Of a stretch of 64,000 bases of DNA, positions 1-64,000 are shown in pieces. Numbering within the stretch: position 1 is the first letter of the stretch; each line of letters opens with the position of its first letter. The notes beneath the pieces are model-generated. The model saw only the letters and a list, made by a program, of their open reading frames with translations. It had not been told where the DNA came from and searched no databases. The position numbers and the translations under genes were made by a program. Where the stretch lies: positions 1,082,620 to 1,146,619 of the forward strand of contig NC_091135.1 in the NCBI RefSeq assembly GCF_041381155.1. The letters run 5' to 3'. The stretch is from Argopecten irradians. Taxonomy: Eukaryota > Mollusca > Bivalvia > Pectinida > Pectinidae.

Positions 1-1270
1 TGATACCCAACCTATGTAACGGTCAGGCACGCTACCTGAATTATAGTGGTTTTTGTCATACCACTTGGCCGTTACAATACAAAAAGATATAAAACAAATA
101 CGTTTAACTAACAATACTGACCAATCAATCAACTTCGTCAATGTCCGTAACAGTCACATGTCCTGTCCGTCATAAAAGTCCGTCGGCGAACGCTATTAAC
201 GGGTACACAAACATAGTCTTGTTCACTATACGCAAGTACTAGCCGATTTTGTTTACCATAACTGCATGGTAACATTGAACTTTGAACTTGCGTATGAAAG
301 TGTTCTATGCAACGTAAAGGGGCTACTTTTTTAAAAGAAACACATGGCTTTGTTTACATTTTGACACAACATTACGTGTATATTGTTGTTTTTCATAGAA
401 TATTGGGGAAAATGTAAACAATACATATATGTTTTATATTTATATATGATACCAACATTTTTTAAATTAACAATTGTATAAAGAAACGGGAAAAAATACC
501 CCGACCGGGGCGACGTGCAGTGCTGTCAAATGTAAACATTACCTCTGTGTCTATGTTCATCCTAAGATCGCGTCTTTGGGGTGGACGGGCGTGAGACCCT
601 CTGCCAGAGGTCAGTTATAAACATATCCTCTTGTCTTTGTTCTTTGAGAATTTAATCATGTGTATTATAAAACAAGCAACGCTAGTAATCCACGTATTGA
701 CAGTTACGCGTCACCACAAATACATTGTACCCATCGAACACAAGTGAAAATGTTCCGTCTGTAGATGGCGATGGATCTAAGCGTAGAGTATATGATCACA
801 TGGCTCCCAAGGATGTAATATCGTCAAGTCAGACGACAATCTCAAACACGTTGAGCTACTTGAACATCGGTGTTTTGACAACTTCGGCAAACTCCAGTGT
901 GAAAGCGTGCGTCAGCTTCGCCTCGCTGCAAGAAAACGGTCACCGAGTTCACACATGTGGTCGAGAACAAAATCTTTGTTATTACGCTATATATTAACTT
1001 TTAGCAAAATTTGATTTATATTCAAAGTTCTGATCTGATGAAATAAAAGTTTCTCTGAAATTTACTTTGTTTGTCATGTTTATTTCACAATGAAATATTG
1101 AACTTTATTGTCGTTGCGGATGAATAATTCTACCTTACGTGAAGAGTCATCGTTCGCTGTTCAATTGAGTAAGCTCCTCCCACGTTTGACCGACTTTTAT
1201 TGAATAATTACGTCAAATTCAAATGACGATTTTATAGCATAAAATATAAATAAAAAAAGTGGTATGAGTG
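1..1270. other. unassigned AT-rich stretch
   Basis: I see no recognisable gene here. A 90-codon open frame lies at 725-997 (+), followed by AATAAA at 1042-1047, which could be the 3' end of a transcript. The frame shows no domain, no repeat and no clear splice acceptor. I do not call it a gene. Confidence 0.4.
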
Positions 1271-1274
1271 TAAA

Positions 1275-1389
1275 TATAGGGATTGGATTTCGCTTTTATT
1301 AACCGTGCTTGTATGGAGCAATTTCTCTAAGAATAGATTCAATATGGGGCGCGTCATGGTTAACATAAAAGCGCAATCAAATCCCTATA
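1275..1389. mobile_element. short inverted-repeat element (MITE-like)
   Basis: The two ends are imperfect inverted repeats of about 33 bp. The left arm starts TATAGGGATTGGATTTCG and the right arm ends with the complement of TATAGGGATTTGATTGCG. About 50 bp separate them. The total of about 115 bp and the lack of coding capacity fit a MITE. A TA lies at each border, which is weak evidence for a target duplication. Confidence 0.55.
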
Positions 1390-1802
1390 TAGACAAACGC
1401 AGCGCTCGCGAATATAAACAATATATTACGCACGCGAGTAAAACACGGCACGGCATAGATACATATTAATATCACTATTCACGACAACTTGTATATTTGC
1501 AAATATTGAAACATCTTTCTTATACACTTGTATACCACTTTTATTTAATACATAAATTAACATAAAATATGACCCTCTTACACATACTTGATTAAGTTAT
1601 ATGTCATATGAACCCTCAAGTTCAGGGATCAATATTGTATACACTTTAAGATAGGAGCGTCATGGGAAAGGAGACTTTGTTTGTTTAGAGTTAAATAATA
1701 GAGGAGTTAATTGTTTTATTAGTTTTAACATGATAACCTCATCGACCGTATGGTGCAATGCGATTTTAAATATATTTTGATGAAATATTGTTGTTTATAA
1801 AG

Positions 1803-2292
1803 GTTAGTTTGTTTGTTTGATTAATTAACGTCCTATTAACAGCTATGGTCATGTAAGGACGGCCTCCCATGTATGCGGTGTGTTGCGTGTATGTTGTGCG
1901 AGGTGCGTGTTTTGGGAGACTGCGGTATATTCATGTTGTGTCTTCTTGTATAGTGGAACTGTTGCCCTTTTATAGTGCTATATCACTGAAGCATGCCGCC
2001 GAAGACACCAAGCAACACACCCCACCCGGTCACATTATACTGACAACGGGCGAACCAGTCGTCCCACTCCCTGTATGCTGAGCGCTAAGCAGGAGAAGAA
2101 ACTACCAATTTTATAGACTTTGGTGTGTCTCGGCCAGGGGACAGAACCCAGAGCCTTCCTCACAGGGGCAAACGCTCAATTCAAGGCCAAAAGTGAGGCA
2201 GTGCCAAGGGAGGCTTTAGGAAGGATAAAGTTAGTTAGGAAGAAGAGAAAATATAAGATTCTAATTAAGTCGCCTTTTACGATCATGCAATA
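1803..2292 (-). mobile_element. tRNA-like SINE, near full-length, minus orientation
   Basis: This copy matches the one at 29318-29824 in the opposite orientation. Its 3' end reads here as TTTGTTTGTTTGATTAATTAACG, the complement of a (CAAA)n tail preceded by the conserved TTAATAGGACGTTAA. The head reaches about 2292, where the complement of GTAAAAGGCGACT is visible. Near 2140 the complement of GGTTCTGTCCCCTGGCC resembles a tRNA box B, which suggests a tRNA-derived promoter. The small open frame at 1869-2081 is part of the SINE and not a gene. Confidence 0.75.
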
Positions 2293-2337
2293 AAGGTTAG
2301 ATGTATTAACATCTATGTCATATTTAGATGTCATTAC

Positions 2338-2459
2338 ATGACAATTTTGACATCGCACCCTTTATCAGCCCGAGATTGCAATATCAGCCCAAGGGCTGGA
2401 GGCTCGAGGGCTGATATCAGGTCAAGACCTGATAAAGGGCGCGATGTCAAAATTGTCAT
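2338..2459. mobile_element. 122-bp inverted-repeat element
   Basis: The left arm (2338-2368) and right arm (2429-2459) are inverted copies of 31 bp with one mismatch, starting ATGACAATTTTGACATCGC. The 60-bp centre contains smaller palindromic TATCAGCCC units. The element could fold into a nearly complete hairpin. No coding capacity is present. Confidence 0.7.
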
Positions 2460-2960
2460 ACCATAACCTTGTTATCCCACATTTTGAGAAAAGGAAAAGT
2501 AATAATTTTAACAATTCAAAACATTATAAAAACAAAAAGTGATGAATTATGAGCAGTATATACTTCAGAATGAAATTCACAATCTTATTCCACTGGTCAT
2601 AATGTAATGTAAGCCACTTCAGTTTATGTTTAAAAAGTGGAAAGCGTTTCCTTTAATGGTTTACAAATTTAAAATATCCAATTAAATGAACGATTTTAAA
2701 TATACAATTTAAACAAACTATCACTTGATCAAAACTGATAATGTTCAACTGATTCTGGGAAAGATTCAAGACAAAATCCTCAGTCAAATCATCATGTAAC
2801 AGACTATATCTGATTTCTTTCCCAATACGTTCATTTATCCAATTGGTTTATACGAACTCTTTTGAAATTGAAAATGTTATCCGTTGTCCAACGTATACGT
2901 ATCGTTTGCACAGAAAGCGAATCGAAGCGGCAACGCTAAAATCCGAAACCCGGATGATGT

Positions 2961-3096
2961 GATATCAGCCCGGGCCGATAACTTATATCAGCCCGGGCCT
3001 ATAACTCATATCAGACCGGGCTGATAACTCATGTCGGCCCGGGCTGTATCAAATTATGACGATATTATGATGATATCAGCACGGGCGCTGATATGA
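2961..3096. repeat. cluster of TATCAGCCCGGGC palindromic units
   Basis: Four to five units of about 26 bp, each built on TATCAGCCCGGGCTGATA, follow one another with small changes. The same core occurs in the loop of the inverted-repeat element at 2338-2459, so the two are probably related. The stretch between them (2460-2960) holds nothing I can assign. Confidence 0.6.
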
Positions 3097-3423
3097 CGGC
3101 GCAGACAGAACTAGTAATAAACGTGCAAAACGTTTATTATCAAAGACAAACGTGGGATAATTAGAGGTTATTAAACGCTTATTATCCGTAAATCGTCAAA
3201 CGAGCCAAAGATTCGACTTGTACAAAGTGCACATGACCGCCCAGAAAGCAATCCATCCCCATTAACAAATCGGATAATACTTACTTCACGTAATTACGTC
3301 TTCATAAAAAGCGATCTTGTACATATATTGTTTTCTGTCGTTAAGACGTTTTCAAATTATACAGTCTGAACTAGTGTCAGAATATATATAAAGGGTACTG
3401 GTGATAATTGGTGGTAAAATGTA

Positions 3424-4668
3424 GTGAATACGGCTTACTGTACAAACGATATACGTTCTACGATATCCTTTAATAATGGGATGAAAAACAGGCGTGTTAC
3501 AGACATGCCCACGTGTCGTCGGATTGTTCCTCCCAGACCCTTACCTCAGCAAAAGGCAGTTGTACTCAACAACTTGAAGATCGAGCTAAGGAATACCACG
3601 CAGGATTACATAAACAAAAAATGTGATAAAAATGGTAGACCTATGAGCTCGAATCTGACTCAAGAGGAGCAGTCTGGGATAAAATCACTGAAGGATCGTG
3701 TCAAAAGTAAGGAGGTGATAGTTATGCCGTCAGACAAAAGTGGGCGTATGACCATGAACAGTATGAGCAATTTCATTGAACTCATGCAGCCCCATCTCGA
3801 TGATGATCCTACTATCAGCCATGAGGAACACGACAAACTCGAGAAGGAGATTGGAGCTCACGCTTTGCAATGGGGGAGGTTCCTCACAATGGGGGAAAGG
3901 TGGGATGACCCAGATGGTATTCAACACAGACATTGGGACAGGGTAAACAGGCACTTTGCACTACAAATTGCATTGCACCGCCCTTGCATGGTTTACCGAA
4001 AGACCATAAAACCGCCAGTGAACGTGGTCATCCCCTAAGACCGGTATGCGGAGCTAACGAGAGCATCAATGGTCCTCTTTCAGACACTCTCTCTGAGATA
4101 ATCTCAACGTTGGGAGACGTTGCCGACGACATCGGAGTCATCAGTCGATCCACAGAGGATGTACTTGAAGCGGTGACATCGTACAATAACAACACGGCTC
4201 ATGGTGCCAGAGAACCAGTAGCTTTATCAATGGATGTTGCCGCCATGTATCCGAGCCTCAATGCCTTCGCCGTTGCGAAGGAAGTGAGAGAGGAGTTCCT
4301 TCATTCTGACCTGGAGGTAGTTGTGGATTCCACTGAACTTGGTCTTTATCTTGCGATCATTTATCAAAATAAACGCAAGGACCTAGACGTGCTTGGCCTT
4401 GATGATAAGATACCCAAACGCAGGAGTCGTGGCAAAGACATCAAAATCACAACGGATGAAGTTACTTCAGCTAGGAGGAGGGGAGAAAGACCACCAGGCT
4501 CCGACAAGAGTCTATTTAGAGAACGTGAAAGTGTACCTAGGTCAGATGAGACACGTCTCATGTTCGCGTTGGCCTTGGAAGAGGGGACCAAATAGTAATG
4601 AACCACCATACTTACACGTTTCAGGGAGACTTATACCACCAACAGCAAGGAGGTCCCATTGGTCTTAA
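3424..4668 (+). mobile_element. Penelope-like retroelement, 5' part (reverse transcriptase fingers and palm)
   Basis: Translated segments show a PLE-type reverse transcriptase in order: a charged N-terminal region, VMPSDKSGRM (about 3718-3750), HGLPKDHK followed by LRPVCGA (about 3985-4055), SMDVAAMYPSL (motif A, about 4228-4260), and a GDLYHQQQGGPIGLK segment resembling motif B (about 4626-4670). The coding region is split over more than one frame and then cut by the inserted element that begins after TTAA at 4665-4668. The 3' part resumes at 9081. The copy is broken, with a small number of breaks besides the insertion. The PLE assignment rests on motif spacing and on the GIY-YIG domain of the other half. 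Confidence 0.75.
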
Positions 4669-7600
4669 GGTAGCTGGCTCGACCGTTTGAAAGTAATTAA
4701 CTTTTTTTCATTTATAGATATTTTTAATTGGTTCACATGGTCATGCTGTGTCAAAAAATGGACAAAAAAGTGTGTGTCATTGTGCTAGTTTTTGCTAGCC
4801 TCGTTTGAAAAGTGTTACCTTGACAACGACTTAACCAAACCTTTGCGCAGAAATATAGCACAACTGGACATGTACTTGGTAAATGTAATGCAATAAAATT
4901 ATATGGAAATATAAGATTTTTTCATTTGTTCTTACTTTAATGTATTTGTATGGATGTCTTGTGACTATTAATAAATATAAAACATAAATCAATATATTTA
5001 TTGTTTCCTAGCGTCGATTTAAAAAGTGTCTCCATGGCAACGTTTCCCTCATTTTTCAGTACTGATATATAGCAAAATGAGTTGTCCATTTTAACATGAT
5101 AAAAATATATGAAGGAATAATTAACTTTTTTCCAAAGATGCTCATTTTGCAGAGGACATCCATATCTTTATAAAAATGATGAGAAATGGCATGTCATTGT
5201 CCAAAGAAAAAAGTTATTGGATGTTAAATCCATAGCAACCGTTTTCCTTAGCAACATTTTTCTAAAATGTATAAATAGGGTTGTTGTGTACATTTGAATG
5301 TAACCTAATGTATATTTTTTCTGATAAAGACATGTTATGCATGTAAAGATGATAAAATATTTGTTTTTCAATGAAAAACTATATTTTGGTTAACTTTTAT
5401 TAGTAACCAACCGTTGCATAGCAACCAAGCAGTATTCTATACAAAAGTCTTACCTGGATTCAATTTTGCATTCTATTCAAAGTTTTCAAAGTTATTTGAT
5501 ATTTATAGCATTTAGACAAAAGTTTTTCTTTGAGACATTCATAAATTTTCATAACTAAAACAATTTTGTGATGAAAAAGTACTCTATGAAAGGTTGTGTA
5601 CCCTAGCAACCACTTTCAAATATTCCCCCTTCACATAACTGAATACTTCATAGCAATACAATTGCATTTTCATACATAGGAATGCTCAAATTTTGTGGTT
5701 TCTAAGTTATTTTAATCAAAGATCTCAATTTTTATATTAAATTATTAGCATCAAGGGGATATATGAATGTAAATTTTATATATATGTAAAACAACCACTG
5801 ATAACAGGGCTGAGGTCTTTGGTCACATGACTTCCAAGATACCTGTTTGAAGGTCAGTGATTTTTATCAATGTACTTGTCTTCCCTCCATTTCTTAAACC
5901 TGGTACATACCTTAATGCCCCTGGCTGCTTAAAGAAAATTAAATAAAATCAAACTTAAAAACCATAAGAATTCCACATAAAAATCTAATAGAAGCAAGTA
6001 AATAACAAATATTGTTTATGAATTATTTCCCATACATGTATGTAAGTTTGAATTGAATTCCATTCCAAGATCAGAAAAAAACATGTAATGGCACTCTATG
6101 ATGACAACAGACAAAGCACAATAGCAAATTGGTATCCAGTCTCTGATGCAACATCATTTTATATATTATCTTTTATAAAAAATCATCTTTTAAAATTTAT
6201 TAAAAGTTTGTATCCTTAAATGATGATTAACAACATCAATTCCTGTAATATTTGATTTATTCAAAAATGAAAGAAAGAACAGAACTTGAGCATGCATAAT
6301 TAATATATATATAAGATAGATGTTCTGCTCATTGAGAAGTTGAAATTGACATAATTTCAAATATGACATAATGAAACTTTTACAATAAATTCAGAAAAAG
6401 TTCTGACAAAGGAAAGATTAGCATTAAAACTATCACATTGATATTAAATGTATTATCTATACATATCATAGATTACAGACTAAAAATCCAACATTTAATC
6501 ATAATGTTTTGTTTCTAATATCCATGAAGAAATCAATCTTTCAACACTGAATGTTGAATGATTACCAGCAACACTCAATCAACTAAGACATCTCTTAATA
6601 GTTTCTGTAAACATATTTCCATAATTAGCTGCAGTGAACAAGGCTTGAGTTATGTCCCCTGAAAGCTGCAGATTCAGTTCTCAACATATGCAGACAGGAA
6701 CAACAGTTCAACTTCTTTTGAAAGCACAGACATAGTGTTCCTTATCACAGTTTGCAGTTGGTGACATGATCAGTTTATTTACCAATCATGGAGCGGTGTC
6801 CTAAAATTCAATCAAGGGACATCATTATACAATAGGTACATGTAACAGGATACTGATGGCTCAAAAACAAGTTAATCTGTCTCAGTAAGCATCCATATGT
6901 GCCTTTTATTCCTTTGAGACGCATTCTTATGTCTTGATTCACATGTAAAGACTTGCAAGATCACGCAAAATGGAATACAAATCACAAGTAGTATGGGGGC
7001 ATTTTTACAACTTCAATTGTTTTTCAGAAAAGGGAGTGGCGCTTATAGGGGGGAGGGGGGCACTAATTACGTACATATATATATATTTACAGATTGCTGC
7101 CTTTTGTATAATTTTGACCTAATAGATTGTTTTCAAATATACACACCTCTAACAACATGTGAAAGTGCTCTTGTATTGTCCCTCTTCTGCCAATCTCTCC
7201 TCGAATCCTGAATCCTGATAAAATAAAGATTGGTTTGTTACATGACAATTTTATCGATTTAACCATTCTCATAAATTGTACTGGTCTATTATATGAATTA
7301 TACAAAATCCACACAAAATGGTAAATGGATACACTGTTATTGTACATTTTATCAAAATTTTGAATTCATTGTGACAGGCATTTTTTTATCTAGGATGTAC
7401 ATGAAGAAAATAGATTTCTTTTATAATATTTTATCCCTTCAATCTTGATTGTGGATCAAGATAATTCATTTGAACTGAAGTCCATGACCAGTATGCTACA
7501 GATCAATACATACAATGAAATGTACATTGTAGGTCAAATTAATTATGAACCCATACATGTATCTTTTTATTATGACTTGGTAATGTAGAAAAGTATAATT

Positions 7601-9076
7601 ATATAACAGTAATTGACAATATAACCTACACAGACACATGATTAAACTTGTGTTCACTTTATATAATTCATTCATTCATTTATTTCAAAATTTCATATTG
7701 ACACAATTCAAATATGTATTATGATATCAACCCATATTCATATGTCAACTTTTGTACACATGCATGTTTACAAAGCTTCCTCAGAAAATCACTTACAACA
7801 TGGATATTGGATAATTGCTAGCAGATCACAAAATGTCAGCAGCTACATATGTCAGCATGTGTCACACCTATAAATTATAAAACAAGATTATTAATTTATA
7901 TAAAAAACTAAATCAATTTAATATTTTAGAAAAAAAGTATGTTACATGCTAATAAGCAACATGCACAAGTGACTGTACATGGTGAATTCTATAATGATGT
8001 GATGTATAATGGCATATTAAAATTATATGTAATAGAACTATGTAGCTGGCCCCGAAGTGTCACTCATGAATACTCTTTATGTAGGCTTACATGTACACAT
8101 AACAAATACATGTATGTACCATACATAAATTTAACAACATCTAACCTGGATATAATGTAGATAATATGTTGATGTGACTCATGTATTTTTATCTGTTTAT
8201 GTCATTTGCATAGTTTTGTCAAATATATCTTGTTTCCCCCTAAGCAGTGCACATATAGATCTAGTACACGCAGAGAAATATCTGAAATCGACACTGTCTG
8301 ACTGCAAGTTATAAACAGCCTGTTGATCTACTGAATTTCTTGAAACAGTAAAAAAATGCGAAAAAAATATACGACAATCGTGCTGGTTTAAGCCAACTAC
8401 CTTAAATTATCTGGAGCGTAAGCCAAGATCCATATGATTTTCTGGTGCCGACAGTTCAGGCAGAAAATGGCAGCAGCAGCAGACTGTTGATCTACTGAAT
8501 TTCTTGAAATATTAGAGAAGGATCGAAAATAATTAGGTTCAGATATGGATTATTTATTCGCTTAATTTGATTAAAGCTTAAAGATAATCAATATATCTTA
8601 CCGTGTCCGCTTTGTGGTCTTCCTAATGCATGTCGGTGGATTTGTTGTGATTGTTGCTCGGCCATCGGTAGCGATTTGGCCTTCAATAAAACTTCCAATC
8701 CCCGTTTTCTATGCAATAAATCATTCTCTCATCTTCCTGTGTGTCTCAATAATCTACTTTTTTGGTTTAAACGACCTAAATTATTATCAAATGCCTCTAC
8801 TCAGCATGATAATAACATACCACACACTCGTCTGGTCTTGGCGTCGATAGTGACCGCCATAACCGGAAGTACGTATCATTGTCGTAAAACGAAATATATT
8901 TTCTTAAATTCACGTTTCCTGCATGTAATTTGACTGACTTATCAATAGTATAGTTTACTGATCAAATCAGATAAATTATAACGTGTTTTTTTGGATTTAT
9001 TTTGCGAAAAAAATATACGACAATCGTGCTGGTTTACGATGCGCGCGCGCATTCAAAATCGGCCGAGCCAACTACC
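4669..9076. mobile_element. 4.4-kb TTAA-flanked DNA element inserted in the Penelope-like element
   Basis: The left end GGTAGCTGGCTCGACCG (4669) and the right end CGGCCGAGCCAACTACC (ending 9076) are inverted repeats with two mismatches. TTAA stands immediately outside each end (4665-4668 and 9077-9080), and PLE coding sequence lies on both sides. A TTAA target duplication is typical of piggyBac-type elements. A TA duplication with ends starting AGGTAG would fit equally well. The interior is AT-rich and I find no transposase; the longest frames are under 100 codons. It is therefore a non-autonomous or decayed copy. Inside, a loosely repeated TAGCAACC motif occurs near 5231, 5250, 5415 and 5602. 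Confidence 0.75.
8320..8484. repeat. partial tandem duplication of the inserted element's 3' end plus flank
   Basis: Positions 8391-8477 are identical to 9066-9152. The duplicate contains the right terminal repeat, the TTAA junction and 74 bp of PLE sequence beyond it. Positions 8357-8390 match 9004-9037. The start of the block (CTGTTGATCTACTGAATTTC at 8320) recurs at 8485, where the longer version begins. The first copy lacks the 28 bp present at 9038-9065. Confidence 0.8.
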
Positions 9077-9080
9077 TTAA

Positions 9081-10431
9081 ATTATCTGGAGCGTAAGCCA
9101 AGATCCATATGATTTTCTGGTGCCGACAGTTCAGGCAGAAAATGGCAGCAGCCACGGTGTCAACCTTCCTTAACCACCAGGTATACGTACACAAAGCTTA
9201 TGTGGATGACCAGAACCTTGTTGTGGAGGCGTTACCACCAGGTAGTAGGTTTGTTGAGAACAAGATCGTTATTGTGGATGAATTGGTGGAGAGGGATAGA
9301 ATAAGACCAGCAGATGAGAGGACGGCGCAGATAATTAAAGAGGTTGCCAACTCAGTATGCCCCTATACAAGAATGGAGGTTGACTATCCATCGGCCCATG
9401 ATTCTGGATGGATGCCGTTGCTGGACATTCAGGTCCAAATTCGCGACGCGGATAGGTCTGTGGACTGGAAGTTCTACAAGAAAGAGGTTTCCAGCTCACA
9501 ATTCATCCTCAATCGCAGTGCACTCCCTGTGTCCGTGAAACGCCAATCCCTAATTCAGGACGGCATACGCCGATTGCGTAACACCAGACCATCTTTGGTA
9601 CCAGAACTGTGCCAAGAGCTTATGGAGGATCTTGCAGAGATGATGCTGATCTCAGGATACCCAGAGTCTTTTAGGGCCAATGTAATCATTGCTGCCCTCA
9701 GAGGCTATGCCAACCAGGTATCCGCGAGCGAGCGTGGTGATACGCCACTATATCGGCATAGATCTTGGAAGGAGAATGAGCGCAGGTCTAGGAAGAACGT
9801 GAAAAAGGCTTCGTGGTTTCGACCAGCTGACACCGTAATTTTCGTACCATCAACTCCTGTAGCAGAACTTGCCAGACGTGTACGAGGGGTGACAGCGGTA
9901 CAGGGGCCCAGACTTGACGTGAATATCAGGGTGGTTGAAACTGGTGGACAGACGATCAAGCAGCAACTTGTTCGTACCGACACTAAATTTGGTGATGAGT
10001 GTCAACGAGGAGAGTGTGTGTTGTGTCAGAGCAACCCTGGTTCTGGTGGTGGGTCATTACATTTCCGGTCCGGTGCGCTGTACAAAGCCACATGCAAAAT
10101 CTGTGCCAAGCACAACACAGTGGCCGAGTACATTGGTGAAACCGGCCGAAATGCCTATACCCGGTTCCAGGAACACAGGCGCCAAGTAGAGAGTGGTAAT
10201 CTCTCTAATGCTCTGGCTAAGCACTTGCTCGAAGAACACCCAGGAGACGAAGGTGACATTAGAAACTTCAAGTGTGAAGTCCTCAAGACCTTCTCCAAGC
10301 CACTCGAACGACAAGTTTCAGAGGCGGTCGCTATACACGGATCAGTTGCTGACAAGCTCCTCAATTCTAAGTCAGAATGGGAGCAACCTGCCGTAGAGAG
10401 ATTGGTGGTCACTAGGGAACCACGACTGTGA
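9081..10431 (+). mobile_element. Penelope-like retroelement, 3' part (RT motif C/thumb, Cys knuckle, GIY-YIG nuclease)
   Basis: An open frame of about 440 codons ends at 10431. Residues about 30-37 are KAYVDDQN, the YxDD catalytic motif C of reverse transcriptase. A thumb-like region follows (about 60-200). A CxxxxCVLC...CKIC cysteine cluster lies at about 300-335. A GIY-YIG-type endonuclease module follows at about 340-420, with YIGETGRNAYTRFQEH. The order RT, Cys cluster, GIY-YIG nuclease is that of canonical Penelope-like elements (Neptune or Coprina type is possible). This half is well preserved compared with the 5' half. The ATG at 9109 is only the first Met of the frame and not a true start. 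Confidence 0.82.
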
Positions 10432-12481
10432 ACAGCAATATGTGATAGGAAATCTGATTAAAATACAGATCTTTATGACCACTCCGGTGATTAGAGGATC
10501 TGACAGCGTCCCATGGGGGGTCATGTCATGTTCAGGTGACCTTTATACCACGTGTACTCACGACCACGTGTAGGTTCTGCACCTTGCTGCATCAAGTGTA
10601 AACAACATTTCGTCCCAGTATACATATACGGTAAGCTATGTTGTTCTCTTGGGGCGAGATGACCTTAGGTGTGAAAGTTTTGGGGGCAGCAATTTGACTG
10701 GTCTTTATCAAGGATCACGTGGACGTGGCCCCTAGTGGGATTTTCTCTGATCCTTTTTATCAAACGTAATGATAATGGGAATCTGTGTTTTATTTTATTA
10801 GATTTGATGTAATAGGCACTTTGTCTACAGAATAGTGTGAGGTACGAGTTGTCTCAAAACAATAACATACCCTTAGTCGATTGTCAAACTTTTCTTTCGA
10901 TTGCCACCTCGAAAAGCTGGTATGTCTGACGTTTCGACCGTGCATGTGATTGCATATAATATCCCCTTTTCATACGTCAGTGTTATGTTTATGGCTACAC
11001 AAGTCTATCTGATAAAGTATCTTGCGGTTATAACCATTGTTTAAACACTGGGGTTGATTTAGTGCACATAGCATGTTGGGTCGAAATAACCCGCCGTATA
11101 CATCAAACGGGCCGAGACATTTCGTACCTGCACACAATAGATGTAAAAAAACCTATAGTGGCTGAATATATATTCCATAGAAATGATTTTGATTTTACTT
11201 TGAATTTATATTGGCCTTTTATTTCGGATTATTAATATACTAGCTTTATACCGTTTTTCCTCATTATGAAAAACTGTTTGATGGGCGTGTATACTTAATT
11301 ACCTATATTGAACGAACGGCTATCAAATGCCATTACAAGCGGACTGCTGTTGTAACATCATTCCCAGTTAAACCAGTCTACATTTCATGCTTGATGACTA
11401 TAATGGTCTTTTTTGGATTGTTTTTATTCCAGTGTTCCCCGTTTGGATGGCATTCAATGCATCTATTAACATGTCCTAACAGGCTGCCATAGTTATCACT
11501 ATCGGGACCTCGCCCGCGCGTGGTTTATATCTATGACGCGTGAGGCTATTATTTACCTTGTTAGTCATGATTATCAATGAATGCGGACCAATTGCTATAC
11601 ACAAGGGAGAAAGGAACTATAATTAACTTAGAAACGTCCGTCAGAAAGGGAGATAAACCAGAGATACAAAAATCTATTTCATCTCAAGCCAACATATGAA
11701 TTTCAAAATTTGTTAGAGAATGATTATATATTATAACCTTTTGATAGAAACTTGTAAAAAAAACCTTTCTAAAACCTTTTACTAATTTATTTCATTATCA
11801 AATACCTTTACTATGATAGACGTTAAGGAAAACAGCCGTTAACGGGTGACGTAATATCATGTCTTTATAAACACTCACTAATTTCACTGGCTTAGAACAT
11901 ATTTAAAAAAAAACAAAAAAATGCATGGACGTGATGCTTAAATGTTCCGATTCCTTCCCTTTTTCTTGACTCGGAATGGCAGTCTTAGGCATTAACGGTC
12001 TGGGAAGATGTCCAATAGAACCTTCCCCGCGTTAGTATACTGAGCTAGTCCCGTAGACTCACGGAATATAAAACTGATAGCTTTTCAATAATACTTAAGG
12101 CACATGCTGATACCACGGTGATCCTTAATGTCTAGTTTACGACTGTGTTACAGCAATAAAACCCCTAATGCTCTGAGTGTCGAGTAAAATGTTGCAACTA
12201 GAGAAAATAATAATAAAAACCCACTGCTGAATAAGATTGCCATGCTCTAGGAACGTGATGCGTAAATATAGATTTTTTTTTTTCATTTATTCATAACAAA
12301 TTTTGGCAAATTGAACTTTAATTATGAATGAGCGGTAAAATAAAACTCTTTGTTCATTTTTTTGATACGATGGTCCCAATATGATATACAGCATTTATCT
12401 TAAAATATATCTAACTCATGTACTTACTCACGTAAGATCCTATATATATATACTGATAGGAATTATCATTCAATTGTTAAA
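10432..12481. other. probable 3' tail of the retroelement, then unassigned sequence
   Basis: The first few hundred bases are less AT-rich than their surroundings and may be the untranslated 3' part of the Penelope-like element. TCTGACGTTTCGACC at about 10925-10939 resembles motifs seen in terminal regions of such elements, but I could not define an end. The rest to 12481 shows no gene, repeat array or RNA gene that I recognise. Confidence 0.35.
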
Positions 12482-12567
12482 TCCGCGAACATTTTTTTAT
12501 CTTCGCGAATATATTTTGAAATGGAAATCGCGAAAATTAGTAGCCGCGAAAAATGCTGGTTTACAGT
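12482..12567. repeat. fragment of CGCGAA-rich interspersed repeat
   Basis: CGCGAA occurs four times in about 80 bp (CCGCGAAC, TTCGCGAATAT, ATCGCGAAAAT, GCCGCGAAAAA), followed by TGCTGGTTTACAG. I remember this arrangement from short interspersed repeats of several invertebrates. No borders can be fixed. Confidence 0.5.
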
Positions 12568-13768
12568 AGTTCGATATCAATTATTTTTGAAGTACTGTGT
12601 ATTGATTTTCCTTATGTAGAATTTCATTGTGAATAATGCCTTTTTCTTCACAATGTAATACATGTTTTTCCATAGTTCAATATCAAGTTACAGCCCAAAG
12701 CCAGAAATAGCATTGCTAATTTGTTTCTTCGTTCTTCAGTGAATCACACACACAAAAAAAACATTACAGAAGCTAGGACAGTCAGAGATGGGTTTGATAT
12801 TTGATTTCAATTTTCAATCTACGAATTTTTTTTTCATTTTTGGTACATTTCCGTTATGATAAAATTAATGGACTTTACACCAATATTACATTTATCAAAT
12901 GAAACATAAAATTTATGAAAAAATACATATTTTTCTGAATTATTTCAACCTCATTATAAAGCTAGAATCATCAGTATCCTCGTTTTACACAGAGGTGTAG
13001 AAGTCACTTACCACATGGACAAAAATAACGCAAAATGGAGTATGTTTACACAGATCGAAACTGAACGTGGAATCCTGTTAAGGAATGTGCAGCAGAAATA
13101 TCTCCTTTCCATTCTATAATGAAGTTGTACGTCGGAATGACAGATGCTGCTATTAATATTGACACTGGATCATGTGTGTGTTTCTCAGTGCACTTTGTAG
13201 CAGATCAGATTTATGCTGCAGTTCTACTTCCGCGGAATATAACAATGCCATATCATGATGTAAAACCCATTTCATCAGTTATAATTTAAACCAGTTGACA
13301 AAAGACAACACTTATTTAGATTCCTTCCCAGTAAATAACATAGTAAAAGCTTAGAAGTATTGATGGGAACACAAGTTTTTCGCCAATTTTCAGAAATGAT
13401 TTTACGTTTCCGTCCGAGACTCCAAATTAGGTTTTTATCAGGCTGATTGGTCTGTCTGGCTGTTCCTGGTCCTTACCAATAATTGACAGTAATACCTGAC
13501 CCAGCGTTCCCCTAAAACGAAAAGATTTCACAGAGCTACCCAACGGGCAAGATATTCAATTATGCTGAACTGATTAGTGTGTGGTATGACATTTACACGC
13601 TTCTTTATTTTTCGCACATTATTTAAACACCAATAAAATAGTTATATCAGTCGATAGTCGTTTGTTGTAAAAAGAACATTATACAAAAATAGACTGACAA
13701 TGAATGAGTCAGAAAGCAAGGACTATGTATATATAGCTTTTTGATTACCAAGATAGTTCACAAACAAT
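12568..13768. other. unassigned AT-rich stretch
   Basis: No open frame above 60 codons, no repeat and no RNA gene is visible. Confidence 0.5.
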
Positions 13769-13937
13769 ACTTTATATCTGTTACTATTATAATGATATTC
13801 TTTAATTTCCGTCCGGACTCTATCGTCTATACTATATGGCAATGAAACTTCATACCAGGTAGCTGTGATCTAAATCTTCACGATAGAGTCCGGACGGAAA
13901 TTAAAGAATATCATTATAATAGTAACAGATATAAAGT
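13769..13937. repeat. perfect 58-bp inverted repeat with 53-bp loop
   Basis: Positions 13769-13826 and 13880-13937 are exact inverted copies of 58 bp (ends ACTTTATATCTG, inner ends ACTCTATCGT). The loop is 13827-13879. With no mismatch in 58 bp this is either very young or held by gene conversion. It may be a MITE-like foldback element or a hairpin RNA locus. I see no obvious target duplication. Confidence 0.85.
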
Positions 13938-14248
13938 AGGTACCTACGTCAATGAAAAACCATTTATTTAATTTTAAATTACTAATGACTAATCAAAGAT
14001 CTTTTTAATTCATGAAAATCAAAACACGTTAGTCTGAACAGGCCAAAGCAATAGAAATGATACAGATTTACGTATCAAAGATAAATAAATCTGTAAGGAA
14101 AAAGTGGGATCCGATAATATGAGGAAATAATACAAAGCAAATCCCAGGTAAGAAAAGTGGATATAGAAATGAAAACAGGCATTTTGCAGCTATGATGACA
14201 TGGCATTGAGCTATATGCATTACTTCTAGTCTAATTTGTCAAATTTAC

Positions 14249-14459
14249 TGTCTTCGGCGGCATGCTTCAGTGATGTAGCACTATAAAAAAGGGCAAAAGT
14301 TCCACTATACAAGAAGACACAACATGAATATACCGCAGTCTCCCGAAACACGCACCTCGCACAACATACATGCAACACACCGCATACATGGGAGGCCGTC
14401 CTTACATGACCATAGCTGTTAATAGGACGTTAATTAATCAAACAAACAAACAAACAAAC
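14249..14459 (+). mobile_element. SINE copy, 5'-truncated
   Basis: This matches the distal part of the SINE at 29318-29824, from TGTCTTCGGCGGCATG to the TTAATAGGACGTTAATTAAT end and a (CAAA)n tail at about 14440-14459. The head with the tRNA-like part is missing, as expected from incomplete target-primed reverse transcription. Confidence 0.75.
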
Positions 14460-16482
14460 GGCCTTGAAAAATAAAGGTTTAAGATTAAAAATAGTCCCTC
14501 AAAGTTTTTATTTATGTTATGTATACCTTAATTGCAAATTAAGATACTGGTCTTCATCCGATATTCAATATGATTATTGTTTTTGTAATAAATGACGTTC
14601 CTAGGGTTGGGGTATATTATGCTCATAAATTCAGTATAGTTTATATCCAGCATCCCAAAAAGCACTACATTGCTTGATAATAGCATAGAGTGTCATACAA
14701 CTGATTATATTGATATTTATTAAGTTTCATAATTAATAAATTAAACTTTTGTCAATACAATTGGCCAGATTTGTTGATTTTTATAGGGGACGTAACTCTT
14801 TGCAATTAACAGGGTATTAGGCTATTATAGTTGTATATCCATATATTAGTTATAATTACTAGTTTCAATGGTATAAATGAAGGATATATATAATCAAATA
14901 TACCAATTTAGATTCACCTACATCCTTATATGCGAATATTGGCTCACGTTGACAGCTACATGTATCTTGAAAAGTGGGTATATTTCGGAAATAAAGCAAT
15001 GAATCTTTTGTGTCTTTGGATAATTTCTTTTCTGTGATCATAAGGTACTACCAAAGGTAACCTTTGCATCAATATAAAAACTAAACGGGTCATTTTTCGC
15101 ACTTAACTGATCTACTAATTATTCCCTATGGCACTTCCATACTCAATATCCTACACAATAGTGTAGAAAAAACTTTGTACATTCTATGTTGTTTTTCAAA
15201 CGTGTGCTTGCCGTATGTTTACGTAACACAATAACTATACTTATTACGATGTACAACCGTTATTCTAATTAATGTTAATAAATTTGGATAAGATGTGATA
15301 AAACTTTTTACAATGATATTTATTCTCTATTCATGATTCTTTTTTAAGGATTAACTTGAATATATTCTTTAAAGTTATGGAGATATAACACAAAAATCTG
15401 AATGTACTCTTTTGTCTAAATCATTACGCCGTCATCTCAGCCTATCAGAAGCAACGTTACAAACGGCGACGCCATTTTTTCCTTTATGGGCTGATAAAGT
15501 TAATGTTAAAGCCAATGAAAATGCTCGTAGCAAGCAAAATTGAATTATAGTAAAGTAACCAAAAGTAATCGATCACACAATAATATTTGTGTTGTCATCC
15601 TGTAATCGATTACTTAAAAGAGTGTGAAGTAATCGTACTTTAATCGATTTCATTTTGAAGTAATCGACCCCATGTCTGCTGAGAAGTAGGGTCCGGGTTT
15701 TTTCCCTTGGCCTAGACACACCGGGTGTCTTTGGGCGACAACTGTTTTCCTATCCGAGGGAAGAGTGAGAACATGTTCTCATGAATTCTCGCCCAAATAA
15801 CGTGAACATAACCTAAGAACAAATATGGCGATGGTCGGAGTAGGGAACGTGTAAACATTAGCAATTTATTTATAGATGATCTTTTTAACATTGAAGATGA
15901 AACCGAATCGGTGACACCACTTGGTATATTCATATATAACAATCCTGAAAAACCCCACACCTTTTGATATTAAACGTTAATTGATTAAATAATAGTTCAG
16001 ATTCAATAAAATAGATTTCACTTATTTAATGTAAAATATAAATTATCTATGTCTCTGCTAATACATGTATATCAGTGACACTCGTGCCAGCCAAAGTTTC
16101 TCGCATTTCTAAACAACTGACGTGTACGGTAACGTAACGTCAATATAAAGAAGTTATTGGATATTCGTCAATAAACAAACTTCACAGCATTTTACGACCT
16201 GTTAGTACTTTAACATATATCAAATCACATTTACATCAGTATTTTTAATCTAATAATCACACTTCACGGCCACAGACAAGAAAGTCAAATTGAAGCGAAA
16301 GGCTTACCATTATTTTTAATTTGGCGTCATTTTTGTTCTTGTTTGTTCTTCATGCTTCTGCTTTGGAGGTGGTGTGAGATTTTGTTCCGAGAACAATGTT
16401 CTGGTGTCATGTTCATTACGTTGGGACGAAATCACCCCCGGAGAAGTGTTCTTGTAACAGATATATGTCGCCCAATGACGAC
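14460..16482. other. unassigned; short SINE-head-like fragment near 15670-15720
   Basis: Near 15670-15720, GAGAAGTAGGGTCCGG followed by CCTTGGCCTAGACACACC resembles the box-B part of the SINE. An 82-codon minus-strand frame at 15712-15960 shows no domain. The rest holds nothing I can name. Confidence 0.4.
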
Positions 16483-16707
16483 CACCATGTCTTTTGAGAA
16501 GTAGGCTTTGGATTCTGTCCCCTTGCCTATATACACCATAATCTATAAAAGCGGTAAGGTATCCTGTGTAGCGCTCACAATAAAGAAATAATCCGACCGG
16601 TTTGCTCGTTGCCAGTACAATGTATAATGTGACTGAATGCGTGTTGTTCGGTGTCTTTGTTTTGAGTGAGGAAGCACTAAGAGAAAGACAATAGTGTTAC
16701 AATTAAA
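16483..16707 (+). mobile_element. SINE, left half of an interrupted copy
   Basis: TTTTGAGAAGTAGGCTTTGG, then CTGTCCCCTTGCC, and later GGTTTGCTCGTTGCCAGTAC and GTGTTGTTCGGTGTC follow the order of the SINE at 29318-29824. The match stops where the palindromic element begins at 16710. The remainder of the SINE follows that element, at 19751-19843. Confidence 0.65.
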
Positions 16708-16709
16708 TA

Positions 16710-19700
16710 GGCCATGGGCTAGGAGAGTCCCACATGTCCCCTCCCCCTAAACCTCCGAACCAATATTTTTCTGAACCCTTATGACCCACTGATCACAAAT
16801 CAAACATTTAGTACATGTAACATTGCATAAATTGGGATGAAATTCCGGTTATGACGTTATCAAGATGGCCGAATTTCAAAAACAAATGAAAAATAGTCAT
16901 TACATTAACATTTTCAACCGAAGTAGACAAATGAGGCATCAAAATGACCGCAATAGAACAACAAATACATCAGGACCAAAAAATCCAATATATGTAGTGA
17001 TTTCTACGTAGGAAATGAAAACTTCTGATTTTAAGCTCAAAAATGGCGATTTTTCAGCAATTTTTTTCATATTTGGCTTAAGCAAAAATGTTTCTTAACA
17101 GCAAACTATAATTTCTAATAAGTTTTTTGGCCACTTATCAATCAGTTCAAACAAAAACCAATGCTAACATTGTATAAATTCCGGTTATGACATCATTAAG
17201 ATCGCCACCATCTCGAATTTCAATGAAGAATAGTCATAACACTGATATTTTTCAACTAAACTAGACAAATGAGGTATCAAAATGACCAAAATAGAACGAA
17301 AAATACACATTAGGACCAAATAATCCAATATATGTAGTGATTTGTACACAAGAAATGCAAAACAATAAGATTTGTAAACTCAAAAATGGTGATTTTTCAG
17401 CAAATTTGTCATACTTGGCTTGACGCAGCAAAAGTGTTTCACAACAACAAACTATTACTCGTAATAAATTATTTAAACTCCTATCAATCAGTAAAAACAA
17501 CAACAACAAAAATATATAGAAATGCAAAAAAAGAAGTATACCCTTAATTTTGTTATTACAGCACAACACCTACTGATAGCGTAACAAATGGAACCTAAGT
17601 TAAGCCTGTGCTTCCGTTAATATCATTAACAGTTTCCAAAACATTTGTATCTTTGAAAATGAGCAGATTCATTACTTATTCCCTATGCATAGCATAAGCA
17701 AAGTGTCAGATGGTTTCTACAATGTCACATATGTCTTTCACTGATAACCATTATTATTGTGCGTGCTTTCTCGCCTCACTGCACTATCCACTGAAGGGAC
17801 TCGTCATATCTGGTAGCTGGTACATGCAGTCCGAATCAGAGTAATCGAGATATCAGTAATCAATTTGTCGAAAGTCAGAGCGTCGTCTTCGATGTCGATG
17901 AGCTGATGTGACACTACGTTACCAGTGTTGTTCTAGCCTGTCATCTTTTATGACCCATCCATGGCCAGAATTCATATCAGGAACAACAGGTTCAGGGATG
18001 TGGGATCTCTTTCAGATTCTAACATATTGTACGTATATGCTGTTTCAGACTTCTCTGGCATAATGGAAATTACACCAGATCCACATTTTTCCAATGATGG
18101 AATTGGTTCTCCTTAGCGCATAGCTCAATAATTCGTTTGAAGTACTATTTATCAATCTTGTGGACCCTCGTGCAACCATAAATGGCACAGGTGATATCAT
18201 CGAGGTCATTAACGAGGCCATAAAAGTTAAATGCTTTTCATTGGTCTGACTTTTCCATCTCCCTTGAAGGTGCTGGTTGTGTCACATCTGGTGTAAAGAG
18301 ACCATTGAAGACTCTCCGGTAAAAAGTTTTCTACAGTGCTTTCCAGACTTGGCAAAGTGTAAAACTTCACTGCAGACCTCATTTGTGACCTCAAAGCATC
18401 CACTTGTGCCACCTATGGTCACTGAGGTTCACAAGAATGAGGAATCGTGCTTCATACGAATTAAGGATAACCAACTGAACCCTCCGCAGAATGTGGATCT
18501 GGTGTCTTTTCCATCATGCAGGGGAAGTCTGGAACATCATATACGATATGTGAATCTAGGTGAAACTAGGTTGGAAACAGGAAGAGCTCCCACATCCCTG
18601 AATCCGATGTTTCTGATGTTAACTCTGACCATGGACGGCTAAGTTAGAACCACGATGGTAACCCGGTAATGTAATGTCACATCAGGTCATCGAGGTCGAA
18701 GACGACACTCTGGCGAGAAAGCACGCACAACGAAAATGATTATCATTAAGAACTAGTGAAAGAATATGTGACACTGTAGTAACCATCTTATATTTCCTTA
18801 CGTTATACACAGGAAATAAACAATGGATGTGCTCATTCTAAAAGACACAACACGTTTCGAAAAGTGTCATGGTATTTACGGAATTTAAATTCATAGTTGG
18901 CGTTTTGCTGTAATAATTCAGTTTGAGAGGCTACTAGTATACAATATTTCGAACATGAAAATGGATTATTTTGAAGTCCCACTTAGTTATTCACCCAACT
19001 TTAAATTCAAATTTGTTAAGATATAAATCGTCAATAGCCAATGTTATATTCAGGAAATTCCAAGACACCAGGAAACTGTAGTGTCAGCGGTTTTGAAAAA
19101 AAATAACAATCATGTGCCGCATCCGGTGATGTTTTGTAAACCGAATGATGGTATAACAACAATTCTCTTTAGCATTTCTATATACTTTTGTTGTTGTTAT
19201 TGTTGTTATTTTAACCGATTGGTAAGAGGTCAAATAATTGATTACGAATAGTAATTTGTTGTTGGGAAACAATTTTTGCTGCGTCAAGCCAAATATGAAA
19301 AAAAAACGCTGAAAAATTATCATTTTTGAGCTTAAAATTGTATTTTTTTCATTTCCTGCGTTCAAACTACCACATATATTGGAATATGTTGCTGAAAAAT
19401 CATCATTTTTGACCTAAAAAGTCAGATTTTTTTTCAATTCCTGCGTAGAAATCACTACATATATTGGATTTTTTTGGTCCTGATATGTATTTGTTGTTCT
19501 ATTGTGGTCCTTGTGATACCTCATTTGTCTACTTCGGTTGAAAAATGTCAATGTTATGACTATTTGTCAATTTTAAATGAAATTCGAGATGGCGGCCATC
19601 TTGATGACGTCATAACCGGAAGTTTATCCCAACTTATGCAATGTTTACATTTTGATTTGTGATCAGTGGGTCATAAGGGTTCAGAAAAATATTGGTTCGG

Positions 19701-19748
19701 AGGTTTGGGGGGAGGGGGGTGCATGTGGGACCCTCCTAGCCCATGGCC
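16710..19748. mobile_element. 3.0-kb palindromic (foldback) element flanked by TA
   Basis: The left end GGCCATGGGCTAGGAG and the right end CTCCTAGCCCATGGCC are exact inverted repeats, with TA at both borders (16708-16709, 19749-19750). The similarity continues inward on both arms: 16740-17080 matches 19390-19715 inverted, 17715-17790 matches 18700-18790, and 17985-18115 matches 18470-18610. The centre is near 18230. The left arm also carries a tandem duplication of about 330 bp (about 16850-17180 and 17190-17500). A 121-codon frame at 18277-18642 lies in one arm and resembles no protein I know. It probably mobilises in trans, if at all. Confidence 0.75.
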
Positions 19749-19750
19749 TA

Positions 19751-19843
19751 GTATCACTGCATTCATGAGCACTCCACATTGCATACACGGGAGGCCTTCC
19801 TAAAATGATCTTGGCTGTCAATAGGACGTTAAGATCATTCGAC
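19751..19843 (+). mobile_element. SINE, right half of the interrupted copy
   Basis: GCATACACGGGAGGCC, TTGGCTGTCAATAGGACG and GACAAACCAATC correspond to the 3' part of the SINE. The left half lies at 16483-16707, so the palindromic element sits inside this SINE. The usual (CAAA)n tail has become (CAAT)n. Confidence 0.65.
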
Positions 19844-19855
19844 AAACCAATCAAT

Positions 19856-19886
<31 letters not shown>

Positions 19887-20140
19887 CCAAAAAACAATCA
19901 ACCAACCAATCAATCAATCAAGCAACCAATCAACTAATCAATCAACCAAAAATCAATCAATCAATCAACCAATCAATCAATCAACCAAAAAATCAATAAA
20001 TCAATCAATCAACCAACCAATCAACCAACCAACCAATCTATCAATCACTCAATCAATCAATCAACCAATTAACCAACCAATCAATCAACCAATCAATCAA
20101 TCGATCAATCAATCAATCAACCAACCAATCAACGAATCAA
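19844..20140. repeat. (CAAT)n microsatellite with CAAC variants
   Basis: About 300 bp of CAAT tetramers mixed with CAAC and a few A-runs follow directly on the SINE 3' end. This looks like expansion of a SINE tail. The 64-codon frame at 19805-19999 is only the translated tetramer. Confidence 0.9.
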
Positions 20141-21280
20141 AATAATTTGAACTCTTGATGAAGTGATATATGATAAGCATATATATATCTAATATAGAAA
20201 ATAGCGTTTTATTTAAGAAATTGTTTTGAGTCATCTTTTATCTTCATTTTCGATAGGTCATTATGAGTTAGAGTGTTAATAAAACCTTTCGGAACCCCAT
20301 AAGATAGTCTGGTGTACTCATATCCTCTTAGTGTTGGAATGTAGACCGACGTAGAAGCGGATGTAGGCAAACATTCTCCCATCAGACAGCGAAGAGGACA
20401 AGAGTATGTAATTAGATGATAAGGATGTGAAGCACAGCCACTATAGAACGTGTGCCACCGGTATCGAAACATAGTTATTCTAAAGCGATACTATCCACAT
20501 ATCTCCCCAACCCCTATGTTCATATTACCCCACGTGTCTGGCTGTGATATTCATCAGAAAATGTAACGCATTTACGAATTCGTTTTGCTCCTAACAATAT
20601 TGTCCTAGATGTATAGAATAGGTGTCGTCAACACGGTAATGGTGATATTCTTTTAACCTTGTTTTGCATACATATTTGAAGCCTCATTTAGTATCTTTAT
20701 TTTTCTTTAGACATCGTAGTATATTCTGAACGAGTCGGCACACTCCGAAGATTCTGGAGTCTATTATCAGACAGACACGTATAAATATATAACTTTTCCC
20801 ATTATCATGTCTAATTACCGTTATTCTGATTTTAATATCATATCTTATTATGCAGTAGACGCAGATATGACTGTGATTGGCTGATACGCTGTCACGTAGA
20901 GGTTGATATTTAACATATCAAGATTCCTATTGTGACGTCACTGCTATGTTGATATTGCGAATGTTGCCTCACTATATCCTGAGTTTTTCGGAATGACACA
21001 CTCGGGTCAATATTCACTTATCGACACCAATTATCCTATCGGATATAAAAATTAAGGAGAATTGATTGTCTGTTCAAAGATGTCAGCGCGAGACAATATA
21101 GACTATGGCTTCCGACGTCCAAGTGTACTCATTCCCAAAACACAATATACCTCTATCTGCCTCAATAACAAACCATGAAAACCGCAATTTAATCAACCAT
21201 TGAAAAAGAGAAACTGGGATGAAATGTACATTCCAAACTTCCATGCGCAATACTCAGGTCCAGATAATATCCAGGAAATG
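20141..21280. other. unassigned stretch
   Basis: An 87-codon minus-strand frame (20209-20472) has no recognisable domain or splice context. Nothing else is visible. Confidence 0.4.
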
Positions 21281-24200
21281 ACGCTACATCAAGTATAAGG
21301 TAGTTCCATATCCAGTCAATCGCCTTACTGTGAGTTAAGCTACATCAAGTATAAGCTATTTCCATGTATATCCAGTCAATCGACTTACTGCAAGTTACGC
21401 TACATCATGTATAAGATAGTTTCATATCAAGTGAATCGATTTACTGTTAGTTACGCTACACCAAGTATAAGCTAGTTCCATATCCAGTCAATTTACTTAG
21501 TGTGAAATACGCTACACCAAGTATAAGCTAGTTCCATATCCAGTCAATCTACTTACTGTGAAATACGCTACACTAAGTATAAGCTAGTTCCATATCAAGT
21601 GAATCGACTTACTGTTAGTTACGCTACACCACGTATAAGCTAGTTCCATATCCAGTCAATCTACTTAGTGTGAATTACGCTACACCAAGTATAAGCTAGT
21701 TGCATATCCAGTCAATCTACTTAGTATGAATTACGCTACACCAAGTATAAGCTAGTTCCATATCCAGTCAATCTACCAACTGTGAAATACGCTTCACCAA
21801 GTATAAGCTAGTTCCATATCCAGTCAATCTACTTACTGTAAGTTACGCTACATCAAATATAAGCTAGTTCCATATCCAGTCAATCTACTTACTGTTAGTT
21901 ACGCTACATCAAGTATAAGCTAGTTCCATATCCAGTCAATCTAATTACTGTTAGTTACGCTTCACCAAGTATAAGCTAGTTCCATATCCAGTTAATCTAC
22001 TTACTGTGAAATGCGCTACATCAAGTATAAGCTTGTTCCATATTCAATCAATCTACTTACTGTGAAATACGCTACATCAAGTATAAGCTAGTTCCATATC
22101 CAGTCAATCTACTTACTGTGAAATACGCTTCACCAAGTATAAGCTAGTTCCATATCCAGTCAATCTACTTACTGTGAAATACGCTACATCAAGTATAAGC
22201 TAGTTCCATATCCAGTCAATCTACTAACTGTGAAATACTCTTCACCAAGTATAAGCTAGTTCCATATCCAGTCAATCTACTTACTGTAAGTTACGCTACA
22301 TCAAATATAAGCTAGTTCCATATCCAGTCAATCCACTTACTGTTAGTTACGCTACATCAAGTATTAACTAGTTCCATATCCAGTCAATCTACGTACTGTT
22401 AGTTACGCTACATCAAGTATAAGCTAGTTCCATATCCAGTCAATCGACTTCCTGTTAGTTACGCTACATCAAGTATAAGCTAGTTCCATATCCAGTCAAT
22501 CTACATACTGTTAGTTACGCTACATCAAGTATAAGCTAGTTCCATATCCAGTCAATCTGCTTACTGTTAGTTACGCTTAATCAAGTATAAGATAGTTTCA
22601 TATCAAGTGAATCGACTTACTGTTAGTTACGCTACACCAAGCATAAGCTAGTTCCATATCCGATCAATTTACTTACTGCGACTTCCGCTACACAAAGTAT
22701 AAAGTAACTTTATATTCAGCCAGTCTACTACTGTGACTTACGCTACAGAAAGTACAAAATGAATAAACTAGTTATATATCCAGGCATTCTACTTACTGTT
22801 AGTTACGCTACATCAAGTATAAGCTAGTTCCATATCCAGTCAATCTAATTACTGTTAATTACGCTTCACCAAGTATAAGCTATAATCTACTTACTGTGAA
22901 ATACGCTACATCAAGTATAAGCTAGTTCCATATCCAATCAATCTACTTACTGTGAGTTACACTTCACCATGTACAAGCTATTTCCATATCCAGTCAATCT
23001 ACTTACTGTGAAATACGCTACATCAAGTATAAGCTAGTTCCATATCCTGTCAATCTACTTACTGTGAAATACGCTACATCAAGTATAAGCTAGTTCCATA
23101 TCCTGTCAATCTACTTACTGTGAAATACGCTTCACCAAGTATAAGCTAGTTCCATATCCAGTCAATCTACTTACTGTGAAATACGCTTCACCAAGTATAA
23201 GCCAGTTCCATATCCAGTCAATCTACTTACTGTAAGTTACGCTACATCAAATATATTAGCTAGTTCCATATCCAGTCAATCTACTTAGTGTTAGTAACGC
23301 TATATCAAGTATAAGCTAGTTTCATATCCAGTCAATCTATTACTGTAAGTTACGCTACATCAAATATAAGCTAGTTCCATATCCAGTCAATCCACTTACT
23401 GTTAGTTACGCTACATCAAGTATTAACTAGTTCCATATCCAGTCAATCTACGTACTGTTAGTTACGCTACATCAAGTATAAGCTAGTTCCATATCCAGTC
23501 AATCGACTTACTGTTAGTTACGCTACATCAAGTATAAGCTAGTTCCATATCCAGTCAATCTACATACTGTTAGTTACGCTACATCAAGTATAAGCTAGTT
23601 CCATATCCAGTCAATCTGCTTACTGTTAGTTACGCTTAATCAAGTATAAGATAGTTTCATATCAAGTGAATCGACTTACTGTTAGTTACGCTACACCAAG
23701 CATAAGCTAGTTCCATATCCGATCAATTTACTTACTGCGACTTCCGCTACACAAAGTATAAAGTAACTTTATATTCAGCCAGTCTACTACTGTGACTTAC
23801 GCTACAGAAAGTACAAAATGAATAAACTAGTTATATATCCAGGCATTCTACTTACTGTTAGTTACGCTACATCAAGTATAAGCTAGTTCCATATCCAGTC
23901 AATCTAATTACTGTTAATTACGCTTCACCAAGTATAAGCTATAATCTACTTACTGTGAAATACGCTACATCAAGTATAAGCTAGTTCCATATCCAATCAA
24001 TCTAGTTACTGTGAGTTACACTTCACCATGTACAAGCTATTTCCATATCCAGTCAATCTACTTACTGTGAAATACGCTACATCAAGTATAAGCTAGTTCC
24101 ATATCCAGTCAATCTACTTACTGTGAAATACGCTTCACCAAGTATAAGCTAGTTGCATATCCAGTCAATCTACTTACTGTGAAATACGCTTCACCAAGTA

Positions 24201-24575
24201 TAAGTCAGTTCCATATCCAGTCAATCTATTACTGTAAGTTACGCTACATCAAATATAAGCTAGTTCCATATCCAGTCAATTACTTACTGTGAAATACGCT
24301 ACATCAAACATAAGCTAGTTCCATATCCAGTCAATCCACTGACTGTTAGTTACGCTACACCAAGTATAAGCTAGTTCCATATCCAGTCAATCTATTTAGT
24401 GTGAGTTACGCTACACCAAGTATAAGATAGTTCCATATCCAGTCAATCTACTTAGTGTGAGTTACGCTACACCAAGTATACGCTAGTTCCATATCCAGTC
24501 AATCTACTTACTGTTAGTTACGCTACACCAAGTATAGGCTAGTTCCATATGTAGCCATTCTATTTACTGCGACTT
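21281..24575. repeat. satellite array of about 56-bp monomers
   Basis: Monomers read roughly TACGCTACATCAAGTATAAG, CTAGTTCCATATCCAGTCAA, TCTACTTACTGTTAGT (56 bp). About 58 copies follow head to tail with a few per cent divergence. Alternating variants (CATC or CACC, GTTAGTT or GTGAAAT) are mixed in. A block of about 760 bp (22282-23040) is repeated almost exactly 1,059 bp later (23341-24099), including unusual monomers near 22740 and 23800. No long open frame is present. Confidence 0.92.
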
Positions 24576-26164
24576 TCAATTTCAAAATTAAACGAAGAAG
24601 ACTTACCCTAAAGATTTTTATAGGTTCAAATTTAAATACACACAACGTATAAACTAATAATAATAAATAGCAGCAATAGCATTGCCCGTGTAACCTGGAT
24701 ATCGATAAACCTTGTGTGATAGAACAGTAAATATCATTTCAGATTGTATATGTCCTTCATTACCGATTAGCCATCAACAATGATTTCAAGCCTCACAGTT
24801 GTAAAGGTCACAATTAAAAATGTTTAATGTGTTAAAAGGTGTAAACATATTAACTTTCTTGAGCGATCTAATAATCTGAACATGGATGCAAAGTTCAGCG
24901 GGGCGATAATGATGCCAAATATTGTCGTGGATTGTTACATGGAGCTTAGTAATCTGTGTTTTATATTATGTAATAAAGACACATGAACGAACAAACTTTT
25001 GAAGCATGTGCAAAGATTATTTCAGATTATTGAGATATTTTATTACTTTATATAATGACAACATGGTTAAGACTGTTTTTAGTTTTAGTGTTCATGAATA
25101 TTTGTCGTCATTGTTGCAATATGAAAACTGATTAAGGAAAAATACATAGTGTCGCCGCAATAATCCTCCTATCAAACTGTAATTTGGTGTTAGCTGTATT
25201 TCCATAATACATGTAACAGAAAACAGTCAAAACGAACATTCATGAGCACAATTTTATTTGCGTGCAACCTATTCGTATATACATAAATGTATCTTTGTAC
25301 ATTAATGAAAACAATACTTTGAAAACAAAACCCACCAGCGCGTCTCCGTATATATGGCAGAGTTTTAAAGATGACAAAACAGATCCATAAATATGGCGTC
25401 AGTTGACAACTTGGCATGCTTTGTGTGATACCAAACACAAAGAATGAAATGATTTTCTTTGAAGTTTATATCGTGTACCGAAAACTCGTCTTGGAGAGCT
25501 GCATTACGATACGACGTTATTGATCAATCCAGGAGAAATGTGGGGCGATATGGTGTTTCACCTGCTTGAATATCATAGTATCTCTATATAACAGAATTAC
25601 AAAAAACACAAGTAAAGTGAGGTGTGGAAGTCTGGGAAACCTTGCCACTGCCAAGACATCATCCCGACTCCTCTTTATTGATTTACCGGGTAATCCCTGG
25701 CAGGCTACTTATGACAACATCCTCTCTTGTTACAGCATGATCCTGAAAAATACATAACAAGGTTAAATTCTATCCAGTATAATGAACCGAAGAATCGACA
25801 TTCTTTAAATGTAGGAAACACTTTTTCTATTAGTCTGCGTAACCAGATGGTATAAACGCACATATATTCTGTAACGATTAATACGTTGATCGGTGTTTAT
25901 CCTTACACGTTTTCTGGCTTTTCCAGCCTCCGATACCACACATTCCTTACACATACAGGTGCCCTGTATAAATAACAAAGTATTCATGATTTCCTACTTT
26001 CTTTTCGTTTTAATTTTAGCTGTAATCGACTTAATGTAAATATCTGTCACAACAACGTGTATCTATCGATACTTTGATAAACGATATATTCTGAATTTGT
26101 AAAACGATGCTGAGATTACTATGCTACATGTACAAATGTATTGTATTACTATACTTTATACACG
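24576..26164. other. unassigned stretch
   Basis: No gene, array or RNA gene is recognised. Small frames at 25190-25438 (-) and 25566-25757 (+) show no domain. Confidence 0.4.
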
Positions 26165-26668
26165 ATGACAATAGGACGTCGGAGCGTCGTATGTGGTTTC
26201 AGGGTTAGCATTGTGGTATACAGTGATTCTCTCTCACAGTGGAACATATTTTAGTGCACTGTATTGATTTTAAGCACATACGAGATAAGTACTACGATGT
26301 CTCCGACATGTACACTTTGTTTCATGCCGTGAGACATAATCGTATTTTTAATTATCTCAAAGAAATCGGTATTTTAAACAAAATATGAACGTTTTCTCAT
26401 CATATCATATCATCGTATCATCTCAACATTTCATCGTTTCATCAACTTTGTGCATGAGTTTTCTCATGTGTTTTAGCCAAAACTATTTTATCCCATGCAA
26501 ACCTTTTTTTTATCAAATAAACGTTTACAATCTGTGTTTTAGTCCTTACCTGCCTTTTCTTACCCTGATCTTTTATCCTGATAATAATGCATGACTTGTA
26601 GTTTGGCCCTAAATGACCTTAGTTGTCGATGGGCCGTAAAACTCAAACAAACAAACAAACAAACAAAT
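26165..26668 (+). mobile_element. 5'-truncated LINE, C-terminus of RT protein plus 3' UTR
   Basis: In one frame, positions about 26225-26386 read LTVEHILVHCIDFKHIRDKY and later FNYLKEIGILNKI followed by a stop. This is the pattern of the C-terminal end of many LINE reverse transcriptases of the CR1/Jockey side: His, hydrophobic residues, Cys, an R, then a final FLxxIxxL helix. A 3' UTR of about 260 bp follows, ending ATGACCTTAGTTGTCGATGG, GCCGTAAAACTC and a (CAAA)n tail at about 26645-26668. The LINE clade is not certain. Confidence 0.7.
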
Positions 26669-27984
26669 TATACAGTATAACCACATAGTTCATCAGCGTT
26701 TTATTAATAAGGGTTTTCATTCATCTACATATCTGTTCGCTTCTTATAACCTTTTCCATATACTCACACACCACGACTGCTTTATAGTTTTTCTTAATGT
26801 CGGTAGACAATAAACATCTGTACAAAATATGCAGATTACACACCAGTAAACAACAACAACAAAAATCATTCCATAAATGAATCATCGAATGCAATGCAAT
26901 GGTAGAAAGTGTCATCTTGTCACGGAAGAAAGTTTATTAGAGTAAAACATCACAGAAAGCATAATAGTCTGAGATGCTAGAAGATAAAAAAAATGTTCAC
27001 AGCATAAATGATGTGCAATAGCTAATTTTCACGCTGATCAAACCACCTCAAAGAGAGGGCGATAAAGGAGACATCAAACTGCTACAACACTCCTCCTTGT
27101 TTATCCTTAAACATTAACAGTTACATTTTTAGAAACTATCGCGTAAGGGCACGGTTTGCTTGTGCCAAAGACAATGCAAGTATTTCCATCAAATTGTTAT
27201 GGTTTTCCGTCATATTGTTAGAGAAATCTATTAAACCCTTTAGTTTGATTGTAAACGAGAGTTGAGAGTAATTTCTGAAGAACTGACTATTGCCTGACAT
27301 AAGTGATAATACAGAAAACATGTCCGTCCTGTTTCAGTAATGGGTGTTTCTACAGTTGGTAAAGCATTGTGTTTTAAATGTTTCATGAATAAAGAAATAA
27401 CACACAAATGCGAAATTAGGTTTTCCGTTCTGTTAAGATAATTGGTTGTCATGGAGATATATTACAGTCATTCGAAATGGTTGTTAGAAAACAGTCATTT
27501 ACCCCGTGATATAATGACCTTTTGCGCTGTCAGTCATCATTTTTTCTACAGATTTGTGATACGACAGTTTTATAATGTTAGTATTGTAATTACGTTTTTT
27601 CGAAAGTAGCTCAAGCACAGAACAAGTAACATTATACTTACTTTTAGATTAAACTCATGTTGACATTCGTTTCATCTAACCGAACGACTCTTATATATAT
27701 ACTGCTTAACATAGTCATCGATTGGCGATCTCAAATTGAAAGACAAAATTATATTATCTATACATGATTTGTTCATGAGGTCAAGAAATTCAAGTAGTAC
27801 AACTCAAACTCAATAATCCCCGAAATCATATATCATCATTGTGTAATTGCAGACAAATTGTAAATAGGTAATAGGTAAATGTTTATATAGTGGCATTCAT
27901 TTAAATTCAAAGTGATGTAAATGTACACGTTAAACTGGCCGTTTCCACATTACATTTCACATCCCTGCAACGGTTCCGTAATAC
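26669..27984. other. unassigned stretch
   Basis: No supported feature. Small minus-strand frames at 26721-26915, 27136-27321 and 27240-27452 overlap one another and show no domain. Confidence 0.4.
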
Positions 27985-28110
27985 ACGAAGGCACAACACG
28001 ACTAAATCGCAGTCATCCATGTAACACACCACATACATGGGAGTCCGTCCTTACATGACCGTAGCTGTTAATAGGACGTTAATCTAATCAAACAAACAAA
28101 CAAACAAACA
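27985..28110 (+). mobile_element. SINE copy, strongly 5'-truncated
   Basis: This matches the last 120 bp of the SINE: CACAACACGACTAAATCGCAG, ACATGGGAGTCCGTCC, TAGCTGTTAATAGGACG and a (CAAA)n tail ending at about 28110. Confidence 0.7.
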
Positions 28111-29317
28111 CGTGTTCCAACTATGGAGAGGGTGCTTTTAATGACTGTCACATATATTCTGGAAAATGTTATAACTACTTACAGCAAAGAAAGTGTTATC
28201 GTTTTTACGATATAGGGATTTTAGTGTTGAAACTTGATGAAAACGGTGCGATGTTGAACGTCGGAATCACGATTTTACCTCACCAGATCCAAAGTTCAGG
28301 CCTTCAAATATGCATCTTCCATGTACCAAATTATTCCAGTATTATATCAATATACAGGGGAGAGGATTAGGAAGAACTCCGCCGTCCGGATGCTAATTAT
28401 AGATCGAGGTTAGCCAAACAATAACAATGACGTGGTAAGAAATAGCGATAGAACAAGTAACAGAGCCAAGGAGGTGGCAAAGAGGTGACAATAGCAACAC
28501 AGGACTGAAAGGCTGATACCTTCCAGAAGGTTCATGGCGTTTATCATATACATTATCCTGGGGAGCGGTTTCCATCAAACAACAACGGTAATTATACCCA
28601 AATAAATGTAATTAAGGAAGAGACGATAGTCTGCGCTGTCTTATAATGAGATAGAAACGTTCAATCGATAGTAATAAAAAGAAAGTGGCGATAAAGCCCA
28701 GATAACACCGCTTGAAACAGTTTTAAAAGCTACAATATCGGGACAGGAAGCTTAGAGGTGTAACCAATATGAACATTTTTGATTGATGTGTTCCAGCTGA
28801 TATATGAAATGGTGACTGTTCATATGTATCAGATGTTCTAAATAAAATATCCATGCCACCTAACACCGATTGCATTTCCTTAATTTTGCCATGTGTCTTG
28901 ATTACTGTACAACAACAAATGCTATTTTATATACCGTGATTGTTTTTATCGTTGTTTCATTGGTACCTTTTCGGATGCAGAAATATAAAACTATGGTTTC
29001 ATCCAGTCCATTTTTACGAGTTAATTGAGTAAGATTGTTTCATTTGAAAACATTGTATTCTGTTTGATGGTGCGAGTTGTACCCCAGCTCCTGGGAACCG
29101 TAATCAAATTAACTGATGGTATAAAAAATCCGTTGTGTACTTATGCGTGAAGACAATGTGTGATGGAACGATTTCATGCCATTGTCTTATTTGTGCGAAA
29201 CTGATTGATAACATTTTATACTAGGACTACTCATTGGAGATACCGACACTCATTGCTACTGAACTCCTTGAATTTTATCTCTTGATCATGACACTGCAGA
29301 TAAGACGTTAGAATTGT
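28111..29317. other. unassigned stretch
   Basis: No gene, repeat array or RNA gene is recognised. Confidence 0.4.
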
Positions 29318-29824
29318 ACCTGCTGCCCCTATTCGAGATAGTAAAAGGCGACTAAATTTAGGATCTTATCTTTTCTCTTCTTCCTAAATTACTTAATTCT
29401 TCCTAACGTCTCCCTTGACACTGCCTCACTTTTGGCCTTTTGTGGAGCGCTCGCCCTTGTGAGGTAGGATGTGGGTTCTGTCCCCTGGCCGAGACACACC
29501 AAAGTCTATAAAAGTGGTACTTTCTGCTCCTGCCTAGCACTCAGCATACAGGAAGTTGGACGACTGGTTCGCCCGTTGTCAGTATAATGTGACCGGGTGG
29601 GGTGTGTTGTTTGGTGTCTTCGGCGGCATGCTTCAGTGATATTGCACTATATGAAAAGGGCAACAGTTCCACTATACAAGAAGTCACAACACGAACATAC
29701 CGCAGTGTCCCAAAGCACACACCTCGCATTTCATACACGCTACACTCCGCATACATGGGAGGCCGGTCTTACATGACCTTGGCTGTTAATAGGACGTTAA
29801 TTAATTAAACAAACATACAAACAA
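29318..29824 (+). mobile_element. tRNA-like SINE, reference full-length copy
   Basis: The head begins near TGCCCCTATTCGAGATAG and GTAAAAGGCGACTAAATT. A tRNA-like section follows, with GAGGTAGGATGTGGGTTCTG and TCCCC resembling box B (GGTTCNANNCC) at about 29460-29485. The body includes GTCTTCGGCGGCATGC. The 3' end is CTTGGCTGTTAATAGGACG then TTAATTAATTAAACAAAC. Four further copies or fragments in this window share parts of it. It probably uses RNA polymerase III internal promoters and a LINE for mobility. The open frames in both orientations are incidental. Confidence 0.75.
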
Positions 29825-31632
29825 ATTTGTTTCAATTGGACCATGCACCGCAGACAAATGGTCTTTTAAATAATTGATTGGATAGTTGTTGATATAGATA
29901 GTAATTTTATTTTGCACAGTTTTAGTTAGAAGAAAGAATTCCGAATTACAGAGGATTTTCCGATAATTTGGAGGACGTAGGCAATCCCAGGATGCTTATT
30001 TGTTCCCATCGTACTGTTTGCTATATATCACCCTGCCGATGTGGTGGTTTCTGTGAATATTTTCTGTGACTTCATTAATATACCATATCTTGACTATTAG
30101 CGTGTCTCTGACATTCATTCATATGTAATACTATACTCACTATCGGTTATTGCTGTCAAACGTGATCACACTAACCAAACTACTGGGACATTCAGTAAAC
30201 TTCCAAAACGACTGATGTCATCCTGATTCTCTTTCTAATACTTTTTTTGACGGCTGCTGTAACTTGCCACCCTTTTACGACGTATGTACCGTTGGTTTCA
30301 CTTTGACTCCCTTCCACTCATGAGTTTCACTCTTTTTCATTACTTCCTAACGCCATTTTTGGATAGGATTCTGACTGTAACCCTGACCGAGGGTGTCTCA
30401 TAACTCATCCTGACTTTAGCCTGACAGCTTTCTGATCCATCAACATACTATCAAGACTACTGCTTGCTGAAACCATAACCCGTTATTATAGCAGACAAAT
30501 TAGTTATTAAATAAAGTACACGTGGTATTGTCTGTCTGTCTTTCTGATAGTCCTTTACCCGTGACATTTGCAATTTCGCTATTTACATGTATCTATAATT
30601 CTCACTTCAACAACAAATTAGCTGAAGGTCTATATTCCAATAATGGCATTTAATTGTCCATGAGGAACAGATTACGTAAAGGCCGCTATTACTTCAGCAT
30701 GATTGACGTCAGAGTTATACATATCTGATACAAAAGTACCCTTTGCGTGCTTTTTGCCAATAACAATTTAATGTCGCAATATATCTGAAGCTTATTGGTG
30801 CTCATCACTTTTCCGACAAGCGCTTTGTCGTACCAGATTTTATGTAGTAATAAATACGTATCTCCGCGCATTTATTCAGCGTCAAGTTGACGCTTATCGC
30901 CGGGACTAGCACTCTACCGTCTCCGACATTACACACTCTTCTAATACCTATCCTACTTATTATAGTCCAACTCCCCGGGTCACTATCGACCGGACCGTAA
31001 TATGGTTTGGTATTTGAAATTATTGGCCAGGCATCCCCTGATACCGAACTGTATCACATGAAATAACCAATACCCCATTTCAATTACTGCCGATATAGAC
31101 ATCAACCGTCTAATACTATCGACGCATGTTGATGGTACAAACTAAAGACTAACGCGAACATCGGGATTTATCAAGTGACTTTGTATTATCCCTCAGAGAA
31201 TAAAATAAGTTATTTTCTATTTCAAAGTATTATCAAACCATTGTGGTGATTGCCATATTCTTGAGTGTTTTTCATGATATTAATGGAACGTAAACCTTTC
31301 TAATACACATAACAATTGTCGGGGAATAAAAGGATATTAGTTTTCTCATATAAAAGATCATGCTTGGTCTGATTCTGTTTCATGCGTTATCAACAACAAA
31401 GATAGTTTTCCAGAATACCTGGGTCGTGTTTGCTGGTATTGCATGAGATCGGAAGGGAGATAACTCGTGTGAACGATACATTGTCACCACGGATCCCAGA
31501 GAAATATATATATATTATTTCCCGGTCATGTAGTGCATTTAAATTAAACATTGTTACTTACAAAAGAGATCCAAATGAAACTACGTGGGGTTTGTTTGAA
31601 TGTACGTTAATATTCAAACACTAGAATTTATT
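29825..31632. other. unassigned stretch
   Basis: No gene is recognised. A 64-codon frame at 31430-31624 has no domain. Confidence 0.4.
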
Positions 31633-34600
31633 GATGAAGACCTGTATCAAATAGTGATTGCTCAGTGACACCTCTGACACACGACACGTCTGTACCAAAT
31701 AGTGACTGCACAGTGACATCTCTGAAACACAATACGTCTGTACCAAATAGTGACTGCAAAGTGACATCTCTGACACACAATACGTCTGTACCAAATAGTG
31801 ACTGCACATTGACACCTCTGACACACGACACGTCTGTACCAAATAGTGACTGCACAGTGACACCTTTGACACACGACACGTCTGTACCAAATAGTGACTG
31901 CACAGTGACACCTGACATACGACATGTCTGTACCAAATAGTGACTGCACAGTGACATCTCTGACACACAATACGTCTGTACCAAATAGTGACTGCACATT
32001 GACACCTCTGACGCACGACACGTCTGTACCAAATAGTGACTGCACAGTGACACCTTTGACACACGACAAGTCTGTACCAAATAGAGACTGCACAGTGAAA
32101 TCTCTGACAAATATTACGTCTGTACCAAATACTGACTGCACAGTGACATCTCTGACAAATATTACGTCTGTACCAAATAGTGACTGCACAGTGACACCTC
32201 TGACACACGACATGTCTGTACCAAATAGTGACTGCACAGTGACATCTCTGACACACGACACGTCTGTACCAAATAGTGACTGCACAGTGACACCTCTGAC
32301 ACACGACACGTCTGTACCAAATAGTGACTGCACAGTGACACCTCTGACATACGACACGTCTGTACCAAATAGTGACTGCACAGTGACACCTCTGACACAC
32401 GACACGTCTGTACCAAATAGTGACTGCACAGTGACACCTCTGACACACGACACGTCTGTACCAAATAGTGACTGCACAGTGACACCTCTGACACACGACA
32501 CGTCTGTACCAAATAGTGACTGCACAGTAACATCTCTGACACACGACACGTCTGTACCAAATAGTGACTGCACAATGACACCTCTGACACACGACATGTC
32601 TGTACCAAATAGTAACTGTACAGTGACACCTCTGACACATGACACGTCTGTACCAAATAGTGACTGCACAGTGACACCTCTGACACACGACACGTCTGTA
32701 CCAAATAGTGACTGCACAGTGACACCTCTGACACACGACATGTCTGTACCAAATAGTGACTGTACAGTGACACCTCTGACACACGACACGTCTGTACCAA
32801 ATAGTGTACAGTGACAATTATGACACATGACACGTCTGTACCAAATAGTGACTGCATAGTGACACCTCTGACACACGACACGTCTGTACCAAATATTGAC
32901 CTCACAGTGACACCTCTGGCGCACGACATATCTGTACCAAATATTGACTGTACAGTGACACCTCTGACGCACGACACGTCTGTACCAAATATTGACTGCT
33001 CAGTGACACCTCTGATACACGACACGTCTGTACCAAATAGTGAATGTACAGTAACACCACTGAAATACGACATGTCTGTACCAAATAGTGACTGTACAGT
33101 GACACCTCCGACACACGACACGTCTGTACCAAATAGTGACTGTACAGTGACACCTCCGACACACGACACGTCTGTACCAAATATTGACTGCTCAGTGACA
33201 CCTCTGACACACGACATGTCTGTACCAAATAGTGACTGTACAGTGACACATCTGACACACGATACATCTTTACCAAAAAGTGACTGCACAGTGACATATA
33301 TGAAACAGGACACGTCTGTACCAAATAGTGACTGCACAGTGACACCTCTGACACACGACACGTCTGTACCAAATATTGACTGCACAGTGACACCTCTGAC
33401 ACAAGACATGTCTGTACCAAATAGTGACTGTACAGTGACATATCTGACACACGATACGTCTGTACCAAATAGTGATTTTACAGTGACACCTCTGACACAC
33501 GACACGTCTTTACCAAAAAGTGACTGCACAGTGACATATATGAAACACGACACGTCTTTACCAAATATTGACTGTACAGTGACACCTATATGACACACGA
33601 CACGTCTCTACCAAATAGTGACTGCACAGTGACACCTCTGACACACGACACGTCTGTACCAAATAGTGACTGTACAGTGACACCTCTGACACACGACACG
33701 TCTGTACCAAATAGTGACTGCACAGTGACACCTCTGACACACGACACGTCTGTACCAAATAGTGACTGCACAGTGACATCTCTGACACACGACACGTCTG
33801 TACCAAATAGTGACTGCACAGTGACACCTCTGACACACGACATGTCTGTACCAAATAGTGACTGTACAGTGACACCTCTGACACACGACATGTCTGTACC
33901 AAATAGTGACTGCACAGTGACACCTCTGACACACGACACGTCTTTACCAAAAAGTGACTGCACAGTGACACCTCTGAAACACGACACGTCTGTACCAAAT
34001 AGTGACTGCACAGTGACACCTCTGACACACGACACGTCTGTACCAAATATTGACTGTACAGTGACACCTCTGACACATGACACGTCTGTACCAAATAGTG
34101 ACTGCACAGTGACACCTCTGACACACGACACGTCTGTACCAAATAGTGACTGCACAGTGACACCTCTGACACACGACACGTCTCTACCAAATATAGCTGA
34201 ACAGTGCACATTGACACATCGACATCGACACGTCTGTAACCATATAGTGGCTGACAGTGACACCTCTGACACACGACACGTCTGTACCAAATAGTGACTG
34301 CACAGTGACACCTCTGACACACGACACGTCTGTACCAAATAGTGACTGCACAGTGACACCTCTGACACACGACACGTCTGTACCAAATAGTGACTGCACA
34401 TTGACATCTCTGACACACGACCCGTCTGTACCAAAAAGAGACTGCACAGTGACACCTTTGACACAAGACATGTCTGTACCAAATAGTGACTGTACAGTGA
34501 CACCTCTGACACACGACACGTCTGTACCAAAAAGTGACTGCACAGTGACATATATGAAACATGACACGTCTGTACCAAATATTGACTGTACAGTGACACC

Positions 34601-37600
34601 TCTGACACACGACACGTCTGTACCAAATAGTGACTGCACAGTGACACCTTTGACACACGACACGTCTGTACCAAATAGTGACTGCACAGTGACACCTCTG
34701 ACACACGACACGTCTGTACCAAATAGTGACTGCACAGTGACACCTCTGACACACGACACGTCTGTACCAAATAGTGACTGCACAGTGACACCTCTGACAC
34801 ACGACACGTCTGTACCAAATAGTGACTGCACAGTGACACCTCTGACACACGACACGTCTGTACCAAATAGTGACTGCACAGTGACACCTCTGACACACGA
34901 CACGTCTGTACCAAATAGTGACTCACATGAATCTCTGACAACACGACACGTCTGTACCAAATGTGACTGCACAGTGACACCTCTGACACAAGCACGACGT
35001 CTGTACCAAATAGTGCACAGTGACACATCTCTGACACACGACACGTCTGTACCAAATAGTGACTGCACAGTGACATCTCTGACACAACGACACGTCTGTA
35101 CCAAATAGTGACTGCACAGTGACACCTCTGACACACGACACGTCTGTACCAAATAGTGACTGCACAGTGACACCTCTGACACATGACACGTCTGTACCAA
35201 ATAGTGACTGCACAGTGACATCTCTGACACACGACACGTCTGTACCAAATAGTGACTGCACAGTGACACCTCTGACACACGACACGTCTGTACCAAATAG
35301 TGACTGCACAGTGACATCTCTGACACACGACACGTCTGTACCAAATATTGACTGCACAGTGACACCTCTGACAAATATTACGTCTGTACCAAATAGTGAC
35401 TGCACAGTGACACCTCTGACACACGACATGTCTGTACCAAATAGTGACTGCACAGTGACATCTCTGACACACGACACGTCTGTACCAAATAGTGACTGCA
35501 CAGTGACACCTCTGACACACGACACGTCTGTACCAAATAGTGACTGTACAGTGACACCTCTGACACACGACACGTCTGTACCAAATAGTGACTGCACAGT
35601 GACATCTCTGACACACGACACGTCTCTGTACCAAATAAGTGACTGAACATGACACCTTTAACACATGACACATCAGTGTGCCAAATGGTGACTGCACAAT
35701 GATATCTCTGACACATAATATTTGTACCAGATAGTGACAGCACAGTGACACATTTGACACACGACACGTCTCTGCCAAATAGTGACTGCACAGCGACATC
35801 TCTGACACACAATACGTTTGTACCAAAAATTGACTGCACAGTGACACCTCTGACAAATATTACGTCTGTACCAAATAGTGACTGCACAGTGACACCTCTG
35901 ACACACGACATGTCTGTACCAAATAGTGACTGCACAATGACATCTCTGAAACACGACCCGTCTGTACCAAAAAGAGACTGCACAGTGACACCTTTGACAC
36001 AAGACATGTCTGTACCAAATAGTGACTGTACAGTGACACATCTGACACACGATACATCTTTACCAAAACGTGACTGCACAGTGACATATATGAAACAGGA
36101 CACGTCTGTTCCAAATAGTGACTGCACATCGACACCTTTGACACACGACACGTCTGTACCAAATATTGACTTTACAGTGACACCTCTGACACATGACACA
36201 TCTTTACCAAAAAGTGACTGCACAGTGACGTATCTGAAACATGACACGTCTGTACCAAATAGTGACTGAACAGTGACACCTCTGACACACGACACGTCTC
36301 TACCAAATAGTGACTGAACAGTGACACCTTTGACACACGACACGTCTCTACCAAATAGTGACTGAACAGTGACACCTTTGACACACGACACGTCTCTACC
36401 AAATAGTGACTGCACAGTGACACCTCTGACACATATACGTCTTTACCAAAAAGTGACTGCACAGTGACACCTCTGACACACGACATGTCTGTACCAAATA
36501 GTGACTGCACAGTGACACCTCTGACACACGACACGTCTGTACCAAATAGTGACTGCACAGTGACACCTTTGACACACGACACGTCTGTACCAAATAGTGA
36601 CTGCACAGTGACATCTCTGACACACGACACGTCTGTACCAAATAGTGACTGCACATTGACACCTCTGACACATGACATGTCTGTACCAAATAGTGACTGC
36701 ACAGTGACATCTCTGACACAGACATGTCTGTACCAAATAGTGACTGCACAGTGGCACCTCTGACACAGACACGTCTGTACCAAATAGTGACTGCACAGTG
36801 ACACCTCTGACACACGACACGTCTGTACCAAATAGTGACTGCACAGTTGACACAAGTGACTGCACATTGACATCTGACACACGACACGTCTGTACAAATA
36901 GTGACTGCACAGTGACACCTCTGAACAGGACACGTCTGTACCAAATAGTGACTGCACATTGACACCTCTGACACACGACATGTCTGTACCAAATAGTGAC
37001 TGCACAGTGACACCTCTGACACACGACACGTCTGTACCAAATAGTGACTGTACAGTGACATCTCTGACACACGACACGTCTGTACCAAATAGTGACTGCA
37101 CAGTGACACTCTCTGACACACGACACGTCTCTACCAAATAGTGACTGCACAGTGACACCTCTGACACACGACACGTCTGTACCAAAAAGTGACTGAACAG
37201 TGACATCTCTGAAACAAGGCACGTCTGTACCAAATAGTGACTGCACAGTGACACTCTGACACACATACTAGTCTGTACCAAATAGTGACTGCACAGTGAC
37301 ACCTTTGACACACGACACGTCTCTGCCAAATAGTGACTGCACAGTGACATCTCTGACACACAATACGTTTGTACCAAATAGTGACTGCACAGTGACACCT
37401 CTGACACAATATTACGTCTGTACCAAATAGTGACTGCACAGTGACACCTCTGACACACGACATGTCTGTACCAAAAATAGTGACTGCACATGACATCTCT
37501 GACACACGATACGTCTGTACCAAATAGTGACTGCACAGTGACACCTCTGACACACGACATGTCTGTACCAAATAGTGACTGCACAGTGACACCTCTGACA

Positions 37601-39352
37601 CACGACACGTCTGTACCAAATAGTGACTGCACAGTGACACCTCTGACACACGACACGTCTGTACCAAATAGTGACTGCACAGTGACACCTTTGAGACAAG
37701 ACATGTCTGTACCAAATAGCGACTGTACAGTGACACATCTGACACACGACACATCTTTACCAAAAAGTGACTGCACAGTGACATATCTGAAACATGACAC
37801 GTCTGTACCAAATAGTGACTGTACAGTGACACCTCTGACACACGACACGTCTCTACCAAATAGTGACTGCTACAGTGACACCTTTGACACACGACACGTC
37901 TGTGCCAAATAGTGACTGCACAGTGACACCTCTGACACACGACACGTTTGTACCAAATAGTGACTGCACAGTGACACCTCTGACACACGACACGTCTGTA
38001 CCAAATAGTGACTGCACATTGACATCTCTGACACAAACCGTCTTCATACCAAATCTGACTGCACAGTGACACCTCTGACACACGACACGTCTGTAACCAA
38101 ATAGTGACTGCACAGTGACACATCTGACACACGACACGTCTGTACCAAATAGTGACTGCACAGTGACATCTCTGACACACGATACGTCTGTACCAAATAG
38201 TGACTGCACATTGACACCTCTGACACATGACATGTCTGTACCAAATAATTACTGCACAGTGACATCTCTGACACAAGACAAGTCTTACCAAATAGTGACT
38301 GCACGGTGGCACCTCCGACACACGGCACGTCTGTACCAAAAAGTGACTACACATTGACACCTCTGATATACGACACGTCTGTACCAAAAAGTGACTGTAC
38401 AGTGACATCTCTGAAACAAGGCACGTCTTTACCAAATAGTGACTGCACATTGACATATCTGAAACACGACATGTCTGTACCAAATTATGACTGCATAGTG
38501 ACACCTCTGATACATGACACGTCTGTACCAAATAGTGACTGTACAATAACATCTCTGACACACGACACGTCTGTACCAAATAGTGACTGCACAGTGACAC
38601 CTCTGACACATCGACACGTCTGTACCAAATAGTGACTCACAGTGACACCTCTGATACACGACACGTCTGTAGCAAAAAGTGACTGTACAGTGACATCTCT
38701 GAAACAAGACACTTCTGTACCAAATAGTGACTGCACAGTGACACCTCTGACACACGACACGTCTCCTACCAAATAGTGACTGCACAGTGACACCTCTAAC
38801 ACACGACACGTCTGTACCAAATAGTGACTGCACAGTGACATCTCTGACACACGACGATACGTCTGTACCAAATAGTGACTGCACATTGACACCTCTGACA
38901 CACGACATGTCTGTACCAAATAGTGACTGCACAGTGACATCTCTGACACACGACACGTCTGTACCAAATAAGTGACTGCACAGTGACACCTCTGACAACG
39001 ATACGTCTGTACCAAATAGTGACTGCACATTGACACCTCTGACACACGACACGTCTGTACCAAATAGTGACTGCACAGTGACACCTCTGACACACGACAC
39101 GTCTGTACCAAATAGTGACTGTACAGTGACATCTCTGACACACGACACGTCTGTACCAAATAGTGACTGCACAGTGACATCTCTGACACACGACACGTCT
39201 GTACCAAATAGTGACTGCACAATGACACCTCTGACACACGACATGTCTGTACCAAATAGTGACTGTACAGTGACACCTCTGACACATGACACGTCTGTAC
39301 CAAATATTGACTGCACAGTGACACCTCTGATACACGACACGTCTGTACCAAA
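31633..39352. repeat. 48-bp satellite array, about 160 copies
   Basis: The consensus is CCTCTGACACACGACACG, TCTGTACCAAATAGTGAC, TGCACAGTGACA (48 bp). Because 48 is 16 codons and the monomer has few stops, long frames occur on both strands (up to 756 codons at 33586-35856, minus). The plus strand gives SVPNSDCTVTPLTHDT per unit and the minus strand gives GTDVSCVRGVTVQSLF. Many frames overlap, the longest ones change frame at indels, and common variants (ACG to ATG, CCT to TCT, AGT to ATT) change amino acids. I therefore read it as a non-coding satellite. Variant monomers with TTACCAAAAAGTGAC followed by TATATGAAAC recur in pairs (33260, 33515, 34530, 36060, 36205, 37755), which indicates spread by unequal exchange. 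Confidence 0.93.
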
Positions 39353-41900
39353 GTTCGCGAGATTGTAGATCGCATGATCTAGGCCGTATGAGGATTCGTT
39401 GGGGAATGGGTTAATGTCGCCTGGTTAATTTTCAGTTTTGGCGGGGTGTAAATCAAATATGTGATTGGGGTTGCTTAAGTGACCGAGTAGTACTGAAGCC
39501 GGTGTTGTGGTACAGGGGGCGTCGTTTTGCTCCGACGTGTACGATGTAATGCGTGTCGGGTGGTATAGTTTTAGATGAGGGGTTGGTTGGTAAATGGGTA
39601 GGTGTGCTGCTGGGACGGTTAGGTGTCGCATAAGTTAGAGGGTGAATTTTACTACAATGGCTTGGGGGCGCGCTAATCATGGCGATTGGTTATAAGAGAG
39701 TTTAGTGTGTGTAGTTGTTCTGGTTTTTTTGAGGTATGTAAAGTATAGACGTATGTTATGCTTGTTTGTTATCCATGTTTATATAGATTTAATGATCGGG
39801 GGTTTAGGTTTGTTCTGTAGGGGCTGGCCGGATGTAAATAACTGATGCGATCTTTCCCCTTTTGTCTATATCTTTAAGGCTTATGCTTACAGTCAAGCTC
39901 ATATTGGTGCAGGTAACAAGTTGGTTGACGGCTGTGGTGGCTGGTTGCTTCCTGTTTCATAGTACTGTTATTTTGTTATAATTTTTAGCATATCAAAGCC
40001 ACGACCGAAGTAGTAAATGTGATCGTTAATATTGTAGTGGCTACAGTGTGTGATAAGTAGGGAATGGGGTGACATGGGGGGTGTCGTGGGTAGTTATGAA
40101 CAAGATGTGTCTCGTTGGTTCGGTTATGTTCTTCGTGTTATTTTTGCGGGGTGATGTTTGGGAGTTGTAAGTATTTTAACACGATCTTTAGACCTAAGAG
40201 TGGGTGTCCGCGTGAACAGCGCAGAAGTGTTTAATGTGAAGATAACAATGTCTTCACATTTTTAGTGACCCTTATCATCTTGGACAAAAAGGACCATAAT
40301 TATTTTGAGTGCTTATAAGTAGATTATTTTTTATCTACAAAATTGTATTATTGTCGGTATGTCGTTAAACATACACAAAAATAATAAAGATAAGTTGGAG
40401 TTTTGATTGGGTGCTTGGAGGGTTTGAAGGAAGTCTAGCTATAGATGGATGAATGTTGAGTGTCTAACCGTGTTCGGGAGGCAAGTTGGAAACGGCTCTG
40501 AACTCTGAGTTGAGCGACCGTTATAACCTAAGGACGCGCGAATGTTGTTGATGGGGTTTTATTTATATTTTATTTGTAGTATATATTTTTTTTTTTTTTC
40601 TTAATCCTCTATTCCTTTATTTTTTTTTGAAATTATATTCTTTCTTCGGGGTGTTATAGTTAGGTTGTTTGTTGTTGCCGCGGGGAACGATGTGGAATGT
40701 GAGGGATCGGAGTGGCTGGATTATCAGGTCGGTTAGGTAATGTGGTGCCTGTAGTTTGTTGTAGTAGGGGTGTCGGGTCACAGATTTCTGTAGTCGGGCT
40801 TGGCACTGTCGTATGGAAATCATTCTATATGAGTCAGCTCCAATCTAGCCGTTAAGAAAAAGCCCCCCCCCCTCAAGAACCTCTCTAAAAACAGCTCCCC
40901 CACTCTACCTTTCAGTGATATCCCATTGATATGCACAATATTAGCCTAGTCAACCAAATCGTCCCCCCCTACAAGAGATCTTGACTCGTCAGGTCTGCGT
41001 AATCCCCTAAGTGATGATCGATATCCCCACCAGTAAGGACGAAATATATCAATTAGAACCTGAAATCCACCGTCATCGTGCTTAGAGTAATATGTTAAAC
41101 CCCCACCCACCGCGGTGGCGGCGCGTCCTAGGCCGGCTCCAATTCGTTACTGACACCAAGGGAGAAACGTGGTCATTATTTAAACCAACAATAGTGACTC
41201 TTCTGCTGCACGGGATGAGGGTTAGTTCGAGGGGAGCTAGGTACATCACCTACCGACCACACCAGGAACGTTACCTGCCCACTAAGTGATGTTAGGTATG
41301 ACTGGTTCAAGGATGCCGTGTATCTGAGTCCGTGTGTGAGGAAAGCACCATAGTTGTTTACTCTTACTTGTAACAATTTGTGGACGGGTGCTGGGGTAGC
41401 TCTACTCAACATTTGTTAGTATGGCGTGTTCAAGGAAATATAGACGGCGTCTGAAAATACAGCGACTCACGGACCCGACCGGCACGTACTGTAGAAAACA
41501 AAAAAAAAGGGTGTAGGTGGTCGTAATGTGTCAGAGTGGTTGGTTTCGGCTAGGTTGACGGGACTGACCGCTCCAGCTAGACATCCTGCCCTCTATGTGC
41601 AACTATAGGTCGAAGTATAGTAGCGTTTAGGATGTTCGCGAGACGGTACAGGCGTACGGCTTGTGAAGGAAGTAGTGAAACGCTAGTCTTTGCCTGGCCG
41701 CTCATAACCTTGCTCTCACTTGCTTACCTAGCCTCGCACCTAGCGCAGTGAGATATCCCTGTTAGTTTGATGGTTATAGGGTAGGGAAGGGGGACGTGTG
41801 GGATGCGTCTGGAAAGAAGATGGGTGACCGGATCTTAAGATACCAACATAGATTGATAGGATATGATGTGCTTTTCTTGTCTGCACAAATATGAACTCAG
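39353..41900. other. unassigned block with shifting base composition
   Basis: After the 48-bp array the sequence becomes G/T-rich on this strand (about 39370-40160, 40400-40800), then C/G-rich with runs of C near 40864 and 40960, then mixed. No gene, known repeat or domain is visible. It does not resemble the AT-rich background elsewhere. CCACCGCGGTGGCGGC at about 41107 and GCTCCAATTCG at about 41137 recall cloning-vector polylinker sequence, but the surroundings do not match a vector. Confidence 0.45.
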
Positions 41901-43490
41901 CCTTTACCTTTTTACAAACTCCCAGTAGACTGTGTGTTTTTACTATGACCCTTTACCTTTTTACAAACTCCCAGTAGACTGTGTAGTTTTTTTTACTATG
42001 ACCCTTTACCTTTTTACAAACTCCCAGTAGACTGTGTGTTTTTACTATGACCCTTTACCTTTTTACAAACTCCCAGTAGACTGTGTGTTTTTACTATGAC
42101 CCTTTACCTTTTTACAAACTCCCAGTAGACTGTGTGTTTTTACTATGACCCTTTACCTTTTTACAAACTCCCAGTAGACTGTGTGTGTTTTTACTATGAC
42201 CCTTTACCTTTTTACAAACTCCCAGTAGACTGTGTGTTTTTACTATGACCCTTTACCTTTTTACAAACTCCCAGTAGACTGTGTGTTTTTACTATGACCC
42301 TTTACCTTTTTACAAACTCCCAGTAGACTGTGTGTTTTTACTATGACCCTTTACCTTTTTACAAACTCCCAGTAGACTGTGTGTTTTTACTATGACCCTT
42401 TACCTTTTTTACAAACTCCCAGTAGACTGTGTGTTTTTTACTATGACCCTTTACCTTTTTACAAACTCCCAGTAGACTGTGTGTTTTTACTATGACCCTT
42501 TACCTTTTTACAAACTCCCAGTAGACTGTGTGTTTTTACTATGACCCTTTACCTTTTTACAAACTCCCAGTAGACTGTTTTTTACTATGACCCTTTACCT
42601 TTTTACAAACTCCCAGTAGACTGTGTGTTTTTACTATGACCCTTTACCTTTTTACAAACTCCCAGTAGACTGTGTGTTTTTACTATGACCCTTTACCTTT
42701 TTACAAACTCCCAGTAGACTGTGTGTTTTTACTATGACCCTTTACCTTTTTATAAACTCCCAGTAGACTGTGTGTGTTTTTACTATGACCCTTTACCTTT
42801 TTACAAACTCCAGTAGACTGTGTGTTTTTACTATGACCCTTTACCTTTTTACAAACTCCCAGTAGACTGTGTGACCTTTACTTTTACAACTTAGACTGTG
42901 TGTTTTTGCTATGACCCTGTACCTTTTTTACAAACTCCCAGTAGACTGTGTGTTTTTACTATGACCCTTTACTTTTTTTACAAACTCCCAGTAGACTGTG
43001 TGTTTTTGCTATGACCCTTTACCTTTTTACAAACTCCCAGTAGACTGTGTGTTTTTTACTATGACCCTTTACCTTTTTACAAACTCCCAGTAGACTGTGT
43101 GTTTTTGCTATGATCCTTTACCTTTTTACAAACTCCCAGTAGACTGTGTTTTTACTATGACCCTTTACCTTTTTACAAACTCCCAGTAGACTGTGTGTTT
43201 TTACTATGACCCTTTACCTTTTTACAAACTCCCAGTAGACTGTGTTTTTACTATGACCCTTTACCTTTTTACAAACTCCCAGTAGACTGTGTTTTTTACT
43301 ATGACCCTTTACCTTTTTACAAACTCCCAGTAGACTGTGTGTTTTACTATGACCCTTTACCTTTTTACAAACTCCCAGTAGACTGTGTGTTTTTTACTAT
43401 GACCCTTTACCTTTTTACAAACTCCCAGTAGACTGTGTGTTTTTACTATGACCCTTTACCTTTTTACAAACTCCCAGTAGACTGTGTGTG
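41901..43490. repeat. 49-bp minisatellite adjoining the last visible exon of the host gene
   Basis: About 32 head-to-tail copies of a 49-bp unit: CCTTTACCTTTTTACAAACT, CCCAGTAGACTGTGTG, TTTTTACTATGAC. Most copies are identical apart from one or two bases in the T-run and GT dinucleotides; a few near 42870-42900 are shortened. On the minus strand each copy reads ACACAG, TCTACTGGGAGTTTGTAAAAAG, GTAAAGG. That is the end of the exon at 43460-43605 with its splice donor. The first unit, at the gene side, is the exon end itself. Confidence 0.93.
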
Positions 43491-43605
43491 ACTGCTTTTC
43501 TTTCCCTAATAGGGCATGAATCATGCTGAGATAGTACACAAGTTGGGGGTCAGAGGGTAGAAAATTCCCCCATGAGTGATTTGGCTTCTTCCAACCATTC
43601 TCTCC
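43460..43605 (-). CDS. exon 6 of the TPR-like host gene, with a one-base frame slip
   Basis: The acceptor is TTTTTCTACTTTCAG. In the phase set by exon 5 the frame reads REWLEEAKSLMGEF and then meets TGA at 43552-43550. In the neighbouring frame the protein goes on as LPSDPQLVYYLSMIHALLGK to the exon end. One T too many in the TTTT run near 43565 would explain this; it may be a read error or a real mutation. The exon ends AAAAAG followed by GTAAAGG, the donor that is repeated in the minisatellite. Confidence 0.65.
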
Positions 43606-46600
43606 CTGAAAGTAGAAAAATACAAGGTATTGTTTAACAATATATATCATTTAGTGCTTCTAATATAATTCCCAGTCTATAGCAGTACATAATTATGTAG
43701 TAGACATTATTTGATTCACTCGGTGCCCAAATTTTTAATGTTGCCATTCTTTCTTCTTTTGTCATCTTTTTTTTTATATAAATACCCAAGACATTCCATT
43801 AATAATTTAAAACATGTATAAGCACAATGTAATTCTGACATTAGGTGTGTTTATAAGCAATAATTCATTGTGTCCCAAAAAAATTCTTTGGTACTATATG
43901 TCCAATATAGAATGAAGTTCTGATTGTGCATGTATCGACAGCAAAACAAACTATTTAATATCATTTTTGTGTTAATTAGACATATATATATATATATACA
44001 TTATTAAACACCAACTCTTGTTAAAAAGATGAGTATTGTTTATGTTCTGTTGGCGGGGGAGCATCTTTAATGAATCTCGCATCCAGCTATAATCATAACA
44101 AGAGGCCCAGAGGGCCTGTATCGCTCACCTGTTTTTTTTTGTTTTTTGTAATTATCACAAAGACTCTATCAATTAGAAAAATTAGTAAAATTGACTCAAA
44201 AATTTGTTTAATTTTGAATCACAACCATACAATGATACTATAGATACCATACAAATATGCTATCCAATACAAAGGTTCAGAGAGGAAGTAATTTATATGA
44301 AAATAGTAGCCTAATTGACCTTTTTGGCCCCGTGTCTAAGGCCCCAGGGAGTCAGCACTATACTTTGCCATACCGTTTAATTTTAAATCCCCATCCTATA
44401 AGGATGTTACTATTGCATTATGAGTGCTCTTCCATGCTGAGTTGCAGAGAAGAAGTCGTTCATATAATAACAGCAAAAATTGCTCTATTTCGACCCCGCC
44501 CCTCAGCCACCGGGGGGTCAGCCCTATCATTTGCACAATTTTGAATCCTCACCCTATAAGGATGCTACCATTGCATTATGGGTGCTATATTTATATATCA
44601 CATGCTTAGTTGCAGAGAAGAAGTCATTTATATTGAAATAGCCAAATTGACCCCTTTTGACCCCACCCCTCAGGCCCCTAGGGGGTCAGCCCCATCATTT
44701 GTACAGTTTTGAATCCCAACCCTATAACGATGCTACCATTGCATTATGAGTGCTATCCCATGCTTAGTTTCAGAGGAGAAGTCGTTTATATATGGAAAAG
44801 CCAAATTGACCCCTTTTGACCCCGCCCCTCAGGCCCCCGGGGGGTCAGCCCCATCATTTGTACAATTTTGAATCCCCATCCTATAAAGATGCTACAATTG
44901 CATTATGGATGCTATTCCATGCTTAGTTTCAGAGAAGAAGTCGTTTATATGGAAATAGCCAAATTGACCCCTTTTGACTCCGCCCCTCAGGCCCCAAGGG
45001 GGTCAGCCCCATCATTTGTACAATCTTGAATCCCCACCCTATAAGGATGCTACAATTGCATTATGGATGCTATTCCATGCTTAGTTTCAGAGAAGAAGTT
45101 GTTTAAATGGAAATAGCCAAATTGACCACTTTTGACCCCGCCCCTCAGGCCCCCAAGGGGGTCAGCCCCATCATTTGTACAATTTCCATTTAGTAGCCCA
45201 TAAGGATGCTACCAGTTTAAATTTTGTTGAAATCCGACCAGCGGTTATGGAGAAGAAGTCGATTGAATTGTGACGGACGGCACGGACGGACGGACGATGG
45301 ATGTTACGGACGCCACGGTATGGCATAAGCTCACCCTTGGTCCTTCAGACCAGAAGATCATAAAAATCCAAAATGGCTGACCAATAAAGATAAAAAAATG
45401 TCCCGACTTATTGGATACAAGGGAAATCGATGCATGAAAGACATATTTACCCTCAAGTGATCCACAATGTGTACAAAGATAAACATCCATGATATGTCTC
45501 TCAAGTCCGTCCACCTTCGTACGATACCTGTTGGTCCAGACATTCTTCCATGCTTGTCTTGAATAACTCCCTTTTTGGATAGACAAGATCCTGACAAAAT
45601 AAATAAAACATGTATAGTGGACATCAGTCAAGAAGTTTTGTTGAAATCCCTGCCATTGTTTAGGAGGAGTAGTCAGTCGATTTTTAATACAGATAATTTT
45701 TCCCCTTTTATGTTTTGGGAAGGAGGATAAATCATCTTTTTAACAGCATTTACCATTTATAGATATCAATAACCCCAAAAAGTCCCTCCACAAACTAATA
45801 TATTAAAACAATGAATACGGGATCAAGGTTGACCTATACCGGTGTTGTACAGAAAACACATCCGGTGTACTGGGAAGTAAAAACCTGGAATATTATCCGT
45901 GATTACAGGTTTGAATGTCGAAGAAATTCCTCAACTCAACTTATAGTAGAACTACATACAGGTAGCACTTGGCGACTACCCCACAAACATTGTCAGCGAC
46001 TAATCGTTGAATGCATTACACTTGTAATAAATAGCGGAACATCGGGCAATCAAAAATGTGTCTCCATAGAGGACTAGAAGTTTATTAATTGAGTAAAAAA
46101 TATTGTACAACTCTTTGTTATCAAAATCTATAGTTAGTGGCTGATATTTGTCCAAACTCACCCCTGGTCATTCAGATTGGCGACCAACATCAGCATGTTT
46201 GTGGTAATATCGTCGGCCTCGTTACTGTTCTTGCCGTCCTTCAGTAGACTATCACATGACAGCCTGTAGAATTTGGCTGCCCTCTCCACAGCGCCGATCT
46301 GAGCATGCATCCGGCCCACCTCATTCAAGTACACAGCCTTCAGGATTTCTGTAAGAAAGATTCAAACAATACGATACACAATAACTAACATTATGACGTC
46401 TAAGCAATCATAGCATTCGATGGTATCTTTATGGCAATCAGTCAAATATTTCTTTAGTGCAGAGAAACACACAGTCTCACCTTTTGTTGTATTCTGTGAA
46501 AGTGACATGAAGTACTCTGTAGCCATGTTGATGTCCCCTCTCGCCCACAGAGCGTATGGCACAGCATCATCAAAACAGTACGACACCATGGACGGAAACC

Positions 46601-48945
46601 TAAAAAGTTAATCAAGATCAACGTAAAATATCCAAGGAAGAACATCTGAGTCAGGGTAAAGTTCCTTCAACAATGTCGCGAAGTCATACTTGCAGCAACC
46701 CATCCATCTCCATCAGACATGGGACAACAAGAAGTTATTATATATACACAGATGGTCTTTATACTGCAGAGGTGGTCAGTGGGGCAGCTTTTACCATATT
46801 TACCTTTTCTTCATTGCAGATTTCAGTCTAGCAACCACACTTCTGGTTGCCCTGGTGATTCTGTCATCTTCACTCTCAGACTGGTGTCTGAAGGCGTTAT
46901 CCGATAAAAATGGCGGCATCATCAGAGCTAAAGAGGCAGTCACCACTGTCAACATCAACAACAAAGTAAAATCAGGGTCAAAAAGGGCACCTTCACTTAA
47001 TTAATTTGGGGACATGACTTTTCAGGGTCATAAAACGATGTGCCAAGAGGCCAAGAGGGCATGTATCACTCATCTGACTTGTTATGCATTGCAAAGGAAT
47101 GTTCTAAGTACAGGGTAAGTATTTCCTCTTGGATTTCTAACGTTTATACCTTTAATTCCCTTTCTCCTCAGGATGTTTCTTGCCAATTTTAGTTAAAATC
47201 TGTTTAAAACTTGACTTTGACTAGTAGGGATTTATACAAATTTTCTCAATTTCACCTCAGTGGGCCCTGCATATTGCTCTTACATAATGTACCCTGGAGA
47301 AGTCAGAGCCAAGATTTTTACAAACTCTGTTCCCTTTGCCCTAAGTATAAGCTTAGTTTACCCAAATTTGGTTACAATCTAAGCAGAACTCCATGAATAT
47401 ATAAAAAAAATGTTGATTGATGGACAGATAGATGATGACTGAACATTCATTTAAAGATGATCCACCGCCGACAGAGCATAAATGATATTCATCATTTGAA
47501 CAATAATTGGTGTTTAATCTTGTATATATATATGTCTAATTAACACAAAAAATAATATTAAATAATTTATTTTGCCTTTGCATTGGTGCATGCACAATCA
47601 GTACTTCATTCCATATAGGAATGGATATAGTGCCACGAAATTTTTTCGGGATGCAATTAATTATTTTTCATATTTTCAACTTGAAGTAAAATTAAAAGCT
47701 CAAACTTTTCAATGGTGGTAATTGTGTAAAGTAACTTTTGTAATTGAAGAAAAATACTAGATCAACTGCTCCTGTTTTTGAAAGTGAAAAAATTTAAATA
47801 TATATATGATATATTTAACCACAGGAGTTTGACGTTCTGTCAATAATATATAGTACAAATATATAAAAAAATACCCCTTTTGGGTGTTTTTATATAGTAT
47901 ATAGGGGTATTTTTTTATATATATTTGTACTATATATTATTGACAGAACGTCAAACTCCTGTGATTTAACCCTGGTCTTACCTGCCCATGTAGTCATTGT
48001 TCGTCTTTCCTCTAAAGACAATATCCTTTCCATATAGGTATACTGTAGTGTAGCTAGCGGATCCGCATTCTTATCCTCGCTCTCATGATTCACACTGTAC
48101 ACCCGTCTCTGGACATCTCTAACAATGTGTAATAACTCTGGTTTATCACCGCTGGACAAACAGGCTTTAGCAAAGTTTGCTTCAAAACGTGCCATCGTCG
48201 AATGCAACCAGGACAACTGCATTTTTTGTACAGAGAAATCCTTATCTGGGTAGAAGAGTTGTTTTATTTTGTTTGGAAGTTCTGGCATTGATTTTAAGTT
48301 GATTTTATACGATGATTTAATACAAAGTTGAACAAGTGAAGGAACATTTTTACAAATGTCTACAGTTTTGTCAACTAAAGTTCGATCTGACAGCATATGC
48401 ACAATATCATCTAACTCTTCCTCCATGAAGGGGCGGATATGGTTTTCATACATTGTGCATATTTCTTTACGACGTTTTTTCTTCTGCTTTTTACTAAGTC
48501 TTTGTCTTACATTTGAAAAGCTTTTACTCAAACTGGAGTTTTCATCTGTAAACACTAAATCTTCATCATCTTCACTTTCATTCCTTGGCGTGCAAGTAAT
48601 GGGTACATCATGCTTTCCTTCACTTCTAACCGGCCCACTCGCGCTTTCACCAGTAACAGACTCTGAATCGGAAACCAACAATTCTTCGGCTGAAAAGAAC
48701 TCATCTTCAGAACCACTGAAACTCTCAACAGACAAATTTGACAAGTCAAGATCTACATCATTTTCCTCTCCAAAATCTTGAGTTGTCTCCCCTGATTGTT
48801 GTTTTGACCGACGTCTCCTCCGTTTTTGTACAGTTACAAGTTTTGTTTGGTCAGCATCGTTAAACTCCCAAGAAATCATACGAGCATAAGATTGTCGCTG
48901 GCTTCTCTGAACAATAAGTGCCTTTAGACCCTCGTCTTCATCCAT
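43460..48945 (-). CDS. spliced host gene, TPR-like protein of unknown family (six exons, 3' end not found)
   Basis: Exons are 48945-47982, 46945-46804, 46599-46481, 46348-46162, 45590-45451 and 43605-43460. All visible donors start GT, acceptors end AG, and phases agree at all five junctions. The start ATG at 48945 has a good context (AACATGG). Residues 1-150 are acidic and Ser-rich with KRRRRRSK and KKQKKKRRK stretches, possible nuclear signals. Residues about 160-320 are helical; a segment near LVQLCIKSSYKINLK faintly recalls a SOCS box. Later exons give TPR-like helices, for example YLNEVGRMHAQIGAVERAAK and DPQLVYYLSMIHALLGK. The last visible exon holds a one-base frame slip and ends at a donor inside the minisatellite; later exons were not found. 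Function and family are unknown to me. The gene structure is well supported, the biology is not. Confidence 0.82.
43815..44090 (-). repeat. interspersed repeat copy (intron 5)
   Basis: The minus strand of this stretch matches 47441-47665: GGTGTTTAAT, TATATATGTCTAATTAACAC, CATGCACAATCAG, ACTTCATTC. Both copies adjoin a GGCCC-type repeat. A (TA)n run lies at 43982-43998. Confidence 0.65.
44098..45355 (+). repeat. bivalve-type interspersed repeat with six internal units of about 158 bp (intron 5)
   Basis: It begins AACAAGAGGCCCAGAGGGCC and TGTATCGCTCACCTG and ends with GGACGGACGGACG, GTATGGCATAAGCTCACC. The middle (about 44230-45190) holds about six units of 157-160 bp, each with TTGACCCCTTTTGACCCC, CCTCAGGCCCC and AAGGATGCTACCATTG. 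I remember this start and end from high-copy bivalve repeats. It lies in the intron between exons 5 and 6 and does not disturb the splice sites. Confidence 0.75.
45451..45590 (-). CDS. exon 5 of the TPR-like host gene
   Basis: The 140-bp exon has a strong acceptor (TTTATTTATTTTGTCAG region) and donor GAGG followed by GTAAAT. It carries 46 full codons, ending HIMDVYLCTHCGSLE. Phases fit exon 4 and exon 6. Confidence 0.8.
45631..46141. other. intron 4 of the host gene, no further feature
   Basis: The stretch contains an 88-codon plus-strand frame at 45811-46077 without domain or splice context. I see nothing else. Confidence 0.5.
46162..46348 (-). CDS. exon 4 of the TPR-like host gene
   Basis: The 187-bp exon lies between acceptor TCTTTCTTACAG and donor GGG followed by GTGAGT. 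It carries 61 full codons. GRMHAQIGAVERAAKFYRLS matches the Gly/Ala/Tyr spacing of a TPR motif. Base composition is clearly more GC-rich than the surrounding introns. Confidence 0.82.
46481..46599 (-). CDS. exon 3 of the TPR-like host gene
   Basis: The 119-bp exon lies between acceptor GATTAACTTTTTAG and donor AAAAG followed by GTGAGA. It carries 39 full codons with phases that fit both neighbours. AVPYALWARGDINMATEYF looks like a TPR helix pair. Confidence 0.8.
46804..46945 (-). CDS. exon 2 of the TPR-like host gene
   Basis: The 142-bp exon has acceptor TGTTGATGTTGACAG and donor AAAAG followed by GTAAAT. Its two leading bases complete the codon left by exon 1. It encodes 46 full codons, including PPFLSDNAFRHQSESEDDR and a basic helix. 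The plus-strand frames at 46690-47004 are shadows. Confidence 0.75.
47040..47440 (+). repeat. diverged GGCC-type interspersed repeat (intron 1)
   Basis: It starts GAGGCCAAGAGGGCATGTATCACTCATCTG, a diverged form of the start at 44098, and ends with a GATGGACAGATAGATGATG run resembling the GGACGG end of that family. The middle differs from the 44-45 kb copy. Confidence 0.6.
47441..47665 (+). repeat. interspersed repeat, inverted partner of 43815-44090
   Basis: It shares TGGTGTTTAATCTTGTATAT, GTCTAATTAACACAAAAA and GCATGCACAATCAG with the copy at 43815-44090, in the opposite orientation. AAAGATGATCCACCGCCGAC marks its start. Confidence 0.65.
47820..47963. mobile_element. palindromic MITE in intron 1, 13 bp from the exon 1 donor
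   Basis: The arms start CACAGGAGTTTGACGTTCTG and are nearly perfect inverted copies of about 60 bp, with one 2-bp difference. ATTTAACC (47813-47820 and 47964-47971) stands at both borders, a target duplication of 7-8 bp that fits hAT-type MITEs. The related, longer copy is at 49012-49448. Confidence 0.82.
47982..48945 (-). CDS. exon 1 of the TPR-like host gene
   Basis: This 964-bp exon holds the start codon, 321 codons and one further base. It ends at GGGCAG followed by GTAAGA, a near-consensus donor at 47981-47976. The open frame continues to 47890 only because it reads into the adjacent MITE. It encodes the acidic, basic-patch and helical N-terminal part. Plus-strand frames over it are shadows. 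Confidence 0.85.
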
Positions 48946-49011
48946 GTTGTTTTATGTTCAGTACTGGTCTTGTACTCTACAAAATAGAACCACTAAATTA
49001 CTAAGTATAAG

Positions 49012-49448
49012 CAAAAGAGCTTGACTTTCTGTCAATAATACATAGCATATCTGTATATAAAAAATCTATATATTAAATGTATATAAAAACATGTGCTTTT
49101 ATAAACTGGTCAGCAACCAACTCTTGCCAAATACCTACAAATTAATATTCTTGCCATCGCATGTGTATTGAAATAATTCGTATTATTACTTATGAATTTC
49201 CAAGCAATAATTTGTGGAAAACTGCATGGTAGCATCTTCTATCAGAATAGGACTTCATGAAAATAACCATTCATATACACATGCGATGCCATGGCAAGAA
49301 TTGGTACTTGGTGAGAATTAGTTGCCTGCCAGTTATAATATAGAGTTATTTATGCATTAATGATATATATTATGTTTTTATATAGTATTCATATACTGTA
49401 TACATGTATTTATGCTTTATATTATTGACAGAACATCAAGCTCCTGTG
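49012..49448. mobile_element. longer MITE of the same family, upstream of the host gene start
   Basis: The ends GAGCTTGACTTTCTGTCAAT and the complement of GAGCTTGATGTTCTGTCAAT are inverted repeats of the same type as at 47820. Inside, a second inverted pair (CAGCAACCAACTCTTGCC at about 49110, GGCAAGAATTGG to GTTGCCTGCC at about 49293-49330) continues the palindrome. It ends 67 bp before the ATG at 48945, so it forms the presumed promoter or 5' UTR region. No clear target duplication is visible. Confidence 0.7.
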
Positions 49449-49807
49449 TTATGTGTGTCCTTTAAGTTTTGTTCCCATAATACGTGCATCCCCTTTACAC
49501 TGGCTGTTAAGATTCTTAGAATGAAGATAACTGAATATCTGATTCTATGAAAACACACAATTATTTTAACATAATAACTTATTTCTATGAAGGTTCACAC
49601 AACATGATAATTTGAAAAATCTTAAAATAGAAACAAATGAGAAATAAGCATGAATCGTCCAAAATTAGTTTTCTCAGCTCCATGTCTACGTAATCCAATA
49701 ATATTAGACATCGGGTATTGAGAAACTTCTGTTGGGCAATACTGTCTTTGAAACTTTAAAAGGATGGATGAGTGTAGTGGGATTGGACTGGGCTGATCAT
49801 CATCGGT

Positions 49808-49883
49808 GACCAGGTAGCTCAGCGGTTGAGCATTTCGCTAGCTAGTGTTTTGAGGTACTGGGTTCGAATCCCGGTGTGGCCGC
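49808..49883 (+). repeat. tRNA-like sequence, copy 1
   Basis: GACCAGGTAGCTCAGCGG resembles a tRNA 5' part with box A (TAGCTCAGNGG), and GGGTTCGAATCCCGG is a good T-arm and box B. The anticodon arm does not pair well. Three such copies follow one another, each preceded by GATCATCGGTGACC and followed by GCTACATTTTCT. This suggests a tRNA-derived repeat rather than a working tRNA gene. Confidence 0.6.
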
Positions 49884-49934
49884 TATATTTTCTTTTCACC
49901 TGTGTAGAGGGATTTGACTTGGTCGATCATCGGT

Positions 49935-50008
49935 GACCAGGTAGCTCAGACGGTAGAGCACTCGGCTTGTGTTCGGGGGGTCCCGTGTTCCAATCCTGGT
50001 CTGGCCGC
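49935..50008 (+). repeat. tRNA-like sequence, copy 2
   Basis: Same layout as copy 1, with D-arm GTAGCTCAGACGGTAGAGC. The T-arm is damaged (GTGTTCCAATCC). The apparent loop CTTGTGT would give anticodon TGT, but the arm is weak and the reading uncertain. Confidence 0.6.
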
Positions 50009-50140
50009 TACATTTTCTCTTCTCCCGTTACAAAATTGGCGCCTAACTAAATAACCCATGGTGGTGGTGTTTGGAAGGGTCTCGTGTCTTCGAGAAAGGA
50101 GGGAGGAGCATAGCAGGATTGGACTGGGTCGATCATCGGT

Positions 50141-50222
50141 GACCAGGTAGCTCAGTGGGTACTCGGTAGAGCACTCGGCTAGTGTTCGGAAGGTCCCGGG
50201 TTCGAAATCCCGGCCTGGCCGC
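50141..50222 (+). repeat. tRNA-like sequence, copy 3
   Basis: Same layout, with a short internal duplication in the D-loop (CTCAGTGGGTACTCGGTAG) and T-arm GGGTTCGAAATCCCGG. The D-loop insertion and the extra A in the T-loop make a functional tRNA unlikely. Confidence 0.6.
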
Positions 50223-50239
50223 TACATTTTCTCCTCTCC

Positions 50240-53200
50240 TGTTACACCTGTTACATTATAACATTTACAATTTGTACATGTCCACCTTCAACAGTCTGAA
50301 GTTTAATATGACACGGACGTAGATAAGATTAGACAGTTGGACAGGAATAAGTGTGTATCTGTGTATAAAAGTGTTTGTGTGTGGAGTGTGCACATTTTGT
50401 GTACATTTTTAAATTTTAAGACACTTTTATGAGCTTATGCTTATAATACTAAAATTCGAAGCGCCGGTGATTAAAAATTTACCAAACCTGTATTTGTTTA
50501 CTTCACAAACTGGCCGATATATTTGACAGAAATTGTTGTATTCAAACCCGGCTAACTTGTTTTAGTCTATTGATAAGTAATTTGTTCAAGCTGGATGTAA
50601 TTTTTTATTACATTAATATTATAGGAATCGAATGTATGATTACAGGAGAAGACATAAACTCGTTGAATTGCATTGAGGTAAACCTACATCATCCTTAGTG
50701 TGGAATTGATATGCCTAGGTAATCTCAGTTTGTTAGAAAATCGGAAGCAAAGGGTGCCCGGAGATTTAGTGTTTTAAGCATAAATAGCAAAGACCCGCAT
50801 TCCGTTTTAAGTAAATATTGGAAAGTGGATTAGGAAGTTATCTCTGAGTAATGTTCCGTGGTATGGTAATACAAGAAGTACTCTTCACGAAATACGACGA
50901 GTTTTGAAACTAGATAATTGAAAAATGCAAATTTATAAAGAGCGTGTGTCCATGTTTTAAATTGAAATATTATATGTTTTCCGTTTACCCTATAGTGGTA
51001 AAAGCATTGCACTTGTGAACTTTTGATAATTCAACTAGTTATTGGCAAATTTAAAAACAATCGACATTTAAAGCGAGCCATTCTATAAACAATCTGGTCC
51101 TAGCTTTGCAGGATCCGATTGCATTGCCAAACTCAAAGGTTGATAGTATTGGCATAGTCACTACAGTTTATACACGATATTTTGTTATTTGGTGCCATCA
51201 AGCAATAACAAATTCTGATATAAATCTTCTCCAGATAACATTTTTCTCTATAAAACCGATTATTTAACAAGCAGCTTCACAATAAACCATAAGTCAACTG
51301 TTCGAGCCTTAGCAATATACCATAATTAATGAAATATTCTGAACTGTTCCCATAATATTCAATCAGTACTTTACTTACAATGGCAAGGGTGAACAAAGTA
51401 TTGAGTGGTTAAACCCGTGATTACCAACACTTATATGAACGATTAAAAATTTTTACCACTCTTTCCCTAGCTTGTAAGTGTGTAATATGATTTACCGTAC
51501 CGTTTTATCCAACTTCTGAGTGTTATAGTAACCAACAATTTCGGTGTACCGTATAAATTTATGATTTTATACAAAAGGTATTCCATAAAAGAAGGAAATT
51601 TCTTTTAGAATGTAAACTTAAAGTTACAATAAAAAACATAGACTCTGTTGTTCGGTTTATTCCTTGGCAACGCATTGTAACTTTGGATTTTACCCTGACG
51701 ATTAATCCTTCTATGCATCAATTTTTCATTAAATACTAGGAATTTAAGGAAGTTGAGTGCAATGTGTAAATTACTTAAACGTTGGTTGAACCAATGTTGG
51801 AATGTATTTTAAATGCTTGCACATGGCCCAGATGTTTACCAGAACTTTACTGATTTCCTTGTTTACAACTTTAATATCAGGTTAACGAGCGATAAATTCA
51901 ATGCAGTATTTTGTATTTAAGTGTTAAATGAATCGATACCTCTAGATTGGTTGATACCGTTAATTACATATTAAATGAAATTAAACGGAATTTTATGATG
52001 AAAATTTCAGCGGATTTGCCTCAACTAGAAATTTTACGACTATTTTAAACAAAAATTGGATACTGTTAACAGAGCAGTTATTGTATATTTAACTCCTAAA
52101 TTTTGTACAAAGCTAATTCAGACCTTTTAACTGCTAAATTCAACGATATTTACTGCATATAATTGAATCGTACCTCAGGTATTGTGTATACAAATAATCG
52201 TATACATTTTCAACGTGATATTTTTTAATTTTTTCTTAACTTAATATCAACAGATTGACTAAGAGTGCATTATTGTTATTTATTCTGATCAGACATAGTT
52301 GATTTGGAGGATACACTCATAAGCCATACCCGAGTTTTATAAATAAATTTTAGGATTAAAGCCATATATTGACGTAAAACTGAATACATTACAATTATGG
52401 GGTTAGTTTTCTATTAGGATTTGGCAATACGTGTAATCTTGAATTACATACGGGTTACTAGGTGGTTTGAAAGTTTTCCGACAAAAATGGAATTAATGTT
52501 AACTGAACATAATTGGAAAGGAGACGTGGGGTACCTAGAAAATTTTTTTACAATTGGATTATAGGAACTGTCGATTTATAGTTAACGTAATTCATGATTT
52601 TAGTAACTTATTATTATGTCAATACGTTACATGTTTATAAACATACTGGCCATACGAGTCGATGGTACAGTTTTCCTTTATTTAATATATATCCACCATT
52701 TTAGAAATTTTATGATCCTTTTACGAAATGATCTGTTATAGAAGGATGGAATAAAATTGACGAATTTTTCAATTAAAAATTTCTGAAATACAACTTAACA
52801 TTGAACACGCATTTTTAAAATTAGGAACGACTATTAGATTGGGTGACGTTCATTAACTTGAATAAGCGAGTCCTCCGATAACAGTTTATTTACTACTAAA
52901 ACGCCACACAACTTCAGACCCCGATTCCGAATTAAAATTGAGGTGAATTGGACACGAAAAGCGTATAAATATAAACTTCATTTAAGGTGTTCCATAATTA
53001 GTTATATATATCTAATGTGCAAGATCTTTTCCTGCATGTATATTAGATCCATGCTACTGTAAAGTTCCAAATTTTACTCACGAGATTTTTTTATCTCTAA
53101 ACATGTTTCATTATCGGATTACTGGGTATTATGGTCAGTTAAGTTAACATTACAACTCGGTATTGTAGGTATTGACTGGTGATGGCCCGATATTGCAAAA

Positions 53201-54026
53201 CAAAGTAAATTGGTCTAGCACCGATTAGTTTAACAAAACTGTGACATGGTATGTAATATACCTCCACGTGAAGTTTAGATATACTTACGAATATCCTCAT
53301 TCTTTAAATGATGATAACAATTAATTATGACATATTAAAGTAATTGGAATTCAACTATCAATATTGATAAGGTAACCATACGAAAATAAACAATGCTCTA
53401 AAATTTCCATGTATAATAAGGATCTTATGGAAAGCGCAGTTCGTTCTGCAAGCTGTAACAATGGACTAGGAACCAAAATTCATCGAAGGCAACGAGTGCG
53501 GAAGATTACAATTCCATATGTCTATATCGTTTTGTACGTGAACATTTGATATTATGATTAGTTCCGGATTTATCTTAACACTAATTTTGACGTTCTCATT
53601 GTATTTTAATTAGATTTTCGTGGACTAATGGGCATAATTGTATTACGAATTTATATATGAATCAACTAACTGTTTCACGAAAACGGATACGACACGACCC
53701 GAGTTAATTGGTTGATCTCTATTACTGATGGTAAATTTACCTTATTTAAAGGTTATAGAAATCGCCAACTTCATTTCCGTTTAACATGATAATTGAAACA
53801 AGGAACCCTGCAGACGCACGAGTTCCGTTTAACTATACGCAAGTTTTAAAAACGATTTTGATGTTGAAAAAACATTCTGATTATGATTCAAACCAGTTTT
53901 TAATATTAGGAAAATGACATGTTCAATTGCTAATTGTTCATCGATATTATAACATATCACGTAATGAATTACTTTGAGCTACTTCCATGGAAGCAAAACG
54001 ACTGAACTTATATAAGCGAGTTATTC
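50240..54026. other. unassigned AT-rich stretch
   Basis: No open frame above 60 codons and no array is visible. Scattered AAACGGAA and GGAATCGAA words, rising towards 53.7-54.0 kb, may be heavily diverged relatives of the satellite that starts at 54027. Confidence 0.4.
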
Positions 54027-55870
54027 AGTTCCTAGTTTCCGTTTAATAAACGGAACTGAACCTAGACCCAGGAAAACTCAGAGCATTCCGTTAACTTAAA
54101 CGGAACTAGGAACTTTTTTTTCCGTTTAAGCTTATACGGAACTAGGAACCAGACCCAAGTTCCGTTTAACAAAAGTACTGGCCAACGAGCCGAGTTCCGT
54201 TTATTAGGATTTATACCTCTAATTGAATGTTCAATTACATATTATATATCGGAATCGAACTCTAAGCTTTCAGCAGCGATTACGACACAGAATTAATCTC
54301 TATAACACAGATTTTCTTACACGAGATCTGACACCTAGACCTCAGTTCCGTTTAACTTAAACGGAACCAGGAACCAGACCCGAGTTCCGTTTAAGCTTAT
54401 ACGGAACTAGGAACCAGACCCGAGTTCCGTTTAACAAAAACTAGGCCAAACGAGCAGACCGTTCCGTTTTATTAGTTCCGATTATAACCTCTAATTAGAA
54501 TGTTCAACGAGCCGAGTTCCCGTATTATTAAGTTTTACGGAATCGAACTCTGGCTTTCAGCGCGATACGACACAGAATTAAGTCTCTATAACCACTGAGA
54601 TTTCCATAAAAATGTTTCTGAACACCTAGACCTCAGTACGTATAACTTAAACGGAACCAGGAACCAGACCCGAGTTCCGTTTAAATACGGAAACTAGGAA
54701 CCAGACAACGAGTTCCGTTTAACAAAAAGAACTCGGGCCAACAGCCGAGTTCCGTTTATTATGGGGGGGATTTTCTACCCATCTTATTGAATGTTCAATT
54801 ACATTATTATATATCGGAATCGAACTCTAGAGCTTTCAGCCAGCAATATACGACACAGAATTAATCTCTATAACACAATTTCCTTAAAACGGATCTGACA
54901 CCTAGACCTCAGTTCCGTTTAACTTAAACGGAACCAGGAACCAGAAACGAGTTCCGTTTAAGCTTATACGGAACTAGGAACCAGACCCGAGTTCCGTTTA
55001 ACAAAAGTACTGGCCAACGAGCCGAGTTCCGTTTATTAGGATTTCTACCTCTAATTGAATGTTCAATTACATATTATATATCGGAATCGAACTCTGAGCT
55101 TTCAGCAGCGATACGACACAGAATTAATCTCTATAACACAGATTTTCTTAACGGATTCTGACACCTAGACTTAAACGGATCATACCTCAGTTCCGTTTAA
55201 CTTAAACGGAACCAGGAACCATACCCGAGTTCCGTTTAAAGCTTATACGGAACTAGGAACCAGACCCGAGTTCCGTTTATACAAACAAGTACTATGGCCA
55301 ACGAGCCGAGTTCCGTTTATTAGGATTTCTACCTACCTAATTTGAAAATGTTCAATTACATATTATATATCGGAATCGAACTCTGATCTTTCAGCAGCGA
55401 TACGACACAGAATTAATCTCTATAACACAGATTTTCTTAAACGAATCTGACACCTAGACCTCAGTTCCGTTTAAATTAATCGGAACCAGGAACCAGAACC
55501 CGAGTTTCCGTATTACGCTTATACGGAACTTAGGAACCAAGACCCGAGTTCCGTTTAACAAAAAGTACAGGCCAACGACCGAGTTCCGTTTTATAGATTT
55601 TTCCTAATTGAATGTTCAATTACATATTATATATCGGAATCACGAACTCTGAGCTTTCAGCATCGAAACGACACATAATTAAATCTCATATAACACAATT
55701 TTCTTAAACGGATCTGACACCATAAACCTCATTTTCCGTTTAACTTAAACGGAACCAGGTACCAGACCCTAGTCCGTTAGAAACGTTATAGCGGAACTAG
55801 GGGAACCAACCTCGAGTTCCGATTAAGCTAATTAACTGAACTAGGAACCAGACCTGAGTTCCGTATATAA
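54027..55870 (-). repeat. palindrome-rich satellite, left arm
   Basis: About six units of roughly 290-340 bp follow one another. Each contains GTTCCGTTTAACTTAAACGG, GGAACCAGACCCGAG, GGCCAACGAGCCGAG, TGAATGTTCAATTACAT and GAATCGAACTCTGAGC. The same units occur at 61640-64000 in the opposite orientation. Small indels are frequent here, much more so than in the right arm. The strand sign is set relative to the right arm. Confidence 0.85.
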
Positions 55871-57300
55871 CCCCAAACGCTTGTTATAAACATTTGTAAA
55901 GCTCATCTGACCTGAAGGGCCTGATATCGAATATAATAATATTATGATGATATCTTATATAATTCGAATCAAAGTCTTGCCATAGCATGGACCTTAGCTT
56001 CAACTTCCAAAGGACCGAGTGAATCGAAGTTATTAATTGGGCGTTGAATGAAATTTTAAATTGGCAGATTGCCATAATTTTTACAGATATCTTTTATCTC
56101 ATCCCCAATGGTAAAAGGATTTTTATTTTTAATTTTAAATCTAACAATGTTTCATCGAAATATTTAGATTCCTAGATTATTTTTCTCCATTTATTTTTAT
56201 TTTTATGTGAAGGAGTATTTCAAATTAATATTTTTCTGATATTTTAATATCTTGTTAAATTGATGTGCATTTTATCGAACGTGCATAAGCATAAACCAAA
56301 ACTGCCTTCCGAAAATCGATTAAAATATACATGTATATTGTCCTATTGATCTTGAGCGTTCAGTTAAGAATATCCGTTTCGTGAGTCAACAACAAAAATA
56401 GACTGCACGAAAAAGAATACAACAGATAGAATCACGCTGTTTTATGAAAAAGATGTAAAAGTTAATTGTCACACAAATAAAAAACTCTTACTAATTGGAA
56501 AAAATATGCAATAAACAGGGCGTCCACGATTTGCTGTCCTTCTTAATTTTTTAATTCCATCATATTAATGAATGCTTTCAATATCATATGATTATGAGTG
56601 CTATTCAATAGTGGTTAGACGATTAGAGTAGAGGGAGCCAGATAGAGTCGATAGAAAAGGATCGTCGGGTAGATAGAGTTATTAGAGAGCCAAAAGTCCC
56701 AGCATTTTTTACAATTTTGAATTCCTCTTGCTTAAGGAAGCTACCATCCGCAATTTGGGAGTAACTTAGTACGATGCCCATAACCTTAAATTTAAGAGAG
56801 AAAAAGTCCCGCGCCGTTTTATCATATGGAAAATAAACAAATTGACCCCTTTTGGCCCCGCCCCTCAGGCCCAAGGGGATAAGCCACACCCTTTTTATAA
56901 TTTTGTATCCTCGCCCCATACAGATACTAACCTTTGCAATATGAGTTGTTATATATCGTGCTTAGTTTTAGAGAAGAAAGTCTTTTATAAGGAAATTAGA
57001 GTTTTTTTCAATGTTAAGCCACTTTCATGATATAATACTTACTATAACTTTATAATTCAAATTTCACTACATACACCAATTTTATAGCCCTGAAAACATT
57101 ATATTTTGAGAATCCCGTCTCGCCCCTACTGTACCTTATTTCTACTCGACGAGAGTATATAGAATGATGTCCCTTCCTAAACACCTCTATGTAGCCACGA
57201 GGCCAAATGACCTCTGATGGAAAGAAAGGGAGGAGGACTGAGAGAGTGGAACCCCATAAAGGTCATTGTTAGTTTTTTACATCATGTAAATTGTTTTACA
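55871..57300. repeat. diverged GGCC-type interspersed repeat pieces
   Basis: AAAGCTCATCTGACCTGAAGGGCC (about 55897) resembles the start of the family at 44098. At 56840-57000, TTGACCCCTTTTGGCCCC, CCCTCAGGCCC and TGTATCCTCGCCCCATA correspond to its internal unit. The remainder is unassigned. Confidence 0.55.
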
Positions 57301-57365
57301 TTGAAAAACCTCAATTTCTTTACAGTAATACGCTACTGTAACTTTAGTATGCGAATTTGTCTTTC

Positions 57366-60300
57366 TTACCCGTAATGGCGAGTCCGAAGCCAGGCAGCCC
57401 AGTCAAATGGTAAATGTAGGGGACAGGCCCCAGGCAGAGAATAATGAATATAAAACAGGGTTTTGTCCAACAAATGAACAAAGGTAAAAATCGGATAATA
57501 CCTCCCCGTGGAAGAGGTGCACCATTGTGAAACCTGCTCGCATAAGGTTAAAAGACCATAAATGCCATTTAATGTATACTGAGGAGGAACAGTCACAGAC
57601 TGAGTCATCGAAACTGGGCCCAAGAAAACAGTCCCATCAGAGTGGAAGGACAGAGACCGGAGAGGAGTGAAAGTAGACTGACCAGACGCCAAACGGCAGA
57701 AGACATTGATGTCCTGGTACAAGGACCTATTGCGGAGAGCCAAAGAAGTCGCAAGGGCTCTAACCTCATGAGCCCTCACCGTGCATTCCGCATGAGATTG
57801 ATCATTAGACGGCTCATAAGCAATCTTGATCACCTGACATATCAATGTGGAGATGGGACTGGAAGGAGATATCCTGCTGACGCCTGTTTTAAGGTCCCGA
57901 CAGGAACAAAGCATCTGATAATTCTCCCCAACTCAATAGAGACTGACAGGAAAAGGGATTTCTAATGGAATGGGGCGAAAAACCCTGGGTTCCCAATTCT
58001 TTGCCCAAATTTCAGGATCAGTGAGAAGGGTAACGGCAGAGCTAGCTCTTGCACCATGAAATACGCGAAGAGCGAAAAGACAATGCATTAAAAATCACTT
58101 CTCATGTGGCCTGACGGCAACAGCAAGCAGAAAGACCAGTCTTAAAAGTTTTTTTAAAAACTTTATGAAGTCCGATCCTAAAGGGCCCATTAGAAGCCGA
58201 AGCCACCCCCATTTATGACTCTAAAACGAGTTTTCTAGGTTCCACTGTGGAGCTAACTACTGTACGTTTAGGCCTGTCCAGATTGAAACCCCCGAATAAT
58301 GAAAAACAAAGAAATGAAGATCCTACCTCTGGTTTACCACGGAAAGAAAGTACACTGGCAATATAGCTGTGTGATAGCCTGCAATAGTACATGATTGTGC
58401 TCCCTAAACAAGACAGAGAAGGAAACTCGCAATCAGCTGGGCAGAGGCCATGACCGGATCAATCTTCCTGACGCCAAACAAAGAAGATTTCCAGCGTGAC
58501 TGGAGGCGGCAGAGGAGAAAAACCTAATTGATCGGGCGATGCGAGCTGACATATCCGAAGAAAAGCCTGTCTGAGCTAGGACTCCTGAAATCACGTCCAA
58601 GCGTGAAGGTAACGTCTGGGGCCGATGCTAACGAAAGACATTTGTTTTTGGTGAGAGAACGAGGGACGAGCCACCAGAAACGACAAGAGCTCCGAAAACC
58701 AGGGGTTGACGCGGCAACAGTGGCGCTATCGGAAAGAAGGAGCAATAATGCTCCGGAAACTTCTGTAGAACCCTGCGTCTATGGCCCAAGCCATTTGGTT
58801 TGCCACGGAGAGACAAAGGTTGACAACTGATTATTGAGAAAAGAGGCAAAAAGGTCGAGGGATATAGATGCCGTTCTGTCATAACCAGCTGGCGCCGCCT
58901 GGAGATTATCCGCCAGAACATTTGCGCTTCCTGGAAGATGCTTGACTAAAATTGTTAACTGCATTTCCTTATAGATAGGAATAATACGGAAATACTGATA
59001 GCGAGGGCACAAAGGACGTGAGCTGGTGTCCCTTTCACTCGAGATAAGCGACCACTGTAGAGTTTGTCCGTAGCCATTCAAACTGCATTGGAATGCAGAA
59101 TCTTCTAAAAATGTCTGCAGAGAAAACAGAAGAGTCCATCATCTTCTGCATGTTCCCCATACCACTCCATCGACTGGCAATGGATGTCGAGGTAAAGCCC
59201 CTAACACTTTCATGAACGCATCCGTGAACATGTTAACGGTGGGAGCTGGCATGGACGACAACGAAACCCCCTGAAATACATTTGTAATTGCCTTTCAGAG
59301 TACACCACCGAGCAACCCCATGAGTTGAGATAACACAGAATATTTAGATACCAACGAGGGGCCAGCCGTTGAAGGTCAGAGGAATATCTCTGGCCTTCTC
59401 GAATTTCTTCAAAGTTGGAATGACAATACCATGAACCGCGTGGAAACGGTTTCCCAAGAAGAACAATGTTTTAAGAAGGGGAACCTCATACTCTTTAAGG
59501 AACTAAGCCAACTCTAAGCAAAAAAGTTTCATGACCAGACGGGTGTTTCCGATCCAAAGATTCCCGAACTAGATGGGTCATTAGGAATTCGTCGACATAG
59601 TTGTGAACATGTCTTCCCTAGAGTGCAGAAATCACACTACAACCAGCAGCAGTTGATGGGACACCAAGCTCCAAACCTCTTGCGGATCAGAATTATTCTG
59701 GAATAGAAGCCAAGTGTGTATTCCATAATAGGCACCTCCTCGACCGCGCCCTTTAAAAGCATGGTCCTTAGTTCCTCCCGGATGGAAACTGCCATCTCCG
59801 GATCCCCCGAAAGGAGGGAAAAAATACATACTTTGACACAAAGTGCGGATGCCGCAAGTATGGAATGCCAAACTGCTCCTTCACTACAGAAAAGGCTCAA
59901 GGGTCCTGGGTGATATCCTTCCATTGACTCTAGAAAGAAGGTGGACTGACGATCTCCTACAGGAAGATGAAAACGAGGAATATCGAGACCTTCACAGATG
60001 GAGAATTGTTGCCTTACCCAAGCCCTAATTTACGAGAGGAGGACTTAAATCTGAGACTGGCTGAATTCTCAAGAACAGACCTTTCGTATGGAACGAGCAA
60101 GGACGGAGAGACGAATCAGGAACTTTTCGTCTTGTCCCAATGATTTGTACTCTTCCTACCCTTCCCAATGTTACCATTGAAATAAGGCTTTGACTTCGGT
60201 CGCATATAACAGTGGGAGCAGAATTTCTAGCTTTCTTTTTTGGTGGTACTGACCTCTGTGAGGTAATGGCCTTCAACGTCTGAATTCTCTTCAAAAAGGC

Positions 60301-60540
60301 AGAAGGGACCACGTCTGACATTGACGAGTAATGACACCTTCAAAGAAGCCAATCCTCTCAATGTCCTGTTCAGGGCAGAAGTTTTCAAGTTTATATATGA
60401 CATTCTGGATGGAGAGACGCAACAGCCTCTCCATCGTGTGGTGCTCCTTGGAGCCGAACACTACCTGGTTCATTGACCAAGTTTCCAGAGTTCAACACTC
60501 AAGCTTAGCAGGCAAAGAGGACGGCAGTCTATCGTGTATT
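57366..60540 (-). mobile_element. DIRS-like tyrosine-recombinase retroelement, decayed
   Basis: Read on the minus strand, the parts come in the order expected for DIRS-type elements. A basic, gag-like region lies at about 60540-60025. A reverse transcriptase segment lies at about 59900-59640, with EELRTMLLKGAVEEVP and GFYSRIILIRK. The end of an RNase H domain lies at about 59080-58780, with KHLPGSANVLADN. A tyrosine-recombinase-like region lies at about 58750-57366, with AHEVRALATSLALRN. The copy is clearly broken, with many breaks (of the order of ten or more), so it is a fossil. Terminal repeats could not be identified. It is enclosed by the two oppositely oriented satellite arms. Confidence 0.72.
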
Positions 60541-61639
60541 GCATAACCAGGGGGCTTGAACCTTTGACCAAAACTGAGGTGCAACAGGGCTAACTTAAGC
60601 GTGCGAGATGAGGAAAAATTCTTCTTCATAACTCGAGTTAAGATATGAATGCCATTGACCACTTTTCCTTGTTAGATAAACACCCGTCATATTGTCCAAT
60701 GAAAAAATGTCCAGTTAAACATCTTATTACACGTGGGAATCATAATAAACGAACTCATTGGTCAGTAAAAGCACGTGAACTGAATATGGAATTTGATTGC
60801 GTTGGGTTAAAAGGAACTCGGGTCTAATTCCTAGATTCGTATGATCTTAAACGGAACTCATCGGGCATGGTTTTTTCGACTCCGTTTCTACGCTATATTT
60901 GAGTTTTTCTGTGATTATATGTTCCTAAAGGTTCCGAAGACGATTACTGTTAAATACTAGAACACTGACAAGTCAAAATAGGCCCCGCTCAAGGTGCTTT
61001 GCGATTAGGAAAAGTAATATCTTAACAATGAAATGTACAATTGAAGCTCTGATTTCGAAATGATTGATGACAGTATATATATTACAAGATATCTTAGAGG
61101 ATTCTTGGCGCGTACCAAAGAATGATGTATGTCTGACGAAAGAGGAATATTTTCTCTGCTTTTTAAACAATAAATATTAAAAATCCAAGATGACTGCCTC
61201 TTGGCCATCTTGTTGATTTTGTTTGATTGAGTGGTATGGCCCATTTGGGGCTATCTTGTTGATAGATCGGTTCAAAAATGCCTTATACGCAACTAGGAAC
61301 CTAGGTGAAACCAACCTCTGAAATTTCAGACAGATCCCTTTGGTGCTTAATAGAGATAAATATCTTCAACTACCAAAATCAAAATTGTTTCTCTGTCGGC
61401 CATCATATTGACCGATTGGCCCAAAAATGTAATATGCAGAACAAGGGCACTAAGGTAACCTACATCTGCAATTTAAGACTTCTTGGTAACAAAAAAAAAG
61501 AACTAAAAAAGGACAGGCGGACGGACGGACGGACGTACAGACGGACGGACAGATAGACCGACAACCTAATTACTATAAGGCACCCGTATTGCGATACGGG
61601 GCACTATTAAGCATCAGGATATTCATTAAAGTCTTTAAA
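60541..61639. repeat. mixed diverged repeats between retroelement and right satellite arm
   Basis: At 60660-60860, CATCTTATTACACG, GGAACTCGGGTCTAATTCC and AAACGGAACTC are diverged satellite pieces. At 61425-61615, an AAGGACAGGCGGACGGACGG run ends in GTATTGCGATACGGGGC, the tail of another interspersed repeat. Short minus-strand frames here show no domain. Confidence 0.55.
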
Positions 61640-64000
61640 GGCAATGTATAGGCCAACATCGGCTTAAACAGAACTAGGAACTGGTTCCTAGATCCGCATA
61701 ATATTAAACAGAACAGAACAGGTCTCCTTGTCGACTTCGTGTAAAGAAATCTACACTGAAATGATTTTTACTTTTGATTACATGGTCCTGAAATTTCAAA
61801 GACAATTCCTGTAAAAATATATCTAAAAAAGTCACATCTATGCAAGCGTCGGCTCTAAACTGACCTCGAGTCTGGTTCCTAGTTCCGATCAAATAAACGG
61901 AACTCGAATATGGTTCCTAGTTCTGTTTGAGCTTAAATAGAACCCGGTCTGGGTCCTAGTTCCGTTTAAGTTAAACGGAACCAGGGTCTAGGTGTCAAAC
62001 CCGTTGAAGAAATTCTATGTTGTATTATTCATGGAAGCTTTAAGTTCGCTTCCTGTATTACAATGGTAATTAAACATCTTATTAGAGGTAGAAATTCTAA
62101 TAAATGGAGCTCGGCTGGTTGACCAGTATTTGTGTTAAACGGAACTCGGGTCTGGTTCCTAGTTCCGATTTAGTTAAACGAAACTGGGGTCTAGGTGTCA
62201 AACCCGCTGAAGAAATTCTGTGATATAGAATAATTAAGTGTTGTATTAATTCATGGAAGCTTTACGTTCGATTTCAGAATTATAATGGTAATTAAACATC
62301 TTATTACAGATAGAAATTTTGATAAACGGAATCCGGCTGGTTGACCAGTATTTGTGTTAAACGGAGCTAGGTCTGGTTCCTAGTTCCGTTTAAGTTAAAC
62401 GGAACTGGAGTCTAGGTGTCCGATCCGTTTAAGGAAACTTGTGTTAAGGAGATTAATTCTGTGCTGTATTATTAATGGAAGCTCTAAGTTCGATTCCTGT
62501 ATATAATAGGTAATTGAACATGCAGTTAGAGATAGGAATCCTAATAAACGGAACTCTGCTCGTTGGCCAGTATGTATGTTAAACGGACCTCGGGTCTGGT
62601 TCCTAGTTCCGTTTAAGTTAAACGGAACTCGGGTCTGGTTCCTAGTTCCGTTTAAGTTAAACGGAACTCGGTCTGGTTCCTTGTTCCGTTTAAGTTAAAC
62701 GGAACTCGGGTCTGGTTCCTAGTTCCGTTTATTAAACGGAACTGGAGTCTAGGTGTCAATCCGTTTTAAGGAAACTTGTGTTAAGGAGATTAATTCTGTG
62801 CTGTAGTATACATCAGAAGCTCTAGAGTTCGATTCCTGTATATAAAAGGCAATTGAAACATGCAGTTAGAGATAGGAATCCTAATAAACGGAACTCCGCT
62901 CGTTGGCCAGTCTGTTTGTTAAACGGAACTCGGGTCTGGTTCCTAGTTCCGTATAAGCTTAAACGGAACTCGGGTCTGGTTCCTAGTTCCGTTAAGTTAA
63001 ACGGAACTGGAGTCTTGGTGTCAGATCCGTTTAAGGAAACTTGTGTTAAGGAGATTAATTCTGTGCTGTATTATTCATGGAAGCTCTAAGTTCGATTCCT
63101 GTATATAATAGGTAATTGAACATGCAGTTAGAGATAGGAATCCTAATAAACGGAACTCCGCTCGTTGGCCAGTATGTATGTTAAAACGGAACTCGGGTCC
63201 TGGTTCCTAGTTCCGTTTAAGTTAAACACGGAACTGGAGTCTAGGTGTCAGATCCGTTTAAGGAAACTTGTGTTAAGGAGATTAATTCTGTGCTGTATTA
63301 TTCATGGAAGCTCTAAGTTCGATTCCTGTATATAATAGGCAATTGAACATGCAGTTAGAGATAGGAATCCTAATAAACGGAACTCCGCTCGTTGGCCAGT
63401 ACTTTTGTTAAACGGAACTCGGGTCTGGTTCCTAGTTCCGTATAAGCTTAAACGGAACTCGGGTCTGGTTCCTAGTTCCGTTTAAGTTAAACGGAACTGG
63501 AGTCTAGGTGTCAGATCCGTTTAAGGAAACTTGTGTTAAGGAGATTAATTCTGTGTGCTGTATTATTCAATGGAAGCTCTAAGTTCGATTCCTGTATATA
63601 ATAGGTAATTGAACATGCAGTTAGAGATAGGAATCCTAATAAACGGAACTCCGCTCGTTGGCCAGTAATGTATGTTAAACGGAACTCGGGTCTGGTTCCT
63701 AGTTCCGTTTAAGTTAAACGGAACTGGAGTCTAGGTGTCAGATCCGTTTAAGGAAACTTGTGTTAAGGAGATTAATTCTGTGCTGTATTATTCATGGAAG
63801 CTCTAAGTTCGATTCCTGTCTATAATAGGCAATTGAACATGCAGTTAGAGATAGAAATCCTAATAAACGGAACTCCGCTCGTTGGCCAGTATGTATGTTA
63901 AACGGAACTCGGGTCTGGTTCCTATTTCCGTTTAAGTTAAACGGAACTCGGGTCTGGTTCCTAGTTCCGTTTAAGTTAAACGGAACTGGAGTCTAGGTGT
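61640..64000 (+). repeat. palindrome-rich satellite, right arm, running off the window
   Basis: Units carry AGTTCCGTTTAAGTTAAACG, GGAACTCGGGTCTGGTTCC, GTGTTAAGGAGATTAATTCTG, CTCTAAGTTCGATTCCTG and CGCTCGTTGGCCAGT. Spacing of the GGAGATTAATTCTG landmark is about 337, 265, 228, 262 and 228 bp. The steps correspond to four, two, one, two and one copies of a 36-37-bp palindromic sub-unit. Similarity between units is high from 62.4 kb on and lower at the inner edge. The array continues beyond 64000. Confidence 0.88.

What the first reader, a model, noticed from the sequence alone, without database searches (positions are those of the whole stretch)
41901..43605. Minisatellite seeded by a coding exon end: about 32 tandem copies of a splice donor
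On the minus strand the exon at 43605-43460 ends TACTGGGAGTTTGTAAAAAG followed by GTAAAGG. The next 1.6 kb repeats exactly this junction about 32 times in 49-bp units. The array therefore multiplies the last 22 exon bases plus the 5' splice site, and each unit also offers ACACAG just before the exon piece. Such a row of identical donors could give variable exon ends or micro-exons of 22 nt, or could slow splicing. The near identity of the units suggests recent expansion or homogenisation. I know of no named precedent for this exact arrangement.
Basis: partly seen in the sequence, partly recalled or inferred. Interest (0 to 1): 0.72.

Follow-up and report, generated by a model that had tools for sequence, protein, structure and literature searches.

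The report
Tandem repeat grown from exon end

Summary
On the minus strand the exon at 43605-43460 is followed by 32 tandem units of about 49 bp, so its donor is the first of 33 junctions, 30 of them exactly AAG|GTAAAG. A unit is 30 nt of exon end plus 19 nt of intron. The exon is real: distant paralogs end it at the same place and phase, and the closest paralog (C7) has the next exon beyond its own copy of the array. The window copy looks dead or truncated: its exon is frameshifted against that paralog, no next exon was detected in the 41.9 kb downstream, and homology breaks off inside the array. Donors in this array are no better kept than the rest, so splice choice or micro-exons find no support. 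New is the recurrence: other exon ends of this gene family, and 9 of 12 donor-bearing arrays sampled on one chromosome abut what I judge an exon end, two of them (UreF, SLC35F) confirmed by Pfam.

The parts
43460..43605 (-). Coding exon E5 (146 nt) whose 3' end seeded the array
   Evidence: Same exon in paralog C7a as one open frame REWLEEAK...YWEFIKR; homologous end ...FFKTYKQR|GT in two distant paralogs, same phase; the window copy has one extra base near 43557 against C7a and then a stop in that frame
41901..43489 (-). Minisatellite: exon end plus 32 tandem units of about 49 bp (30 nt exon + 19 nt intron in the common unit)
   Evidence: TRF; unit split
43454..43462 (-). Original 5' splice site AAG|GTAAAG of E5 (G of GT at 43459)
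41902..43413 (-). 32 copied donor junctions, G of GT at 43410 down to 41907
41896..41907 (-). Far end of the array: stops inside a unit (GTAAAGG|CTGAG); flank unlike that of the C7 arrays
47983..48945 (-). Exon E1 of the same gene copy (321 codons open)
   Evidence: 92% identical protein at C7:41655962-41656924; 34-37% paralogs at C7:41208040, C7:41199496, C1:65692022; tblastn
46803..46946 (-). Exon E2 (approximate bounds)
   Evidence: identical protein in C7a, 36-39% in C7b and C7c, not found in C1
46482..46598 (-). Exon E3 (approximate bounds)
   Evidence: 87% to C7a, 35-39% to the distant paralogs
46161..46349 (-). Exon E4 (approximate bounds)
   Evidence: identical protein in C7a, 37-43% in the distant paralogs
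45528..45590 (-). Tentative exon E4b (DLVYPKRELFKTSMEECLDQQ); phases with E4 and E5 do not close, so the model between E4 and E5 is incomplete
   Evidence: 95% to C7a; no convincing match in the distant paralogs

Best explanation
The array is a 'mirage': a minisatellite born by local tandem duplication of an exon-intron junction (last 30 nt of exon E5, its 5' splice site, 19 nt of intron), then expanded and partly homogenised, presumably by slippage or unequal exchange. In the paralog that still has later exons (C7a) it lies as intron sequence between E5 and E6, and splicing would normally use the first, original donor (inferred; no RNA). The array is older than the duplication that made the three copies, since all three arrays share the unit and the ATAGC/ATAGT variant (shown). 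The copy in the window is a partial duplicate: it holds E1-E5 plus array, breaks off inside the array, has a frameshifted E5 and no detectable E6 (shown). The extra donors are a neutral by-product (inferred from lack of donor conservation). Exon-end arrays arise again in this genome: at E6 of a paralog (exon supported by homology), at E7 of C7a and C7inv (exon judged by acceptor, phase and open frame), and in unrelated genes (sample).
For: Array and junctions. Exon real, donor position conserved in paralogs. Array lies between E5 and E6 in C7a; E6 found in C7a, C7b, C7c, C1 and C7inv (E 3.6e-7 to 2.8e-19) but not in the window copy: no gene-strand hit downstream of E5 better than E 0.57 with three E6 queries. 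The 49-bp unit was matched only on C2 and C7 (50 matches, a lower bound), so it does not look like a dispersed satellite. C2 against C7a over E1-E4b: dS 0.046, dN 0.030; one-base length difference in E5. Donor positions in the window array are not better kept: 45 of 49 nine-base windows have an equal or lower mismatch rate. Recurrence: C1 paralog E6 end, 57-bp unit, 149 copies; C7a/C7inv E7 end, 57-bp unit; 9 of 12 CAGGTGAGT arrays on C1 start at what I judge an exon end, UreF and SLC35F by Pfam, GLUT by weak PDB hits. Literature.
Against: No transcripts: that E5 is spliced from its first donor is inferred. The frameshift could be an assembly error. dN/dS of about 0.65 with unchanged E2 and E4 proteins leaves some constraint on the C2 copy possible. 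In two other arrays (C1 E6, C7inv E7) the donor nine bases vary less than the rest (0.8% against 4.4%; 1.0% against 3.1%), though 13 of 57 and 18 of 57 windows vary as little or less (99 of about 149 C1 E6 units passed the script's score cut, the rest were dropped). 'Exon end' for the C1 sample was judged by eye from an upstream AG, an open frame and unit-exon identity; Pfam supports 2 of the 8 proteins tried. E7 of C7a gave no BLAST match to its presumed counterparts. Donor motifs are common as single sites too, so no special targeting of donors is shown.
Confidence: 0.85

Rival explanations
1. E5 is the last exon: AGGTAA is its stop codon and the array is 3' untranslated or downstream sequence, not intron.
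For: In C7a the frame ends ...FIKR and then TAA exactly at the junction; in the window copy nothing downstream was detected to splice to.
Against: Two distant paralogs have AG|GTATAC and AG|GTACAT at the same place and phase; a conserved next exon E6 lies beyond the array in C7a and beyond E5 in C7b, C7c and C1. The C1 paralog ends its E5 differently (GGGCAA|GTATAC or nearby).
Confidence: 0.08
2. The row of donors acts in splicing: it gives alternative ends of E5, 22-30-nt micro-exons, a recursive splice ladder, or delays the intron.
For: 30 of 33 junctions keep AAG|GTAAAG, and AG and GT touch in each of these; human minisatellites at exon-intron boundaries can create novel introns and alternative transcripts (PMC2812944, passages).
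Against: Donors are not conserved above the rest of the unit; pyrimidine tracts are poor in the three sites printed and in C7a an in-frame TAA follows the first junction; amphioxus mirages are reported not to disturb regular splicing (PMC3087553, PMC3902484, passages).
Confidence: 0.05
3. The exon resemblance is secondary: a mobile or satellite repeat landed next to the exon and overwrote its end.
For: Minisatellites are very common in this genome.
Against: The 30 nt are coding sequence in the C7a frame and end where distant paralogs end the exon; the unit was matched only on C2 and C7, at these gene copies (a lower bound); other exon ends carry their own, different units.
Confidence: 0.03

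Closest known systems
'Mirages' of amphioxus: tandem duplications of exon-intron boundaries in Adh3, globins BflGb6 and BflGb9, troponin C, PGBD5 (PMC3087553 and PMC3902484, passages read; the Adh3 paper of 2002 is not held, and was not seen)
   Same: Minisatellite-like units spanning an exon-intron boundary, many with AG/GT signals; unit length falls in the 10-72 bp given for Adh3; copy number differs between copies; partly homogenised
   Different: More copies (32 here, 149 in the C1 paralog) than the 6 and 3 units reported for the two haplotypes of BflGb6; genome of 846 Mb of unknown species, larger than amphioxus genomes as I recall them; several cases in one gene family; the window copy is a broken duplicate
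Internal tandem repeats at exon-intron boundaries of human genes in segmental duplications (PMC2812944, abstract and passages)
   Same: Minisatellites at exon-intron boundaries in recently duplicated paralogs
   Different: The human repeats average four 30-bp units and were tied to RNA evidence; here no RNA
Intron gain by tandem duplication (Rogers 1989, as cited in PMC3087553; potato RdRp case PMC4974935, search listing with start of abstract only)
   Same: Tandem copies of an exon piece with splice signals
   Different: There a duplication makes a new intron; here the array lies in an existing intron position and no new intron is shown

Membership tests
Mirage minisatellite | Tandem units that span a real exon-intron boundary | tested here: met
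   30 exon + 19 intron nt in the common unit; boundary supported by paralogs
Mirage minisatellite | Units carry splice signals (AG/GT) | tested here: met
   30 of 33 junctions AAG|GTAAAG
Mirage minisatellite | Copy number unstable | tested here: inconclusive
   33, 13 and 12 junctions in the C2, C7a and C7inv copies; no second individual or haplotype
Mirage minisatellite | Regular splicing not disturbed | not testable with these tools
   No RNA data
Mirage minisatellite | The name was used, in what I read, for cephalochordates only | tested here: inconclusive
   Genome unnamed, 846 Mb, longest contig seen 75.5 Mb; mollusc haemocyanin, COX1 and ELH searches were empty, and none of them settles the phylum
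Intron gain by tandem duplication | A new intron bounded by duplicated AGGT | not tested
   No transcript; the intron position is shared with paralogs that have no array at that exon end
Functional tandem donor array | Donor motif kept better than the rest of the unit | tested here: not met
   Window array: donor nine bases 3.2% mismatch, rest 1.8%, 31 units counted

The most novel reading that the evidence does not exclude
In this animal exon ends are a regular birthplace of minisatellites: hundreds of genes carry mirage arrays, each offering tens to hundreds of copies of a real exon end with its 5' splice site, a standing supply for intron gain, intron sliding and gene breakage inside the arrays, as in the split copies of this gene.
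Probability: 0.55. Interest if true: 0.65.

Novelty: new member of a known kind. Interest (0 to 1): 0.5.

Why it matters
Mirages were proposed, from a few amphioxus genes, as a route to new introns. A genome in which they can be collected by simple pattern search makes that testable: array age, splice choice among identical donors, and the fate of exons next to arrays can be compared across many genes. The arrays also mark duplication breakpoints: two partial copies of this gene break inside the array, one losing the side beyond it and one the side before it.

Tried and rejected
Rejected: terminal exon with TAA stop (paralog donors and E6); dispersed satellite; micro-exons.

Led nowhere: Pfam and PDB for the gene itself (one search gave only hits below the cut-offs, TPR among them), so the gene family has no name here. 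Phylum markers (for 63 and 66 no control genome rang either). Names from recall without support: midasin-like for L048 (nothing in Pfam or PDB), RBM28-like for L047 (nothing in Pfam), NRF6-like for L036 (nothing in Pfam). E7 of C7a did not match its presumed counterparts in C7b, C7c or C1 by BLAST.

Against special targeting of donors: CAGGTGAGT alone occurs 9737 times against 2883 for the reversed control. On C1, 12 donor arrays were listed up to 71.1 Mb, where the list stops, against 2 control arrays on all of C1, one of them beyond that point. Given the single-site ratio, binomial chances of 12 of 14 and 12 of 13 are 0.35 and 0.17: not clearly more than the donors' own abundance gives. Unit-level counts, 15212 against 2416 and 2118 against 306, count large arrays many times. 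That C2 and C7inv are two halves of one split duplicate fits (C2 has E1-E5 plus array, C7inv array plus E6 and E7) but was not proved.

Full report
What is there. On the minus strand a 146-nt exon (43605-43460) ends TACTGGGAGTTTGTAAAAAG|GTAAAGG, and the next 1.55 kb repeats that junction. TRF places the array at 41901-43489 with a 49-bp unit. Cut at its junctions it gives 33 donors: the exon's own and 32 copies. 15 of 32 units are identical; 30 of 33 donors are exactly AAG|GTAAAG. The common unit holds 30 nt of exon and 19 nt of intron.

The gene. The exon belongs to a gene with E1 at 48945-47983 and further exons at about 46946-46803, 46598-46482 and 46349-46161; the model between E4 and E5 is incomplete because phases do not close. 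The window lies at C2:1082620-1146619 of an 846-Mb genome. A close paralog, C7a, lies on C7 (E1 92% identical in protein), and distant paralogs (34-37%) at C7:41208040 (C7b), C7:41199496 (C7c) and C1:65692022. The gene matches no Pfam or PDB entry above threshold.

Is the exon end real? Yes, by comparison. C7b and C7c end the homologous exon ...ALAGEESDAENFFKTYKQR with AG|GT at the same place and phase as ...ALLGKEKQSHTVYWEFVKR in the window. No TRF array (period 20 or more, 4 copies or more) touches that exon end in them; in C7c an unrelated array of 142-bp period starts about 0.3 kb further on. The C1 paralog ends the exon a little differently. A conserved next exon, E6 (...LPPIRRIRLNPYTG), lies 2.6-2.8 kb beyond E5 in C7a, past its array, and is found in C7b, C7c and C1 as well. 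So the array of C7a lies in the E5-E6 intron, and most simply it arose after C7a split from C7b/C7c and before C7a split from the window copy.

State of the window copy. E6 was not detected in the 41.9 kb downstream: with three E6 queries no gene-strand hit there was better than E 0.57. E5 differs from C7a by one base in length, which puts a stop in the frame that C7a and the distant paralogs use; an assembly error is possible. Over E1-E4b synonymous divergence from C7a is 0.046, nonsynonymous 0.030. Homology with C7a stops inside the array. A third array on C7, inverted (C7:41675877-41676490), has the opposite half: array plus E6 and E7, but no E5 in the 25 kb held. Both broken copies break inside the array.

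Function of the extra donors. In C7a an in-frame TAA follows the first junction at once, so later donors could only truncate the protein. In the window array the nine donor bases mismatch the consensus at 3.2%, the rest at 1.8%; 45 of 49 nine-base windows are equal or better kept. In the C1 E6 and C7inv E7 arrays the donor is better kept than average, but 13 of 57 and 18 of 57 windows are at least as well kept; in the C1 56-bp array it is not (34 of 56). The script dropped poorly fitting units: it counted 99 of about 149 for C1 E6. I see no sign of selection on the donors of the window array.

The same thing elsewhere. (a) C1 paralog: the end of E6 with GTGAGT is repeated 149 times in a 57-bp unit, C1:65718334-65726839. 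A 56-bp array that looks by eye like a diverged relative lies between its E5 and E6. (b) C7a and C7inv: the end of E7 with CAT|GTAAGT is repeated in a 57-bp unit. E7 is called an exon from its acceptor, its phase and its open frame in both copies; it did not match the presumed counterparts in other paralogs by BLAST. (c) Genome-wide: three AGGTRAGT spaced by 25-55 bases occur 15212 times, the reversed motif 2416 times, at unit level. The list begins with two arrays on C1, and I read the start of both: one (C1:2890660-2896884) starts at an exon end by my reading, one does not evidently. With CAGGTGAGT, 12 distinct arrays were listed on C1 up to 71.1 Mb. I fetched the 5' flanks of all 12 and read the last 520 nt of each, more for L037. 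Nine (L037, L039, L040, L041, L042, L043, L045, L047, L048; eight events, since L042 and L043 are near-copies, and their frame is the least clear) show an upstream AG, an open frame and an exon end that equals the unit end; three (L038, L044, L046) do not evidently. Of eight exon translations given to Pfam (seven of these nine, one of them mistyped, and L036) two score above the cut-off: UreF and SLC35F. The L039 exon gave ten PDB hits, all SLC2A transporters, each weak (best E 0.1). Other names are recall.

How far this goes. CAGGTGAGT is itself 3.4 times commoner than its reverse, so exon ends need not be special targets: random seeding of minisatellites in a genome full of them could catch exon ends at about this rate. 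What the sample does show is that exon ends are not spared. The step from one chromosome's sample to hundreds of genes is inference.

Known kind. Amphioxus 'mirages' are tandem duplications of exon-intron boundaries in Adh3, globin, troponin C and PGBD5 genes; they are said not to disturb splicing, and a model of intron gain was built on them (passages of PMC3087553 and PMC3902484). Human minisatellites at exon-intron boundaries in segmental duplications can create introns (abstract and passages of PMC2812944). My searches listed, by title and start of abstract, no other report of such arrays; I opened four papers (the three above and PMC12783039, passages, earthworm metallothionein introns with minisatellites), and the library lacks most subscription journals. 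The species here is not named; size and repeats suggested a bivalve to me, which is recall only, and three marker searches were empty.

Noticed in passing
window 31642-39352: 48-bp tandem array, 160 copies; because 48 is a multiple of 3 it holds long open frames on both strands (up to 757 aa), probably by period alone.
   Followed up: partly
window 21281-24569: 56-bp tandem array, about 58 copies, with ACT|GTGAGT in the consensus; no exon seen by eye in the short flanks read.
   Followed up: partly
C7:41636583-41637367 and C7:41678964-41681000 or beyond: 57-bp array at the end of the presumed exon E7 of the paralog copies, a second mirage in the same gene.
   Followed up: yes
C1:65718334-65726839 and C1:65706428-65712128: 149-copy exon-E6 mirage, and a 102-copy 56-bp array between E5 and E6 of the same paralog that looks like a diverged relative.
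   Followed up: partly
C7:41232323-41235065 (C7b): A 25/50-bp array begins about ten bases inside the intron after the presumed E7 without taking in the exon; in C7c a similar array starts about 0.2 kb away.
   Followed up: partly
window 49900-50250: tRNA-like repeats (ARAGORN calls a tRNA-Thr at 49935-50008), probably SINE copies.
   Followed up: no
window 57300-60500: Open frames that look like a retroelement; only listed.
   Followed up: no
window 61856-64000 and 54337-55279: Nested 39-40-bp repeats with TTAAACGGAAC motifs within larger tandem blocks.
   Followed up: no
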